The notes under the pieces: generated by a model
The model's input: only the letters and a program-made list of their open reading frames with translations
Databases searched by the model: none
What the model was told of the DNA's origin: nothing
NCBI GenBank assembly: GCA_002695025.1
Contig: NZNV01000023.1
Location: 186,001-250,000 of the forward strand
DNA from: Owenweeksia sp.
Lineage (GTDB): Bacteria; Bacteroidota; Bacteroidia; Flavobacteriales; Schleiferiaceae
Length of the DNA stretch: 64,000 bases
Direction of reading: 5' to 3'
Position numbers and translations under genes: made by a program
Part shown: piece by piece, positions 1 through 64,000 of the stretch
How positions within the stretch are numbered: position 1 is the stretch's first letter
Layout: each line of letters starts with the position of its first letter

Positions 1-1
1 G

Positions 2-439
2 GTCTCTTCCGCCCCGCAGATCCGTTACCCGGATTGCTACGGTATAGACATGGCCAAGCTGGGGGATTTTGTAGCCTTCCGTGCAGCTATATCCTTATTG
101 AAGGAAAGCGGGCTGGATAACGTGATTGACAACGTTTACGAAAAATGCCAGGCCCAGAAGCACCTTCCGGATGAAGAGATCCAGAATTTTGTGAAAGACA
201 TTTACGCCCCCTTCTCTGCTGAACAGATTTCGGACAAGATAGCTCAGCTATTAACACCCCCGGATATGAAAGCCGAGGTAAAGATTATCTTCCAGAAGAT
301 AGAAGACCTGCACGAGGCCTGTCCCAATAACCTGGGCGATTGGTATTTTACCGGGAACTTCCCTACCCCTGGCGGTATGCGGGTGGTAAACCGGGCTTTC
401 TTGAATTTTTACGAAGGGAAGAACGTAAGAGCCTATTAA
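2..439 (+). CDS. purF: Amidophosphoribosyltransferase, C-terminal part (partial at window start)
   Basis: This is the 3' end of a gene that begins before the window; the frame is open from base 2 and stops at 439. The segment SSAPQIRYPDCYGIDMAKL followed by DFVAFRAA is the PRPP-binding and C-terminal region of glutamine PRPP amidotransferase, which makes phosphoribosylamine in the first step of purine synthesis. The end, with NLGDWYFTGNFPTPGG and a terminal NVRAY, is the extended C-terminus I associate with Bacteroidota PurF. The N-terminal glutaminase half is outside the window. No terminator is obvious before the next gene, 56 bases on. Confidence 0.85.
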   Translation, partial: VSSAPQIRYPDCYGIDMAKLGDFVAFRAAISLLKESGLDNVIDNVYEKCQAQKHLPDEEIQNFVKDIYAPFSAEQISDKIAQLLTPPDMKAEVKIIFQKIEDLHEACPNNLGDWYFTGNFPTPGGMRVVNRAFLNFYEGKNVRAY

Positions 440-495
440 ATCCATTCAGGATTAGCTTCAAAAATTCTATCTTCCAGCTTTCAAAGCCGTAAGCC

Positions 496-1458
496 ATGGA
501 ATTGAATATGCCCTGGGTGGAATCGCCCTTTTTTGAGGAACTTCTCACTAAAAAAAACCTTAGCCCGGAAGATGCGGAACTTGCCCGCACCTATCACCGC
601 GATGGTTTCCTGGTTCTTTCCGGTATGTTTGATGAAACCCTGATCGACCAGGCGGTGAAGGAAATGAATAAGCATTACGACCAGCTTGGCGTAGTGCAGA
701 AAGACCGGGCTCTCAACCTTTGGCAAACCAAGCCAGCTGTTAAGCAACTGGCCTCCGACCCCAAAATAATGGATACACTGCAAATGTTATACGGCCGCAG
801 ACCCATCCCTTTTCAAACCCTGAATTTCAAATACGGATCCCAGCAAAGAGCCCATTCGGACAGCATCCACTTCCAGAGCATGCCGCAACGCTACCTGGCT
901 GGCGTGTGGGTAGCCCTGGAAGAAACCAATGAAGACAATGGCACCCTGCAATATTATCCTGGTTCTCAACGCTGGCCCATTTTCGACTATTCTGTGATCA
1001 TGAACCAGCTGGAGACCGCCCAACATGCTGGAGATGTACAGTTTTATGAGGACAACTATGAAACTTTTATGGAAGCCATGATCAAGGATATAGGGGCTGA
1101 ACCGGAGGTATTAAGGGCCAAAAAGGGTGATGTGATCATCTGGGCCGCCAATCTGGTACACGGTGGGCTTCCCATCCGCCAGAAAGGACGCACCCGTTTC
1201 TCTCAGGTTACCCATTATTTTTTTGAAGATTGCCTGTATTACAATCCTTCACACTCCAATATAGTAACGGGTGAATGGTCCGTAGCCTCGCAGATCAACA
1301 TTGCCACCGGCCAGCGTGAGTGGGGCAGCTATAACGGTCAGAAAGTACCTTTGAAAAAAGCCGGTGATTCACGCTACCTGATCTCAAGGCACGCTCCAAA
1401 GAATTGGCGGGACCTGGTTTTTCTCTTCCAGAAGGCCTGGCACAAGGTTACGCATTAA
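496..1458 (+). CDS. Phytanoyl-CoA dioxygenase (PhyH) family protein
   Basis: This 320-residue cytosolic protein is of the PhyH type of Fe(II)/2-oxoglutarate oxygenases. The proximal iron ligands are probably H120 and D122 (in AHSDSIHF). The distal His is H222 in VHGGLP, and R232 or R234 just after it would hold 2-oxoglutarate. The stretch VALEETNEDNGTLQYYPGS is typical of the family. Substrates in this family vary widely (lipids, ectoine, natural products), so none is assigned. It lies between purF and a convergent sulfotransferase gene only 6 bases away. Family confidence is high; role is unknown. Confidence 0.85.
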   Translation: MELNMPWVESPFFEELLTKKNLSPEDAELARTYHRDGFLVLSGMFDETLIDQAVKEMNKHYDQLGVVQKDRALNLWQTKPAVKQLASDPKIMDTLQMLYGRRPIPFQTLNFKYGSQQRAHSDSIHFQSMPQRYLAGVWVALEETNEDNGTLQYYPGSQRWPIFDYSVIMNQLETAQHAGDVQFYEDNYETFMEAMIKDIGAEPEVLRAKKGDVIIWAANLVHGGLPIRQKGRTRFSQVTHYFFEDCLYYNPSHSNIVTGEWSVASQINIATGQREWGSYNGQKVPLKKAGDSRYLISRHAPKNWRDLVFLFQKAWHKVTH

Positions 1459-1464
1459 GCGGAA

Positions 1465-2283
1465 TTAATCCTCTATCAATACATATCCGAAGTAATCCAA
1501 TAATTCTGCATGTTGCCGGAAAACCTCATTCATGACCGTGAGGTCCGATTGGGGTATGCGCTCAATCTTTTGCGCGTTCAGGTTTTTAAGGCCCATTTGC
1601 CGGTTCAGGAAATTATGAGCTGAAAAGGTTTGTCCTTCCAGGCGAATGTCGCCCAGTTCGGGTAGCAACTGTTTAAATCGCTCCAGGACTTCAGCCGGAC
1701 GGTCCGTCAACTCTTCATAGGAAACACGGACCACCCGATCCAATTGCTCCAGGTTTTTCCGTTGAAAGTCAAGACAGCGCATGGAAACCCTTGCGGCCTC
1801 CCTGGCAGAAACCTTATTCCTACGCATCATCCCTTCACAATGAGCGTAGGGGTTACGGTATAATACAATGAAAAAGGCCGGAACAAAGTGGATTGACAGC
1901 TCAGCGGCCCGGACAATATTGGGAGGGCTTTTTTCCAGCAAGACCGGACGGGTTACATCCCAGTATTTCAACCATATTCTTTTGATTTGGGGCCAGTCTG
2001 GTTTAAAATCAGGCTCCCAGCGCCTGGACTGCCGGAACAGCAAAGGGGCTACTTCCGGTAATTGCTGCCCCTCACGGGTACCTACCGGATTATTTTCACT
2101 CACATTTTCGGAGAGGGAAAGTACTTCACTGAGCAAGGTAGAGCCACTATGAGGCGGGGAAAGGATAAAAAGGAATTTATGATTTGGAGCTTTATATAGC
2201 AAACGCCTGAACCGGTTACGAAGTAAACGGCCTTCCCACGTGAGCATACGTTTAGACTTTTCTATAAACCTGGCGCTGTTCAA
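1465..2283 (-). CDS. Sulfotransferase family protein
   Basis: A 272-residue PAPS-dependent sulfotransferase-like protein. The 5'-phosphosulfate loop is PPHSGST (residues 43-49) after a beta strand FLFIL, and a likely 3'-phosphate motif is FIVLYRNPYAH. The only usable start appears to be TTG at 2283, because an in-frame stop lies five codons upstream and no ATG occurs before residue 13. It is convergent with the PhyH-like gene. The acceptor is unknown. It is one of six sulfotransferase domains in the window. Confidence 0.75.
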   Translation of the reverse strand: MNSARFIEKSKRMLTWEGRLLRNRFRRLLYKAPNHKFLFILSPPHSGSTLLSEVLSLSENVSENNPVGTREGQQLPEVAPLLFRQSRRWEPDFKPDWPQIKRIWLKYWDVTRPVLLEKSPPNIVRAAELSIHFVPAFFIVLYRNPYAHCEGMMRRNKVSAREAARVSMRCLDFQRKNLEQLDRVVRVSYEELTDRPAEVLERFKQLLPELGDIRLEGQTFSAHNFLNRQMGLKNLNAQKIERIPQSDLTVMNEVFRQHAELLDYFGYVLIED

Positions 2284-2346
2284 TACCCATTTGCTTTAAG
2301 CTGCAAAGTAGTACAAAAGCTGGTGAAGCACACTTCAGATACAGTC

Positions 2347-2372
2347 AAAAAAAAGCCCGGCATCTGCCGGGC
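2347..2372 (-). terminator. Rho-independent terminator of the esterase gene
   Basis: An 8-bp GC-rich stem (2355-2362 with 2365-2372) is followed, on the minus strand, by a run of eight T. It lies just past the stop codon of the gene that ends at 2381 and should end its transcript. Confidence 0.8.
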
Positions 2373-2380
2373 TTCCTATT

Positions 2381-4291
2381 CTATTTAGTGATCATCAGTT
2401 TGCTTGTACCCCTTTGTCCGTCTGCCTCCACCTCTAACTGGTAAAGTCCGGTTGGCAAGTTACTTATATCCAACTGTCTTTCGGTATCGGGTTCTTGCGT
2501 TTGATCATCCTGCAAAACAAGGCTACCTCCCATATCCCATATACGCAAAGAGGTTATTTCTTCCAAGCCCGCCTGTATGCGGAAGTAATCCCTGGCCGGG
2601 TTGGGATACACCTTAAAAAGGTTATCCGGATTTTCAACCAAGCCTATCTTAAGGCCATTTACATGTATGTTATCCAGGTTGATAGATCCTCCCTCTCCTG
2701 AAATATAATTAAAACGGATGATTACAGATGATTCCTGATCATAAGCTGAAAGGTCAATGGTATCTGTTCTCCACTCCGAACTATCGGCTGGTATTAAAAA
2801 ACACTGGTTTAAATTCAAAGCATTGACAATCGGATCAGGCACGGTAGCAAGTTCTGCTCCTCCCTTTTTGTAGAGGCTTTGCCAGCTAAGCCCGCAATCC
2901 GTTGATAGTACCACCTCCAGGGTATCCGCAAAAATAGTATCTGATAAAAAGTATGGTGGTGTATACTTATGGTAATTATAAGCCACATCAAACGTGAGTT
3001 TATTACCTATTGTGTTTGTTAAATCCATTACCGGTGATTCAAAGCTTTCCACATTCCCATAGGTATAGATGGCCAGAATGGTATTAAAGGTTGCCATTGA
3101 ATATTGCCCGCTCCGACTTACTTCATCATCCAGGGACCATTGAAAAATAGTGCCGGTCTCCGTAATCACCCAATCCGAATGTACACTCTCAAAGCCTTCG
3201 TTTAAGGGAGTACTCTCCGCAATAAGGTCCACGGATATGGTATCATTGCGTTGATTGTTCAGGACCACGGTATCGTTTTCAGTCCCGTTTACCTTACCAA
3301 TACTCAATTGCAGAGCCTGCTCACCATCCGCTGTAACCATGCTGGGCAAGTCTATACGGGCATGCTCATAGGCATTGATAGAGCCTGTCCAGGTATACGT
3401 TCCGCTACCACCCGCGAACTGGTAGTCCACCTCCACAGAGGTAACCGGTGCAGAGCCCCGGTTCTGAACAAAACAGGCGGGTGTAATGCTTGCATCACAG
3501 GTGTGTTGGGAAAGCTCAATATCAAAAAGGTCCAGGTCAAAATCTGCCACCTCGGGATGTTCAAAAAAGGTAAAGCTGGGAACCACCTTTGCACTATCCG
3601 GAATGGAATGTCCCAAACCGGCTACCGGCAGATACCGGATAACCGCATCGTTCATTTTCAGTTTCTTTACAGCTGGTCCAAGTATGCGATAGTAGAAATC
3701 CTGGTCGCCTACGGTGAGGTATATAGGCAGCTGGGAGGCATTGGCATAGTTGAATTGCAAGCTTGAAACGGGGTGGTTTTGCACATCATTCTTGCCCTGA
3801 AAGGCAGGGGTGTTCAATAATAGCCCCTTGAACTCCGTAGGGTGATCGAGTCCATATTTTATAGCACTTCTTCCACCCAGCGAAAAGCCTTGCAGTACCA
3901 CAAAGTCGTTGTCAATATTGTAGTTGCTCATGGCAAAACTCCGGGCTGAGTCAATAATGATCTCATCACCGGCAGGCACGTAAAAATCACTATTGGCATC
4001 CGTACCTCCATCAGGGAATACGAAAATGGTATTGGGAAATATGGAAGGCCACTTCAATACGGTTATAAGAGCATTACGGTAGGCATTGCCGTTATCACCC
4101 AGTCCGTGTAAGCCAATCATTAAACGATACGACACATTAGGGTCATAATTGGTGGGCACATAGCACGCCAGGGTGCGGCTTTGCCCCATGATGGTAACCT
4201 GGGTATTAAAGCTACCGGTTTGCTGGGCCATACTTTGCACACTGATCATCAGAGCTATTAAAACGATAAAAGGTGGAATCTTCTTTTTCAT
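2381..4291 (-). CDS. Secreted alpha/beta-hydrolase (esterase-like) with T9SS sorting domain
   Basis: 636 residues. A signal peptide (about 1-22, ending SMAQQ) is followed by an alpha/beta-hydrolase domain to about residue 240. It has an oxyanion-side LHGLGDNG, a nucleophile elbow GFSLGG (Ser137), a GDQD acid region near 195-198 and His228 in GLGHS. This resembles the esterase D / PHB-depolymerase group. The middle is beta-rich with a jelly-roll-like part around 360-545. The last 75 or so residues, starting VYPNPA, are a type A type IX secretion sorting domain, so the product should be exported and surface-anchored or released. The exact substrate cannot be read. Confidence 0.8.
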   Translation of the reverse strand: MKKKIPPFIVLIALMISVQSMAQQTGSFNTQVTIMGQSRTLACYVPTNYDPNVSYRLMIGLHGLGDNGNAYRNALITVLKWPSIFPNTIFVFPDGGTDANSDFYVPAGDEIIIDSARSFAMSNYNIDNDFVVLQGFSLGGRSAIKYGLDHPTEFKGLLLNTPAFQGKNDVQNHPVSSLQFNYANASQLPIYLTVGDQDFYYRILGPAVKKLKMNDAVIRYLPVAGLGHSIPDSAKVVPSFTFFEHPEVADFDLDLFDIELSQHTCDASITPACFVQNRGSAPVTSVEVDYQFAGGSGTYTWTGSINAYEHARIDLPSMVTADGEQALQLSIGKVNGTENDTVVLNNQRNDTISVDLIAESTPLNEGFESVHSDWVITETGTIFQWSLDDEVSRSGQYSMATFNTILAIYTYGNVESFESPVMDLTNTIGNKLTFDVAYNYHKYTPPYFLSDTIFADTLEVVLSTDCGLSWQSLYKKGGAELATVPDPIVNALNLNQCFLIPADSSEWRTDTIDLSAYDQESSVIIRFNYISGEGGSINLDNIHVNGLKIGLVENPDNLFKVYPNPARDYFRIQAGLEEITSLRIWDMGGSLVLQDDQTQEPDTERQLDISNLPTGLYQLEVEADGQRGTSKLMITK

Positions 4292-4414
4292 AGGATCCTG
4301 GGTTGATTTTAGAATTCATAGTAAAACTACCATCCCTATTAAGCAAAAAGCAGCATTTTTTACCAATGACCGGTTTGGGCTAATAGTTTACCAAAATTGG
4401 TTTACTATTGATGT

Positions 4415-6256
4415 TCAGGAATACGGCAACCAAAGATGTACCGCGGTGCCCAACGCATTTTCGCCTTCCACAAGATCCCTTACTTCCAGGTGCAGTACCT
4501 GGCCGGTTTCCTGTTGCAGGATATCCAGACGTTCCCGGATATTGGGCAGAGCTGTTGACTGGTAATGTTCGGTTTTTCGGCCTTTGATGCGGCTGGCTTC
4601 TATGCGTCCTACCCCATTGTCCGTTACTTCACAGTGAATAAGGTCTTTATCTTTCTCCAGCCGGATCTCCAGCCTGCCCTTATCGTCCTTACGGTTTAGC
4701 AAACCGTGCAGTATGGCATTTTCCACAAGTGGTTGCAATACCATACCCGGAATCTCAAACACCCCACTCTCCAGTTCAGGCGCCAGTTGAATGTGATACT
4801 CAAATTTACCTTCAAACCGTATGCTTTCCAGTTCTATATAAAGCCGTAACTGCTCCATTTCATCTTCCAGGGACACCTTGCTTTTACCGGAATTCTCCAG
4901 CACCATCCTCAGCAACCTCGCAAACTGGGCCAGGTATTCATAAGCCGCCTTCTTGTCTGAATTCAGCACAAAATTCTGGGTGGTGTTGATGCAGTTGAAA
5001 ATAAAATGAGGGTTCATCTGCGACCGCAAAGCCTGCATCCGAATCTCTGAAACCCTTGCTTTTAATTCCGATTGTTCCAAAGCATTCCTCTGCAACTTTC
5101 TCTGATACCAGAAAATGATCAGGAATACAATGAGCGCACCCACAACCGCGGTTACTAAAACAATAATCCACAGTTTTTGAGCCTTGTTCCGGGCCTGTAG
5201 GGTTTCCGATTGCAAGCGGGCTATTTCTGTTTCCTTCTCAGCATTCTTAAAGCGTGCTTCAATTTCCGCTACCCTGGCAAAGTTGTTGGCGCTATCGCTT
5301 TCCGCCTGCAGTTCCTGGTAGGCCTCATTCATAAGGTATGCCTGTTCAAACCGACCCATTTTAAACAGTATCTCAGCCAATATTTTTCGGGCTCCCAATA
5401 CCACTTCTGTATGATTGATTTTCGCAGCTTCACGCAGTGCCTTCTCTCCCCACGGCAAGGCTTCTTCGTAATCCTCCATCAAATAATACAGTTCACTTAT
5501 GCCTACACTTACCAGGGCCGGGACCGTTTTATGCACGGTTTTGGTCTTAAAGATCTCCACTGATTTGAGGAGGTAATACTGTGCGCTATCCAACTCTTCC
5601 ATGGACTTGTAAGAATCGCCAATGTTGTTGTACGAAAAGGCTATCCAGTAATAATCGCCCAGTTTTAAGCGCAGTTGCAGGGAGCGCTTGTAGTATTGGA
5701 TCGCCTCCTCCTCATTAGCCTGCTGGGAACAAACCACCCCCAGGTTGTTTAGTATCATATCCATTCGGGCTGTATCCCTATACCGGCTGAAAATATCCAG
5801 TGCCTTTTCCAGGTAGGCATGGGCATCATCATACCTCTCAAAATACAGGTATGAAATTCCGATGCGATTAAGGGTACTGGCCATACCGAGGGTATCACCA
5901 ATATGCCTTTGTACCTCCAGCACCTCATGTCCTTCTTTTATGGCTTCTTCGTACCGCGATTGAAAATTGAGGAACCAGGTTTTCATGGAACGGGCCCTGC
6001 CCTCATTAATGGTATCCCTCTGCTTATGGTATACCCTGGCCAGTGAATCCGTAAACGCCAGGGCTTCATCCGTAGAGCCGGAATTAAGGTATTCTGCGTA
6101 CCGAAGCAACATTTCGCCCTTCATCAGGCTATCGGTTTGCGTATGGGCCACCTGCCATAGGCTATCCATTTTCTCCTCCCGGCTCTGAGCCAGTACCAAA
6201 GTGCCATGTAGCAAGAGGGTGACCAGGGTAACGATTAAAGAAAACGGCTTATTCAT
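4415..6256 (-). CDS. TPR-containing LytS-type sensor histidine kinase
   Basis: 613 residues. A signal peptide (1-23) precedes several TPR repeats (about 30-330), then a coiled linker, one membrane segment (about 362-384) and a His_kinase domain with SQMNPHFIFN (His417), followed by an HATPase region with NAILHG and DNGVGR. The layout places the TPR sensor in the periplasm and the kinase in the cytosol, typical of Bacteroidota LytS/YehU-like kinases. The response regulator gene lies 80 bases upstream of its start at 6337-7095 on the same strand, so the two should form one two-component system with the regulator transcribed first. Confidence 0.9.
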   Translation of the reverse strand: MNKPFSLIVTLVTLLLHGTLVLAQSREEKMDSLWQVAHTQTDSLMKGEMLLRYAEYLNSGSTDEALAFTDSLARVYHKQRDTINEGRARSMKTWFLNFQSRYEEAIKEGHEVLEVQRHIGDTLGMASTLNRIGISYLYFERYDDAHAYLEKALDIFSRYRDTARMDMILNNLGVVCSQQANEEEAIQYYKRSLQLRLKLGDYYWIAFSYNNIGDSYKSMEELDSAQYYLLKSVEIFKTKTVHKTVPALVSVGISELYYLMEDYEEALPWGEKALREAAKINHTEVVLGARKILAEILFKMGRFEQAYLMNEAYQELQAESDSANNFARVAEIEARFKNAEKETEIARLQSETLQARNKAQKLWIIVLVTAVVGALIVFLIIFWYQRKLQRNALEQSELKARVSEIRMQALRSQMNPHFIFNCINTTQNFVLNSDKKAAYEYLAQFARLLRMVLENSGKSKVSLEDEMEQLRLYIELESIRFEGKFEYHIQLAPELESGVFEIPGMVLQPLVENAILHGLLNRKDDKGRLEIRLEKDKDLIHCEVTDNGVGRIEASRIKGRKTEHYQSTALPNIRERLDILQQETGQVLHLEVRDLVEGENALGTAVHLWLPYS

Positions 6257-6336
6257 ACTATAAAGAAAGTATATTTAAGAGGGTTCTTATGGCTTTACTT
6301 TGTAGTTGAACCCTTTGGGGCTACCGTTGTAGGTTT

Positions 6337-7095
6337 TCATCTCAGGGCCAGCAATTCCATAAACTCATCCTTGCGGCTTTTGGAAATGCTGAATTCCGTA
6401 TCATCTTCCATCACAATATATCCCCCGGAACTCCGGTTAAAGCGCTTTATATACTTAAGGTTGATGATGGTAGAGTTGTGAATACGGTAAAACCCATAGC
6501 CTTCCAGGATGCTTTCAAAAAACTTCAGATTCCTGGAGGTGGTAAGCTGGGTGGCATCTTTCAGGAAGAAATCCGTGTAGCTGCCATCTGCCCGCAGGTA
6601 GAGGATATCATCCACTTTGATAAATTCATACCCTTCCGCCACGGAAAGGGTGATCTTATGCTCGCTTTTATCCCTGGACAGGAAGTTGCTGAACATATGC
6701 CGCACCTTCATATTTTCCTGGCCAGCTGCCTGCCCCTCTTTCACTTTTTGCAGAATGGATTTGAGTTCACTGATCCCAGCCGGCTTAATAAGGTAATCCA
6801 GGGCTGAGAATTTTATCGCCTTAAGGGCAAACTCCTCATGAGCGGTAACAAAAACCACGTGAAAGTCCACGCGGTCAAACCTTTCCAACAGTTGAAAGCC
6901 ACTTTCTGTACCCATTTCAATATCCAGGAAAACCAACTCCGGCCTACTGGCCAGAATACCATTATAGGCTTCTTCCAAACTGTTGGCTTCACCCACTACC
7001 TCTATTCCATCAAAAAAGGTTTGCAGGGCTTTTTTCAGGGTATCCACCGCCCTGGGTTCATCATCTACAATAAAAACTTTAATGGATCTGCTCAT
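6337..7095 (-). CDS. LytTR-family response regulator
   Basis: 252 residues. An N-terminal receiver domain has acidic DDE (11-13), phospho-acceptor Asp58 in LVFLDIEMG, and the conserved Lys in YLIKPAG. A LytTR DNA-binding domain occupies about 150-250, including SYTDFFL and YFRIHNS-like segments (YGFYRIHNSTIINLKYI in part). It is the partner of the TPR kinase just downstream. A near-match to the Bacteroidota -7 element reads CATCTTTG on the minus strand at 7132-7139, about 35 bases before the ATG. The target genes are unknown. Confidence 0.92.
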   Translation of the reverse strand: MSRSIKVFIVDDEPRAVDTLKKALQTFFDGIEVVGEANSLEEAYNGILASRPELVFLDIEMGTESGFQLLERFDRVDFHVVFVTAHEEFALKAIKFSALDYLIKPAGISELKSILQKVKEGQAAGQENMKVRHMFSNFLSRDKSEHKITLSVAEGYEFIKVDDILYLRADGSYTDFFLKDATQLTTSRNLKFFESILEGYGFYRIHNSTIINLKYIKRFNRSSGGYIVMEDDTEFSISKSRKDEFMELLALR

Positions 7096-7231
7096 GCCTT
7101 AAAGGAATACTGCAAGATGTAAAAGAAAAAACAAAGATGTAAGGGCAAACCAGCTTGCTTTTTAAATAAGATCATTTTACAACTTAATTAGAGCGGAGAA
7201 CAAATTAGCATGAATTACCCTTCTACAAAGG

Positions 7232-8827
7232 ATGAAGCATTTTTCCTCACTTTTCAGGAATCTAGACGAAACGAACAAAACCAATGCCAAGGTAAATGCA
7301 CTGGTGCATTACTTTAACCAGGCAGATGATGCCGATAAGATTTGGTGTATAGCGCTGCTTTCCGGCAAACGACCCAAGCGCTCCGTTCGTAGTACGGATC
7401 TTAGGGAATGGTGTGCAGAACTCTCCGGCTTACCGGCATGGCTCTTTGAGGAAACCTACCACATTGTGGGTGACCTGGCCGAAACTATTTCCAAGGTATT
7501 ACCTCCCCCACTCACTTCTTCGGACCATAGCCTCACCTACTGGATGGAGTACATCATGGCCCTGGGAGAATGTACACTAAGCGAAAGGAAAAGCCGGGTT
7601 ATAGACGCCTGGAACCGGCTGGACGACTTTGAAAAGTTTGTCTTCAACAAACTTATGATGGGAGGTTTTCGCATGGGTATTTCGCAAAAACTTATGGTGC
7701 GGGCGCTAAGCCTGCATACCGGCAAAGACGAAAATGAACTGGCCCACCGCATTATGGGAAACTGGAGCCCGGCCGTTGAAAATTTTGAGGAACTCATCCT
7801 CGAAGAACGTAAAGAGGATGACCTTAGCAAGCCTTATCCCTTTTATTTAGCCTATGCGCTGGAGAATGGCCCCGAAGAAATCGGTGAACCCGGTGAGTGG
7901 CTGGCTGAGCATAAATGGGACGGCATACGTGGACAGCTTATCGTACGTGGAGGGCAACACTACCTGTGGTCCCGCGGAGAAGAACTGATCACCGACAAGT
8001 TTCCGGAATTTGACCTGGCGCCTGGATTGTTGCCGGACGGAACGGTAGTGGATGGTGAGATACTACCCTTTAAGGACGGACAAATACTGGGTTTCCAGGA
8101 CTTACAAACCCGTATTGGACGTAAAACAATAAGTACTGCTATCCTTAAAAAAGCACCGGTTGTGATGCGTATGTATGATCTACTGGAGTGGCAGGGGAAA
8201 GATCTCCGTAGCAAAAGCCAGGAAGAAAGACGCCAGATACTGGAAACCCTCTACCGCTCTTTACCGGTTAATCCCCTTCTGCAATTGAGTGAATTGATAG
8301 ATTTTGAAAATTGGGAAGAACTGGCTAAAATCCGGTCGGCTTCCCGGGACGTGCAGGCAGAGGGTATTATGCTCAAGAACCGGAAAGGAAGCTACCAGGT
8401 GGGCCGTAAAAAGGGCGACTGGTGGAAATGGAAAGTAGAACCCCTGACCATTGATGCAGTGATGATCTACGCCATGCGTGGCCACGGCCGCAGGGCTAAT
8501 TTGTATACCGATTATACCTTTGCGGTTTGGAAGGAAGATGAACTGGTACCTTTCACCAAAGCATATTCCGGCCTTACCGATGCCGAATTCCGCAAGGTGG
8601 ATGCCTTTGTAAAACGGAATACTATAGAGCGCTTTGGACCGGTACGAAGCGTAACTCCTGAACTGGTTTTTGAGATTGCCTTTGAAGGTATACAAAGATC
8701 CAAAAGGCATAAGTCCGGAGTAGCACTCCGCTTTCCGCGCATGAAGCGCTGGCGGCAGGATAAACCGGCCTCCGAAGCCAATACCCTGGATGATCTCCAC
8801 GACCTACTGGAGCATTACGGCAGTTAA
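7232..8827 (+). CDS. ATP-dependent DNA ligase (cisplatin-damage-response / ligase-associated type)
   Basis: 531 residues, the usual length for the bacterial LigC-like repair ligases that lack a Ku partner. An N-terminal DNA-binding helical domain is followed by the adenylation domain with the nucleotide-accepting Lys228 in HKWDGIRG, motif III-like VVDGEIL, motif IV AEGIMLKN and motif V GDWWKWK, then an OB-fold. In many bacteria this ligase is encoded with an exonuclease, an Lhr-like helicase and the phosphoesterase PdeM. Here PdeM sits 5 kb downstream at 13971-14618, and the helicase and exonuclease are not in the window. Confidence 0.92.
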   Translation: MKHFSSLFRNLDETNKTNAKVNALVHYFNQADDADKIWCIALLSGKRPKRSVRSTDLREWCAELSGLPAWLFEETYHIVGDLAETISKVLPPPLTSSDHSLTYWMEYIMALGECTLSERKSRVIDAWNRLDDFEKFVFNKLMMGGFRMGISQKLMVRALSLHTGKDENELAHRIMGNWSPAVENFEELILEERKEDDLSKPYPFYLAYALENGPEEIGEPGEWLAEHKWDGIRGQLIVRGGQHYLWSRGEELITDKFPEFDLAPGLLPDGTVVDGEILPFKDGQILGFQDLQTRIGRKTISTAILKKAPVVMRMYDLLEWQGKDLRSKSQEERRQILETLYRSLPVNPLLQLSELIDFENWEELAKIRSASRDVQAEGIMLKNRKGSYQVGRKKGDWWKWKVEPLTIDAVMIYAMRGHGRRANLYTDYTFAVWKEDELVPFTKAYSGLTDAEFRKVDAFVKRNTIERFGPVRSVTPELVFEIAFEGIQRSKRHKSGVALRFPRMKRWRQDKPASEANTLDDLHDLLEHYGS

Positions 8828-9063
8828 TGATCACTCGTTAGGAACAACTTAGCTGTATTAAAAAGATCCAAACGCCTATCTACGTTAGATACTGATCTGC
8901 ATGTTTGAACATGATCAATCAAGATCATGGAAACGGAGATGATGCTAAAAGGGGCAAATTGCCAAGACAAAAGCCAGCTATAGGCGATGTGATCATCTAT
9001 CAAAAATGACCTTTATTTGCAGCCGCAAAAAAAACTGCATCACCTTAACCGATTTTACGTTTC

Positions 9064-9741
9064 ATGAAATTTCTTCAAGCCATAGTATTTGGCCTTTTCA
9101 TTTCGTGGCTTCCACTATCACTGGAAGCTCAAAGCCTGGGTATCAGAACCGGTCTTAACGCCTCAAAGATGTTTGTTAAAGACGAGTATCATAAATACAG
9201 TAATGATTTTAAGTTAAGTCCCGGCCTTATGGCTGGTTTTTCACTCGAGTTTTTTACCAAACGCGAAAACTTCAGTATTGAAACGGGCGCCTTTTATATA
9301 ACCAAGGGATATCGAATTGACGAAACCCGCAACATTCCAACCTGGGAGGAATATGAATACCTCGAAAAGATGTCACTCCATTACCTCGAGGTGCCTATAC
9401 ACATGAAATTCTCATTCCCACACCAGGAGTTGCGTTTTTACCTGCTAATGGGTGGTTATTTTGGCTACGGTATTTCCGGTAAGGTATATTCCAAAGCCGA
9501 ATTCAGAGGTCAGGAATACACAGCTGAAGAGGAAATCCATTGGGGCAACAACCCGCAGAGCGATTTGTTATTGCGTCCCGATTATGGCTTAAGTGCAGGA
9601 GCCGGTCTGCACGTAAAACGGTTGGTCTTTGGCCTTTCGGCACAATACGCGTTGGCTAATATTTCTACCTACCGCGAGCGAGACAACGTGGTGCAGAATA
9701 TGGGCATCTGTGCCTACGTAGGATTTACCCTAATCAAGTAG
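9064..9741 (+). CDS. PorT-like outer-membrane beta-barrel protein
   Basis: 225 residues with a signal peptide (1-22, ending LSLEAQS) and alternating hydrophobic strands ending in a C-terminal aliphatic strand (YVGFTLIK). The start GIRTGLNASK is typical of the OMP_b-brl_2 / PorT family of small Bacteroidota outer-membrane barrels. It has its own upstream region, with a near -7 element TTTATTTG at about 9012-9019. No specific function can be assigned; true PorT acts in type IX secretion, but this family is broad. Confidence 0.7.
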   Translation: MKFLQAIVFGLFISWLPLSLEAQSLGIRTGLNASKMFVKDEYHKYSNDFKLSPGLMAGFSLEFFTKRENFSIETGAFYITKGYRIDETRNIPTWEEYEYLEKMSLHYLEVPIHMKFSFPHQELRFYLLMGGYFGYGISGKVYSKAEFRGQEYTAEEEIHWGNNPQSDLLLRPDYGLSAGAGLHVKRLVFGLSAQYALANISTYRERDNVVQNMGICAYVGFTLIK

Positions 9742-9857
9742 ACTAGACCTATTTAATATTTATTTTAATAGATTCAATCTATAATTGTTAAGTGTAAACT
9801 ATTGAACTTCTTTAGCGATACCTGTTATTTTACTAAGGAATTCAAAAACTACACAAT

Positions 9858-11363
9858 ATGTCAGATCATAAGAGACTCACCACCGCTTCGGGACGTCCCT
9901 ATACGGAAAACGAAAACTCCAAAACGGCTGGTCCCAGAGGCCCTATCTTACTGGAGGACTATATATTGCACGAAAAAATGGCGCACTTTAACCGGGAGCG
10001 CATCCCGGAGCGGGTGGTACACGCCAAAGGCTCAGGCGCCTTCGGAACCTTTACGGTTACCAACGATATTTCACAGTACACCCGGGCCAAGGTCTTTTCC
10101 AAAGTAGGTAAGAAAACCCGTGTATTTGCCCGCTTTTCCACCGTGGGTGGTGAGAGAGGATCTGCCGATACAGAGCGCGACCCCAGGGGTTTTGCGGTAA
10201 AATTCTATACCGAAGACGGTAACTGGGACCTGGTAGGCAATAATACCCCGGTATTCTTTGTAAAGGATCCTAAGAAATTCGGGGATTTTATCCATACCCA
10301 AAAACGTGACCCCTTCACCAATATGAAATCCCCCACCATGATGTGGGACTTTTGGTCACTAAACCCCGAGTCATTACACCAGGTAATGATCCTGATGAGC
10401 GACCGTGGCACCCCGTACGGTCACCGCCACATGAACGGCTACGGAAGCCATACTTTCTCCATGCTCAATGCCAAAAATGAAAGGGTTTATGTTAAATATC
10501 ATTTCAAGACAGCCCAGGGCATCAAGAACTTTACGGATGAGGAGGCTGCGCAGATGAAGTCCAAAGACATGGATTTTTCGCAACGGGACCTCATCGAGCA
10601 TATCGAAAATGGTGATTTTCCCAAGTGGAACCTTAAAATTCAGGTGATGAGTATGGAACAGTCCAAAAAAGTGGACTTCAATCCTTTTGACCTGACCAAA
10701 GTATGGCCACACGGTGATTTCCCGCTTATTGATGTGGGTGTAATGGAGCTTAATGAAAATGCCGATAATTACTTCCAGGATGTGGAACAATCCGCCTTTG
10801 CACCGGCTCACGTGGTGGATGGCCTGGGTTATTCACCCGATAAAATGTTGCAGGGACGCCTGCTCTCTTACCCCGATGCGCACCGCTACCGCCTCGGGAC
10901 CAATTACGAGCAGATACCGGTTAACCGCTGCCCTTATGCCGTGAACAACTACCAGCGTGATGGCTCCATGCGGATAGATGGTAACCAGGGACGTAAGCCT
11001 AATTATTTCCCCAACAGTTTTGACGATATGGAGATTGATCAAAGCTACAACGAGCCGAGTGACGAACTGGACAGCAATATTGCCGACTGGTATGACCGTA
11101 ACTCCAAAATGGGTGGAGATGACCATTACAGTCAGCCCGGCAAATTATACCGTGAGGTGATGGATGATGAAGCTAAAACCAATCTGGTGAATAATACCGT
11201 GGGAGCCATGAGCGGTGTAGAAGGCCCTAAAAAGGAAGAGATCATCAACCGCCAGCTATGCCACTGGTTCCGTGCTGATGAAGAACTGGGAAGAAGAATT
11301 GCTGAAGGTTTAAATGTGAACCTGGATAAAGTGATGCAGGCGATGCATGAGCATCACGCCTAA
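9858..11363 (+). CDS. katA: Haem catalase (small-subunit, clade 3 type)
   Basis: 501 residues, the normal size for monofunctional catalases that convert hydrogen peroxide to water and oxygen. Catalytic His55 lies in RVVHAKGSG, Asn128 in DLVGNNTP, and the haem-ligand Tyr338 in RLLSYPDAHRYRLG; the spacing between these three matches bovine liver catalase. The family signature FARFSTVGGE is intact. No signal peptide is present, so it is cytosolic. It is a single-gene unit ending in a strong terminator at 11393-11417. Confidence 0.97.
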   Translation: MSDHKRLTTASGRPYTENENSKTAGPRGPILLEDYILHEKMAHFNRERIPERVVHAKGSGAFGTFTVTNDISQYTRAKVFSKVGKKTRVFARFSTVGGERGSADTERDPRGFAVKFYTEDGNWDLVGNNTPVFFVKDPKKFGDFIHTQKRDPFTNMKSPTMMWDFWSLNPESLHQVMILMSDRGTPYGHRHMNGYGSHTFSMLNAKNERVYVKYHFKTAQGIKNFTDEEAAQMKSKDMDFSQRDLIEHIENGDFPKWNLKIQVMSMEQSKKVDFNPFDLTKVWPHGDFPLIDVGVMELNENADNYFQDVEQSAFAPAHVVDGLGYSPDKMLQGRLLSYPDAHRYRLGTNYEQIPVNRCPYAVNNYQRDGSMRIDGNQGRKPNYFPNSFDDMEIDQSYNEPSDELDSNIADWYDRNSKMGGDDHYSQPGKLYREVMDDEAKTNLVNNTVGAMSGVEGPKKEEIINRQLCHWFRADEELGRRIAEGLNVNLDKVMQAMHEHHA

Positions 11364-11392
11364 GCCCGTTCCTTTTTGCAATAATTTTGAAG

Positions 11393-11417
11393 ATCCCGGC
11401 ACATGGCCGGGATTTTT
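11393..11417 (+). terminator. Rho-independent terminator after catalase
   Basis: The stem ATCCCGGC (11393-11400) pairs with GCCGGGAT (11406-11413) around a 5-base loop and is followed by five T. It lies 30 bases past the catalase stop. Confidence 0.8.
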
Positions 11418-11598
11418 ATGCCCTAAAAGTTAAGGTCCTCCACTGTGAAGTCTTTCCAACGCTTAGCAAGGTCAGATAATCCATACCCTACATTTTGTAC
11501 ACCAAGCCCTTAAGATTGTGTCCATATTCGGACAGTTTAACCCGGGACCTGTGTTAAATTATGTATTATTGCCCCCGAAAAATTTAATGTTGACTGTG

Positions 11599-13872
11599 AT
11601 GAAAAAGTTTTTTTCCTTGTTGCTGGCCTTTATGCTGGCATTGCCTCTTTTTGCCAATGAAGGAATGTGGCTTCCTTTATTGTTGAACCGCAATTTTGCG
11701 GAAATGCAAAAACTGGGGCTCCAATTAACACCTGAAGAGCTGTATTCTGTTAACAACTCCAGCCTTAAGGATGCCATCGTATCCTTTGGAGGTTTTTGTA
11801 CCGGAGAGATCATTTCTCCCAACGGACTTATCCTTACCAACCACCACTGCGGTTACAGTTCCATTCAAAGCCACTCTTCTGTAGAGAATGATTACCTATC
11901 GGATGGCTTCTGGGCCCATTCCTACAGTGAAGAAAAACCCAACGAAGGCTTATTTGTGCGCTTCCTGGTGCGCATGGAAGATGTTTCCGAACGCGTAAAT
12001 ACCGAGCTTACTGCGGAAATGACCGAGTCCGAGCGTGACGCCAAGATAGCGGAGATCAGCAAACAGATCGCTGATGAGGCAGCAACTGAAGAAAATGGTT
12101 ACGAAGCCAACGTAAAGAGCTTTTACCACGGTAATGAATTCTACCTTTTTGTATATGAGCGTTACAATGATGTACGCTTAGTAGGGGCTCCCCCCAGCTC
12201 CATCGGTAAATTTGGTGGGGATACTGACAACTGGATGTGGCCACGCCATACCGGTGACTTCTCTCTTTTCCGCGTATACACTGCACCTGATGGATCACCA
12301 GCGGATTACTCAGAAGAGAATATCCCCATGAAGCCCAAACATTACCTTCCGGTTTCACTGGATGGTGTTAAGGAAGGTGATTTTACCATGATATTCGGGT
12401 ACCCCGGCAGCACCGACCGTTACCTGAGCAGCTACGGTGTAAAGCAAGCCATTGACAAGTATAACCCTACCGTAGTGAAGATCCGCGACCGCAAGCTGGA
12501 GATCATGAAAAAATACATGGATGCCGATCCCGCTACCCGTATTGCCTACTCCTCAAAATATGCACAAACCTCCAACTACTGGAAATACTATATCGGCCAG
12601 ACGGAGCAATTGAAAAACAATAAAGTTTGGGCCAAGAAAAGGGTTATTGAAGACGATTTTTCCAAATGGGTAAGTGCTGATCCTGCCCGCCAGAAAAAAT
12701 ACGGGGAAACCCTTAACCTTCTGGAAGATGCCTACCAGGCCTCCGATAAATATGTAGTGGGTAACGTATACGTTCTGGAAGCTGGACTTTTGGGTTCAGA
12801 CCTTACTCTCTTCGCTTTCCGTTTTGACCGGTTGATGCAAGGTGCTTTTGCTACCCGTGAGCAAATGGAACAAAAACTGGATGAGGCTGAAAATGATGAG
12901 GAGCGCAAACAGATCAAAGAAGAGTTTGAAGGCCGTGTCAACGCCATTATGGCTAACCTCAACGCCCAGGTAGAAGAACACTTTGCGGGTTATAATAAGG
13001 ACATGGACCGCGAGCGTTTTGCGGCACTTTTCCAAATGTACTATGACAATGTGCCCAAAGACCAGCAACCGGAATTCTTCCGCATAGTAGAAGATAAGTA
13101 CGATGGTAATTTCTACGAATTTGCTGAAAAGGTATACGATGACTCCTTCCTGGCTTCTAAAGAGGAAGTGCTGGAATACCTGGAAAAACCTAAGGAGAAA
13201 ACCCTGAAAAAAGATTATGCCGCCATGGCCGGTCGCCAGCTGTACAATATGTACCGCAACAGCGCGGAGGCCCATGCGGAAACCGATGCCAAAATGGAAA
13301 AAGGTTACCGTCTGCTTACAGCCGGTTTACGCGCCATGAACCCGGATCACAACTACTCTCCCGATGCCAATAGTACCATGCGTATGACCTACGGCACCGT
13401 GGGAAGCTACTACCCTCGTGACGGTGTATTCTATAATTACTACACCACGGCTGAAGGCATCCTTCAGAAGGAAAATGAGGATGACATGGAGTTTGTAGTC
13501 CCCAGCCAACTGATCTCCAAGATCGAAGAGGGTAACTACGGACGTTATGCCAATTCCGAAGGCGAATTGCCAGTATGCTTTATCAGCAATAATGACATTA
13601 CCGGTGGTAACTCCGGAAGCCCGGTGATCAATGGTAAAGGTGAACTGATCGGCTGTGCATTTGACGGCAACTGGGAAGCTATGAGCGGTGACATCTTCTT
13701 TGAGAAGAACCTGCAGCGCACCATCTCGGTAGACGCCCGCTACATTCTTTTTGTAATCGACAAATACGCAGGTGCCAAAAACCTGGTGGATGAAATGACC
13801 CTGGTTAAAAGTGATGAGGCACCGGTAGTGGAAAAGGACATGCCCCGCGAAGCGCAGGAAGTGATGAACTAA
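11599..13872 (+). CDS. S46-family dipeptidyl peptidase (DPP7-like)
   Basis: 757 residues from the ATG at 11599, which begins a clear signal peptide (MKKFFSLLLAF to about residue 20); an ATG at 11587 would add four residues. This is a periplasmic S46 serine peptidase that removes dipeptides from peptide N-termini. The catalytic His is in LTNHHCGY (82-83), and the catalytic Ser is in GGNSGSP. The residue 18 after that Ser, which sets P1 preference, is Gly (in FDGNWE) as in DPP7 with hydrophobic preference, rather than Arg as in Asp/Glu-specific DPP11. A bidirectional terminator follows. Confidence 0.9.
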   Translation: MKKFFSLLLAFMLALPLFANEGMWLPLLLNRNFAEMQKLGLQLTPEELYSVNNSSLKDAIVSFGGFCTGEIISPNGLILTNHHCGYSSIQSHSSVENDYLSDGFWAHSYSEEKPNEGLFVRFLVRMEDVSERVNTELTAEMTESERDAKIAEISKQIADEAATEENGYEANVKSFYHGNEFYLFVYERYNDVRLVGAPPSSIGKFGGDTDNWMWPRHTGDFSLFRVYTAPDGSPADYSEENIPMKPKHYLPVSLDGVKEGDFTMIFGYPGSTDRYLSSYGVKQAIDKYNPTVVKIRDRKLEIMKKYMDADPATRIAYSSKYAQTSNYWKYYIGQTEQLKNNKVWAKKRVIEDDFSKWVSADPARQKKYGETLNLLEDAYQASDKYVVGNVYVLEAGLLGSDLTLFAFRFDRLMQGAFATREQMEQKLDEAENDEERKQIKEEFEGRVNAIMANLNAQVEEHFAGYNKDMDRERFAALFQMYYDNVPKDQQPEFFRIVEDKYDGNFYEFAEKVYDDSFLASKEEVLEYLEKPKEKTLKKDYAAMAGRQLYNMYRNSAEAHAETDAKMEKGYRLLTAGLRAMNPDHNYSPDANSTMRMTYGTVGSYYPRDGVFYNYYTTAEGILQKENEDDMEFVVPSQLISKIEEGNYGRYANSEGELPVCFISNNDITGGNSGSPVINGKGELIGCAFDGNWEAMSGDIFFEKNLQRTISVDARYILFVIDKYAGAKNLVDEMTLVKSDEAPVVEKDMPREAQEVMN

Positions 13873-13892
13873 ACCACACCTTTTAATATTTA

Positions 13893-13922
13893 AAAACCCC
13901 GGTCACATGCCGGGGTTTTTTA
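13893..13922 (+). terminator. Rho-independent terminator after S46 peptidase
   Basis: A 10-bp stem with a CCCCGG core (13893-13902 pairing with 13910-13919) has a T-run on its right and an A-run on its left, so it could work on both strands. It starts about 20 bases after the peptidase stop. Confidence 0.8.
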
Positions 13923-13944
13923 TGTTAGCTGCTTCCGTACTTTT

Positions 13945-13952
13945 TATTTTTG
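13945..13952 (+). promoter_or_regulatory. Bacteroidota-type -7 promoter element for pdeM
   Basis: TATTTTTG is an exact match to TAnnTTTG and lies 18 bases before the pdeM ATG, between the preceding terminator and the gene. No clear -33 TTTG is seen at the normal spacing. Confidence 0.5.
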
Positions 13953-13970
13953 TGGAAATTGAAAAGACCC

Positions 13971-14618
13971 ATGCCCGGCACACTTGAGTTTTTATGGAAG
14001 GGGGAACAACTGTTCCTGTTACCGGACCGATGTATCCATTGGCCCGGTGAGGAAGCACTGCTGATTGCCGACACCCATTTAGGCAAGATCACACATTTTC
14101 GAAAGTCGGGAATTGCCGTACCGGATGGTGCCGCCTTCCGGAACCTGCAGCGCCTGGAGGACCTGCTGCAAACCTATTCCCCGCAAACGGTTTACTTTTT
14201 AGGAGACCTCTTTCACTCCGAATTAAATACGGAGTGGCTGGCTTTTAAAGCTCTTTTAAAACGCTATACCGCTATCCGCTTTGTACTGATACAGGGCAAC
14301 CACGACATTTTACATGAGTTGAGCTATGCTAACCTGAAGTTCGAAGTATATAACCAGCCCCTGAATGTTGGACCCTTTACCCTCTCTCACGAACCGTTGG
14401 AACATTGCTCAGGCTATAATTTATGCGGACATCTACACCCGGGGGTACGCCTGTTGGGTACCGCCCGGCAAAGTCTGCGGCTGCCCTGTTTCTACTTTGG
14501 GGAGAAAGGCGGTATTTTACCGGCCTTCGGAGAGTTTACCGGGCTCTACATTCTTCAACCCAAAAAGAAGGACCAGGTGTTTATCATTGCCGGTGCCAAA
14601 GTGATGAAGGCTGCCTAG
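13971..14618 (+). CDS. pdeM: Ligase-associated DNA damage response endonuclease PdeM
   Basis: 215 residues from the ATG at 13971; a TTG at 13950 is possible but lies at the promoter element. It is a calcineurin-like metallophosphoesterase with all four metal-binding blocks: ADTHLGK, LGDLFHSE, QGNHD and GHLHPG. The insert HFRKSGIAVP is characteristic of PdeM, which acts with the repair ATP-dependent ligase, an Lhr helicase and an exonuclease in other bacteria. The ligase is at 7232-8827, so the usual operon appears broken up here. Confidence 0.88.
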   Translation: MPGTLEFLWKGEQLFLLPDRCIHWPGEEALLIADTHLGKITHFRKSGIAVPDGAAFRNLQRLEDLLQTYSPQTVYFLGDLFHSELNTEWLAFKALLKRYTAIRFVLIQGNHDILHELSYANLKFEVYNQPLNVGPFTLSHEPLEHCSGYNLCGHLHPGVRLLGTARQSLRLPCFYFGEKGGILPAFGEFTGLYILQPKKKDQVFIIAGAKVMKAA

Positions 14619-14620
14619 AA

Positions 14621-16165
14621 CTATTTAGTCTTATTCTCCAGGATTACGTAGGGAATACCTTGTTCCGCCCATTTTTCCACCAGTCCCATGGGTGGTACCA
14701 CCTCAAAAGCCAGTGATCCCAATATGAGATCATCATCACCATCACCATCGTAATCTGCAGCGTCCATCACTATCCAACGTCCGGGAAGCGCTTCTTTAAA
14801 AGTATTCGGGGTGGCAAAATCCAATCCTCCCTTATTCTCCAGATACATAAAATCAAGGGCGGGTGTTTGCGTAAAATCCGGGAAGAAAGATATGGCAGCT
14901 AGGTCACGATCACCATCGTGGTCAAAATCACGGGCCACGGCAGCATAAGCCCCGTTCATAGGCTGAAAAAAGCCTTGCTCAAAATGGTTGTCTCCTTGAT
15001 TAATATATATATATATACCGTGATACGGTTTCAATACCGGGCTGAAATCAGCATTATCACCTGCCGTATAAATAATATCGAGATCCCCGTCATTTTCCCA
15101 GTCCAGCAAGCTGAAAAAGCTGGAACCGTGCGAGGGGCTGAACTGCAAAATACGCTGGGGCGTAAACTGCCCATCACCCCTACCGTAAAAAATATCGATC
15201 CCTTCATTACCCTGCCCGAATAAAGCCACCACATCCTCAATACCATCCTTATTCATATCGCGCACATAAGCTTTGGTTGCTCCCGCCCAGGCCGAGATAA
15301 TATGTTTCTCATAATTTCCATCTCCCTGGTTCCGGAACCAGGAAAGCCCCCCGGTCCATTTACCGAATTCGCATACTACCACATCCTCCAGCCCATCTTT
15401 ATCCAGGTCGGCCAATTGAAAGTGTACCGGTCTTTGCAAATCCTTTATTGGGATCTCCACCCCGGAGGTTCCGTCTTTCGGCAGACTTAGGATCATGCCG
15501 GTTGGAGCATCGGTTGGCGAAAAGGATCCCATTACGGCCACCCATAATTTATGGTCAGTCTCTTCCAGCCACACCGCTCCCTCTTTTACTTTGGCCGCGT
15601 TTAAAACCTGACCGTGCGAGTCCAGTTTAAGAATGCTTTGGGTATGGGCATCACCGATGTAGATTTCTTTGGATGACATTTTTACGAGGGTAGTACTGGG
15701 TGGAGAAAGGCGGCCGGCCGGTTCCCTCACCTCGAACATTTCTCCAAGGCTTCTATTAACTTCTGGAAGAGAGGGTTGTGGCAATTTTTCCGGTGCATTC
15801 TCCAGGTAAAATTGCTTTATTTCTTCCCAGGTACTGAGTTTGATAACCGGGTCTTTGGGAAAAACGGCTGCGGTGCGGACACGCTCCCCGCCTGGTCCTT
15901 TTTCAAACAAAGTTTCGCGAACCGAATCATTGGGATAGATCCCCAACATATAGCCCATCCGTGGCAAAACATGATCTTGCCAACTGCCTAGGTCCAGAAG
16001 TGCAGGCTCAGGATACGCGTGGCAGGTAGCACAATATACTTTGGCCAGTTTTTCACCACCGGAAACAGGTTTGACAGCTGTTTTCTGAGCTTCATGGCCC
16101 TTTTGGTGGCAACCTAAAATGATTGCCAGCAGTGAAAAGGCGAGGATACTGATCTTGTTTTTCAT
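14621..16165 (-). CDS. Lipoprotein with cytochrome c motif and VCBS/FG-GAP repeats
   Basis: 514 residues. A lipoprotein signal ends at Cys19 (IILGC). A single haem-binding motif CATCH (45-49) sits in a short c-type domain to about residue 130. The rest is a beta-propeller of FG-GAP/VCBS-like repeats with calcium-type loops such as DLDKDGLED, DMNKDGIED, DWENDGDLD, DFDHDGDRD and DYDGDGDDD. It is probably a membrane-anchored periplasmic or surface protein. Its electron partner and ligand are unknown. It is convergent with pdeM, two bases apart. Confidence 0.75.
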   Translation of the reverse strand: MKNKISILAFSLLAIILGCHQKGHEAQKTAVKPVSGGEKLAKVYCATCHAYPEPALLDLGSWQDHVLPRMGYMLGIYPNDSVRETLFEKGPGGERVRTAAVFPKDPVIKLSTWEEIKQFYLENAPEKLPQPSLPEVNRSLGEMFEVREPAGRLSPPSTTLVKMSSKEIYIGDAHTQSILKLDSHGQVLNAAKVKEGAVWLEETDHKLWVAVMGSFSPTDAPTGMILSLPKDGTSGVEIPIKDLQRPVHFQLADLDKDGLEDVVVCEFGKWTGGLSWFRNQGDGNYEKHIISAWAGATKAYVRDMNKDGIEDVVALFGQGNEGIDIFYGRGDGQFTPQRILQFSPSHGSSFFSLLDWENDGDLDIIYTAGDNADFSPVLKPYHGIYIYINQGDNHFEQGFFQPMNGAYAAVARDFDHDGDRDLAAISFFPDFTQTPALDFMYLENKGGLDFATPNTFKEALPGRWIVMDAADYDGDGDDDLILGSLAFEVVPPMGLVEKWAEQGIPYVILENKTK

Positions 16166-16227
16166 AAAGCTTAATAACCCGCATAATTACTACACAGACC
16201 TCAATTCTGTTTTATGGGAATATTAAA

Positions 16228-17301
16228 TCAGAAGGCCTCTCCGAAAGCCACATAAAAACCGTTTTGTCCATTGGATGCCACCGCATAATCAAAACGCAGG
16301 CTAATGTTGCTTTCCCTATCCACTAAAAAGCGAAATCCCGCACCCGCATTGTATTTAAGCTCTGCTATGGAGATCTTATCCAGAGAGGGATGCGCATCAG
16401 ATATACCTCCAAAGGCGGTAAACCCTATTCGCCAGAAAGCCATCCATCGCAATTCGGTTTGTAAAGTAGTTAGCATCCGGTCCCTGAAGCGCCCCAGGTA
16501 GATTCCACGCACCACCTGGTCACCACCCAGCAGTGCCCTATCAAAAAAGGGTGGTGCATCGCCAAAGTTCCAATCGGCATACAGGCGGTTGGCCCACAGT
16601 AATTTTTTATCACCGATGTAGACCCTTTGATCCGGTTGGAACTTTAGGTAGGTACTTCTGGATGTGGTATTCAGGGAAAAGCGCCATGAACTCAGGTAAC
16701 CCTCCGTTGGGGTTAATAAATTATTGCGCAGGTCTTTGCGCAACTCCAGGCCCCCTCCCCATACCGTGAAAGGCGAAAGCTGAATGAACGAAGCACTGTC
16801 ACCATCCAGGTAGTTGATATTGCTGTACGACTGGAAACGCAACATTGGGCCTATAAAGAGTTTTTCACGCACCTGATACAAAGCGTTTACTGCTATTTGT
16901 ACACGGTTGCTGTTGTATTGCACCTCATCGGCATCACGGGAATCCCGACCGTAGCCGTAAAAAAGGTCGGGAAAACGCGAAAAGCGAAAACTGGATTCCG
17001 AAAACCATCTTTCCCCGGGACTGAAATAATTCCAGCCCACCTCAAAGATCACCTGGTTCTTGAGACTGTAATTGAACTCCGCTTTGGCATTGGACTCACG
17101 TGTATTGGTGTCTGGAGTACTCCTGAAGGTGGCCAGGGCCACCGCCCCGAAGTAAGTTCCTGTTTCCGGACTATGCCCAATAGCCGGTAAAGGATAGACC
17201 TTGAAATTGCAGCCGGTGGAATCTTGTCCCTCATCCTGCGCATAGCACGAAAAGCTGAGCAGCAAGGCCATGCTCAGCAAAAGGTTTTGGTATTGGTTCA
17301 T
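16228..17301 (-). CDS. BamA/TamA (Omp85) family outer-membrane barrel, POTRA-less
   Basis: 357 residues: a signal peptide (1-21, ending SCYAQ), no room for POTRA domains, then a 16-strand-type surface-antigen barrel. The segment VRGIYLGRFRD matches the conserved VRGF/Y motif of Omp85 barrels, and the protein ends in Phe as outer-membrane proteins do. Short POTRA-less members are common in Bacteroidota and are often called patatin-like or D15-type barrels. Cargo is unknown. Confidence 0.75.
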   Translation of the reverse strand: MNQYQNLLLSMALLLSFSCYAQDEGQDSTGCNFKVYPLPAIGHSPETGTYFGAVALATFRSTPDTNTRESNAKAEFNYSLKNQVIFEVGWNYFSPGERWFSESSFRFSRFPDLFYGYGRDSRDADEVQYNSNRVQIAVNALYQVREKLFIGPMLRFQSYSNINYLDGDSASFIQLSPFTVWGGGLELRKDLRNNLLTPTEGYLSSWRFSLNTTSRSTYLKFQPDQRVYIGDKKLLWANRLYADWNFGDAPPFFDRALLGGDQVVRGIYLGRFRDRMLTTLQTELRWMAFWRIGFTAFGGISDAHPSLDKISIAELKYNAGAGFRFLVDRESNISLRFDYAVASNGQNGFYVAFGEAF

Positions 17302-17344
17302 ACCGTAAAATTACAATGCCCTGGGGTATCCTGAAATCAGGATC

Positions 17345-18244
17345 TTAAACAAAATACTTCAAGCTGTGAATAAGCTGTTGGGCATAACTTCCACCAAAGA
17401 GGTTTACATGAACCAGTAAAGGGTACATATTGCACAGGTCCGTACGTCTTTGCCAACCCTCCATCAACGGATATTGTTGGTGGTAGTAATAGAACACTTC
17501 TTTATGGAAGCCACCGAAAAGATGCATCATAGCAATATCCATTTCGCGGTGACCATAATACACAGCCGGATCAATAAGCACAGGCTCTCCCTTGGTACTC
17601 GTGAGGTAATTGCCTCCCCACAGATCCCCATGCACCAAAGCGGGCTTTTCCTCGGGGAAAATAATGTCTAACTTTTCAAACAAACGCTGCATTTCCCTAC
17701 GCTGAGAGCTGTGAAAATAGCCTGCATTAAAGGCCTTTTCGAATTGGGGTTCCAGGCGTTCTTCCACAAAGAATTCCGCCCAACTGTTCGTGGGGCGATT
17801 CGCCTGATGAAGGCTGCCGATATAGTTATCATGGTCCAGCCCGAAATACGGTCCTTTTACAGCATGTAAGGCCGCCAGTTGACTACCAAACCTTTCGGTA
17901 AAATCCGAGTCGGGGGTAGCGCTCTCAATAAATTCCAAAACCAGGAATGCTTCCTCTGCCACTTCTCCCCACCAGATGACCTTAGGCAGGCGAATGACTC
18001 CAGGACGGGCCAGAAGCTCTATGCCGGAAGCTTCTTTCTCAAACATAGCCGGAAATTTACGGGCATGATTTTTTTTCAGGAAAAGCGGCCCAACATCCGT
18101 ATCCAGCCGGTATGCTTCGTTGATGTCGCCCCCGGAAACGGGAACTGCCTTGTGAATAGTTTGTAACCCTTCAACCAAAGGCTGAAGTTGCTCAAGAAGA
18201 TAGCTGTATATATTTGGGCTCAGGGCGCTCATCGATGTCATCAA
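17345..18244 (-). CDS. Fructosamine kinase family protein
   Basis: 299 residues of the fructosamine/ketosamine-3-kinase fold, related to aminoglycoside phosphotransferases. SGGDINEAYRL is the nucleotide-loop start, LVHGDLWGGNYL the catalytic loop and LIDPAVYYGHREMDIAM the metal-binding loop. Family members phosphorylate glycated lysines so that the sugar falls off, a protein-repair role. Candidate starts at 18244, 18241 and 18232 all lie inside the 3' end of the upstream hybrid kinase gene, giving a 41-53 base same-strand overlap and probable translational coupling. Confidence 0.85.
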   Translation of the reverse strand: MMTSMSALSPNIYSYLLEQLQPLVEGLQTIHKAVPVSGGDINEAYRLDTDVGPLFLKKNHARKFPAMFEKEASGIELLARPGVIRLPKVIWWGEVAEEAFLVLEFIESATPDSDFTERFGSQLAALHAVKGPYFGLDHDNYIGSLHQANRPTNSWAEFFVEERLEPQFEKAFNAGYFHSSQRREMQRLFEKLDIIFPEEKPALVHGDLWGGNYLTSTKGEPVLIDPAVYYGHREMDIAMMHLFGGFHKEVFYYYHQQYPLMEGWQRRTDLCNMYPLLVHVNLFGGSYAQQLIHSLKYFV

Positions 18245-20618
18245 AATACTTTCTCAAACTCTGCCATTTCAGGATTCCTTCCTTCAGGTCTCCTGCTTTA
18301 ATGGGTTTTGTGATGAAATCGTTCATACCTGCCTCAAAGCATTTCTTTTTATCCGATATGGTAGCGTTGGCTGTTACGGCAATAATAATGGGGCGTAATT
18401 CAATATCACGCACTATCCTTCGGGTAGCTTCAATACCATCCATTTCGGGCATTTGAACATCCATCAGGATGATATGGTAATGATTTTCACGGGCTTTTTC
18501 CCAAGCCTCACGACCATTGGCGGCAATGTCAATATCCAGGCCCATGGTCTTCATCATCATGCTGAGCAGCTTTTGGTTTACCGGATTATCCTCAGCGTAT
18601 AATATCCTGAGCTTGGGATCTATTTCGGTAGGGCGATATACTTTGCGCGGTACTACTACTTCTTTTTTAACCTCGGTTTTTTCAAGTTTAATACTGAAGG
18701 TAACCCTGGTACCCTTACCCACTTCACTTTCCATATTCACCTCGCCTCCCATAAGGCCCACCATCTGGCGAACCACGGCCAGTCCAAGCCCGGCACCTCC
18801 AAATTTGCGACTGTTCTCGGAATTGGCTTGGGAGAAGATGGAGAACAGTTTATTCTGGGTGTTCTCTGCTATTCCAATACCAGTATCTTCTACTACAAAG
18901 CGTAGTTCAATATTCCTGTCCTGTTCACTTAAAACACCTACCTGCAACCTTACAGAACCTTCTTCGGTAAATTTAAAAGCATTGCTCAACAGGTGCATCA
19001 ATATCTGTTTCAGACGTATGGAATCGCCCAACAAATCATCCGGAACATCAGAATCCACTTCTTGTATGAAATCAACTTTTACCCTACGCTCTTTTAAAGC
19101 AAGGTTATAAGAGCCCTGTATGCATTCCCTAACGTTCAGCGGCTGTTTCTCCAATACAAATTTGCCGGATTCGATATCGGTAATACTCAGGATGTCCATG
19201 ATAATGGATAATAGCGACTCCCCGTTTTTCTTAATGGTACTCACCTTTTCGCGCTGATCCTCCTTAAGACCGGAACTTTCAAGAAAATCGGTCATACCCA
19301 GAATAGCGTTCATAGGAGTACGGAGCTCATGGCTCATGGTATTCAGGAACTGGTCTTTGGATCGGGCTGCAATCTGTGCAGCCGCGTTGGTTTCACGGAA
19401 GTTCCGCCCAAAGCGAATAGTCATAGCTATAGCCTGGCTACAGATAAAGATCACATAACCTGCCGTGGTAAGCATGAGGTTTTCCTGGATGACATGATAG
19501 TAACCCAGTATTTTCTGAGCCACCACTACAGCCAGCATAAGCCCTCCCACCAGGGTTACATAGGTGGTTTTATGGCGAAGGTTCAGGTTCACCAGGTACA
19601 TCGCACCTACACCTACCATGCTTATTCCCAAAAATGCCAGGTAAGGATCCATAAAGGCGGTGAAGATCTCGGTGGGAATGAAGAGTGTTAATAAAGCCAG
19701 CAAACCACTGATACCCGCCATAATGTGGAATACGATCAGCTTTACGCGGGGTTGTATCAGGTTGCGGATAAAATAAACATAGAAGATCACACTGGCATAC
19801 AGGGAGATATATTCCATCCGCAGGGTAATGGCCCAGGGAACGTTCCACACCCGCAGTGCCGCATGAATTACATATTCTTCCGTTCCCAGGAAACGGTACA
19901 TATAGGCTCCGCAGAACAGGAAAAAGAAAAGGCCGGTATAATCCGTTGGGTTGAACCAGTAAAAGCCGAAAGCCAGAGCACCCGCAATAAGTAAACAACC
20001 CGCCAGGAAGAGTATACTACTGATCTTGAAATTACGCCAGTAATTGATCTCATCACTGGTACCCAGCATGATCTCACCGGTAGCGCCTCCTTTGTGGTGT
20101 TGGAAGTTACTGAGGTGGAGCACCAATTCATTTTCCCCGGGATGCAGGTTAATTACCTTGGAAGAAGGCCTCCAATAGGGGATGCTGGTTTCAGGTGAGG
20201 CACCTACAAGACCGTTACCTTCAAAACCTTCTCCGTTCACGTACAGGTCATACGCACTGTAAACCTCCGGCATGTAGAGGGAGAGCGAGGGGAGTTTATC
20301 GCCACAGATGATTTTAAGACGCATGGTAGCATAGCCGAAACTATGTGCCTGCTCATCCGTTTGCGGAAGATCAGACCATGCCGTCATATAATTGATGTAA
20401 TCCGGGGTGCCCTTAAAGTTTTCGTTGTCCAGGGTCTGGGCACTGTAAATACGATTCCAGTAAAATTCCCATTCTCCCGAAAGTGGGATCATACTGTGTT
20501 CGGCAAAATTCAGTTCTCTAAGGTCCAGCACACCACGATGCGCCACCGGCTGCCCCATCAGCACACCGAACAAGGAACCTAATAAGATGAATATATACGT
20601 AAAGCTTTGCCTCACCAC
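18192..20618 (-). CDS. Hybrid sensor histidine kinase/response regulator with 7TMR-DISM sensor
   Basis: 808 residues. A signal peptide precedes a periplasmic 7TMR-DISM extracellular beta domain (about 30-190) and seven membrane helices (about 200-405). HisKA follows with His430 in MSHELRTPMN, then HATPase_c with NAFKFTEEG, EDTGIGIA and GGAGLGLAV. A C-terminal receiver has Asp720 in ILMDVQMPEMDG and Lys in FITKPIK. DISM sensors are thought to bind carbohydrates or other small ligands outside the cell. No separate DNA-binding regulator is adjacent. The fructosamine kinase gene overlaps its end. Confidence 0.92.
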   Translation of the reverse strand: MVRQSFTYIFILLGSLFGVLMGQPVAHRGVLDLRELNFAEHSMIPLSGEWEFYWNRIYSAQTLDNENFKGTPDYINYMTAWSDLPQTDEQAHSFGYATMRLKIICGDKLPSLSLYMPEVYSAYDLYVNGEGFEGNGLVGASPETSIPYWRPSSKVINLHPGENELVLHLSNFQHHKGGATGEIMLGTSDEINYWRNFKISSILFLAGCLLIAGALAFGFYWFNPTDYTGLFFFLFCGAYMYRFLGTEEYVIHAALRVWNVPWAITLRMEYISLYASVIFYVYFIRNLIQPRVKLIVFHIMAGISGLLALLTLFIPTEIFTAFMDPYLAFLGISMVGVGAMYLVNLNLRHKTTYVTLVGGLMLAVVVAQKILGYYHVIQENLMLTTAGYVIFICSQAIAMTIRFGRNFRETNAAAQIAARSKDQFLNTMSHELRTPMNAILGMTDFLESSGLKEDQREKVSTIKKNGESLLSIIMDILSITDIESGKFVLEKQPLNVRECIQGSYNLALKERRVKVDFIQEVDSDVPDDLLGDSIRLKQILMHLLSNAFKFTEEGSVRLQVGVLSEQDRNIELRFVVEDTGIGIAENTQNKLFSIFSQANSENSRKFGGAGLGLAVVRQMVGLMGGEVNMESEVGKGTRVTFSIKLEKTEVKKEVVVPRKVYRPTEIDPKLRILYAEDNPVNQKLLSMMMKTMGLDIDIAANGREAWEKARENHYHIILMDVQMPEMDGIEATRRIVRDIELRPIIIAVTANATISDKKKCFEAGMNDFITKPIKAGDLKEGILKWQSLRKYFDDIDERPEPKYIQLSS

Positions 20619-20788
20619 CTAACCTGTTTTGAAGGACCAAATTAAAAAACAAGAATTACCCCATTCTTCCAAATATCTGGAAAACAGTACACTAAAATCC
20701 ATCAAAAACTTCCTGTATTCCCATTTTTGGAATGAAAGTTTCTTAATCGATTTTACTTCAAATATATACTGTTGATCCTCCCCTTTCG

Positions 20789-22690
20789 TTAGGGGTGAAG
20801 GTAAGGAGAAAAGGTAGAAGTATGCTCCAACGAACTCATAAATTCAATTAACGCTTCTTTTTCATAATCAGAAAGATGCAGAGAATCACCCGCTAAAGTC
20901 TGGTGGGGAACGTCCAGGCCTAAACCTGCTGCTCCGCCATGATCGTAAAAATCCACAACTTCCTGCAAGTTGCCGTAGGCCCCATTGTGAAAGTAAGGGC
21001 CCGATAAGGACACGTTGCGTACCGTTACGGTTTTGAAGGAATTATGATAAAACCACACTCCCTCCATCGGGTTGCGATTGGCCTTACGCCCGGGATCACT
21101 ATCCATCCGTGGCTCTGCAGTTCCAGGCATTTCAAGCACACCCAACACCTCTGACTCGCTATCCTGATAGAGCGGTGGCGCCAAGCCAGAGAAAGTAGGC
21201 GCAAAGTGGCAAGTACCGCAAGCCGCCTTTCCCATAAAAAGATTAAAACCATCCTTTACCCGGGGATCTATCTCCTTCCGTTCATTTCTTACATACTGAT
21301 CAAACGGGCTGTTAAAAGCTACCAATGACATCAGGTACCGGCTCAGGGCATCGGAAAGAGTGCTGCGGTTAATAGCGGGATAATCCTTAACCTCCGGGTA
21401 GGCTTCTGCAAAAAGGCGCTGGTATTCTTCATCAGCCCGCAGCTTCCTGAAAATAGCTTCGTAACTGGTGTTGAACTCCTTATGACTGATAATCACGTGC
21501 TCCATCTGGTCTTCAAAACGGAAGGCCCGCATATCCCAGAAGAAACGCATGGAAAATACCGCGTTGATCAGAGAAGGAGCGTTGCGATCCACAAACTCAC
21601 CTTGCTTATTTCCGGCAGACTTTGCCATGCCGTCCGTAAAGGCCTTATCCGGGTGATGACAGCTGGCGCAACTGCGGGTTTGATTCCCACTCAATCGGGT
21701 TTCGTAAAAAAGGCGCTGGCCCAGCAACTTTCGCTTTTCATCGTTGGGGCTACGTACCACTTTGGTGTAGTAATAGGGATTTAAAAAATCCTCATCAAAA
21801 ATACTGCGGCTGTTGTAATTCCAGGATTGTTCAAGGTTGGTGGTCTCGTATACCGTTTCCAGGTGCAAAGCCCTGTGCAGGTCCAGCAACCCCCCGAACA
21901 GAGGGTCTATAAACGCCTTAAGGAAGTAGAGGCGGTCAAAGCTGTTGAAATCATTTTCACGTTCCAGGTAACCGATAGCACCGGAAAATAAACGATCCAC
22001 TTCAACGCCCAGTTCCTTGCCCTCATCCTGGAGTTGGCGGATATAAATAGCCATAATTTCCTGCAGGGACTGCAGGGACCTCCTGGATTCGGCCAGGCCG
22101 TTCAGCGATCCCGGGGTATCAAAACCGGTGACCCCCAGGGTAAACAGGCGCACCAGTTGCAAGCGGCTGGCCTCAAAAACCTCACGGTCCAGCATAGGGT
22201 GACCCTTGAAATCACGCTGGATATTGGCGTAAGCTCCTTTCAGTTCTTCACAAAGCGATGCAATATGCTCCCTTTCCTCAGGGGCTTCTTCTGAAAACAC
22301 CAGTTCATCCAAACTTTGCAAACCATTGGGCTCATGAATCACCGGCCGAGGCATATAAGGATCCAGGTGGTAGAGAGGAGCCCCGTTGATTCCACCTTTT
22401 ACCGCAGTGGGGTAGTAATATTCCATCAGGTACTCCAGTCGTTTATACGCCAGCCTCGTAGCAGCAAGCTGATTTTGTAATTCATCGAGAGCAACTTCCT
22501 GCTGAACATAAGCTTGCGCCACTTTTTCAAGTTCCGCTACCTGTTCTTGAAACACATCAGCATCCTCTAATAAGATGGCTCGTATGGTTTCATTGGTAGA
22601 AACAGGCCTAAAAGCAAGATGTAAGAGAGCAGGAAGGATCAATCCTGCCAGGAGAATAACCCAAGTTTGTTTGTGTATGCGGTATTTCAT
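20789..22690 (-). CDS. Di-haem cytochrome c peroxidase (MauG/CcpA family) with long N-terminal extension
   Basis: 633 residues. An N-terminal hydrophobic segment (about 8-27) is followed by some 270 residues of mostly helical sequence with no motif I recognise, possibly imelysin-like. The peroxidase core then carries two haem c motifs, CASCH (341-345) and CGTCH (491-495), with supporting segments such as DMRAFRFEDQMEH. It should reduce hydrogen peroxide in the periplasm using c-type electrons. Known bacterial CcpA proteins are about 330 residues, so the N-terminal half is extra. Confidence 0.85.
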   Translation of the reverse strand: MKYRIHKQTWVILLAGLILPALLHLAFRPVSTNETIRAILLEDADVFQEQVAELEKVAQAYVQQEVALDELQNQLAATRLAYKRLEYLMEYYYPTAVKGGINGAPLYHLDPYMPRPVIHEPNGLQSLDELVFSEEAPEEREHIASLCEELKGAYANIQRDFKGHPMLDREVFEASRLQLVRLFTLGVTGFDTPGSLNGLAESRRSLQSLQEIMAIYIRQLQDEGKELGVEVDRLFSGAIGYLERENDFNSFDRLYFLKAFIDPLFGGLLDLHRALHLETVYETTNLEQSWNYNSRSIFDEDFLNPYYYTKVVRSPNDEKRKLLGQRLFYETRLSGNQTRSCASCHHPDKAFTDGMAKSAGNKQGEFVDRNAPSLINAVFSMRFFWDMRAFRFEDQMEHVIISHKEFNTSYEAIFRKLRADEEYQRLFAEAYPEVKDYPAINRSTLSDALSRYLMSLVAFNSPFDQYVRNERKEIDPRVKDGFNLFMGKAACGTCHFAPTFSGLAPPLYQDSESEVLGVLEMPGTAEPRMDSDPGRKANRNPMEGVWFYHNSFKTVTVRNVSLSGPYFHNGAYGNLQEVVDFYDHGGAAGLGLDVPHQTLAGDSLHLSDYEKEALIEFMSSLEHTSTFSPYLHP

Positions 22691-22720
22691 GGTACTCAGT
22701 GCCTGAAAGTTTAAAATCGA

Positions 22721-22749
22721 AAAACCCGGCTCCTTGCAGGAGCCGGGTT
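22721..22749 (-). terminator. Rho-independent terminator of the PhoX-like gene
   Basis: An 11-bp stem (22723-22733 with 22739-22749) has an AAAA run on its left, which reads as a T-run on the minus strand. It lies just past the stop of the gene ending at 22771 and before the peroxidase gene start. Confidence 0.8.
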
Positions 22750-22770
22750 CATCCCTAAGATTCTGAAAGA

Positions 22771-24588
22771 TTACTCGACTATGAACTTCACCGTCTGTCC
22801 TTCCTCATTCTGGAGATAATATACTCCTGAAGCCAGGTCGGACACATCGATGATAGATTTTCCACGGTATACACGTATGCGCTGACCGTTATTATTGTAG
22901 ATGGCTACATCAGCCTGACGGCTAAAGTGCAACTCACGGGCCACCGGGTTGGGGAAGATGGTGAAACCACCTTCCAGGGCCACTTCTTCCACTCCCATTC
23001 CAGCCTGATCCCAGCCTGTAATAGCCAGGGTAAGTGAATTATTGTAAGGGAATGGGTTGCTGGCATCAGGGTGCTGAACGTTTACCAGTACGGTTTTACC
23101 GTCAGGTGTTCCAATAGCACCGGTTACCTCTGCACCTTTAGGCACCACAGCAATACGAACCAGGTCGTTTACCGTAGGAGCTGCAATGCTCAGGTCCAGC
23201 AGGTACAATTCACAGGTAGTTCCTACTCCTGCCGGTGTGCTACCAAAATCGGTCTGGTTCAGGTCTTCACAGATAAGCAGGTAATCCTGTCCGTTAATGG
23301 TAATGGTATTCAGTCCGTCAGGATTGGAAAGATGACGATCCGGATAATTGGCAATAGTAGGGCTGGTGGCAAAGTCAGGACCACCTTCCAGGTGTACGGT
23401 AACGTTTTCGGTGGCCGGATCAAACACCAGCACACGACCATAATAGTCCACGTAATTGGCATCATCAGGGCTGCTCACACTCTGTGCAGCGGCACGGGCC
23501 ACATGATGGGGAGCGTGTACAGCTCCGGCAGTATGCTCATCACTCCAGCGACCTCCGGGGTTGGCACGGCCGGTTTCAGTAAAATATACCTTACCACCGG
23601 AATTAGTCACCCACTCCAGACGGTTGAACATGGTAGCGCCTGCAGCTACAGCCTCGCTCTTATAGTTGAGCATTTTGTTAAGGTTGGTATTATCAATAGC
23701 TACCCATTTGCTTGGGTTGCCGTCATGCTTGTATACGTAGGTAGTTCCGGAAGTAAAATCACCGGCTGTGGTGGCTACGAACTTGGTAAAGAAACCAGGG
23801 GTATCATCCACACCCAGGTAAACGGTTTTATTGTCAGACATAACGGTTCCCCCTTCAAAAGCCTGGCGTCCCCAGTTGTATTGTTTGCGGATAGCCTTGG
23901 CCTCAATAGGATCGATCTCCACCATATAGTTCAGGTTTTGTACCTTCTTGATGCTCTGTCCATTAAAGCCAGGGAAGCCCGAAGAGCTGCTGGTACCGAT
24001 CACAAAATCAGAAGTATCGCTGATACCATCGCCATTGTCGTAAATAGCGGCATTGCTGCTCTGGAACCACTCTTCTGCCGTCCAGATGCGACCGTTGAAG
24101 GCGGAAATACCTCCACAGTTCATTCCGGTTTCACCCGTTGTATTCACAAAATCAACGGCAAAGAATTTACCACTGCGGCCATCCGTTAAGGTTTGGTTTA
24201 CAATGATCAATGAATCCGTAGAGGGGTCGCGTTTAACCTTAAAAACGGTCATACCGCCACCATCACCAATACTGTCATTATTTACTACCATCTCATGGTT
24301 AACCGAGATCCATCCCAGGTCACCGCTGGTACCATTGTCCGGTGTAAAACCGATAAAGTCATGCCATTGCTTAGCCAGTGCCTCACCCTGAGCATTACCA
24401 TATATAGCTGGAGTCTGAACCTTGTCAACACCTCCAACAAAAAGAACCTGTGTTTTAAGCGGGGAAGCGGGAAGCTTGGCCACAGCCGGAGTCCAGGCGG
24501 TATCGATCTCGGGATCGAATTTAATTTGGGCAGTAGCCATAGGAGCTGTAATTGCAAAGGCAACCGCACCGAGTAAAAATTTTTTCAT
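22771..24588 (-). CDS. PhoX-like (DUF839) secreted protein with T9SS sorting domain
   Basis: 605 residues. A signal peptide (1-20) precedes a PhoX/DUF839 beta-propeller of about 500 residues. Family motifs seen include NCGGISAFNGRIWTAEEWF, where the Cys corresponds to the iron-ligand region of PhoX, GRANPGGRW and DGLNTI. PhoX enzymes are Ca/Fe-dependent phosphomonoesterases that release phosphate outside the cell. The last 75 residues, from FTIFPNPV, are a type IX sorting domain, replacing the Tat route typical of proteobacterial PhoX. Enzyme activity is inferred only from the family. Confidence 0.78.
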   Translation of the reverse strand: MKKFLLGAVAFAITAPMATAQIKFDPEIDTAWTPAVAKLPASPLKTQVLFVGGVDKVQTPAIYGNAQGEALAKQWHDFIGFTPDNGTSGDLGWISVNHEMVVNNDSIGDGGGMTVFKVKRDPSTDSLIIVNQTLTDGRSGKFFAVDFVNTTGETGMNCGGISAFNGRIWTAEEWFQSSNAAIYDNGDGISDTSDFVIGTSSSSGFPGFNGQSIKKVQNLNYMVEIDPIEAKAIRKQYNWGRQAFEGGTVMSDNKTVYLGVDDTPGFFTKFVATTAGDFTSGTTYVYKHDGNPSKWVAIDNTNLNKMLNYKSEAVAAGATMFNRLEWVTNSGGKVYFTETGRANPGGRWSDEHTAGAVHAPHHVARAAAQSVSSPDDANYVDYYGRVLVFDPATENVTVHLEGGPDFATSPTIANYPDRHLSNPDGLNTITINGQDYLLICEDLNQTDFGSTPAGVGTTCELYLLDLSIAAPTVNDLVRIAVVPKGAEVTGAIGTPDGKTVLVNVQHPDASNPFPYNNSLTLAITGWDQAGMGVEEVALEGGFTIFPNPVARELHFSRQADVAIYNNNGQRIRVYRGKSIIDVSDLASGVYYLQNEEGQTVKFIVE

Positions 24589-24984
24589 CGTTACGTGGGT
24601 TTTGTGTTTATCTCAGCCACAAAAGTCCACTGGCTGTGTTAAGCCCCGCTTAAAGTCGCTTTAAGGATAGTTTGTATTTGTCTTAAATCTGTTGGATTAA
24701 GGTTAAGTCACTTTGCTCGCTCAACAAGCTTTGGAGATGAAAATTACTGCTGTCCAACACCTTGCAATGTTATCTTTCTGTTTACAATAGTCCGGCTATT
24801 AACGGATACCGATCATTGCACCCTGGTATTATGAGTAAAGAGCTTTCCAAGAGTGACTAATTTTAACAAGATTTTAACTACAGCCTTGAAATTTTCATTT
24901 CAATTTCGCGTAAACAAACACAGCCTTTTTAACATTTAGCATTAACGCTACTTTTACAGCATTAATTAATTCGTTTAAAGAATA
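24589..24984. other. Intergenic region between divergent PhoX-like and moxR genes
   Basis: This 396-base AT-rich stretch has no convincing gene. It must hold both promoters. On the minus strand GACTTTTG (24620-24627) is a 7/8 match to TAnnTTTG about 32 bases before the PhoX-like start. On the plus strand TACTTTTA, about 30 bases before the moxR ATG, is also a 7/8 match. I see no palindromic operator or Pho-box-like repeat I would trust. Confidence 0.5.
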
Positions 24985-25989
24985 ATGGAAACAACCAAGA
25001 GCGCCTCTGACATCAGGGAACTAAATGAAAAGATTGAGCAGGAAAGTGCCTTTGTTGACCTCTTATTGCGGGAGATCAACAAGTCCATCATAGGGCAGAA
25101 GAAAATGCTGGAACGTCTTCTCCTTGCCCTGTTGGGTAATGGGCATATTTTACTGGAAGGTGTTCCCGGTCTGGCCAAAACCCTGGCCATAAACTCGCTG
25201 GCTAAAGCTATTGACGCTGACTTCAGCCGTATACAGTTTACCCCGGACCTGCTCCCTTCAGACGTGGTGGGGACCCAGATCTACAATATCCAGAAGAACG
25301 AATTCGCCATAAAGCACGGCCCCATATTTGCCAACTTTGTGCTGGCTGATGAAATAAACCGGGCTCCGGCCAAAGTGCAAAGTGCTTTACTGGAAGCCAT
25401 GCAGGAGCGCCAGATCACCATTGGTACCGAGACTTTTAAATTGCCGGACCCTTTCCTGGTACTGGCCACCCAAAACCCGGTAGAGCAGGAAGGAACCTAT
25501 CCGCTAGCCGAAGCACAAAGCGACCGCTTTATGCTGAAAACGGTGATCACCTATCCTAAGCAGGAAGATGAGCGCATGATCATGCGTCAGAACCTGCAAG
25601 GAGGTTTTGAACCTATACAACCGGTGATCCGCCCGGATACCATCCTAAAGGCCCGCAAGACCATCCGCGAGGTGTATATGGATGAGAAAATTGAAAAATA
25701 TATCCTGGATATCATCTTTGCCACCCGTAAACCCGAGGACTTCCGCATGCCTTCCCTCAAACCCCTGATCAGCTTCGGAGCTTCTCCCCGGGGTAGCATC
25801 AACCTGGCGCAGGGAGCCAAGGTATACGCCTTCCTCAAACACCGTGGTTATGTGATCCCTGAAGATGTAAGGGCTGTGGCAGAAGATGTGTTGCGCCACC
25901 GCATCGGCATCACCTATGAGGCAGAGGCGGAAAACGTTAGTAGCGAAGACATCATCAGCCAGATACTGGATCACGTTGAAGTACCATAG
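24985..25989 (+). CDS. moxR: MoxR-family AAA+ ATPase
   Basis: 334 residues. Walker A is GVPGLAKT, Walker B FVLADEINRAPAKVQ, sensor 1 LATQNPVEQEGTYPL, and an AAA_lid_2 domain ends the protein. MoxR proteins act as chaperone-like ATPases on VWA-domain partners. It is the first gene of a tightly packed eight-gene Bat operon that runs to 33133. Confidence 0.95.
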   Translation: METTKSASDIRELNEKIEQESAFVDLLLREINKSIIGQKKMLERLLLALLGNGHILLEGVPGLAKTLAINSLAKAIDADFSRIQFTPDLLPSDVVGTQIYNIQKNEFAIKHGPIFANFVLADEINRAPAKVQSALLEAMQERQITIGTETFKLPDPFLVLATQNPVEQEGTYPLAEAQSDRFMLKTVITYPKQEDERMIMRQNLQGGFEPIQPVIRPDTILKARKTIREVYMDEKIEKYILDIIFATRKPEDFRMPSLKPLISFGASPRGSINLAQGAKVYAFLKHRGYVIPEDVRAVAEDVLRHRIGITYEAEAENVSSEDIISQILDHVEVP

Positions 25990-26028
25990 GCAGGCCGAAA
26001 CTAAAATCCTGAATTCTAAACCTGAAGA

Positions 26029-26898
26029 ATGAACACCCAGGAACTCTTAAAGAAAGTTCGCAGGATAGAGATCAAGACCCGAAGGCTGTCCAACCACCTT
26101 TTTTCTGGTGAGTACCACAGTAGCTTCAAGGGGCGTGGTATGGCCTTTAGCGAAGTGCGCAAATACGAATATGGTGATGACATCCGCGCCATAGACTGGA
26201 ACGTAACCGCCCGCCTCAACGAGCCTTATATAAAGGTGTTCGAGGAGGAACGGGAGCTCACCCTGATGTTGCTGGTAGACGTTAGCGGTTCGGGATCGTT
26301 TGGCTCAAGGGTACAGATGAAACGGGATATGATTACCGAAATATGTGCCACCCTGGCCTTCTCTGCCATCCAGAATAACGATAAGGTAGGAGTGATCTTC
26401 TTTAGTGATAAGATCGAGCAATTTATTCCACCTAAAAAGGGTAAAACCCATACGCTGCGTATCATCCGGGAACTGATAGAATTGCAACCCACCAGCCCCG
26501 GCACCAATATTACCGAAGCTCTGCGCTATTTTTCCGGCATACAGAAAAAACACGCCATTGCCTTCGTGCTTTCTGATTTTATGGATACCGGTTACCGTGA
26601 TGCGCTAAAGATCATGACCCAACGCCATGACGTAACCGGCATACGTATTTACGACCCCCGCGAAGAGGAACTTCCCAACCTGGGTTTACTGCCCATGCAA
26701 GACCTGGAAACCGGGAAAACCCGCTGGGTGAATACCTCTTCCAAAGCCCTGCGCCAAGAGTTGAAAATGCGCTTCGAGCAGAATTTCAAATACTTCCGCG
26801 AGTCTTTCACCCGCAGTGGGGCCGGGCAGATATCCATCCGCATTGATGAATCCTATCCCGCCAAGTTACTGGGGTACTTTAAACAGAAAAGTGCATGA
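26029..26898 (+). CDS. DUF58 domain protein (VWA-like, Bat operon)
   Basis: 289 residues with the DUF58 signature RKYEYGDDIRAIDWNVTAR (in part) and a VWA-like domain whose metal site reads DVSGSGSFGS. No signal peptide or membrane segment is seen, so it is probably cytosolic and works with MoxR, as in other moxR-DUF58-bat operons. Its stop overlaps the next start (ATGA-type at 26895-26898). Confidence 0.92.
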   Translation: MNTQELLKKVRRIEIKTRRLSNHLFSGEYHSSFKGRGMAFSEVRKYEYGDDIRAIDWNVTARLNEPYIKVFEEERELTLMLLVDVSGSGSFGSRVQMKRDMITEICATLAFSAIQNNDKVGVIFFSDKIEQFIPPKKGKTHTLRIIRELIELQPTSPGTNITEALRYFSGIQKKHAIAFVLSDFMDTGYRDALKIMTQRHDVTGIRIYDPREEELPNLGLLPMQDLETGKTRWVNTSSKALRQELKMRFEQNFKYFRESFTRSGAGQISIRIDESYPAKLLGYFKQKSA

Positions 26899-27818
26899 TG
26901 AAGCAGTTGTGGATCAGTCTACTTTTCATAGCCTTATCAGGTGTTCTCAAGGCGCAGCCCTTCTCTTTCCGGGCGGAGGCCGACACCAACTTCATTCTTA
27001 TCGGGGAACAATTTACCGTTACCCTTACCGCTGACCTGGACGAAGCCACCTCCTATTCCTGGCCGGCCTTTCCGGACAGTACCGAAGGACTGGAACTGGT
27101 AGAGGCCTCATCTGTGGATACCCTGGAAAAGGGTGGCCGCTGGATACTGGAACAGCAACTGACCATCACCTCTTTTGATTCCGGTTATTTTGCCGTTCCG
27201 CCTCTCACCTTAGTGGTGCAAGGGCAAGCCGCCAATACCGAGGCCATTGGCATTGCCGTACGTTTCCCGGATCTCAGTCAGAGAGAAGACATTTACGATA
27301 TTAAAAAGCCCCTGGAAGTTCCGCTGAACTGGTGGCTCATCGCTTTATACGTACTATCCGGGCTGGCGGTAATTTTGCTCCTGGTATGGCTATGGTACCA
27401 CAACCGCAAAAAAGGAAAGGCTCAACCTACAGCTCCGGAATTGCAAATACCTCCGCATAAATATGCCTTAATGCAACTGGCGGAACTGGAGCGCGAGGAA
27501 CTGTGGCAAAAAGGAGAACTCAAAGCGTACTATTCCCGCCTGGTGGATATTTTGAGGATTTACCTGGAGCGACAGATGAGCATACAAGCCATGGAAAGTA
27601 CAGCTGAAGAAATTATAGGGGACCTGGAAGACCAAAACCTCCCCAAAGATCTTTTTGAAGAACTCAAGCATACTTTACGCCTTAGTGCCATGGTGAAATT
27701 TGCCAAAGAAAAACCGGGGCCAGGTGAAAACGAGGAAGCCCTGAAAACGGTTCGTCATTTTATTGAGCACACCCATATAGGTAAAGAATCCCAAAACGTG
27801 AAGGCCGATGTGGAGTAA
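26895..27818 (+). CDS. BatD-like membrane protein of the Bat operon
   Basis: 307 residues. A signal peptide (to about 21, ending LKAQP) precedes a periplasmic Ig-like domain (22-130) resembling the first domain of BatD (EQFTVTLTADL). One membrane helix (147-168) and a charged helical cytosolic tail follow, with similarity to the tail of BatD/DUF4381 proteins. This gene regularly sits between DUF58 and batA in Bacteroidota. It overlaps the DUF58 gene by 4 bases and batA by 11. Its specific role is unknown. Confidence 0.7.
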   Translation: MMKQLWISLLFIALSGVLKAQPFSFRAEADTNFILIGEQFTVTLTADLDEATSYSWPAFPDSTEGLELVEASSVDTLEKGGRWILEQQLTITSFDSGYFAVPPLTLVVQGQAANTEAIGIAVRFPDLSQREDIYDIKKPLEVPLNWWLIALYVLSGLAVILLLVWLWYHNRKKGKAQPTAPELQIPPHKYALMQLAELEREELWQKGELKAYYSRLVDILRIYLERQMSIQAMESTAEEIIGDLEDQNLPKDLFEELKHTLRLSAMVKFAKEKPGPGENEEALKTVRHFIEHTHIGKESQNVKADVE

Positions 27819-28809
27819 TCAGTTCCTGAATCCTGAATTTTTCTGGCTGCTGTTGTTATTACCACTGCTCGCCTTCTGGATGTGGTATACCCGCAACCGC
27901 AAGAGCCCCGAACTGAAATTCCCGGGAGCTACGGGCATAGCCGATTCTAAGAATAATGTAATGGTGTTCCTGCACTACATCCCAGACCTTTTGCGGCTGG
28001 GAGCCATTGCCCTGGTCATCATAGGTTTGGCGCGACCGCGCAGCACCGAGGAAAACTCCAAGACCAAATCTTCTGAAGGTATTGACATTGTAATGGCGGT
28101 AGATGTTTCGGCCAGCATGCTGGCTCGTGACCTGCGCCCCAACCGCCTGGATGCCACCAAGGAAGTAGCCGCTGATTTCATCCAGGATCGGCCTAATGAC
28201 CGCATCGGACTGGTGGTATACGCAGGAGAAAGTTATACGCAAACACCACTCACCAGTGATCATAAGATCCTGCTAAACAGCCTGAAGAGCCTGAAATACG
28301 GACTTATTGAAGATGGAACTGCCATTGGTATGGGACTGGCTACGGCCGTGAACCGCCTTAAAGAAAGCAAGGCCAAAGGCAAAGTGATCATTCTGCTTAC
28401 CGATGGAGAGAACAATTCCGGCCAGATAGATCCGCTTACCGCCACCCAATTAGCGGAGAGTTTCAACATCCGCACCTACACCATTGGTGTGGGAACGAAA
28501 GGTACAGCGCCTACTCCGGCAGCCTATGACTTTAGCGGAAATATTATTTACCGCAACATGCCCGTAAATATTGACGAGGAACTGCTGAAGAAGATAGCCG
28601 ACCAAACCGGGGGACGTTATTTCCGCGCCACTGACAACAGTAAACTCAAGGAGATATATAGCGAGATCGATAAGCTGGAAAAGACCAAATTACAAGAACT
28701 GAAGTTTTACTCCTATGACGAGAAATTTGAGCAATACATTCTCATTGCCTTTGGCCTGCTGGCATTGGAATTATTGCTGCGTTACACCGTATTAAAGAGC
28801 TTTATCTGA
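27808..28809 (+). CDS. batA: BatA, VWA-domain membrane protein
   Basis: 333 residues: an N-terminal helix (11-26), a second at about 62-76, a VWA domain with MIDAS motif DVSAS (99-103) and LLTDGENN, and a C-terminal helix near 312-330. BatA and BatB pair in the inner membrane with periplasmic or cytosolic VWA domains. The Bat set is linked to aerotolerance in Bacteroides. The stop and the batB start share bases (TGATG). Confidence 0.93.
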   Translation: MWSNQFLNPEFFWLLLLLPLLAFWMWYTRNRKSPELKFPGATGIADSKNNVMVFLHYIPDLLRLGAIALVIIGLARPRSTEENSKTKSSEGIDIVMAVDVSASMLARDLRPNRLDATKEVAADFIQDRPNDRIGLVVYAGESYTQTPLTSDHKILLNSLKSLKYGLIEDGTAIGMGLATAVNRLKESKAKGKVIILLTDGENNSGQIDPLTATQLAESFNIRTYTIGVGTKGTAPTPAAYDFSGNIIYRNMPVNIDEELLKKIADQTGGRYFRATDNSKLKEIYSEIDKLEKTKLQELKFYSYDEKFEQYILIAFGLLALELLLRYTVLKSFI

Positions 28810-29858
28810 TGTACGAATTGGATAATCCATATTACCTATACCTCCTGGCTGCCGTACCGGTAGTTGTAGTATTGTTTATTGCCATGATGGCCTGGAAGCG
28901 CAGGATCCGAAAGAGGTTTGGAGATACTCGCCTGTTACGTGAGCTGGCCCCGGAGCGTAGCTCCAACAAACCACTTCTTAAGATGGTACTGGCCGTTATT
29001 GCCATAGCCGCCCTGTCCATTGCGTTGGTAAACCCCAAAATAGGATCGCGGCTGGAAACTGTGAAGCGCGAGGGTGTGGATATTGTATTTGCGCTGGACG
29101 TAAGTAAGAGTATGCTGGCGGAAGACATTCAGCCCAACCGCCTGGCCAAAGCCAAACAGCTTATTTCAAGAACCCTGGATGAGTTGGTGAGTGACCGGGT
29201 GGGCATTATCATCTATGCCGGACAGGCGTATCCGCAGTTGCCCATCACTACAGATTATGGGGCTGCGCGTCTCTTCCTCCAGTCGGTGGACACAGAAATC
29301 ATCCCCACCCAGGGCACGGCCATTGCGGAAGCTATTGAACTGGCTACTGAATATTTTGACGATGAAGACCAGAAGAACCGCGTTCTGGTATTGCTCAGTG
29401 ATGGTGAGGACCACGAAGAGGGTTACGAGGAGGCCACTCAAAAAGCCAAGGAAAATGGCATTACTATTTTAACGGTAGGCATAGGAACGGCTCAAGGTGC
29501 CCCCATCCCCGATATGCGCAACGGCTATCGTATCGGATATAAAAGGGATGAAGCCGGAGAAGTGGTGGTGACGCAGTTGCAAACCGATATTCTGAAGAAA
29601 ATTGCCAGCCAGTCCAACGGGGAATATGTAAACGGTTCCAATACCCGCCAGGTGGTGAAGTTTTTGATGGACACCATTGCTGATATGGAAAAGAAAGAAT
29701 TTGAAAGCCAGGTGTTTTCAGATTATGAAGACCAGTTCCAATGGTTTTTAGGTATAGCTTTGCTTTTCCTGGTACTGGATACATGTATACTGGAGCGTAA
29801 AACGCAATGGTTTAAAAGATTGAATCTTTTTGAGAAGAATGAAGAGGATACTAAGTAG
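28809..29858 (+). CDS. batB: BatB, VWA-domain membrane protein
   Basis: 349 residues with the same layout as BatA: helices near 8-27 and 58-75, a MIDAS motif DVSKS (97-101), LLSDGEDHEEG, and a C-terminal helix. It is a clear paralogue of BatA. Its 3' end overlaps batC by about 20 bases, which suggests coupled translation. Confidence 0.93.
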   Translation: MYELDNPYYLYLLAAVPVVVVLFIAMMAWKRRIRKRFGDTRLLRELAPERSSNKPLLKMVLAVIAIAALSIALVNPKIGSRLETVKREGVDIVFALDVSKSMLAEDIQPNRLAKAKQLISRTLDELVSDRVGIIIYAGQAYPQLPITTDYGAARLFLQSVDTEIIPTQGTAIAEAIELATEYFDDEDQKNRVLVLLSDGEDHEEGYEEATQKAKENGITILTVGIGTAQGAPIPDMRNGYRIGYKRDEAGEVVVTQLQTDILKKIASQSNGEYVNGSNTRQVVKFLMDTIADMEKKEFESQVFSDYEDQFQWFLGIALLFLVLDTCILERKTQWFKRLNLFEKNEEDTK

Positions 29859-30630
29859 TTTGCTATTGCTCATAATGGGCTCAATGGGTTATGCCCAGTC
29901 GTACCGTGGCGAGGTAAGCCAAGGCAACGAGGCATACGCTAAAGAAGACTATGCGGAGGCGGAAGTAGCTTATCGCAAATCACTGGACGAAAACGAAAAT
30001 CCAGTGGAAGGCACCTATAACCTGGCCAATTCACTATATCGCCAGGAGCGTTGGGAAGAAGCCGAGGCACAATACCGAAAGTCAGCCGAAATGAGCAATG
30101 ATCCTTCTGTGAAGGCCCAGGCTCTGCATAATCTGGGCAACACCTATATGGCCCAGGAAAAACTGGATGAGGCTATTAAGGCCTATAAGAGCTCCCTGAA
30201 ACAAAATCCGCGCGATAATGAAACCCGTCACAACCTGGCAAAGGCGCTGAAACAAAAGCAACAACAACAGCAGCAACAGCAACAAAACCAAGATCAGAAA
30301 CAGGACCAGGACCAGAAGAACCAGGATAAGAAGGATCAAGAAAAACAGGACCAAAAGGATAATAAGGACAAACAGGATCAACAAAATCAGGATCAGAAGG
30401 GTGACGAGCAAAAAGACAAAGGTGACCAACAAAAGGATCAAGACCAGTCCAAGCCTGACCAACCCAAGGATGATCAGCAAAAAGGACAGGCTCCGCGCAA
30501 GGATAAGATCTCAAGGGAAGATGCCCAGCGACTCCTGGAAGCATTAAGCCGCGAAGAACAGGACCTGCAGAAAAAACTGAACGAGGAAAAGATCAAGACC
30601 AAACCCATTAAAACGGATAAAGACTGGTAA
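29839..30630 (+). CDS. batC: BatC, TPR protein with Q/K/D-rich tail
   Basis: 263 residues from the ATG at 29839; a TTG at 29830 is also in frame. A signal peptide (ending YAQS) is followed by about three TPR repeats (to about 140). A strongly low-complexity region of Gln, Asp, Lys and Asn then fills about residues 145-220, and a short helical end closes the protein. This tail is usual for BatC. The repeat DNA (CAA/CAG rich) is a likely slippage site. The protein should be periplasmic and may bridge the Bat complex. Confidence 0.9.
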   Translation: MKRILSSLLLLIMGSMGYAQSYRGEVSQGNEAYAKEDYAEAEVAYRKSLDENENPVEGTYNLANSLYRQERWEEAEAQYRKSAEMSNDPSVKAQALHNLGNTYMAQEKLDEAIKAYKSSLKQNPRDNETRHNLAKALKQKQQQQQQQQQNQDQKQDQDQKNQDKKDQEKQDQKDNKDKQDQQNQDQKGDEQKDKGDQQKDQDQSKPDQPKDDQQKGQAPRKDKISREDAQRLLEALSREEQDLQKKLNEEKIKTKPIKTDKDW

Positions 30631-30632
30631 CA

Positions 30633-32393
30633 ATGCAAAGAATACTACTGGTCATACTACTGGCTTTCAATGCCCTTTTAGTACAGGCGCAGGTAAGCTT
30701 TAAAGCCAATGCCAACCGAACTACCGTAGGTAAGAATGAACAGTTTACGGTAGAGTTCAAGGCCAACTCCAAGGGCAATAATTTTCAGGCTCCAAGCTTT
30801 GAGGGTTTCCGGGTATTGGGTGGACCTAATACATCCGTTTCCAGTTATATGGATAATTACGGGATGCGGTTTAACGTCAGCTACAGCTACGTGCTACAGC
30901 CCCGTGAGGTGGGCACCTACGAGATAGGCCCGGCCAGCATGGAAATTGACGGTGAAACCTACCGCACCCAGCCCCTTACGATTACCGTTGAGCAAAGCAG
31001 TCCCCGCGCCAATGATCCGGATGACCCTTACAGCGTGGCGGCATCCAATGCTTTTCTGCGGGTCATCACTTCCAAGACTTCTGTATACCAGGGCGAGCCG
31101 CTGGTTGCTTCCTACAAACTGTATTTCAAGACCAATATCAGCCGCCCTGAACTCCTGGATGAACCGGACTTTACCGGCTTCTATAAAGATAATGTGGATC
31201 TGAAACGTATTGACACTGAACAGGACATGTACCAGGGCGAACGTTATACCACCGGTATCATCCGCCAGGTAGTACTGATACCGCAGCGTAGCGGAAGCAT
31301 CCGCCCGGGCCTGGTAGAGGTGAAAATACCTACCCAGGTGCCTAGCAACAGGCGTGATTTCTTCGGACGCAGGGTCACACAAACCATCAATCAAACGGCT
31401 TCGGAGAACTTTCCCACCATCAACGTAAAACCACTACCGGAAGCAGGAAAACCTTCTGGCTTTGCAGGAGCCGTTGGCCGGTATACCATGGATGTAAGCC
31501 TGAGCCGTAATGAGCTCAGCGCTAATGAATCGGTTACACTGAAAATTACCATTAAGGGAGAAGGAAACCTCAAATTGCTGGACGTTCCCACACCAGAGAT
31601 CCCCAACGCCTTTGAAGCTTACGACCCCAAATTCTCTGAAAAGATAAATGTGGGGGCCTATGGCATGAATGGCAGCAAGACCTTTGAGTATTTGCTGATA
31701 CCACGCTACGGAGGCACCTATAAGATTCCACCGGTGGAGTTTTCGTATTTCGACCCGCGCACCGAGCGCTACGAAACCATACGCTCAGAAGAGTTTGAAG
31801 TAAAGGTAAGTGGCGCTCCCGCCCAACCTGGACAAACCAACGGAGGAATTGCCGCTTCGCCCCAGGAGGATGTGAACTTCCTCGGTAAGGACATTTTGTA
31901 CATCAAAACCAATCCTGGGAACCTGCAAAGAGCGGGTGAGTCTTTCCTCGGGTCTGTTTTCTTCTATGGAATTCTGGGTGGTATAGGCCTGAGCATGGCC
32001 GGTATGCTGGTATTTTTCTTTGCCGTAAGCAACCGACAAACCGACATAGCTAAGGTGCGGCAAACCAAAGCCGGTAAGGTAGCCCGTAAACACCTTAAGG
32101 AAGCGCATCAGCAACTCCAGACTAATGATAAGGATGCTTTTTACAACGCTCTTTCCACAGCATTATGGGGTTATTTTTCCGACCGCTTCAATATTCCCCA
32201 GAGTAAAATGAGCAAAGACACCATCCGGGAGGAATTGCTTACCTGCAATATTGATGAATCTCTGGCCGCCCGTACCATTGATATGATGAACCGTGCCGAG
32301 CTGGCTCGTTTTACTTCGGCCGGAGTATCGGATCCCCGTTCGGATTATGACGAAACCGCCCGTTTGATCACTGAAATTGAAGGCAAGCTATGA
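30633..32393 (+). CDS. batD: BatD
   Basis: 586 residues: a signal peptide (to about 19), tandem Ig-like beta domains (VSFKANANRTTVGKNEQFT is the typical start), one membrane helix near 442-465 and a cytosolic helical tail. This is the full-length BatD (oxygen tolerance) family. The gene overlaps batE by the ATGA at 32390-32393. Confidence 0.92.
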   Translation: MQRILLVILLAFNALLVQAQVSFKANANRTTVGKNEQFTVEFKANSKGNNFQAPSFEGFRVLGGPNTSVSSYMDNYGMRFNVSYSYVLQPREVGTYEIGPASMEIDGETYRTQPLTITVEQSSPRANDPDDPYSVAASNAFLRVITSKTSVYQGEPLVASYKLYFKTNISRPELLDEPDFTGFYKDNVDLKRIDTEQDMYQGERYTTGIIRQVVLIPQRSGSIRPGLVEVKIPTQVPSNRRDFFGRRVTQTINQTASENFPTINVKPLPEAGKPSGFAGAVGRYTMDVSLSRNELSANESVTLKITIKGEGNLKLLDVPTPEIPNAFEAYDPKFSEKINVGAYGMNGSKTFEYLLIPRYGGTYKIPPVEFSYFDPRTERYETIRSEEFEVKVSGAPAQPGQTNGGIAASPQEDVNFLGKDILYIKTNPGNLQRAGESFLGSVFFYGILGGIGLSMAGMLVFFFAVSNRQTDIAKVRQTKAGKVARKHLKEAHQQLQTNDKDAFYNALSTALWGYFSDRFNIPQSKMSKDTIREELLTCNIDESLAARTIDMMNRAELARFTSAGVSDPRSDYDETARLITEIEGKL

Positions 32394-33133
32394 AGAACTT
32401 ACTGCTAATTATGGCCATCCTGCTTGGTTTCAGAGCATCTGCCCAAGATCCCGAAACGGATTTTGAAAAGGCCAATGCCGCCTATAAGGAGGAAAAATAC
32501 AGTGAAGCGCTCAACCTTTACAAATCCATCCGTGAAAGCGGTTATGAAAGTGCGGAACTGTATTACAATATGGGTAATACCTACTTTAAGTTGGGGCAAA
32601 CCGCTCCTTCCATCCTTAACTATGAACGTGCCGCGCAGCTGGCACCTTACGATGAAGATATTCAGCAGAACCTGAAAATTGCCAACCAGGGTGTGATAGA
32701 CCGTTTTGAAGCTATGCCAAAACCATTAGTGCGCACCGCGTACCTCGGTATATTGCAACTGCTTTCTCCCTCCGCATGGGCATGGACGGCTATTGTGTTC
32801 TTTGGCCTGTTGGCCATTGGCCTGGCGCTTTACCTCTTTACTGCTTCCCGCAGGCCGGGCTTTATCCTCGGCTTTTTCGGGTTAGTATTGGGAGTTATTT
32901 CCCTGGCACTGGCCTTTGCCCACGAATCCTACCTGCGTAATCATAAGCCGGCCATTGTAATGGTACCGAGCAGCTATGTAAAAACCGCTCCCAGCAGCAC
33001 GGCAGAAGACGCCTTTATCCTGCACGAAGGGACCAAAGCCGAGGTGACCGATTACCTGGAAGGCTGGAAAAAGATACGCCTGCCAGACGGCAAGATCGGC
33101 TGGATAGAAGCTGCAGATATTACAGAAGTCTGA
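32390..33133 (+). CDS. batE: BatE, TPR and SH3-like protein
   Basis: 247 residues: a signal peptide (ending ASAQD), two TPR repeats (about 20-100), two membrane helices (about 130-150 and 155-180), and a C-terminal bacterial SH3-like domain (VMVPSSYVKTAPS to the end). This is the last gene of the Bat operon. Confidence 0.9.
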   Translation: MKNLLLIMAILLGFRASAQDPETDFEKANAAYKEEKYSEALNLYKSIRESGYESAELYYNMGNTYFKLGQTAPSILNYERAAQLAPYDEDIQQNLKIANQGVIDRFEAMPKPLVRTAYLGILQLLSPSAWAWTAIVFFGLLAIGLALYLFTASRRPGFILGFFGLVLGVISLALAFAHESYLRNHKPAIVMVPSSYVKTAPSSTAEDAFILHEGTKAEVTDYLEGWKKIRLPDGKIGWIEAADITEV

Positions 33134-33186
33134 AGCGCGACATTTAACTCAGGGCCATGCCTTTACCTTTGGGTAAAAAATCAGGG

Positions 33187-33603
33187 ATGAGCTCAACCAA
33201 CCGTATTATTTCGTGGATCGCCCGCCTGGTAGCGGCAATCATTCTCTTCCAAACTCTCTACTTTAAGTTTACCGCCCAACCGGAAAGCGTTTACATCTTT
33301 ACCTCCCTGGGTATGGAACCCTGGGGGCGTATTGGCAGCGGTGTCACTGAACTTATTGCCGGTATCCTGCTCATCATTCCGCGTACAGCCTGGTTGGGTG
33401 CTTTCATCGCTATAGGAGTTATGGCCGGAGCCATTTTCTTTCACCTTACTGAACTAGGCATTGAAGTACAAGGTGATGGAGGCTTGTTATTTATCTTAGC
33501 CCTTATGGTTACAGCATGTAGCGCCATTACGGTATACCTGCACCGCCACGCTGTTCCGCTTATTGGAACAAACTCAGATCTCTGGCACCGAAATCCCGCG
33601 TAA
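33187..33603 (+). CDS. DoxX family membrane protein
   Basis: 138 residues from the ATG at 33187, with four membrane helices and the DoxX-type second helix segment GMEPWGRIGSGVTELIAGIL. The function of the family is broad and unclear. The gene is 53 bases past batE and could be read through from the Bat operon. Its last 30 bases overlap the convergent dGTPase gene. Confidence 0.75.
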   Translation: MSSTNRIISWIARLVAAIILFQTLYFKFTAQPESVYIFTSLGMEPWGRIGSGVTELIAGILLIIPRTAWLGAFIAIGVMAGAIFFHLTELGIEVQGDGGLLFILALMVTACSAITVYLHRHAVPLIGTNSDLWHRNPA

Positions 33604-34944
33604 GTTGCGGTAAAGCTCCAGCGCATAGTTGTCGGTCATGCCGGATACATAATCCAGAATACACATGATCTTCTCGTAAGCTGATGCATCTTCAGGATAG
33701 CGGTATTGCACTGGCATCAGGTTAAGGAGTTTCTTGTGCCTTTTTTCCTTTTCATCAGCCAGGGCCGCTTCCACCAGGTCTTCAATAAGACCGGACATGA
33801 TCCTGAAACCGGCCAGCTCAATTTTCACTACGCTGGAATGATTGTAGATGCGCGCCACAGAAACTTGTTCAATATGTTTCAAAGGCTCCTGCAAGGATTC
33901 GCAATGATCGATGAGTGCCCCCTTGAACTCTCCCTTAAGCAGGGCCTGGCGGTTATCAATAAACACCTTTGCACATTCCGTTACCAGAAAGTTGATGGTC
34001 TTGGCGCGCAGGTAGGCCACAGCCTCATTGGGATCGTTTTGAAGATTATCCAAATTGGATGATACCCGGCCCAGGTCTTCTTCCGGGTTCTTCTCCAGTA
34101 AGCCCATAAAAGCCTCTTTTACTTCAGCAAAGCTGAGGATACCCAGGCGATGCGCGTCTTCGTAATCGATAATGCTATAGCAAATGTCATCAGCTGCCTC
34201 TACCAGGTATACAAAAGGATGGCGGAAATACGCCATAGGTGAATCTTCTTCCTTCTTAAGGTGAAGCGTACTCACCACGTCCAGGAAAGTTTCCTTATCG
34301 GATTGAAAGAAACCGTATTTGGAGCGATGCTTGGGCCCTTTATGGATACGCCCGGTTGACTCGCAGGGATATTTCAATATACTGGCCAAAGTAGGATAGG
34401 TAAGCCGATAGCCTCCCTTTAAGCGGCCGTTAAACTGCCGGGTAAGGATACGCAGGGCATTGGCATTCCCTTCAAAATGGGTAAGATCTTCCCACTGGGC
34501 GGGGGTGAAAAGGTCCCGGAAAGCTTTATCATCAACCCTGTCCCTGAAGTGTTGCGAAATAGCTTCTTCACCACTGTGCCCAAAGGCAGGGTTTCCCAGA
34601 TCGTGCGCCAGGCAGGCGGTTGAGATCACATTCTTAAGTTGGTTACGGTAAAAGTCATGAGCTACCTCATCGGCTTTAATACCCGGCTCTTCCGCCAGGG
34701 CATCACCGGCTATTTTACCCAGCGAACGGCCTACACTTACTACTTCCAGGGAATGGGTAAGCCTGTTGTGTACAAAAACGTGCTCGGGGAGCGGAAACAC
34801 CTGGGTTTTATTCTGCAACCTGCGAAAGGCAGATGAAAAAATGATGCGGTCGTAATCCCGTTCGTATTCGGAACGTACGTTTTCAGTACCCTTTTCCATA
34901 CCAAAACGGTTGGAGGTAAAGCAGTTGAGCCAGGTCATTTCCAT
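33574..34944 (-). CDS. dgt: dGTPase (deoxyguanosinetriphosphate triphosphohydrolase)
   Basis: 456 residues, normal for the family. The HD-domain ligands are His64 in RLTHSLEV and His114-Asp115 in CLAHDLGNPAFGHSGE, and the N-terminal SAFRRLQNKTQVF is diagnostic. The enzyme splits dGTP to deoxyguanosine and triphosphate, controlling dNTP pools. It is cytosolic. Start at 34944, or at the Met two codons later, is uncertain. Confidence 0.95.
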   Translation of the reverse strand: MEMTWLNCFTSNRFGMEKGTENVRSEYERDYDRIIFSSAFRRLQNKTQVFPLPEHVFVHNRLTHSLEVVSVGRSLGKIAGDALAEEPGIKADEVAHDFYRNQLKNVISTACLAHDLGNPAFGHSGEEAISQHFRDRVDDKAFRDLFTPAQWEDLTHFEGNANALRILTRQFNGRLKGGYRLTYPTLASILKYPCESTGRIHKGPKHRSKYGFFQSDKETFLDVVSTLHLKKEEDSPMAYFRHPFVYLVEAADDICYSIIDYEDAHRLGILSFAEVKEAFMGLLEKNPEEDLGRVSSNLDNLQNDPNEAVAYLRAKTINFLVTECAKVFIDNRQALLKGEFKGALIDHCESLQEPLKHIEQVSVARIYNHSSVVKIELAGFRIMSGLIEDLVEAALADEKEKRHKKLLNLMPVQYRYPEDASAYEKIMCILDYVSGMTDNYALELYRNLRGISVPEI

Positions 34945-35207
34945 GCGGCTAAGTTGCGCAATGCTGGGGAAAGAAAAAAGAAATGATGTTAATTGGATAA
35001 GCCAGCATCCATTCCGGGCGCTACATCCAGGAACGGTTGTGAATGATCAAAGCCTGCAGTACCTGACAAATTCAGAAAATCATCAATAAATTGTTTTTAA
35101 AACATTTAAAATCAAATAATTGTGCCAATTCCACATGAAGGGTTATATAGAAATAGAATATGATAATGATCATTCTTTACCACCTGAAACCGTTGTACCT
35201 TAGTAGA

Positions 35208-35215
35208 TATATTTG
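35208..35215 (+). promoter_or_regulatory. Bacteroidota-type -7 promoter element for the TonB gene
   Basis: TATATTTG matches TAnnTTTG exactly and lies 13 bases before the ATG at 35229. The 284-base gap 34945-35228 that contains it is AT-rich and otherwise shows no gene. A minus-strand open frame near its left end has no start codon. Confidence 0.45.
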
Positions 35216-35228
35216 AATAGTTACCCTT

Positions 35229-35987
35229 ATGATGCCGCGCAAGTCCAAATGGGCTGATCTTGAACGCCACCGTACCCTTTTCTTTATGCTGGGGCTGGCA
35301 CTTTCTATGTTTGCCGTACTGATGATTTTCAATATCCGCACCTATGATAAAACGGACGACCGGATCGTAGAGCCTCCGGTAAAGGTGATCAGCGATGAAG
35401 AGATCCCGATCACATATAGACCCGAGCCAGCAGGGGCACCTCCCCCACCGGTAATTGAACAGATCAACGTTATCGAAAATTTTGAGGAGGTGGATACCGA
35501 GTTGGATATGATGGCCACGGAAACCGATGAAAATGAAGCGGTATACTCTCCCGTAGATCCGGGCGCACCGGTTGGAGAAGAAGGTATTAAATACATCGCT
35601 TACGAGGAGGAGGAACCTGAAGAAGTGCTCAACTTTGAGGTGGTGGAATCCGTGCCGGTATTCCCCGGCTGTGAATCCGCCAAAGGTAACGAGGAACGTA
35701 AACAATGTTTCCAGCAGCAGATACTGGCCTTTGTCCAAAAGGAATTCCAATACCCGCGCAGGGCGCTGGAAATGGGTTTACAGGGAAAGGTGTTCGTGGA
35801 ATTTATTATTGAGAAAGATGGCAGTATTTCCAACATCACGGTGATCCGTGGAGCCGACCCCATGCTGGACCGGGAAGCGGTAAGGGTTATTACCAACCTT
35901 CCGCATATTGCACCGGCCACCCAACGCGGTAAACCTGTACGTATGCGCTTTATCATGCCTATCACCGCAAGATTCCAGGAACGGTAA
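35229..35987 (+). CDS. TonB-family energy transducer
   Basis: 252 residues: a short cytosolic start, one membrane helix (about 17-35), a periplasmic linker with proline runs (PAGAPPPPVIEQI), and a C-terminal TonB domain (about 165-252) with GKVFVEFIIEKDGSI and PMRFIMPI-like strands. It should couple the proton gradient to TonB-dependent outer-membrane receptors. No ExbB/ExbD genes are next to it. Confidence 0.9.
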   Translation: MMPRKSKWADLERHRTLFFMLGLALSMFAVLMIFNIRTYDKTDDRIVEPPVKVISDEEIPITYRPEPAGAPPPPVIEQINVIENFEEVDTELDMMATETDENEAVYSPVDPGAPVGEEGIKYIAYEEEEPEEVLNFEVVESVPVFPGCESAKGNEERKQCFQQQILAFVQKEFQYPRRALEMGLQGKVFVEFIIEKDGSISNITVIRGADPMLDREAVRVITNLPHIAPATQRGKPVRMRFIMPITARFQER

Positions 35988-36020
35988 TACTAAATACGTT
36001 TCTTTTAGAGTCCAGGCCGT

Positions 36021-37172
36021 TCAGGTACTTCCAAAAAATGAAACTACCTTAAACTCTTCTTTTCCTTCGGTTCCGGTAGCATAGAAACCACCTGAACGTG
36101 TCCACGCATGCGCCTTTATAGGGGTTTTACTATCCTTCTCGCTTCGTACCCCAAAGTAAACGGTAGACGATATTTTCCGTCTGTTCAACATTAGCTTAAA
36201 AGCGAGCGCCTGCTCAAAACACATGCTACGAAAGGGTAACCTGGGGCTTAGCTTTTCCAGGCTGTTGCTGATCACTTTCACCTCTTCCAGTTGTGAGCTG
36301 GTAATAGTGGCCGGTGACTCCTGCATACGCACCCCTAAAAGCCCGGCTATCCTCCGGAAGGAAAAGCACACGATGAGCAGCCTGCATATAGCCAGGGTGA
36401 TGACCGCCTCAGATGCAATACGTTGTTCTTTTGGGTCCATATTCCTAAAGCTCCTGAATAGCCCTGACTGACCCTTTGCCTTTTTTACTGCAGTTTTATT
36501 AAGATGAGGAAAACTGGCATCTGGCACCGGTTTTTCCAAAAAACCGCACAACTGTTTCCAACCTTCACCTTTTTCAAGGTCCAGTACCAGCAATTTTTCC
36601 GGGCTGTTTGCAAAGTACTCCCTTACCTCGCAGTTGTGTTTTTGGTACCTCCTGAGATATAGTTGTTCGTGGCCCAGCGGAGAAGATTCTCCATAAATCC
36701 ATTCTCTCAATTTTGACGGACTATCGCCAAAATAATTCTTAACACTTTGGATCCAGGTGTCCTCATCCCGGATGGTTAAAATAAACTTACTACCCGGGAA
36801 ATGCTGGTCCAGCTCTTTATATATATGCGGCCAGGGATTGTCACAAAACGCATCATACCAGGGAACCACTTCAAAAAAGATATCTAAATCACCTGATTTT
36901 AAACGATCTGCAAAATCAACCTCGGGGAAATGCTTCTTCAGCATCCCAAACCGCCTGCATACCTTAAAGTCAAGCGTATTCAATGCTTTAGCAAGGCTGG
37001 TGGAACCTGTTTTGTGAAAGCCTATGCAAAATATTTTGGGCTTATCTGAAATCAAGAGTGCTATAGTACCGGGTTGACATTTTCTGGATAATTTTACAAA
37101 ATTAGGAACTACAGGCTTTGCCCTGGGAAAGTTCTTAAAAAGTGCCGGCACGGACAACTGAAAAGACAGCAT
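36021..37172 (-). CDS. Sulfotransferase fused to lasso-peptide B2-type leader peptidase domain
   Basis: 383 residues in one open frame. Residues about 45-215 form a sulfotransferase: strand KIFCI, PAPS loop HKTGST (53-58), and IRDEDTWIQSV as the 3'-phosphate region. Residues about 245-380 match the transglutaminase-like lasso B2 family (PF13471): helical RIASEAVITLAICRLL, then RLPFRSMCFEQALAFKLML with catalytic Cys318, SSTVYFGVR, and KAHAWTR with His355, ending in TGTEGKEEF and VVSFF. B2 proteins cut the leader from lasso precursors. The third catalytic acid is not obvious; Glu369 is a candidate. It shares its start codon bases with the divergent gene at 37171. Lasso genes B1, C and A are on the other strand at 44-46.5 kb. 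Confidence 0.82.
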   Translation of the reverse strand: MLSFQLSVPALFKNFPRAKPVVPNFVKLSRKCQPGTIALLISDKPKIFCIGFHKTGSTSLAKALNTLDFKVCRRFGMLKKHFPEVDFADRLKSGDLDIFFEVVPWYDAFCDNPWPHIYKELDQHFPGSKFILTIRDEDTWIQSVKNYFGDSPSKLREWIYGESSPLGHEQLYLRRYQKHNCEVREYFANSPEKLLVLDLEKGEGWKQLCGFLEKPVPDASFPHLNKTAVKKAKGQSGLFRSFRNMDPKEQRIASEAVITLAICRLLIVCFSFRRIAGLLGVRMQESPATITSSQLEEVKVISNSLEKLSPRLPFRSMCFEQALAFKLMLNRRKISSTVYFGVRSEKDSKTPIKAHAWTRSGGFYATGTEGKEEFKVVSFFGST

Positions 37173-37794
37173 GGAAATAAATACCCGGAAAACTGACCTA
37201 TTGCTTGAGCTTGGAAAAATTGATATCCGGGCCTTAAAAAGCAGGGTTAACGAACTGGATGAAACGCAATGGGACCGCGAAGAAGATTTTGCGATGAACT
37301 ATAATAAGCATGCTAAGAGTGCTCTTCGCCAAACGCAGCATATTATATTCCGCTTTTCCAATAAGCAGGTATTTCCCTATGTGTATCAAAACTGCTCGCC
37401 CTGGGAAGGCTGGAAGTCTTTACTGTTACCAATCCTAAAGAAGGCTACCGCTCCTTACGGGTATACCAATGGCTTTTTCTCCCGCATTATGTTGGCTAAA
37501 TTACCTGCACAGGAATTCATAGCCCCCCATATTGATGGTGATGAAAGAGGCTATGCGCCCCACAAGATCCACATCCCGGTACAGACCAATGATTCTGCCT
37601 ATTTCTTTCTGGACAATCAACGTTTTCACCTTAAGGAGGGCTATGCCTATGAAGTCAATAACGGCACCCGGCATGCGGTAGCCAACCAAGGTAATTCTCA
37701 CCGGATCCATCTGATCTTTGAATACCTGAATGTAGATGAGCAGGACGAGGTGCTTAAAGCCCAGATTGAATTGTGTAAAGGCCAGGATGAGTAG
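37171..37794 (+). CDS. Aspartyl/asparaginyl beta-hydroxylase-like 2OG dioxygenase (copy 1)
   Basis: 207 residues, cytosolic. It belongs to the AspH/LpxO-like family (PF05118). Likely iron ligands are His120 (APHIDGD) and His168 (GTRHAV), with Arg178 in SHRIHLIFEY for 2-oxoglutarate. The 48-residue spacing between the two His is close to that in AspH. Family members hydroxylate Asp/Asn side chains or fatty acyl chains. Its ATG lies in the same CATG as the divergent sulfotransferase-B2 gene. The following sulfotransferase starts within its stop codon. A paralogue is at 38428-38991. Confidence 0.78.
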   Translation: MEINTRKTDLLLELGKIDIRALKSRVNELDETQWDREEDFAMNYNKHAKSALRQTQHIIFRFSNKQVFPYVYQNCSPWEGWKSLLLPILKKATAPYGYTNGFFSRIMLAKLPAQEFIAPHIDGDERGYAPHKIHIPVQTNDSAYFFLDNQRFHLKEGYAYEVNNGTRHAVANQGNSHRIHLIFEYLNVDEQDEVLKAQIELCKGQDE

Positions 37795-38420
37795 TGATTA
37801 TTTCCCACACCCATAAATTTATCTTTTTTGCCATTCCTAAAACGGGAACCCACGCTATACGTAATGCGCTGAACAAACATCTGGGCAAGAATGACTGGGA
37901 GCAGGTTGATCTCTTCAGGCATAGCCGTATTCCCATTCCGGAGTTTGAAGCACTTGAGCATGGCCACATCACAGCCTCTGAAATTAAATCGCACCTGGGC
38001 GAAGAAGTTTGGAATACCTACTTCAAATTTTCCGTGGTGCGGAACCCATTTGATCGCTTTATCTCCTACGCTTTTTTTAAAAAGGGAAATACCCCCCTGT
38101 TTCAAAAGCACACCCAGGAAATACTAAAACTCATGTTCCAAAACCCGAATACTAAGGCTGACCTCCTCTTCCAGCCTCAATTGGGATTTATTGCCGACAC
38201 GGAGAAGAATATCATGATGGATTACGTTGGGCGGTTTGAGAACCTGCAGGCCTCCTATAATGCGATATGTGAACGGATAGGGATTGCCCCTGAACCTTTG
38301 GAGAAGCTTAACTCAAGCGCTCATAAAGATTACCGATACTACTATGATGAAGATTTAGTGAAACTGGTAGGTGAATATTACCAGGATGATCTCTCCGCCT
38401 TTGGGTACGGTTATAAGTAG
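37794..38420 (+). CDS. Sulfotransferase (Sulfotransfer_2 type)
   Basis: 208 residues starting at GTG, which shares its G with the preceding TAG stop (TAGTG). The PAPS loop is IPKTGTHA near the N-terminus (KFIFFAIPKTGTHAIRNAL in part), and the 3'-phosphate motif is VVRNPFDRFIS. This is the carbohydrate-sulfotransferase-like subgroup, often linked to surface polysaccharides. It is probably co-transcribed with the dioxygenase just upstream. Confidence 0.78.
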   Translation: MIISHTHKFIFFAIPKTGTHAIRNALNKHLGKNDWEQVDLFRHSRIPIPEFEALEHGHITASEIKSHLGEEVWNTYFKFSVVRNPFDRFISYAFFKKGNTPLFQKHTQEILKLMFQNPNTKADLLFQPQLGFIADTEKNIMMDYVGRFENLQASYNAICERIGIAPEPLEKLNSSAHKDYRYYYDEDLVKLVGEYYQDDLSAFGYGYK

Positions 38421-38427
38421 AGAAAGA

Positions 38428-38991
38428 TCAGTCTTTGGAGAAATACTCAAAGATCAGGTGAATCCTATCTGTTTTACCTCTATTCTCAGCCCAGTGCATA
38501 GCCAGGTTGTTCACCTCATAAGCCTGACCTTCCAGCATTCTGAAAGGTTCCTCATTCACAAAAAAGTAGCACTCCTCATTGGTTTGCAGCGGCACATGAA
38601 TTTTATGCGAGAGGCGGGCGGCATTGGAACCATCAATATGTTTGTGAATGAGCGTGCCGGCCGGGAGCTTGGCCAGCATGATCCTGGGATAAGCACCACG
38701 GGAGTAGTTATATGCCTGAGTGGCCTGGTCTAAAACCGGCTGTAAAACCTCTTCCCACTCTTCCCACACCGGACGGTTGTAGTAAAAACGATTGGTGTTG
38801 GAATTAACGATAAAGCGGAAAACAATATGCCTGGTTTTGTTCAACGCCCCAAACTTATTGGGTTTATCTTCATTTTCCTCCTCCCAAACCTGTTCTTCCA
38901 GCTTCGAGACCATTTCCCTGAGCTTTGTAATATCTACTTCACCTAAATGGCGAACGGTTTTCGGTTTATCGGGAGCTTTTACATTCTTCAT
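38428..38991 (-). CDS. Aspartyl/asparaginyl beta-hydroxylase-like 2OG dioxygenase (copy 2)
   Basis: 187 residues and clearly paralogous to the gene at 37171: the same IMLAKLPA, HKHID, HKIHVPLQTNEE and RIHLIFEYF blocks. Likely iron ligands are His118 and His166, with Arg176 for 2-oxoglutarate. Its start overlaps the stop of the upstream permease-VCBS gene by 4 bases, so the two are one transcript. Possible targets are a peptide side chain or a lipid; neither can be decided from sequence. Confidence 0.78.
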   Translation of the reverse strand: MKNVKAPDKPKTVRHLGEVDITKLREMVSKLEEQVWEEENEDKPNKFGALNKTRHIVFRFIVNSNTNRFYYNRPVWEEWEEVLQPVLDQATQAYNYSRGAYPRIMLAKLPAGTLIHKHIDGSNAARLSHKIHVPLQTNEECYFFVNEEPFRMLEGQAYEVNNLAMHWAENRGKTDRIHLIFEYFSKD

Positions 38992-41900
38992 TTCTCAATC
39001 CCTCCTGCCCATAAAACCTCACCTTTCTGTGTCCTGGAAATGATATAACGGTTACCGGAACTTAATTCCTGATCAATTACCGTTCTTTCTCCGGTAGACC
39101 ACACAATTTCCACACGGCTTACTTTCTCATGTTCTCCCAGCCCAAAATGAAGAAGAGGGGCATCAAATGACCGAAAACCTCCTCCCAGCTGCACTTCTTT
39201 CATTTGGTGATGATCGTTGCCATAATAAATGAACACTTTACTGCCAATGCCGGCCCTGTTTCCCTTTTCATCGTGAAGCTCAAATTGTACCGCCTTATTT
39301 CCGGAAGTGTTGTTGGTATAAATGTATACCGGACCGATAGCCGGCACCGAAACAATGTCCATATCGCCATCATTGTCAAGATCCACGTAGGTGTAACTAT
39401 TGGCCGGCAGGTAATTGATCAATCCGGATTCTGCGGTCTGCTCTTTAAAGTGCTTTCCTTCTTCATTGATCATCAACACATTAGACTCCATACGGTTGTG
39501 AGAACGATAGAAGGTGCCGTTTACCGCATAAAGGTCTTTATACTCATCATTGTTAAGGTCAGCAAACTTACCGTTCCAGGTCCACGAAGTAGATGCCAAA
39601 CCATAATCCCGCGCAACATCCGTAAACTGCCCTGTGGAATTCCTTTTAAGCAAAGCATTCTCCTTACTGAGTTCCGGATTTTCCAGGTAAAAACTCATCC
39701 GCTCCTTTGATATGAACTGATCATCCTCACGGGGCTGGTGGTAGTACATTTTTTCCAGTTCTTTCCATCCTTCGGGATAAACACCTCTTCTACGACCGGA
39801 CAGGAACTGATCATGCTTCAATACCGCCAAGGCTACACAATCATTCAATATAGAATCATCACACTGGGAGATATCTGCACGGATAGCGGCTTCTGCCAAT
39901 TGGTTTTTCATACGGAACATGCGCTGCAGCTGTTCACGCTCCTTTTTGCGTTTGATGGATGCAAAAGCTTCTTGCTCATCGCGTACTTTAAGCTTTGTAT
40001 CAAACCCTAACTCACTGATTTGGGTCAGGAAGATCTCCGGGCTCAGGTCATTGTCAATGTCTTCGGAGGCAATGCTCATGGTTCTTTTCAAACTTCCCTG
40101 AACGAGTTTGTCTTTTGCCGAAACTAAAGATATTGCTCCGGCTCCATTTCCCAGGTAATACATATCAGGGATGTTAAAGTCAATCCCAAAAATAAGGTCG
40201 GGATTGCCATCCATATTGAAGTCTGTAACCAATGCAGACAGCGTTTCTCCTGACATTTCATCCAATACCGTGGATGTCCAGCCCCGGGTATTACTCACCA
40301 GTAAGGCATCCCTTGAGGAGTAATAGGTTCTATTCCTCACTGAGTTTACCCCCAGGCTGAAGTTACCCAAGGCCATATCCAGTTTACCATCTTTATTTAC
40401 GTCACCAAAGGACAGCCCTACCGTTAGAGGCGCTTCATTTTCATTGGGCAGGTGTGCTATATTTTCAGCGCTGTAGGCACCGTTTTTACTGTACAGTATA
40501 TAGTTACCATACCAGTAAGTGGTCAATACAATATCCAGGTAATCATCATTATTCATGTCTACCAGTACCGCATTCCCTATCCAGTTGGTATCTATCAATG
40601 GAATAGTGAGTTTTTGTTCTTCAAAATACTGCCCCCCTCCTTTATTCAGAAATAGGTTTATACCCTTATCTCCACTAAGCAATATGTCCGTCCAGCCGTC
40701 CCCGTTAACATCGCCAGTGGCTATACTCCTTCCGTCTGAATACGGCTGAATAACCTTAAGCGCAGAAAATTCATATGGTGGATCTATACCGGCCTCCCAA
40801 CCTTCACGAACAGAAAAAAGAGCATCCCCCTCCGAAACCTGCTCTTTAAAAGGAATTCTGTGAATTGTCACATCTCCCTGCTTTGACACCAGGATGGTGT
40901 CACCGGCTGCCATCGTCAGTGCCGGACCCTTATTTACATTTTCCAGTTCTGGTTTTTGAATCACCAAAGGTTTTGAGTCCGCCCGTTTTGAAAAAACCGA
41001 TATTTCCTTTTCAAAGTAATCAAAGTATCTATCCTCCAAACCCTGCGCGGCCAACCCACCCATTACGCCAACCAACACCACTCCCAACGCAGTACTTACA
41101 GCCACCTTTGAAGAGATGGCCTGCCGGGTAATAAGGAAAGAATAAACGCTGAAGATGCCGAGGGTAAAAAGAAGGACCATGCTATAGTGTATCGGCAAAC
41201 CTCCCGCCACCAGCGTGGAAACAATGATCACATCAAAACTCATAGGAACCGGAAGAAAAACCCCGATAAGCCCCAAAACAAGCATGGCTGAAATAATCAG
41301 GAGCAGATTGCTCTGAGGCAGCATTTCCGCAAAGGTATTCCATGGTAAGACGGTAATCATGATCGCACCCAGTAAACCGGCCAGGAGCATCAAGGGCACA
41401 GTAGTTCTTATGATATACCACAAGGCTTTAAAATACGAAGTGAAGGTCCAGCTGAAGGCTCCGCCCCAAGAACGGGCTAATAATCCCGTATCCGGCAAGG
41501 ACAAAGCAAAAAAAGCTGGCTTACTTATACGGTCTTCTATCTTGTGTAAATCGCTTACTGATACCGGGGCTTTGCCAAATAAATACGAAATGATGGGGAC
41601 CCCAATCAGGATAAACCCCAGCGTTAACCCCAGCTTTAGCAAGGCTACATAAAAAGGGAATAACGAGAAAAGCATGGTGAGTACGATGACATTAAGAGTT
41701 GGGGAACTCAACATCATGGCCAGGGAAGTTTCCACCTTTGCGCCCGATTTACTGGCCCCCTGGGCAATGGGAGCGGCACAGTTAACGCATACGCCAAGAG
41801 GAGCTCCAAATAGCAACCCAAAAAAAGCGTTTACAAAGCGATTATTGGATTGCCAATCTTTTATCAGGGTAAACAACAGCATCAGGGCAGCTGCAAACAA

Positions 41901-42152
41901 TATCCCAAAGGTCATTCCCTTCCAGTTGGTATGGTACCAGTTTGCGGTATGAGCAACCGTTTGCATCCACCAACTATCGGTTGGGTCTACCTCCATAACC
42001 ACGTCAAAGCCTATACCGGAGGTAGACACAGAGCCTTCCATTATAGCTTTTTCATCCAACGCGGGATAACGTGATTGGGTCCAGAAAAAACCACCGATCC
42101 CGATCAGTAGCAAAAAGACCAATAAAAGAGGTTTATTCTTCAGGAAGCTCAA
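38988..42152 (-). CDS. Permease (PF03773-like) fused to VCBS repeats and ASPIC/UnbV domain (copy 1)
   Basis: 1054 residues from a TTG start. The first third (about 1-375) is a polytopic membrane permease of the ArsP_1/DUF318 type, with the signature GAPLGVCVNCAAPIAQG and the later LPVPMSFDVIIVSTLVAGGLP. A long VCBS/FG-GAP beta-propeller follows, with loops such as DVNGDGWTD, DMNNDDYLD, DVNKDGKLD, DFNMDGNPD and DLDNDGDMD. It is interrupted by a charged helical insert with a Cys pair. The C-terminus is an ASPIC/UnbV domain (GIGSKVFIYYGNDHHQMKEV, in part). A close paralogue is at 55129-58284. Transport substrate is unknown. Confidence 0.82.
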   Translation of the reverse strand: MSFLKNKPLLLVFLLLIGIGGFFWTQSRYPALDEKAIMEGSVSTSGIGFDVVMEVDPTDSWWMQTVAHTANWYHTNWKGMTFGILFAAALMLLFTLIKDWQSNNRFVNAFFGLLFGAPLGVCVNCAAPIAQGASKSGAKVETSLAMMLSSPTLNVIVLTMLFSLFPFYVALLKLGLTLGFILIGVPIISYLFGKAPVSVSDLHKIEDRISKPAFFALSLPDTGLLARSWGGAFSWTFTSYFKALWYIIRTTVPLMLLAGLLGAIMITVLPWNTFAEMLPQSNLLLIISAMLVLGLIGVFLPVPMSFDVIIVSTLVAGGLPIHYSMVLLFTLGIFSVYSFLITRQAISSKVAVSTALGVVLVGVMGGLAAQGLEDRYFDYFEKEISVFSKRADSKPLVIQKPELENVNKGPALTMAAGDTILVSKQGDVTIHRIPFKEQVSEGDALFSVREGWEAGIDPPYEFSALKVIQPYSDGRSIATGDVNGDGWTDILLSGDKGINLFLNKGGGQYFEEQKLTIPLIDTNWIGNAVLVDMNNDDYLDIVLTTYWYGNYILYSKNGAYSAENIAHLPNENEAPLTVGLSFGDVNKDGKLDMALGNFSLGVNSVRNRTYYSSRDALLVSNTRGWTSTVLDEMSGETLSALVTDFNMDGNPDLIFGIDFNIPDMYYLGNGAGAISLVSAKDKLVQGSLKRTMSIASEDIDNDLSPEIFLTQISELGFDTKLKVRDEQEAFASIKRKKEREQLQRMFRMKNQLAEAAIRADISQCDDSILNDCVALAVLKHDQFLSGRRRGVYPEGWKELEKMYYHQPREDDQFISKERMSFYLENPELSKENALLKRNSTGQFTDVARDYGLASTSWTWNGKFADLNNDEYKDLYAVNGTFYRSHNRMESNVLMINEEGKHFKEQTAESGLINYLPANSYTYVDLDNDGDMDIVSVPAIGPVYIYTNNTSGNKAVQFELHDEKGNRAGIGSKVFIYYGNDHHQMKEVQLGGGFRSFDAPLLHFGLGEHEKVSRVEIVWSTGERTVIDQELSSGNRYIISRTQKGEVLWAGGIEK

Positions 42153-42266
42153 AATGTGTAAATCTTCTTTGCAAAAGAAATATAATTTCGGGATTCTTTA
42201 CGAACGGGCTCAAAACGCTTTTATCCCAGGTAGGGAGCCTCCTGTTTCAAATCCACCGCTTATGGT

Positions 42267-42274
42267 TAACTTTG
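42267..42274 (+). promoter_or_regulatory. Promoter for the lasso kinase operon
   Basis: TAACTTTG is an exact TAnnTTTG -7 element in the 186-base gap between the divergent permease gene and the kinase gene. A near -33 element TTTC lies at 42245-42248, 18 bases upstream (the consensus is TTTG at 19-20). The start codon is 64 bases further on. Confidence 0.55.
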
Positions 42275-42338
42275 CCGCTCCAAATCATCACGATGAAACC
42301 TGAAAAGTTGTTCAGGACCCCTACTTATTAATTCTATA

Positions 42339-43262
42339 ATGGCCGAGGAAACCAAGCGATTTTATTATTACGCAAACGGGGTGTACCTTGATTCCTGCAT
42401 GAAATTCCCGGAGCTAACACCGGCCTATCCATCATCAGAGAAAACCGTTGTAAAAATAGAATTTGGGCAAACCCCGGAGAAACTTGAAAACCTGAAGGCA
42501 AAAGGAGTTCGATTCCAGGCTGCACCAAATGAATTTTTGCTTCCTATTGATGATGTAGCAACTTTTTGGGTAAAGAACGGGGATCATATTATCATCCAGC
42601 CAGAACCGCGGGTGAATGAATCGGAAATAAGAGTATTCTTCCTGGCCTCCGCAATGGGTGCTCTGGCTCACCAAAGAAGACAATTTCCTTTACATGCCAG
42701 TGCCATTATGTATAACGGCAAGGCCATACTGTTCTCCGGAGATTCAGGTGTAGGAAAATCAACCCTGGCGGGTCTATTTCATAAAAAGGGGTATCAGGTT
42801 ATTACCGATGACATTTCAATTATTGATAAAGAGAAAAATACCGGACAACTGTTGATAGAGCCGGGTTATATTCAGCTGAAGCTATGGGAAGACACCATGA
42901 ACAGCTTACACATTGGTAAGAAGGAAGGGGTCCTGCTCAGACCCGGCTTAAAGAAATATGGCTACCCGATAAGCAGTATCCCCAAAAAACCATTGGAAAT
43001 CCAGGCTATTTACGCTCTCAGCGTATACCCGGGCAAGGAAATATTAGTCAGACCCCTGGAAGGCTGGGAAAAGTTCAGACATATCAAAAAGCGTACATTC
43101 AGACAGAAATTAGTAGACCCTATGGGCTATACAGAACCCCACTACCGGCTACTGGAGGATATCTGCCAATCATTGCCCGCATTCCAATTACAACGCCCTT
43201 TTGAAGAGGGTTACACGACATTTGTTGAGTTTGTTGAGAATCACTTTCAAACCAACCAGTAA
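42339..43262 (+). CDS. HPr-kinase-like lasso peptide kinase
   Basis: 307 residues. A beta-rich N-terminal part is followed by an HprK-type P-loop kinase domain: LHASAI (His119), Walker A GDSGVGKST (134-142), and TDDIS (157-160), the acidic pair used in metal binding. No N-terminal HPr-kinase regulatory domain or HPr-loop signature is seen, and no PTS genes are near. Kinases of this form occur in lasso clusters of the paeninodin type, where they phosphorylate the C-terminal Ser of the precursor. The precursor found at 46369 also ends in Ser. It begins a + strand run that goes through the cyclase gene. Confidence 0.85.
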   Translation: MAEETKRFYYYANGVYLDSCMKFPELTPAYPSSEKTVVKIEFGQTPEKLENLKAKGVRFQAAPNEFLLPIDDVATFWVKNGDHIIIQPEPRVNESEIRVFFLASAMGALAHQRRQFPLHASAIMYNGKAILFSGDSGVGKSTLAGLFHKKGYQVITDDISIIDKEKNTGQLLIEPGYIQLKLWEDTMNSLHIGKKEGVLLRPGLKKYGYPISSIPKKPLEIQAIYALSVYPGKEILVRPLEGWEKFRHIKKRTFRQKLVDPMGYTEPHYRLLEDICQSLPAFQLQRPFEEGYTTFVEFVENHFQTNQ

Positions 43263-43274
43263 GGCTCAGGAAGT

Positions 43275-44108
43275 ATGGGAAACATTATCTGGTTATGTTC
43301 ATACCCAAAATCAGGAAACACCTGGCTACGCCTGTTTTTATGTGAACTTTTATATCCTCATAATAGCAATCAGCCTTTTTACCTGGATCCTATCCCTACC
43401 GCTACAACACGGTCTTTACTGGATCATTATGCTGATGTTGAACTTTCAGACCTTACCGACCATGAGGTTCGCGAGCTTCGTCCGCTCTTATACGAAGAGC
43501 TATCTTCCAAGGCCGGGGAGACTGTTTTTTTAAAGCTGCACGATGCCTGCTCCCGGACTCCAACCGGTAAGCCATTGATCTCTCAAAATGCCACAAAGGG
43601 AATGGTATATATAGTCCGCAATCCTTTGGACATAGTCGCCTCGTACGCATTTCACCTGAATAAGACGATAGATGAAGCCATCGCAAAAATGAATGAACAG
43701 GAGTCCATTGCCAGTGCGAAGGATAAATTAAACCCCCAGATACCCTATTTGCTGGGAAGCTGGAGTTACCATGTGCAAAGCTGGCTGGAAAATGATTATG
43801 CTATACCGGTTTTTGTATTGAAATATGAGGATTTATTTGCTGAGCCCGTGAACTGGTTTTCTAAGGTTCTCAATTTTGCCCATCTCCAGTGCACAGAAGA
43901 TGAAATTATCCGGGCTATTGAGGCAACTGATTTTCAAAAGCTAAAGGAAGAGGAAGATCAAAATCCATTTCCGGAAAAACATATAAATGCTCCCAGGTTT
44001 TTCAGGAAAGGGCAGGTCCAAAACTGGAGAGAAGAATTAAGTTCCCAACAGGTTAACCGCATTATTTCAGATCATGGCAAAATGATGAAGAAATTGGGAT
44101 ATCTGTAA
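43275..44108 (+). CDS. Sulfotransferase (Sulfotransfer_1 type) in lasso operon
   Basis: 277 residues. The PAPS loop YPKSGNTWLR (10-19) is a textbook 5'-PSB of cytosolic-type sulfotransferases. VYIVRNPLDIVASYAFH carries the 3'-phosphate Arg/Ser, and RKGQVQNWREELSSQQV is the C-terminal RKGxxGDWK-like motif. It lies 12 bases after the kinase gene and 39 before the B1 gene, so it is likely co-expressed and may sulfate the lasso product; Tyr13 or Ser15 of the core would be candidates. That role is inference. Confidence 0.85.
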   Translation: MGNIIWLCSYPKSGNTWLRLFLCELLYPHNSNQPFYLDPIPTATTRSLLDHYADVELSDLTDHEVRELRPLLYEELSSKAGETVFLKLHDACSRTPTGKPLISQNATKGMVYIVRNPLDIVASYAFHLNKTIDEAIAKMNEQESIASAKDKLNPQIPYLLGSWSYHVQSWLENDYAIPVFVLKYEDLFAEPVNWFSKVLNFAHLQCTEDEIIRAIEATDFQKLKEEEDQNPFPEKHINAPRFFRKGQVQNWREELSSQQVNRIISDHGKMMKKLGYL

Positions 44109-44147
44109 TCCTGTTATGATTATGAATTAAATTTTATTATTGCATCC

Positions 44148-44432
44148 ATGGCGGATAAAATAAAACCCGGATCCATTATCCGGAGAAACAGCGAAATAAT
44201 TGGCTCTGATATTGACGGTGAGACTGTGATGATGAGCGTGGCCAACGGGAGGTATTATGGCATAAACCAGGTTGGAAGTAGTATATGGCACCTGCTACAT
44301 GAACCCATGCAGCTGGAGTCCATTTATGCAGCATTGCAAGAGGAATACGAAATTGACCCCGAGACATGTGAAAGAGAGGTACTGGTATTCCTGGAAGACC
44401 TGATGAAGAACAATATCATCATCGTAGATTAA
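44148..44432 (+). CDS. PqqD-family leader-binding protein (lasso B1)
   Basis: 94 residues covering a whole PqqD/RRE fold: IIRRNSEIIGSDIDGE, the strand pair MMSVANGRYYGINQVGS, SIWHLL and the helical end. Stand-alone proteins like this (lasso B1) bind the leader through its Y/WxxP motif and deliver the precursor to the B2 peptidase. The gene is 15 bases before the cyclase gene. B2 is not adjacent but is found as the C-terminal domain of 36021-37172. Confidence 0.9.
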   Translation: MADKIKPGSIIRRNSEIIGSDIDGETVMMSVANGRYYGINQVGSSIWHLLHEPMQLESIYAALQEEYEIDPETCEREVLVFLEDLMKNNIIIVD

Positions 44433-44447
44433 ACATTATAAAGCCGG

Positions 44448-46325
44448 ATGAGTGCTATTTGCGGTGTTTGGCATAAAAACAAGGAGCCGGTCACCCATGC
44501 CTCGCTGGAAAACATGCTTCAGGTACTGGATTACTGGGAAGCTGACGCCAGGGGAAGGTTGATCCGATCGGATATTGGCCTGGGTCACCTTTTACTGTTC
44601 AATACCCCGGAGTCCTTCCACGAAAAGCAACCTCTGGAAGACTCCTCCAGCGCAATTCTCCTGACGGCCGACCTTCGCCTGGATTATCGGGACGACCTAA
44701 AAAACAAGCTGGACATCCCCGTAAGTGCGGAAATAACCGATGCAGACTTACTCATGCTCGCCTATAAAAAATGGAAAAGCGATTGCGTGGCTCACTTGTA
44801 TGGCGACTTTGTTTTTGCCATTTATGATCCCGGTGACGATGCTTTCTTTTGCGCACGCGATCACATAGGCGTCAAATCCATGGTTTATTACCATGATAAT
44901 CAAACTTTTGCATTTGCTTCCGAAATCAAAGCCTTACAATCCCTGGATGATGTAAAATACCGAGTCAGGGATCAGTGGGTGCTGGATTACCTGGTTCATA
45001 TTATTGCCGACAACACATCCACGGCATACGATACGATCTTTAAACTGCCTCCCGCACATACTTTGCTTATTACCCGAAATGATACGCCCGTATTAAAACG
45101 ATACTGGAGTCTTAATGAAACATCATCCGTTCAGTATAACTCAGAAAAGGAATGGATAGACGCGCTGGAAGAAAAAATGGCTGCCGCTGTTAAAGAAAGA
45201 TGTCGGTCAGCCTTTGCAGTGGGCAGCGAACTGAGTAGTGGGGTTGACAGTGCTGCCATCACTGCCCTGGCCCAAAAGATCACAGCTGGCATAACCTCTT
45301 TTTCCAATGTCATGGATGAGGAAAATATGGCTGAAGTAAATCCATTTGAGGATGAACGTGAAGGCATTTTGTCTGTCATTCAGCACTGCGAAATCCAGGA
45401 TTATTTTCTTCTTTCAGGAATGGATTATCCTGTTTCTGCCTTACTCAGCGAGATGGATGACCTTTTTGACACCCCTCCTTTTTCGTATAGCGGCATTTTC
45501 TTCGATGCCATCTACCGGGAAGCACATCAAAAGGGTATTCGCACCTTGCTCTCAGGGGCAGGAGGTGATGAGTTGGTTACCTCAAGAGGAAAAGGTTATA
45601 AAAATCAGCTTTGGAATAATCGGGAGTACCGTAAGCTCTATAAGGTTATACGGAACGGATACTCATCTCACCCGTTTAAGAGCTTCATATCTTTTGCCAT
45701 TAAGCAAAATAAAACCATGGGCAGGCTTCTGCGCAAACGCTCCGTTAAGCCTCATGGGTATTATCGCTGGCAAAACATCAAAACCGAAAATATTGACGTT
45801 ATCGCCCTGAAGCAGCGCATTGAGCAACTCAAAAGAAAACCGTCCCTCCATTCCATTAGTGCGTCTCAACGTCAACGATTGAACAACCCCGCAATTTCAA
45901 CCGCTCTGGAGAACAACGAATTGCTTGCCCGCAGCAGGAAAATAGAATACCGATACCCCATGTATGATATTCGCCTGATCTCCCTGGCTTACCATATTCC
46001 AGAGGCTCTTAAGATGAAGGATGGGAAAAATCGTTACCTCTTTCGCAAAGCCTTATCCCCCTATCTTCCGGAGGAAATCATCTGGAACTACGGAAAGAAG
46101 AGAATTTTTAGTGCCCCCTCCGTGTATCAACGGATCATCGCTGACCGGGCGTCTATTGCGAGGTTGATACAGCAGATCCCGGAGACCAACCCTATTCACC
46201 AACTGGTACATATAGATAAAGCCTGCGGTATTATCCAAAGCTTTAAACCCGAAATGGTTAACCATAAACCTTCACAGGTTAACGGGGCATTACAGATGTT
46301 TTTTTTAGCTTGCTTTTTAAAATAA
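44448..46325 (+). CDS. Asparagine-synthetase-like lasso cyclase (C protein)
   Basis: 625 residues: an N-terminal class II glutaminase-like domain (1-200) and a C-terminal ATP-pyrophosphatase domain with ELSSGVDSAA (261-270), the PP loop that adenylates the acid side chain. In lasso clusters this enzyme activates the Asp/Glu side chain and joins it to the core's first amine. The normal catalytic Cys2 is absent: the protein begins MSAICG, so the Cys is at position 5 and glutaminase activity is unlikely, as expected for a lasso cyclase. The precursor gene starts 44 bases downstream. Confidence 0.88.
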   Translation: MSAICGVWHKNKEPVTHASLENMLQVLDYWEADARGRLIRSDIGLGHLLLFNTPESFHEKQPLEDSSSAILLTADLRLDYRDDLKNKLDIPVSAEITDADLLMLAYKKWKSDCVAHLYGDFVFAIYDPGDDAFFCARDHIGVKSMVYYHDNQTFAFASEIKALQSLDDVKYRVRDQWVLDYLVHIIADNTSTAYDTIFKLPPAHTLLITRNDTPVLKRYWSLNETSSVQYNSEKEWIDALEEKMAAAVKERCRSAFAVGSELSSGVDSAAITALAQKITAGITSFSNVMDEENMAEVNPFEDEREGILSVIQHCEIQDYFLLSGMDYPVSALLSEMDDLFDTPPFSYSGIFFDAIYREAHQKGIRTLLSGAGGDELVTSRGKGYKNQLWNNREYRKLYKVIRNGYSSHPFKSFISFAIKQNKTMGRLLRKRSVKPHGYYRWQNIKTENIDVIALKQRIEQLKRKPSLHSISASQRQRLNNPAISTALENNELLARSRKIEYRYPMYDIRLISLAYHIPEALKMKDGKNRYLFRKALSPYLPEEIIWNYGKKRIFSAPSVYQRIIADRASIARLIQQIPETNPIHQLVHIDKACGIIQSFKPEMVNHKPSQVNGALQMFFLACFLK

Positions 46326-46339
46326 TAGCATTTTATTAA

Positions 46340-46347
46340 TATTTTTG
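46340..46347 (+). promoter_or_regulatory. Promoter element for the lasso precursor gene
   Basis: TATTTTTG matches TAnnTTTG exactly and lies 21 bases before the precursor ATG. A -33 TTTG at standard spacing is not seen. A private promoter would allow the precursor to be made in excess over its enzymes. Confidence 0.5.
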
Positions 46348-46368
46348 CTTCTTTGATACGATTTACAG

Positions 46369-46521
46369 ATGAGAAATTCCAATGGTGATAATGTAGCTAG
46401 CAGCAATTCCGGGAAGGAATTGAAAAAATGGGAAACCCCAGTATTGCATCAAGAAGATTTCCGTGCTACCCAGGGGGGAGGTCCTATAGGTCCTGTTGAG
46501 AACCAATTCTATAATTCGTAA
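46369..46521 (+). CDS. Lasso peptide precursor (A)
   Basis: This 50-residue gene starts at ATG 46369 and stops at TAA 46519-46521. The leader (1-35) contains KKWETPVL (19-26), matching the Y/WxxPxL motif bound by lasso B1 proteins, and ends ...ATQ, with Thr34 at the conserved penultimate position. The predicted core is GGGPIGPVENQFYNS: an N-terminal Gly, Glu at position 9 for a Gly1-Glu9 macrolactam ring, and a six-residue tail NQFYNS. The C-terminal Ser suits the HPr-like kinase upstream. The core's sequence, cyclase neighbour and promoter agree, but there is no homology search behind this call. Confidence 0.85.
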   Translation: MRNSNGDNVASSNSGKELKKWETPVLHQEDFRATQGGGPIGPVENQFYNS

Positions 46522-46611
46522 TCTTCATCTCCATTCCCCTTGATGCGCATGATGCGGCAGGCAATATATCTTCAATGCAGCCTCCTCATGTATTTTTACA
46601 TCTTAAATAAA

Positions 46612-46628
46612 TTGGAATAATATTCCAA
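46612..46628. promoter_or_regulatory. 17-base palindrome before the MBOAT gene
   Basis: TTGGAATA-A-TATTCCAA is a perfect inverted repeat around one central base. It ends four bases before the TTG start at 46633. It could be an operator or an mRNA hairpin that hides the start; it lacks the GC content of a terminator. Confidence 0.4.
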
Positions 46629-46632
46629 GGCC

Positions 46633-48054
46633 TTGTTATTCAATACCCTGGATTTCGGCATTTTCTTTTCCATTGTCTTTGCTCTTTACTGGACACTGGG
46701 TAAAAAAAGTGTAAAGGCCCAGAACTACATTCTTTTACTGGCCAGTTATTTTTTCTATGGTTATTGGGATTGGTGGTTCCTCATTTTACTTTTTATCAGC
46801 TCGGCTACTGATTTTTTAGTGGCCATACTACTCGATCAGACTTCTTCTGCCCGAAGGCGCAAACTCTTGCTGAGTATAAGCCTTATCGTAAATCTTGGGC
46901 TACTGTTTTCCTTTAAGTACTTCAACTTTTTTATTGGATCCTTTATTGAGAAATTCTCGTTTGCCGGATTTGTTTTCACCCGCAATGATGTAAGTTTCAT
47001 ACTTCCCATCGGCATCAGCTTCTATACGTTACAAACCCTCAGTTATACCATTGATGTATACCGCAAACATATTCCTGCAACCCGGAATTGGGTCGAGTTT
47101 TTTACCTACGTAAGCTTTTTTCCCCAGCTAGCCGCAGGCCCCATTGAAAGGGCCGGTAAAATGTTGCCACAGTTTAAGGTGTTACGATCCTTTGATTACA
47201 CAGCCGCCAAAGACGGTATGCGTCAGATATTACTTGGCTTGTTTAAAAAAATAGTAATTGCGGATGCCTGTGGACGGCAAGTTGATCTTATTTTTTCGGA
47301 TTATCAGAATCTCAACGGCAGTACACTTTTTATAGGTGCCATCTATTTTCTATTCCAGGTTTACGGTGATTTTTCAGGGTACAGCGACATGGCTATTGGC
47401 ATGGGCCGTTTGTTTGGACTAAAGCTATCTCAAAACTTTCACTATCCCTTCCTCGCCAAAAACCCACGTGAATTGTGGCAAAGGTGGCACATCTCCCTCA
47501 CCACCTGGTTTCGGGATTATGTATATATCCCCCTGGGCGGAAACCGCCAGTCGGAGTTCCGGACCCAGGTTAACCTACTCATTGTTTTCTTACTAAGCGG
47601 ATTGTGGCATGGGGCTTATTGGACTTTTATAGTATGGGGAGCAATACATGGCGTGGTCTTTCTTTTCCACCGGAACCTATCCACGCTAAAACCTCTTAAA
47701 ATCATGGGTTTCTTTCAAAAGTCTACTCGCCTGACAGGTTTTATATCTGCCTTGACCGTATTTATTTACTTTTCCTTATCCGCAGTATTCTTCAGATCAG
47801 CCACCGTTTCGGAAGCTCTGGATTATTTCCGCCATTTATGGAGCCCTTCATTATTCACTATCCCTCAGCATTATAGTAAGGTCTTTATCCTGTTACCTTT
47901 TATCCTCTTTGAGTGGTACCAAAGAGATCAAACGCACGCCCTGCAGATAGGTAACTGGAAAACATGGCAACGCTGGGTGACTTACTACCTTTTTATGGCC
48001 TTAATATCCTATTACTTTACCACGGAACGTTCCTATATTTATTTCCAGTTTTAG
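46633..48054 (+). CDS. MBOAT family O-acyltransferase
   Basis: 473 residues with about ten membrane helices. The start is TTG, chosen because MLFNTLDFGIFF matches the usual MBOAT beginning. Conserved LWQRWHISLTTWFRDYVYIPLGG (His286 region, in part) and GLWHGAYW with catalytic His326 place it in the AlgI/DltB-like group that moves acyl groups across the membrane to glycans or other surface acceptors. An SGNH-like protein at 52495-53520 may be its partner. Confidence 0.88.
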   Translation: MLFNTLDFGIFFSIVFALYWTLGKKSVKAQNYILLLASYFFYGYWDWWFLILLFISSATDFLVAILLDQTSSARRRKLLLSISLIVNLGLLFSFKYFNFFIGSFIEKFSFAGFVFTRNDVSFILPIGISFYTLQTLSYTIDVYRKHIPATRNWVEFFTYVSFFPQLAAGPIERAGKMLPQFKVLRSFDYTAAKDGMRQILLGLFKKIVIADACGRQVDLIFSDYQNLNGSTLFIGAIYFLFQVYGDFSGYSDMAIGMGRLFGLKLSQNFHYPFLAKNPRELWQRWHISLTTWFRDYVYIPLGGNRQSEFRTQVNLLIVFLLSGLWHGAYWTFIVWGAIHGVVFLFHRNLSTLKPLKIMGFFQKSTRLTGFISALTVFIYFSLSAVFFRSATVSEALDYFRHLWSPSLFTIPQHYSKVFILLPFILFEWYQRDQTHALQIGNWKTWQRWVTYYLFMALISYYFTTERSYIYFQF

Positions 48055-48167
48055 GTTAATAACCGGCCAGCAAGAGCAAGCCTGGCCACTCATCACGAAA
48101 TTCCCGGGATTTTTACTTTATGGTGAAAAGCCGGTTGATCTTTGAACTGTACTCCGCTTGAGAAATA

Positions 48168-48175
48168 TATCTTTG
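48168..48175 (+). promoter_or_regulatory. Bacteroidota-type -7 promoter element for the GT2 operon
   Basis: TATCTTTG matches TAnnTTTG exactly, 19 bases before the ATG at 48195. A TTTG at 48141-48144 could be the -33 element, although the 23-base spacing is longer than the usual 19-20. Confidence 0.5.
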
Positions 48176-48194
48176 AGTTCTTAACTTAGGTTGT

Positions 48195-49106
48195 ATGCTT
48201 TCGGTTATTGTTCCCATCTTTAATTCGGCTGACACTCTTCCTGCTTTGTGTAAAGCAGTAATGGATGAGCTAAGCGGAATAGACTATGAGATAATCCTGG
48301 TGAATGATGGCAGCACCGATCAAAGTGAACAGGTTGCCACAGTTCTGGCTCAAACTCATTTGCCTGTCCGCCTGATTTCCCTGCGTAAGAATTTCGGAGA
48401 GCATAACGCTGTCATGTGCGGTCTGAATAAATGTGTGGGTGATTATGCGGTTATCATAGATGATGACCTGCAAAATCCTCCTTCTGAGATACGAAAACTT
48501 CTCATTACTACCCAAACGGGAGGCTATGATGTGGTATACGCCCGGTACGATCAAAAAAAGCATAGTTTCTGGCGCAATAAGCTGGGTAAAATGAATAATT
48601 ACCTGGCCGGCAGGATGTTTAAAAAGCCCAAAGGGTTGTACCTGAATAGTTTTAAGATCATCAGCCGTGGCGTAATTGATGAAATCATAAAATATACCGG
48701 CCCCTTCCCGTACATTGATGGTTTGATATTTCGCTGTACCCATAACATCGGAGCTGCTACGGTGGTCCATGAAGCCCGCCATAAAGGGCACTCAGGCTAC
48801 ACCTTCAGAAAGTTGTTCAGGCTCTTCTTTAATATGTTCTTCAACTTCTCCATACTACCGTTAAGGATTTTCACCATTCTGGGTTTTCTGGTATTCCTTA
48901 CGGCCTTTGTTCTTTCGGTGATCTTTGTTGTACAAAAGATCATGGATCCTTCCATCGAGGCCGGCTGGACATCACTTATCATAGCCATACTGGCGCTTAG
49001 CGGGGTCCAGATTATCTTTATGGGCCTCATTGGGGAATACCTTGGAAAACAGTATCTCGATCAAAATAAAACCCCGCAATGGGTCATCAGGAAGCAAGTA
49101 GAGTAA
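48195..49106 (+). CDS. GtrB/DPM-like glycosyltransferase (GT2)
   Basis: 303 residues. A GT-A domain has VIVPIFNSADTL, VNDGSTDQS and the metal-binding DDDLQNPP, followed by two C-terminal membrane helices (about 220-290). This layout is that of polyisoprenyl-phosphate glycosyltransferases such as GtrB, which load undecaprenyl phosphate with a hexose for use on the outer face of the membrane. The polytopic protein at 49878 could be the matching outer-face transferase. Confidence 0.9.
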   Translation: MLSVIVPIFNSADTLPALCKAVMDELSGIDYEIILVNDGSTDQSEQVATVLAQTHLPVRLISLRKNFGEHNAVMCGLNKCVGDYAVIIDDDLQNPPSEIRKLLITTQTGGYDVVYARYDQKKHSFWRNKLGKMNNYLAGRMFKKPKGLYLNSFKIISRGVIDEIIKYTGPFPYIDGLIFRCTHNIGAATVVHEARHKGHSGYTFRKLFRLFFNMFFNFSILPLRIFTILGFLVFLTAFVLSVIFVVQKIMDPSIEAGWTSLIIAILALSGVQIIFMGLIGEYLGKQYLDQNKTPQWVIRKQVE

Positions 49107-49129
49107 AGTCTGCATCAGCCTATACTCCC

Positions 49130-49888
49130 ATGATGCAAAAACAGGAGGAGTATGAAAAAATGGCTGCCGTGGAACGGGATATGTGGTGGTTTAAAGCCCT
49201 GCATCAGCAAGTGTACAGCGCTATACGGAAACAGTTTTCCTCAACCAGCATAAAGATCCTCGATGCCGGATGTGGCACCGGTGGATTGATAAGTTACCTG
49301 CAGGAGAAAGGCTATAATCATGTACAGGGGTTTGACCTTTCCGAATACGGCTTGCAATTTTGCCGGCAAAGAGAGCTTGACGTCTGGGAGGGTAATGTAA
49401 CACATGTTCAGGAATATGCCCCTGAAAATTCCCTGGATGTAATTATCTGCAATGATGTATTTTGTTACCTCACCAAAGAGGAGCGCCTGTCTACTATAAC
49501 GTCCTTTCAAAAGCTACTTAAAAAAGGAGGCTTGCTCATTATGAATAATGCCAGCCTAAATGCCTACCGGGGTAAGCACGATATTGCCGTGGGAGTGGGC
49601 CAGCGTTTTTCCCGGAAAAGGATCCTAACCTGGTTTAAGGGTACAGCATTCAGGCCCTTACAGGCACGATACTGGCCTTTGCTGCTGGCACCCATCATCT
49701 TTGTATTCCGAAGCGCTCAACGTGTGAGTAACCGTAATGCGTCATCCCTGGAAACACAATCGGATGTAAAGCTTCCTGCTTTATGGATCAACAGACTTCT
49801 GCTCCGAATTACACAAATGGAATTGAAACTGTTCGACACCGCTTTTACGGGCAGTAGCTTCTTCATAGTAGTCAAGAATGGAGAATAA
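49130..49888 (+). CDS. Class I SAM-dependent methyltransferase
   Basis: About 252 residues from the ATG at 49130; an upstream ATG at 49079 would overlap the GT2 gene by 28 bases. The SAM-binding loop is ILDAGCGTGGLISYL, with the acidic strand-2 end in QGFDLSEYGLQFC and post-I VIICNDVFCYL. The N-terminal EEYEKMAAVERDMWWFKAL resembles methyltransferases found in sugar and polyprenyl pathways. The 3' end overlaps the next gene by 11 bases. Confidence 0.82.
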   Translation: MMQKQEEYEKMAAVERDMWWFKALHQQVYSAIRKQFSSTSIKILDAGCGTGGLISYLQEKGYNHVQGFDLSEYGLQFCRQRELDVWEGNVTHVQEYAPENSLDVIICNDVFCYLTKEERLSTITSFQKLLKKGGLLIMNNASLNAYRGKHDIAVGVGQRFSRKRILTWFKGTAFRPLQARYWPLLLAPIIFVFRSAQRVSNRNASSLETQSDVKLPALWINRLLLRITQMELKLFDTAFTGSSFFIVVKNGE

Positions 49889-51617
49889 GCACACCATATC
49901 CGGTAAAGGGTCTTTTTTGCCCTATTTTATTCTATTGGCCACCATAGCACTGGGGCATTTTCCACTCCTGCTCAGCGACTCCATTTTAGGCGACAGCATC
50001 ATCAACTACCACCTGGCTTTAACAAACCATCACAAATACATACAGGCTTTTTATAATGCTTATGCTCTACCCATACATGGCTACATTGCCTATCTGGTCA
50101 GTTTTTTCCCCGCGATCTTTTACTATAAGCTAACGGCCTTTATTTTCCTGATCCTCATCGCTGCTTTTCTCTATCATCTATTCAGCACGCTTAAACTGTT
50201 CAGCCAAAGGGATAACCTCCTAACCTCATTACTGGCCATTACATTCCCCGTTTACACCATGTGGAATGAAATAACCACGCTGCCCTACCTTATCAGCTAT
50301 GCTTTCTTCCTGGCTGGGTTCTGCCTTTACATCTATAGCTCCCGCCTTATTTATTTTATTTTATGCCTTATTCTTTGGTCCGTTGCTTTTCAACTGTCAT
50401 CACTTCTTTTACTTTTTTATGTGGTAGTGGCCGGTATCTGGCTGCAACAGGAAAAAGTGAGCCTTGGGGATTTCAGGAGTTGGCTTTTGGCCTGCCGGGA
50501 TAATTTACTGCTGCTGCTCTTTCCGATCTTCTACTTTTTGTTCTTAAACCTTTTCTTTCCCGGAAACAGCTATCAATACAACACCATTGACTTTTCAGGG
50601 AAAAAGCTGCTTAAAAACACAGTAATTAGCTTTTATGGAACCTGTATAGAACCCTTTAGCCATTTCTTTCATTTTGCCAGCATTGATGCAAAAACCGCTC
50701 TTTTCATCATCGCCATAGTAACGGTTGTGCTGTTCATTATATACAGGATCATCCGCCAAAACTTTGAAAACCAGACTCACCGGAAAAGAAATGCAAATAT
50801 TCAAAAGGTACTATATGCCTTATTGTTAATCTTTTGCGCAGCTATTCCTTACCTATTGGTCGGGAAACCGATCAGGGGTTTTGCCTATGAGTCCAGACAT
50901 GCCCTACTCCTGGGACCGGGCTTTGCTATTCTTCTGTTTATCTTCTTGCAAAGATATTTCGAAGCCAAAGGCACTTTAGCCACCTGGCTAGTGATAGGCC
51001 TTTTCACTTCCATGAACCTGGTGAACCACATCTTGTGGCAAAATAGATCCATTAAAATACAGGCTATTGCTGAAAACCTCCCTCGCACAACAGACACCAG
51101 TGACCGGGTCCTGTTTTTCTATGATAAGGTGCCTTTAGGAAGCAGGTTCAAGATAAAAGAGATTGAACTTCACTATTGTGCTATCCAGACATCAGGTATA
51201 TATAACCAGTACCCCTATCTACTGAACACCGATTACACTTCCCTGGTAAAGAGGATTTATTCTCCTCCCATTAATTGGTACAAGGTATTTTGTTACCCTT
51301 GGATCATGGACCAAGCTAAAAATCAGGATCTCCTTATCAGCCCCAGACTGGAGCAACGGTTAATGAAGCGGACACAACGTAAGCACATTACCAAGATCAA
51401 CCGGACTTACCGGGATATTCATTTGAACGGGTTTACCGATAACATCTACGATGCATCGCAGGCCACGGGATGTATAGTTCATGAGTTGATGCCGGGGAGA
51501 GAGTTGAAAGAAGGAGAAATATTCCTCCAATATATTTCAGGCAGTAGTGCAGAAAGAAAAGAGTTGCTACAGTCACTCATTTACGTTAAAACCCATCATA
51601 TTGAGTGGGAGAACTAA
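49878..51617 (+). CDS. Polytopic membrane protein, possible GtrII-like glucosyltransferase
   Basis: 579 residues with roughly ten membrane helices and a C-terminal soluble part from about residue 395. The first external loop carries DSILGDSIINYHLAL, an acidic stretch of the kind GT-C fold transferases use for catalysis. It resembles the glucosyltransferase domain family Glucos_trans_II in layout, and the GtrB-like gene two genes upstream supports that idea. No motif proves activity. Confidence 0.5.
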   Translation: MENKHTISGKGSFLPYFILLATIALGHFPLLLSDSILGDSIINYHLALTNHHKYIQAFYNAYALPIHGYIAYLVSFFPAIFYYKLTAFIFLILIAAFLYHLFSTLKLFSQRDNLLTSLLAITFPVYTMWNEITTLPYLISYAFFLAGFCLYIYSSRLIYFILCLILWSVAFQLSSLLLLFYVVVAGIWLQQEKVSLGDFRSWLLACRDNLLLLLFPIFYFLFLNLFFPGNSYQYNTIDFSGKKLLKNTVISFYGTCIEPFSHFFHFASIDAKTALFIIAIVTVVLFIIYRIIRQNFENQTHRKRNANIQKVLYALLLIFCAAIPYLLVGKPIRGFAYESRHALLLGPGFAILLFIFLQRYFEAKGTLATWLVIGLFTSMNLVNHILWQNRSIKIQAIAENLPRTTDTSDRVLFFYDKVPLGSRFKIKEIELHYCAIQTSGIYNQYPYLLNTDYTSLVKRIYSPPINWYKVFCYPWIMDQAKNQDLLISPRLEQRLMKRTQRKHITKINRTYRDIHLNGFTDNIYDASQATGCIVHELMPGRELKEGEIFLQYISGSSAERKELLQSLIYVKTHHIEWEN

Positions 51618-52467
51618 AATAGCGTTGGCCACAGTATGCACACCCAATTTTATAAAGGGTACCCAGGCATTATTCTATAGTTTCCTGAAACATCATCCTA
51701 CTTTAGATATTGACCTGGTGGTTATCTGTGATAAAGGCTTTACTCCCTTCAGGAAAACCCTCAAAAGATTGGATATACGCTTTCACCAGGTAAGCGATGA
51801 ACTTACTGAAGCTATCCACCATTTTGAAAAAGAAAGCAATACCCAAGGTAAACACACCTCAGCACGATTCTATAGCCTGGAGCTTTTCAGGATCGGGGAT
51901 TATCAAAAAGTCCTTTTCATGGACAGCGACATGATCTGCCAAAAAGGATTTCCCGAATTATTTGACCGAACCGGTAATTTTTATGCCGCCCCCGACCGGG
52001 TTTTTTATAATGGCCTGGTACGAAATTCTGAAACCTATAAAATTATATCTCCGCATTCAGGAAACCAGCAAAAAGTAATCAGCCCTACCTTTAATACAGG
52101 CTTTATGCTCATTGGCCGGTCTTATTTAAACTACCCCACTTATCAAAAGCTTGTACACTCCCTCTACGATTACGAGTGGAGAAAAATGATGCCGGGCCTG
52201 AATGACCAGATCATCATAAATCAATATTTTAAAGGTCAGATCGAAACACTGCCGGTACATTATAATTACCTCTTAAAAATTCAAGACACCATTTTGAGAA
52301 AAGAGGGTACACCGGCTGGTGAGAGCAAAGTCTTGCACTGGGTTGGAAATCCTAAACCATGGAACTTTAAAAAGGTGGCAAGCCGTTTACTACGCAGAAA
52401 AAAAACACCCCCGGAGTGGCTCACATGGTTAAAAAGCTATACCGGCTATCACATGAATAGGCGCTAG
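51601..52467 (+). CDS. Glycosyltransferase family 8 protein
   Basis: About 288 residues from a TTG at 51601 that overlaps the previous gene by 17 bases; GTG 51547 is an in-frame alternative. GT8 features are IALATVCTPNF, the DxD metal motif in LFMDSDMICQ, FNTGFMLIG, GLNDQIIIN and HWVGNPKPW near the end. Members add hexoses, often galactose or glucose, to LPS cores or other surface glycans. It is cytosolic and belongs to the glycan operon. Confidence 0.85.
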   Translation: MSGRTKIALATVCTPNFIKGTQALFYSFLKHHPTLDIDLVVICDKGFTPFRKTLKRLDIRFHQVSDELTEAIHHFEKESNTQGKHTSARFYSLELFRIGDYQKVLFMDSDMICQKGFPELFDRTGNFYAAPDRVFYNGLVRNSETYKIISPHSGNQQKVISPTFNTGFMLIGRSYLNYPTYQKLVHSLYDYEWRKMMPGLNDQIIINQYFKGQIETLPVHYNYLLKIQDTILRKEGTPAGESKVLHWVGNPKPWNFKKVASRLLRRKKTPPEWLTWLKSYTGYHMNRR

Positions 52468-52494
52468 GGCAAATCGTGTATTTTTGCGAATACG

Positions 52495-53520
52495 ATGAAG
52501 CGTTTTCTCTTAAAACTCTTAGGACTTATCCCTTTTTTTCTGATCATTGGAGCAGTCAATTATTCTATTGACAGTAAAAATTACATCACGGAAAACGAAC
52601 AATTAAACGAGGCTGCAGAGCAAATTATGGCGGGAAAGTTAATCGCTACCCGTGAACGGCTTTTACAGCATGATTTTGTAAAACGCTATATTGACAGGCG
52701 AGGAAAGAAAGATGAAGTAAATGTAATGGGAAGCAGCAAATGCATGGTTATTGACTCCAGTTTTTTTCCACGATCGTCCTTTTTTAATTATTACGTATCC
52801 AATTCCAGTTTTGTTGAATATCTGGCTATTACCTATTGGCTGGATGAAAAAGACTTACTGCCGGATACACTGATCATGGAGCTATCCCTCTCACAATTCC
52901 ATAATATGTACACCGGACAACCGGAGTATTATTATGATGCCTGCAAGACCTTTTGCAATCAATTGAACATACCTCCTCCTGATATGGAGGGCTCACCCCA
53001 CAAATCTGCCGCCTATCACCTCTTTTCCCTTTCTTATTTCTTTCTTAACCTTCAGCAGAATAAGAGCGAGAAGTATTTTGTAACCCGTGACCCCCATCTA
53101 AAGAACCATTTTGTTCTACAGCCCGATGGCAGCCTATGGGTTGGTCAATATCTTCAACTGAGTAAAGAGGAAAAGAAAAGAAGAGTTCAGGACCCCACGG
53201 CAGACAAGCTAGAGTGGATCAAAAACCTCGACCCCAATGTGAAACAGGGTTTCAGGGCATTAATTGAGTTTCTCCAAAGCAAACATACCACAGTTATCCT
53301 GTACCTTCCACCTTACCACCCAGAGACCTATCGCCTTTATGTAAAGGACAACCCCCTCTTTGAAGAACTTAATTCCCTGAGCAACGAATTACAATCGGAG
53401 TATAAACTTGAAAAATTAGGCGCCTACAACCCCTATGAACTACAGTTGGATGACCGTTATTTCTATGATGCGTTGCATATCAGTAAAGAAGGGTTTGCGA
53501 AAATCTGGGAGTCGGATTGA
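52495..53520 (+). CDS. SGNH/DltD-like protein, probable MBOAT partner
   Basis: 341 residues. One N-terminal membrane helix (about 5-22) anchors a periplasmic domain. MGSSKCMVIDSS is a GDS/GSS-like nucleophile region, and FYDALHISKEGF near the C-terminus carries a DxxH pair, as in SGNH/AlgX-like hydrolase folds. Such proteins often accompany MBOAT acyltransferases; an MBOAT gene lies 6 kb upstream in the same direction. The family assignment rests on two short motifs. Confidence 0.55.
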   Translation: MKRFLLKLLGLIPFFLIIGAVNYSIDSKNYITENEQLNEAAEQIMAGKLIATRERLLQHDFVKRYIDRRGKKDEVNVMGSSKCMVIDSSFFPRSSFFNYYVSNSSFVEYLAITYWLDEKDLLPDTLIMELSLSQFHNMYTGQPEYYYDACKTFCNQLNIPPPDMEGSPHKSAAYHLFSLSYFFLNLQQNKSEKYFVTRDPHLKNHFVLQPDGSLWVGQYLQLSKEEKKRRVQDPTADKLEWIKNLDPNVKQGFRALIEFLQSKHTTVILYLPPYHPETYRLYVKDNPLFEELNSLSNELQSEYKLEKLGAYNPYELQLDDRYFYDALHISKEGFAKIWESD

Positions 53521-53592
53521 GGCATTGGATACTGGCAATCAACCAAAGTTGTAGTTATAGGTAAGCATGGTTTAATCAAGGAAGATGTCCGT

Positions 53593-54297
53593 ATGAATGA
53601 TAATCTTAAAAATTTTCTCGTCTCCATTATTCCGGGCAAAACGCTTAGCTACCTTTACCTGGCTCAGCCTTCACAAGCTATAAAAATAGAGAGCCTTAAG
53701 CTTGTATATATTCCCATCCCTAAAGTGGCCAACCGTTCTATTAAGAGCTGTTTAGCTCACGAACTTGATATGCCTTATGTTATTAGTGCACACAAGGCAA
53801 AATGGGATTTAATTCCTATCCATCAGTTACCCCTTGAGCAATATTACACCTTTGCCTTTGTTCGAAATCCTTTGGACAGGTTGGTTTCCTGCTACAACCA
53901 AAAATTTAAGCAGGGAAATACAAACCGCCTTTTTTGGAAGTATGGAAAGATCCTAAATCCTAGAATGAGTTTTGCCGAGTTTGCCAGCTTTGTTGTTGAC
54001 ACTCCTGATGCTTTATCCGACAGACACTTTAAATCACAACACACTTTCCTGTATCACAACAATCATCGGGTTACGGATTTCATAGGAAGATTTGAGCTGC
54101 TTGATGAAGATTGGGATAAATTAGCGTTGCGCTTTAAATTACCTCCCTTGCCGCATTTCAATAAGTCAAGCCGCAAGGAGATGCGGGAATATTATGATCT
54201 CAACCTGGCCGAAAAAGTTAGTTCGAGATACAAGAAGGATATAGAGTTGCTAGGTTATCAAGAAAATACGGACCAATTACTTAACGAGTTGCAATGA
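53593..54297 (+). CDS. Sulfotransferase (Sulfotransfer_2 type)
   Basis: 234 residues. LVYIPIPKVANRSIKSCLA holds the PAPS loop (IPKVANRSIK), a form frequent in carbohydrate sulfotransferases, and FAFVRNPLDRLVSCY is the 3'-phosphate segment. It is cytosolic. Together with the next gene it forms a sulfotransferase pair between the glycan genes and the second permease fusion. Confidence 0.8.
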   Translation: MNDNLKNFLVSIIPGKTLSYLYLAQPSQAIKIESLKLVYIPIPKVANRSIKSCLAHELDMPYVISAHKAKWDLIPIHQLPLEQYYTFAFVRNPLDRLVSCYNQKFKQGNTNRLFWKYGKILNPRMSFAEFASFVVDTPDALSDRHFKSQHTFLYHNNHRVTDFIGRFELLDEDWDKLALRFKLPPLPHFNKSSRKEMREYYDLNLAEKVSSRYKKDIELLGYQENTDQLLNELQ

Positions 54298-54354
54298 ACA
54301 GAGGAATGAAATGGTTCTATGTGATTTCATCGCGGGAAAATTTAGCATAAGCAG

Positions 54355-55119
54355 GTGAAAAAGTTAATCCGTTTCCAGGAATCCTTTAATTTTCAGAGTT
54401 TTCTACGCACTACTCGTCTGCTTAATAGTCCCATTATCATCGGTGGCTGCGCACGCTCCGGCACCACTTTATTGCATGCAGTTTTAGCGGCACATCCTAA
54501 AATCCAACCCGTGCTGGCCGAGTCTCGCATCTTCAAAAAACACCCTTACTCCTTTCGCTTCCTCAATACTATTTACCACCGCTTACTTATTTTAAATCAC
54601 CTGGTAAGGTACCCGGTAAAACCATCTGCTGAGAGGTGGATGGAAAAAACACCTCAAAATGTACTTTACATTGAAAACATATTGCGGGAATTCAAGGAGC
54701 GAGTATACGTTATCCACATTATACGGGATGGCAGGGATGTGGTAACCTCCCGGCACCCTTCACTTCCGGGGGAATATTTCGTATCGCCAGAACACTGGGT
54801 AGAGCAAGTTACAGAAGGGCTAAAGTGGAAGGATCACCCCAGGGTCATAACCCTGAAGTATGAAGAGCTGATCATGGATTTTGAAAAAACAACCCGTGAT
54901 ATTCTATCTTTGCTGGCGCTTGAATGGACCGAAGAGGTTAAAGATTTTCAAAGGCATACACCAGTTCAGTATCCCCGCTCTTTAAAGGGGAGGATTGAAC
55001 CCGTAAACAGTCTTTCGATTGGTAAGTGGAAAGAAGAGGTTCATGAACATCGTATACACGAATTCTACCAATGCAGAAAAGCGGTAACATTACTCAACAT
55101 TCTCGGCTATAATAATTGA
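54355..55119 (+). CDS. Sulfotransferase (Sulfotransfer_3 type)
   Basis: 254 residues from a GTG start. The PAPS loop is GGCARSGTTLLHAVL and the 3'-phosphate motif is IIRDGRDVVTSRHP. This differs from its neighbour at 53593, so the pair are not recent duplicates. Nine bases separate it from the permease-VCBS gene, suggesting one transcript. Confidence 0.85.
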   Translation: MKKLIRFQESFNFQSFLRTTRLLNSPIIIGGCARSGTTLLHAVLAAHPKIQPVLAESRIFKKHPYSFRFLNTIYHRLLILNHLVRYPVKPSAERWMEKTPQNVLYIENILREFKERVYVIHIIRDGRDVVTSRHPSLPGEYFVSPEHWVEQVTEGLKWKDHPRVITLKYEELIMDFEKTTRDILSLLALEWTEEVKDFQRHTPVQYPRSLKGRIEPVNSLSIGKWKEEVHEHRIHEFYQCRKAVTLLNILGYNN

Positions 55120-55128
55120 GACAGTACT

Positions 55129-58100
55129 ATGCTCCCAATAAATAAACGATTGTTATTATCCATTTTATTGGTAATGGGCATAGCCTTATCATTTTGGCTG
55201 GGTTCGCGTTATCCCCAACTCAATGAAAAAGCTATGATGGGCGGAGAAACGCCTGTTTTTGGAATTGGGTTTGATAACTGGTTGCCCATCCCCGAAGATG
55301 CCAATCTGCTTGAGAAGGTCGTTTATAACACCCTGAACTGGGCCTATACCAATAAGAAAGGGATGTTTTTCGGATTACTTTTTGCCTCATCCATCATGCT
55401 GCTGTTCTATCAATTGGCGCGCTATTTTTCCAACAATCGCATGTCCAACACTTTTTTGGGGTTATTTATCGGGGCTCCTTTAGGTGTATGTGTTAACTGT
55501 GCAGCTCCCATAGCTCAAGGTGTAAGGTCATCCGGAGGAAGGGCAGAAACTGCGCTTGCCATGTTGTTTAGCTCTCCTTCTCTCAACATGGTAGTGCTGG
55601 CCATGCTCTTTTCTATGTTTCCCTTTTACATGGTAGCGTTGAAATTGTCATTCACATTCATCGTTATCCTCGTTTTTATTCCCTTGATAAGCCGTTTTTT
55701 CTTCAAGGAAGACATGATTATAGCTCAGCCGTCCGGGCTGGAGAAAAAAGCCTCTACCACCTTTTTACCAAAAGGATTGGATTTTGAAAAAAATTCCAGT
55801 TCCAATACCTGGTTGGATTCATTGAAGTGGCTGTTTTTCAATTTCTTTAATGCCCTTTGGTATATATTGAAAACCACCCTTCCCCTTATGATCCTGGCTG
55901 GATTATTGGGAAATATATTCATAACCTTTCTGCCGTTCGATGAACTTATAAGCTTACTTCCAGAGTATGGCTGGTTAAGAATTACCATGTTTACCCTCAT
56001 CCTTGGGTTAATAGGCACCTTCCTTCCCGTGCCTATTGCATTTGACGTGATCATAGCAGCCATTCTTCTGGCCGGAGGCATGCCCGAGCAGTACGTGTTG
56101 GTGCTGTTGCTAAGCCTTGGCATTTACAGTGTGTATGCCTTTTTTATTGTGAGGCAATCCATTTCTTTAAAAGTAGCCGTTACCCTGTTCTTTTCCATTG
56201 CTATTGGAGCCACTGTTTTTGCCATTGGTGGTGGACAGTACGATCATCATGTTAAAGAGAAGAAGAAGAAGCTTTACCTGGAACACCTTACTAAAGACCC
56301 TGGAACACCTTTAAAGATCCTTGGGAGTCCTCCTGTTAAATATCCCATTCCTGATCAAGGTTTTATAGCTGCTCTTACCCCTGAAAAAGCCGGTTTTACC
56401 ACTATATTCCAGAGTGAAGAAATGCAGCTGGAATTACAGCAGAGAAAATTTGAAAAGGTAAACACCGGAAAGGGTTTCAGGTTTCAACGTATGGAAGGCA
56501 TGGAGTGGGGCATTAATGAATCTCCCTTCATTAACTTAGGTCATTTTACGGACCCCATGAGCTTCAGCAACGGTATTGCCTCAGGCGATGTGCATAACGA
56601 TGGCTGGCCTGATATTGTATTGTCATCCAAAGAGGGCATCGCCCTCTATGCCAATAATCAAGGGAAGGGATTTTTACGACAATGGATAGACACTACCATT
56701 TTCTCAGATCAATATGTATCTACCGCTGCTTTGGTAGATCTGAACAATGACGGATGGTTGGACATCTATTATTCCACCTTCCGGAAGGGCAACTATGTAC
56801 TTTACAATCAGGGAGGAAAATTTGACATAAGCCATAAGCAGGTCATTGATAATATACCGGGGGCAGTCATGACCGTGGCCAACTCCTTTGGCGATATCAA
56901 TAAGGACGGGAGGCTAGATATACTCTTAGGAAATATGACTATCGGTCAGGCCTATTCCGGCAGATACTCCCTTACCACGTCCAGAAATGCGGTAGCCATT
57001 CAGCAAAAGGATCATACAGGCCATTATAAAGTTCATCCATTATCCGGCAAGGCAGGTGAAAGTTGGTCCGTGCTGATCACCGATTTTAACGATGATGGCT
57101 TTGCTGATCTTTTGTGTGGTAATGATTTTTCAATCCCGGATAATTATTACCTGGGGAATGGCACTGAAACTTTCAGGCAGCTGAAAATCCAGGATTCGGT
57201 AGTAAACATGTCCACACGTACAACAATGAGTATAACCACTGCCGATATTAACAATGACCTACATACGGACATGTACTTTGCGGGAGGCAGTAACTTATAC
57301 CTGGACCAAAAGTACCGTACCGACACCGGCCCGGAGCTGTGTAATGAGATCAAAGATCTAAAAGAGCGTGAACGGTGCCTGGAACGGATGAAGATCCATG
57401 AAATGTTGAAATGGGCCAAATTGAAAGGAGACGTATTTGATTGCCCTCCGGAATACTTTGAAGAATGTTTGGTCCATGACCTTTATACACAATACGGCAG
57501 GGGGTCAGCACAAAGAAAAAAGGAACTCCGAAACTATATAAAGGAAGGTTGGGACATTTTCTCATTCTTTTCCAGTATTGAGATGGACAAGGACTCCATT
57601 GCTTATTCCAAAGGCTCGTGGGCCGAGGAGATCCCGCAAAAGCAAGGTGAAAACATTCTTCACATAGGCAGTGAAACGGGGCATTTTACTGAAGCAGCCA
57701 AGCCAATGGGTGTATACCAGGCTGGCTGGACCTGGAACTGCAAATTTGCGGACCTGGATAATGACGAATGGCAGGACCTGTACGCTGTAAACAGTTCCTT
57801 CCAGGATTTTAAACGCGATGATAAGTTCCTGTTCCACAATTTACAGGGTCAAAAATTTGAGAACCTTACAGAAGAAGCCAACTTGGGGTCATTCCTGGCT
57901 ATGGGGGCCTATACTTATTTAGATATTGATAATGATGGTGACCTGGATATTATAGTCGTTCCCGCAGAAGCACCTGTTATTGTTTATCGCAATGATTCAA
58001 AAGTCCGAAATGCCATTGCCTTTGAAATTCGTGATGCCATTGGTAATTCCTTTGGAATCGGGACCAAGATCATAATACATTACGGAGAGGATGGCAAAAG

Positions 58101-58284
58101 GCACCAAATGAGGGAGATTCAATCGGGAGGAGGTTTCAAGTCGTTTGATGCTGCCGTAGCCTGGTTCGGATTAGGAGACCATGACCAGATCAGTAAGGTG
58201 GAAGTACACTGGACCACCGGGGAAACAAGCATTATTGATACTACTCTGGAAGCCAATGCTACTTATCGCATTTTGCGTAAGTAA
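55129..58284 (+). CDS. Permease (PF03773-like) fused to VCBS repeats and ASPIC/UnbV domain (copy 2)
   Basis: 1051 residues with the same order as the gene at 38988-42152: N-terminal permease (FIGAPLGVCVNCAAPIAQG, in part, and LPVPIAFDVIIAAILLAGG), then VCBS/FG-GAP repeats with loops such as DVHNDGWPD, DLNNDGWLD, DINKDGRLD, DFNDDGFAD and DIDNDGDLD. A charged helical insert with Cys pairs and a C-terminal ASPIC/UnbV domain follow. Sequence identity is patchy but extends over the full length, so this is an old duplication. Topology suggests a membrane channel with a large extracytoplasmic propeller. The substrate is unknown. Confidence 0.82.
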   Translation: MLPINKRLLLSILLVMGIALSFWLGSRYPQLNEKAMMGGETPVFGIGFDNWLPIPEDANLLEKVVYNTLNWAYTNKKGMFFGLLFASSIMLLFYQLARYFSNNRMSNTFLGLFIGAPLGVCVNCAAPIAQGVRSSGGRAETALAMLFSSPSLNMVVLAMLFSMFPFYMVALKLSFTFIVILVFIPLISRFFFKEDMIIAQPSGLEKKASTTFLPKGLDFEKNSSSNTWLDSLKWLFFNFFNALWYILKTTLPLMILAGLLGNIFITFLPFDELISLLPEYGWLRITMFTLILGLIGTFLPVPIAFDVIIAAILLAGGMPEQYVLVLLLSLGIYSVYAFFIVRQSISLKVAVTLFFSIAIGATVFAIGGGQYDHHVKEKKKKLYLEHLTKDPGTPLKILGSPPVKYPIPDQGFIAALTPEKAGFTTIFQSEEMQLELQQRKFEKVNTGKGFRFQRMEGMEWGINESPFINLGHFTDPMSFSNGIASGDVHNDGWPDIVLSSKEGIALYANNQGKGFLRQWIDTTIFSDQYVSTAALVDLNNDGWLDIYYSTFRKGNYVLYNQGGKFDISHKQVIDNIPGAVMTVANSFGDINKDGRLDILLGNMTIGQAYSGRYSLTTSRNAVAIQQKDHTGHYKVHPLSGKAGESWSVLITDFNDDGFADLLCGNDFSIPDNYYLGNGTETFRQLKIQDSVVNMSTRTTMSITTADINNDLHTDMYFAGGSNLYLDQKYRTDTGPELCNEIKDLKERERCLERMKIHEMLKWAKLKGDVFDCPPEYFEECLVHDLYTQYGRGSAQRKKELRNYIKEGWDIFSFFSSIEMDKDSIAYSKGSWAEEIPQKQGENILHIGSETGHFTEAAKPMGVYQAGWTWNCKFADLDNDEWQDLYAVNSSFQDFKRDDKFLFHNLQGQKFENLTEEANLGSFLAMGAYTYLDIDNDGDLDIIVVPAEAPVIVYRNDSKVRNAIAFEIRDAIGNSFGIGTKIIIHYGEDGKRHQMREIQSGGGFKSFDAAVAWFGLGDHDQISKVEVHWTTGETSIIDTTLEANATYRILRK

Positions 58285-58290
58285 GTTTGC

Positions 58291-59994
58291 CTAAAAGCGG
58301 ATCACATGATCCGCCTGATCAATCAGCCGGGAGCGGTGTGCCACAATAATAATGGTCATTTTACCCTTTAAGCCTGCCAGGGCATTTTGGATTAGTTCCT
58401 CATTTTCATCATCCACTGCACTGGTAGCTTCATCAAGGATAAGGACCTCCGGTTTCCGGACAAGCGCCCTTGCCAGGGCTATACGCTGGCGTTCTCCACC
58501 GGAAAGCTGAGCACCCCGATCACCTACCTGAGTATCCAGCCCAGCGGGTAATTGTTCTACAAATTTGAGGGCCCCTGCATGTTCCAGGGCTTTTTTAAGC
58601 TCCGCCTCATCCGCATCCGTATGGGCCCAAAGTAAATTTTCACGGATGGAACGGTTAAACAGAAAAGGATCCTGGGGTACATAGCCGATCTTTCCCCGCC
58701 ACACGGCCATATCCAGGGCAGAAATGGGCAGACCGCCCACCAGAACAGACCCGGCCGTGCTTTTTTGTAATCCTAATATTAAATCAATGGTCGTACTTTT
58801 TCCAACTCCTGATTCGCCAACCATAACGTTTGTCTGACGGGCATATACGCTAAAGCTCTTGCGGTCCAATACCACCTGGTCTCCGTATGAGAAAGAAACC
58901 TCCTGAAAACGTATTTCCTGGTCTATTGTAAAATCCTTGGTAAGCCCAATCCCACCCGGAGCATTTTCCTTAGGGTTCATTTGCTGACATAAGCTGACCA
59001 CCGTTTCATGGGCTGGCAAAAAATTCAGAATCTGCTGGAAACTATTTGCAGCTTTTAAAGCTTTGGGATACAAGCGGGCGAAGATGAAGATAAAAACGAT
59101 TAACTCCAGGTAATCTGTATACAACAATCCTATGGAAACGTACAGGAATAAGGCAATTATGACAGCCGCTACTATTTCAAACAGCAGGCGGCTGATCTGG
59201 TTGGCCCTGGTATACAATAAACTTTGCTTTTCAACCTCCCGGCTTAGCTGGTCAAACGTATCCAGGTGTTGCGTTTCCTTACGATAGCTTTTAACCAGCT
59301 TTAAAGCAGCCAGGTGCTCCTGAATGATCAACTGCATACGCTGGTTAAATCTAACGGAGCTTTGACCCAGTGTATAGGTTTTACGGTTAAGGGGTCTGCT
59401 TATAGCAAACATCACTATCAAAGGGAATAAAGTGAGCAGAGTCAGTTCCAGGGAAATGAAACCTGAAATAACAAGGTAAAATACTACCAGTATAACCGCA
59501 CCAGTAAACTGGATAAGTTGATTGCTCAACGAGCCTAATTTCCGGGATTCATTAATAAGTGCACTTTGCACATCACTATTTTTAAGTGATTGTATGTTTT
59601 GCCAGGAGGCATGGGTAAGATTCCTGAAGATAGTATTTCTCCATCCTTGCACCACTTTTTGGTATATCACTGCAGTGTTCATACTGTGATAGTAATTCAA
59701 CAGGGCGTAAGCCCCTAGTATTCCTACGTAAATCATCAATACACCGGTAAGCGACACCGGAATACCCAGGGTATGGAACCAGTTTTCAACATGGTCCACC
59801 AACTCATGACCCGTACTTCGCGATGAAGAAAGACCGGCTATACTGAGAAGCGGAATGATCAACAGCAGCCCCACACCTTCCGTCACTCCCTGAAAGATCA
59901 TAATGACCAGGGATACAACAGATCGTTCTCTTACGTCTCTCAACAAAGAGATAACCGTGTGGCCAAGCTGTGATACACCTACTTTTTTACGCAT
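58291..59994 (-). CDS. ABC transporter (fused permease-ATPase), candidate lasso exporter
   Basis: 567 residues: six membrane helices (about 20-300), then an ATPase domain with Walker A GESGVGKST, signature LSGGERQRIALA, Walker B VLILDEATSAVD and H-loop IIVAHRS. Fused half-transporters of this type export lasso peptides (D protein) or lipids. Its start overlaps the nucleotidyltransferase gene by 8 bases. The same pair is common in lasso clusters, but here it is in a capsule-type operon, so a glycolipid flippase role is also possible. Confidence 0.85.
   Translation of the reverse strand: MRKKVGVSQLGHTVISLLRDVRERSVVSLVIMIFQGVTEGVGLLLIIPLLSIAGLSSSRSTGHELVDHVENWFHTLGIPVSLTGVLMIYVGILGAYALLNYYHSMNTAVIYQKVVQGWRNTIFRNLTHASWQNIQSLKNSDVQSALINESRKLGSLSNQLIQFTGAVILVVFYLVISGFISLELTLLTLFPLIVMFAISRPLNRKTYTLGQSSVRFNQRMQLIIQEHLAALKLVKSYRKETQHLDTFDQLSREVEKQSLLYTRANQISRLLFEIVAAVIIALFLYVSIGLLYTDYLELIVFIFIFARLYPKALKAANSFQQILNFLPAHETVVSLCQQMNPKENAPGGIGLTKDFTIDQEIRFQEVSFSYGDQVVLDRKSFSVYARQTNVMVGESGVGKSTTIDLILGLQKSTAGSVLVGGLPISALDMAVWRGKIGYVPQDPFLFNRSIRENLLWAHTDADEAELKKALEHAGALKFVEQLPAGLDTQVGDRGAQLSGGERQRIALARALVRKPEVLILDEATSAVDDENEELIQNALAGLKGKMTIIIVAHRSRLIDQADHVIRF
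58297..58314. terminator. Possible hairpin between convergent permease and ABC genes
   Basis: GCGGATCA pairs with TGATCCGC across a 2-base centre. It overlaps the last codons of the ABC gene and begins 12 bases after the permease-VCBS stop. There is only a short T-run on the minus-strand side, so termination is uncertain. Confidence 0.35.
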
Positions 59995-61162
59995 GACCAG
60001 GAGATTTTATAAAATACCGCCAGCACCAAAAAAACGGCCGTAACCAGGCATAGAGAAAGAAAAGGGATTCCGGTAATTTAACCAGCCTGAAATCATTGAC
60101 GGACACCGGTTGCCAGTAACCAACCTTATACCTTAAATCTTTTCTGAGCCAAAGCCTGTAGGCCAAAGCCTTCAAGTAATTCCGGGCCCCGTGGTCCACG
60201 GGTACTTCTATCTGCCCCAGTATAGCTTTATAGGCAAGATCCACCAGTTTGCAGATTGTTTTATCCCGGGCAGCATATTCCTTTACCGCTGGTGGAGTTT
60301 CTTCTTGAAAGCATATTTCCGCCAGTAATAAGGCCTGGACCAAAGGTCTTTCCACACCCAGTTCCATAGCTTTAGCCAGGGTTTCTTTCCAGTTAAAAGC
60401 CATGCTGCGCAGCAATCTAACCACTTCCGTAAGTAAATACAGTTGAGACCAATGGTGCTTGGCTCCATGGGTGCATAAATAGAAAAGGAGGTATTTACCG
60501 GATAATCCGTTTACCTCTTTAGGTCCTATCCTGATCTGTTCCGCTCCCACCAGGGTCTCCTGAAAGGAAAGTGGAAATAAATAACGGTTTGAAAAAAGGC
60601 GCCAATGGATCTCTACCTGTACCTTTTCCCTGGTGTGGACCAACACCAATTGATTTTGAAAACTCAGAAAAGCCTGTTGCTGTTTGGGGCTGAACTGATC
60701 AAAACCACCGATCAATTGATATCCCTTTTTTTGAAGGCTTTTCAGAGCAGGATGTATCTGTGATGGATCAACCACTACATCAATATCCCGGGAATGCTTG
60801 GCAAAAGGGTCATTGTAGATCTGCTGGGCTGCTACAGGGCCTTTAATAAAGAGGTGTGGTATGTGCTGTTCCTCGAGGATTTTGGAAATGGCTATAATAT
60901 GAGAAGTATGCTTCAGCGCTTTAACGGTAAGAGCTTTGTTTATCTTCCGAATCTCTGCATCAACCTCCGGTGGCAGTACCAGACCGGATCTCTGCACTAT
61001 TTGGTGTACCGGAAACAAAACACGGTGCTTTTGGGCCAGTTGAATAAATTTTGCCCAGTGTATCCCAGCCGGTAGCATTACTCTGTGCTTATCATTAAGA
61101 TAAGCTTTGCAAAATGCCATTAATGCCTTTAATTCTGGTGATATACCGCTACCTCTTTCCAT
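59987..61162 (-). CDS. Nucleotidyltransferase family protein (NTP_transf_5)
   Basis: 391 residues. LFIKGPVAAQQIYNDPF followed by HSRDIDVVVDP is the G-S-like and DxD core of the PF14907 nucleotidyltransferases. The remaining parts are helical. Members are frequently found in lasso peptide clusters next to B2, C or the ABC exporter, with unproved function. It lies in a minus-strand run wzi-like, wecB, this gene, ABC exporter, with 9 bases or less between genes here. Confidence 0.82.
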   Translation of the reverse strand: MERGSGISPELKALMAFCKAYLNDKHRVMLPAGIHWAKFIQLAQKHRVLFPVHQIVQRSGLVLPPEVDAEIRKINKALTVKALKHTSHIIAISKILEEQHIPHLFIKGPVAAQQIYNDPFAKHSRDIDVVVDPSQIHPALKSLQKKGYQLIGGFDQFSPKQQQAFLSFQNQLVLVHTREKVQVEIHWRLFSNRYLFPLSFQETLVGAEQIRIGPKEVNGLSGKYLLFYLCTHGAKHHWSQLYLLTEVVRLLRSMAFNWKETLAKAMELGVERPLVQALLLAEICFQEETPPAVKEYAARDKTICKLVDLAYKAILGQIEVPVDHGARNYLKALAYRLWLRKDLRYKVGYWQPVSVNDFRLVKLPESLFFLYAWLRPFFWCWRYFIKSPGHA

Positions 61163-61171
61163 TTTTAAGCC

Positions 61172-62284
61172 CTACAAGACCTTATTCAACACATCTACAA
61201 TACGCGCTGTAGCCTTACCATCCCACAAGGGAGGAATAGCACACTCTTTGGTGTTTCCGTTACAAATAGCCTCTACCTTGCTCAAAATCAAACTTTCATC
61301 CAATGGAACCAATTCATTAGATCCTATCTCCAGCGTTGAAGGACGCTCTGTATTATCCCGCAGGGTAAGGCAAGGTATTTTCCTGAAGGTGGTTTCCTCC
61401 TGTATACCTCCGCTATCCGTGATTACCATAAGACTGTTCATGATCAGGTTTTGGAAGGCAAAGTAATCCAGTGGCTCCAGCAACACCAACTTGCTGTTAC
61501 CTTCAATCACCTTTTTTAAGCCAAACTCTGAGATTTGCTTAAGGGTACGGGGGTGAACCGGCAATACCACCTTGCGGTAGTCTGCTATCTTCACAATTAA
61601 TTGCAACACCCGTTGCAGGTTTTTCTTCTGGTCCACGTTAGCCGGCCGGTGCATGGTCATCAGTATATAATCCTGCGGAGAGAGGCCCAAATCTTGTAAA
61701 ATGGTATTTACGCGTATGGCACCCTCAAAATGCACAAGGGTGTCGATCATGGTATTCCCCACAAAATGAACTTTGGCATCTTCCACTCCTTCATCCTTCA
61801 GGTTTTTCATGCCGCTTTCTTCCGTCACAAAAAACAGGTCCGCCTTGTCATCAATGCCAATACGGTTCACCTCTTCAGGCATACTTTGATCAAAACTCCG
61901 CAGGCCACTTTCAATATGGGCCAATGGCAGGTGCAATTGCTTGGCGGCATCTGCAGCCGCATACGAAGAATCCACATCCCCCACTACCACCACCAGAGCC
62001 GGTTTCTCTTGCTCCAACACATCCCTGATCTCTTCGGTCATCTTGCGGTTTTTGGCAGCCCGGTCCTTTTCCATAACCCCCAGGTGATAGTCAGGCTTAA
62101 GCTGGAATTGCTCAAAGAACACGGACGACATTTTTTCATCAAAATGCTGCCCGGTATGTATGAGGACTTGCTGAAATTTACCCGGATAGCGTTCCAGCTC
62201 TTTTTTAAGTTGAGTGATCTTTATAAAGTTAGGCCTGGTGCCCACTATTACGGCTATTTTCTTCATGTGTTGAGATAGGGTCAT
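61172..62284 (-). CDS. wecB: UDP-N-acetylglucosamine 2-epimerase
   Basis: 370 residues, the usual length. Motifs: GTRPNFIK at the N-terminus, HTGQHFDEKM, VVVGDVDS, HIESGLRSFD, PEEVNRIGID and ITDSGGIQEE. The enzyme converts UDP-GlcNAc to UDP-ManNAc for surface polysaccharides. It is cytosolic. WecC, which often follows, is not in the window. Confidence 0.95.
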   Translation of the reverse strand: MTLSQHMKKIAVIVGTRPNFIKITQLKKELERYPGKFQQVLIHTGQHFDEKMSSVFFEQFQLKPDYHLGVMEKDRAAKNRKMTEEIRDVLEQEKPALVVVVGDVDSSYAAADAAKQLHLPLAHIESGLRSFDQSMPEEVNRIGIDDKADLFFVTEESGMKNLKDEGVEDAKVHFVGNTMIDTLVHFEGAIRVNTILQDLGLSPQDYILMTMHRPANVDQKKNLQRVLQLIVKIADYRKVVLPVHPRTLKQISEFGLKKVIEGNSKLVLLEPLDYFAFQNLIMNSLMVITDSGGIQEETTFRKIPCLTLRDNTERPSTLEIGSNELVPLDESLILSKVEAICNGNTKECAIPPLWDGKATARIVDVLNKVL

Positions 62285-62299
62285 CCGGCTTTATAAAAA

Positions 62300-63898
62300 T
62301 TAAAATCCCGCAGCTAGTCCCACGAAAATGGTATTGGTTTTATTGAGGAAAAGATCCTGCGTATATAGCGCCTTATCTTCCCCGGTTATATTCTGGTACT
62401 GATAATCCAGTGACAAGTACAAATCGTTGATAAGCTCATAGCTGGTATGAAGATTAAAAGCTTGATTTTGCCATTTAAGGTCTTCTATGAACTTTAAACC
62501 CCACACCTCCGTACCGGTACCCAGGTACTCGTACTCCTCACCCTTCTGCGCCATACTATATGTTGCCGACAGGTTTAGGCGGGCTATAGGACGATACGAA
62601 AGTTTAAACGCCAATTCCTGGGCGTTATCCCTCAGGTAATGACCCATATTGTATCTATTGGATTCAAAGGTGGTGGCATTCACAAAATGCCGGTAGGTAA
62701 TAGGATTGGTGCGGGTATATTCTACATTAAAGCCTACATTCTTATCCAGGATGTTGCTTACGGTTGCTCCTATTTTCCAACTGATAAAATTGGAATGTTC
62801 ATCAGGCTTTAAAAGCCTCACCACCGAGATTTCATCAATGTACAGGGAGGTATATAAATGCACCTTTTTAATATTACGCGAGCTGATGTCAAAAAACATC
62901 TGGGTATTGGCACCTCCGTAATTTCCCCCGCTTGAGTAAATACTGTGATCCACGGATTTGAAGAACAAAACGGGAATAAAGAATACCGGTTGTAGATTAT
63001 CGCTGTATACAATGGAATTCCCTAAGGTAAACGTAAGCCGCTTTAAGGGGGTTATGGAAACCCGGTTGGAAGCGATGAATTTGTTCACAAACACCACCCG
63101 TTGCCTGGCTCCGGCTGCATAGCTCCGGATGCTATCCCGGACTTCGGATGCCAGCCAGGCATGGAAGTATTCAAAATCAAGCCATTTAACGGGGTGCATA
63201 CGGAAGGAAAGACGTGCAAAAGGCGGGGCTTTTCCTGAAAAAATATTGGCTCCGAAAGTATGGTTCCCCCAGGTAAAATTATCCCTAAGCAAGCCCAACG
63301 AACCCCATTTCCAACTGTAGGTTAGTCCGCCCTTTACCTCGCTGTACTCTCCACTTCCTTTATAATTAACCCCGGGTTGCTGGTTTAAGAACTGCTCGTT
63401 TTGAGTGAGTGTTTTTTCAATATTATCACGCAAACTGAAGTATACACCAAAATTATCCTGTATATACCCGAACAGTTCTCCTCCATGCCACCTATGCCAG
63501 TTGTTCCCGTTCTCATTAGTCCAATACCGGGCACCTAGAATAGGGTTCAAACTAAAAGTAAAGACAGAGTCTTTATGGTAAAATAGATCGTAACGCTTAT
63601 CAAAATTTTCACCTTCCTCAAGCTCTTTATTAAAGTCTTTTAAAAAGAAGGTTAGCTCCTTAAGTTGGCGTTGGTTAAGTTGGGACAACTCAGCCTGTGC
63701 TTCTTGAAGTTTAAGAGCTATCAGCTCCCGGGAATAAGGTTTTGAAAAGGTATTGAGTTCAATGACCTGACTATTGGCCAACTCATCCAAAAAATCGTAC
63801 ACCGAAGTCTTTTGCAGGTCCTGATATACGATTTGTCCAAAACTTTCAAAGGACAGGCCCAGTATACCTATAATCAGCCATACGCTTTTCATGCTCAT
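62300..63898 (-). CDS. Capsule assembly Wzi-like outer-membrane protein
   Basis: 532 residues: a signal peptide (to about 21, ending ESFGQ), a helical segment (about 40-105), then a large beta-barrel with alternating strands and aromatic girdles, ending in LAAGF. The layout and motifs such as LSFRMHPVKWLDFEYFHAWL match the Wzi-like family that holds capsule at the cell surface in Bacteroidota. It is next to wecB, which supports a surface-glycan role. Confidence 0.82.
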   Translation of the reverse strand: MSMKSVWLIIGILGLSFESFGQIVYQDLQKTSVYDFLDELANSQVIELNTFSKPYSRELIALKLQEAQAELSQLNQRQLKELTFFLKDFNKELEEGENFDKRYDLFYHKDSVFTFSLNPILGARYWTNENGNNWHRWHGGELFGYIQDNFGVYFSLRDNIEKTLTQNEQFLNQQPGVNYKGSGEYSEVKGGLTYSWKWGSLGLLRDNFTWGNHTFGANIFSGKAPPFARLSFRMHPVKWLDFEYFHAWLASEVRDSIRSYAAGARQRVVFVNKFIASNRVSITPLKRLTFTLGNSIVYSDNLQPVFFIPVLFFKSVDHSIYSSGGNYGGANTQMFFDISSRNIKKVHLYTSLYIDEISVVRLLKPDEHSNFISWKIGATVSNILDKNVGFNVEYTRTNPITYRHFVNATTFESNRYNMGHYLRDNAQELAFKLSYRPIARLNLSATYSMAQKGEEYEYLGTGTEVWGLKFIEDLKWQNQAFNLHTSYELINDLYLSLDYQYQNITGEDKALYTQDLFLNKTNTIFVGLAAGF

Positions 63899-63905
63899 AG
63901 AATAA

Positions 63906-64000
63906 TCATTTGCTTCGAGCCCTTTTGATCAGAATGTTCCGCAAGGCTTTAAACAGGTACAGGATATCGGTACGTAGGGGGCTTTTCTCGTAATGATCAA
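63906..64000 (-). CDS. C-terminal fragment, possibly a sugar transferase (partial at window end)
   Basis: The minus-strand frame is open from the window edge to a TGA at 63906-63908 and encodes about 30 residues, ending in RARSK. The visible text, with SPLRTDILYLFKALRNIL, resembles the last helix of bacterial sugar transferases that start polysaccharide synthesis, but it is too short to be sure. It is upstream of the Wzi-like gene in the same direction. Confidence 0.4.
   Translation of the reverse strand, partial: DHYEKSPLRTDILYLFKALRNILIKRARSK

Follow-up and report, generated by a model that had tools for sequence, protein, structure and literature searches.

A probable 15-residue lasso peptide precursor and its proposed scattered, paeninodin-like pathway with added sulfotransferases

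Does the 50-codon frame that follows an asparagine synthetase-like gene in this DNA from Owenweeksia sp. encode a lasso peptide, and which of the surrounding genes would make and modify that peptide? Genome mining had previously named Bacteroidetes an underexplored source of lasso peptides (PMC7533575, citing Tietz 2017). We have analysed the frame together with the window around it, i.e. the whole stretch of 64,000 nucleotides. We put at about 0.85 the probability that the frame encodes a precursor from which a scattered paeninodin-like pathway with added sulfotransferases makes a 15-residue lasso peptide. Genomes (G), contigs (C) and related loci (L) are given by number where they have to be told apart.

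The precursor reading frame

The frame (46369-46521, forward strand) starts with ATG and encodes 50 residues, MRNSNGDNVASSNSGKELKKWETPVLHQEDFRATQGGGPIGPVENQFYNS, with the leader at 46369-46473, the core at 46474-46518 and the stop codon at 46519-46521. The leader contains a WETPVL box of the [YW]xxPx[LIV] type, which begins at -15, and it ends in Thr34-Gln35 ahead of Gly36, which places Thr34 at -2. The 15-residue core, GGGPIGPVENQFYNS, begins with Gly36 as residue 1, has Glu9 as its sole acidic residue and ends in Ser15.

A sequence-only reading had proposed a lasso precursor here from this motif, and the frame, the box, Thr at -2, Gly1 and Glu9 were all recovered on re-reading. Its hand-summed mass of 1517.70 was also correct, with a computed [M+H]+ of 1517.7019 for the dehydrated core; the computed [M+H]+ values are 1597.668 with HPO3 and 1597.659 with SO3 added. 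It had placed the frame 44 bases after the cyclase gene, and the position holds, whereas the gap between the end of the cyclase frame (46325) and the precursor start (46369), both on the same strand, is 43 bases. In all likelihood the frame codes for a new, short lasso peptide. Its precursor adds one more member to an already known class. The Gly1-Glu9 ring, the threading and the phospho and sulfo masses of the product are predictions from sequence.

Lasso genes around the precursor

The cyclase gene C (44448-46325, forward strand) encodes an asparagine synthetase-like protein of 625 residues (PF00733 at E 4.4e-40, and GATase_7), a probable lasso macrolactam cyclase. Its assignment as a lasso cyclase in the sequence-only reading agrees with NF033535 as the top family (E 9.9e-124), though its 414 bits lie below the curated cut-off of 525; the cyclases of L053 and L055 also score below this cut-off. 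B1 (44148-44432, forward strand) is a PqqD-type leader-binding protein (RRE) of 94 residues that reaches 93.5 bits with NF033536 (cut-off 80) and has solved relatives in the PDB (9x90, and TbiB1, 5v1u).

Altogether the window holds a complete A-B1-B2-C-D-K-N set, with kinase, B1, cyclase, B2, ABC exporter and nucleotidyltransferase besides the precursor. The exporter D (58291-59994, reverse strand, 567 residues, PF00005 and PF00664) has a 48% identical ABC protein in the lasso locus L055. The NTP_transf_5 nucleotidyltransferase N (59987-61162, reverse strand, 391 residues, PF14907 at E 2.5e-48) has a 40% identical protein in L055 and a 30.5% identical one in L053. Since the set is spread over 25 kb and both strands and is intermixed with exopolysaccharide-type genes, the membership of the outlying genes is uncertain. 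B1 has one match in its own genome, and so has B2; asparagine synthetase matches on contig C13 (26-27%) were for this reason set aside as non-lasso.

The kinase and the sulfotransferases

The kinase K (42339-43262, forward strand) is an HprK-like peptide kinase of 307 residues that matches TIGR04352 at E 2.2e-8, below the cut-off. It carries the residues listed for lasso kinases (PMC10368454), i.e. the His, GxxGxGKS and DD. All motif residues are kept in seven of the eight aligned kinases, and L055 has DN for DD.

Next to the kinase gene lies ST1 (43275-44108, forward strand), encoding a PAPS sulfotransferase of 277 residues (PF00685 at E 3.1e-30). Its SYPKSGNTW, K-x-H and RNPxD motifs, which we take to comprise the PAPS-binding motif and the catalytic His, are kept in 8/8 aligned members and read SYPKSGNTW, KLHDA and RNPLD in the window. 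The best solved relatives of ST1 are phenol sulfotransferases, followed by Teg12/Teg14; SULT1A1, Teg12, Teg14 and StaL are all among the best-scoring ones, from E 2.6e-14 (an aryl sulfotransferase, top) to about 2e-7 (StaL), but act on different substrates. Teg12, Teg14 and StaL act on glycopeptide antibiotics. Adjacent kinase and ST1 genes were found in the window and in seven of 37 loci (L053, L054, L055, L057, L058, L060 and L064), which represent six genomes, as L054 and L055 share one contig.

A second sulfotransferase domain is part of the B2 protein itself. The frame at 36021-37172 (reverse strand; PF17784 at E 1.1e-36, PF13471 at E 4.4e-20) joins a Sulfotransfer_4-type domain (residues ~45-227, profile match 46-164) to a lasso B2 leader peptidase (residues ~240-383, profile match 252-377). 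The B2 part scores 83.4 bits with NF033537, above the cut-off of 33, and the B2 Cys and His are kept in 12/12 aligned B2 sequences; these 12 gave no clear candidate for the third catalytic acid, which was not counted as a defect. An AlphaFold model built with 11 sequences has two confident domains (mean pLDDT 81.5, pTM 0.55) and low confidence in residues 1-40 and 228-236; judged from the model, the true start may lie later, inside the listed frame. In a fold search of the PDB the fusion matched through its sulfotransferase half, with the caprazamycin enzyme Cpz8 first and fluke sulfotransferases thereafter (query TM about 0.4), and there was no B2 structure among the best 50 of 746 matches.

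When the full-length fusion was searched against 395 genomes of the class, 36 had some match, and both domains were spanned only in the own genome and in G237 (48% identity). In G069 the sulfotransferase and B2 are separate genes, and the sulfotransferase frame starts one base after that of the cyclase. A nucleotidyltransferase fused to B2 has been described for some Firmicutes clusters (PMC8498205). The literature matches listed, in which subscription journals are mostly uncovered, included no report of a sulfated lasso peptide, a B2-sulfotransferase fusion or a lasso sulfotransferase beyond the cluster genes in PMC4289311 and PMC8498205. As far as these searches reach, the sulfotransferase-B2 fusion together with the kinase-ST1 pair is a new variant.

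Neighbouring tailoring candidates and exopolysaccharide-type genes

Two further genes abut at 37171-38420 on the forward strand and encode possible tailoring enzymes, an Asp/Asn beta-hydroxylase-like protein (37171-37794, PF05118) and a Sulfotransfer_2-type protein (37794-38420, PF03567). A second beta-hydroxylase-like protein (PF05118) is encoded at 38428-38991 on the reverse strand. Relatives of the first hydroxylase or of its paralogue occur in the lasso loci L053, L054, L055 and L058 and, weakly, in L064. The Sulfotransfer_2-type protein has a 52% relative in L054 and a 36.6% relative in L058, where it adjoins a hydroxylase gene in the same arrangement (8576-9792). The adjacent genes hint at hydroxylation followed by sulfation. 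In two related loci JmjC_2 proteins adjoin the kinase (L053, 11050-12228; L055, 12083-13264), and L053 has a 2OG-Fe(II) oxygenase near its kinase (10067-10792); these proteins are further candidate tailoring enzymes.

Exopolysaccharide-type genes (MBOAT, GT2, GT8, epimerase, Wzi-like) at 46633-55119 and 61172-63898 interleave with the lasso genes. The sulfotransferases and hydroxylases could belong to an exopolysaccharide locus that was invaded by lasso genes, in which case the peptide would be phosphorylated or unmodified and not sulfated. Relatives of the epimerase (58.6%), the Wzi-like protein (60.3%), MBOAT (43%) and GT8 (29%) lie near the lasso genes of G237 as well, the first three being the shared genes that speak for this view, and the window has more sulfotransferases at 53593 and 54355. 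On the other hand, the kinase-ST1 pair recurs in L055, L057, L058, L060 and L064, whose examined stretches show none of those exopolysaccharide relatives, and two genera have a sulfotransferase domain joined to the B2 protein. We regard an invaded exopolysaccharide locus as unlikely and favour a lasso pathway with sulfotransferases of its own.

Precursors of related loci

The sequence-only reading was to be given up if homologous short genes beside related cyclases were lacking in other genomes; such genes are present, and the reading stands. In other genera, short frames with the same leader box adjoin relatives of the B1, cyclase or kinase gene, at 14435 in L053, 9714 in L055, 5890 and 10069 in L057, 7858, 8024 and 11385 in L058, 11985 in L060, 16490 in L064 and 10211 in L061. 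The searches gave no direct orthologue of the window core. With Thr at -2, a box at -15 or -16 and an acidic residue at 7-9 are seen in L055, L060, L061, two of the three L057 frames and four of the five L058 frames; residue 1 of these precursors is Gly or Ser, and most of them have cores of 14-16 residues with short tails.

Other frames do not follow this rule (L053, L056, L064, L140 and one frame each of L057 and L058), and the L059 precursor fits only with a core of 24 residues. By the Thr -2 rule the cores of L053 (14435-14608, forward strand; GGGGGPSPSGDDSTTYDS) and L140 (6976-7152, reverse strand; GGTLSCNSPGDDSWYTS) lack Asp or Glu at 7-9 and have their first acidic residues at 11 and 12. 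Their sequences would imply either a larger ring than usual or a different cleavage. No precursor was found within L054, though the kinase-ST1 pair is present there; the precursor-type frame of L140 lies ~9 kb from the L054 cyclase. A frame in L125 shares EDFRxT and 7/15 leader positions with the window precursor, and the L125 stretch examined held no cyclase.

The precursor peptides compared were selected from the scans by eye, and each of the 16 has Ser or Thr as its last residue. Among loci with ST1 and a precursor, five of seven have Tyr as the third-last residue (the window, L053, L055, L057 and L058), or six of eight if the L140 frame is assigned to L054. Within these loci it is found in one of the three L057 frames and in four of the five L058 frames; it is absent from L060 and L064. 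The residue is third from the end in 0/14 loci that have a kinase and a cyclase and lack ST1 (L059, L061, L062, L063, L117, L118, L120, L122, L123, L124, L126, L131, L134 and L135); the count leaves out L121, L128 and L132, where no precursor was picked, and L125 and L136, where no cyclase was shown. For 5/7 versus 0/14 Fisher's test gives a one-sided p of 0.001, a value to be read with the loci being related, the precursors chosen by eye and the hypothesis drawn from the same data. With these restrictions, and with L060 and L064 as exceptions, we rejected the Tyr-x-Ser/Thr correlation as proof of Tyr sulfation. As L060 and L064 have ST1 and no Tyr at this position, Tyr third from the end is not the target of every ST1.

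L117, L118 and L120 also have a kinase. Their precursors contain a KQGG stretch, and their last residues are His-His or Cys-Arg; lacking Ser or Thr at the C-terminus, they offer the kinase no C-terminal Ser to act on.

Proposed pathway and threading

Genes, domains, motif residues and their recurrence were observed directly, and from these we infer the chemical steps, their order, threading and any activity. In the proposed pathway B1 would bind the WETPVL box, and the HprK-like kinase would phosphorylate the C-terminal Ser15 on the linear precursor. ST1 would move sulfate from PAPS onto the peptide, Tyr13 being the most likely acceptor. The sulfotransferase-B2 fusion, held at the leader by B1, would then cut the leader off behind Gln35, possibly sulfating the peptide a second time. 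Closure between Gly1 and Glu9 would fall to the cyclase and export of the product to the ABC protein D. The nucleotidyltransferase may further modify the phosphate, in the way reported for pseudomycoidin. Phosphorylation of Ser15 is likely by analogy with the chemistry of the paeninodin kinase. Tyr13 as the target of ST1 is a more tentative assignment, which we put somewhat short of an even chance. Points that weigh against the proposed pathway are the lasso kinases directed at Ser3, the precursors of L117, L118 and L120, the L053 and L140 cores, and the cyclase and kinase scores below their cut-offs.

The tail after the nine-residue ring has only six residues, and the cyclised product could therefore be an unthreaded branched macrolactam. 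A core of 15 residues with the ring closed at residue 9 is compatible with such a product, and so are the mostly 14-16 residue cores and short tails of the rule-fitting relatives. In contrast, Phe12 and Tyr13 could serve as plugs, B1, B2 and C are homologous to lasso enzymes, and 15-residue lasso peptides are known. An unthreaded product is, in our judgement, decidedly unlikely, and a threaded lasso peptide is the preferred reading.

A wider and more doubtful proposal is a dual-tagged lasso family in the host's class, probably Bacteroidia, with phosphate on the C-terminal Ser or Thr, sulfate on a neighbouring Tyr and sulfation tied to leader cleavage through the B2 fusion; L053 and L140 may then close rings of 11 and 12 residues. 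If the proposal is true, sulfation joins the known tailoring of lasso peptides. A definite substrate and site, open to experiment, follow from the B2 fusion and from the Tyr-x-Ser/Thr ends that track the kinase-ST1 pair.

Comparison with known systems

Paeninodin-type phosphorylated clusters share with the window A, B1, B2, C, D and K, discrete B1 and B2, a core ending in Ser and the kinase motif residues (PMC8498205, PMC10368454). In contrast to these clusters, the genes of the window spread over 25 kb and occupy both strands, B2 carries a fused sulfotransferase domain, a kinase-ST1 pair is present and the core is different. An HprK homologue phosphorylates the C-terminal Ser of a linear lasso precursor (PMC8498205). 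In pseudomycoidin a kinase is combined with a nucleotidyltransferase, which is present in the window too; there, however, B2 is fused to a sulfotransferase and the nucleotidyltransferase is a separate gene (compare PMC8498205).

HPr kinase and sulfotransferase genes beside lasso genes have already been noted in Firmicutes and in anaerobes (PMC4289311, PMC8498205), with the role of the sulfotransferase called unclear (PMC4289311). These clusters have the two genes in common with the window, but the accessible text of both papers mentions no sulfotransferase-B2 fusion. The Bsf cluster of Bradymonas has the same A, B1, B2, C, D, K and N set (PMC10368454). Not every lasso HprK kinase modifies the C-terminus; some, that of Bsf among them, have Ser3 as their target, and Bsf has Ile at -2 (PMC10368454). 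In the window precursor position -2 is Thr, and core position 3 is not a Ser.

Chance occurrence of the frame

The strict lasso motif rule was applied to the short frames of the window (28-80 residues), and the frame at 46369-46521 was the only one of 488 to pass. A looser rule passed four frames, this one and three without an adjoining lasso gene. In 60 first-order Markov simulations, with a mean of 767 short frames each and thus more than the real 488, there were 13 strict-rule passes in total, or two when a C-terminal Ser or Thr was also demanded; these counts precede any demand for a place just downstream of a cyclase on the same strand. A chance frame downstream of the cyclase, with the true precursor elsewhere or lost, is highly improbable: a strict-rule frame is expected in about one window in five, or one in 30 with C-terminal Ser or Thr, but this frame sits 43 bases past C on the same strand, its leader resembles those of L053 (7/15) and L125 (7/15, the latter also having EDFRxT), its C-terminal Tyr-x-Ser/Thr recurs in relatives and no second precursor copy was found in the own genome (next match E 0.51).

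An element resembling the Bacteroidota -7 consensus, TATTTTTG, lies ~30 bases before the precursor. It was not used, as TAnnTTTG occurs 20 times on that strand of the window, and a suitably spaced -33 partner was not found there.

Distribution of the lasso genes and of the bracketing paralogues

B1 exceeds the cut-off in 3/395 genomes of the class, 1/346 of the order and 6/395 of the phylum, with the own genome counted in each. In the order (346 genomes, E 1e-10) the own genome was the one above the cut-off, and one weak match was found besides, in G502. The families of G237 (46 genomes), G069 (2) and G194 (10) yielded, at E 1e-15, no cluster beyond those already seen, and the order and family searches gave no close orthologue suited to dN/dS. 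A contig scan with the cyclase as its single query turned up nothing but a remote locus in Lachnospiraceae, at 26% identity, and B1 matched 12 records of the plasmid collection, each below 60% identity. The patchy distribution of B1 would fit horizontal spread.

Two paralogues of ~1050 residues and 42% identity bracket the block, at 38988-42152 (reverse strand) and 55129-58284 (forward strand). Each combines an ArsP-type permease with FG-GAP repeats and with an UnbV/ASPIC domain. Among 295 genomes of the class (E 1e-20) they have relatives in three others, near full length in G204, in two pieces in G104 and over the repeat stretch only in G169.
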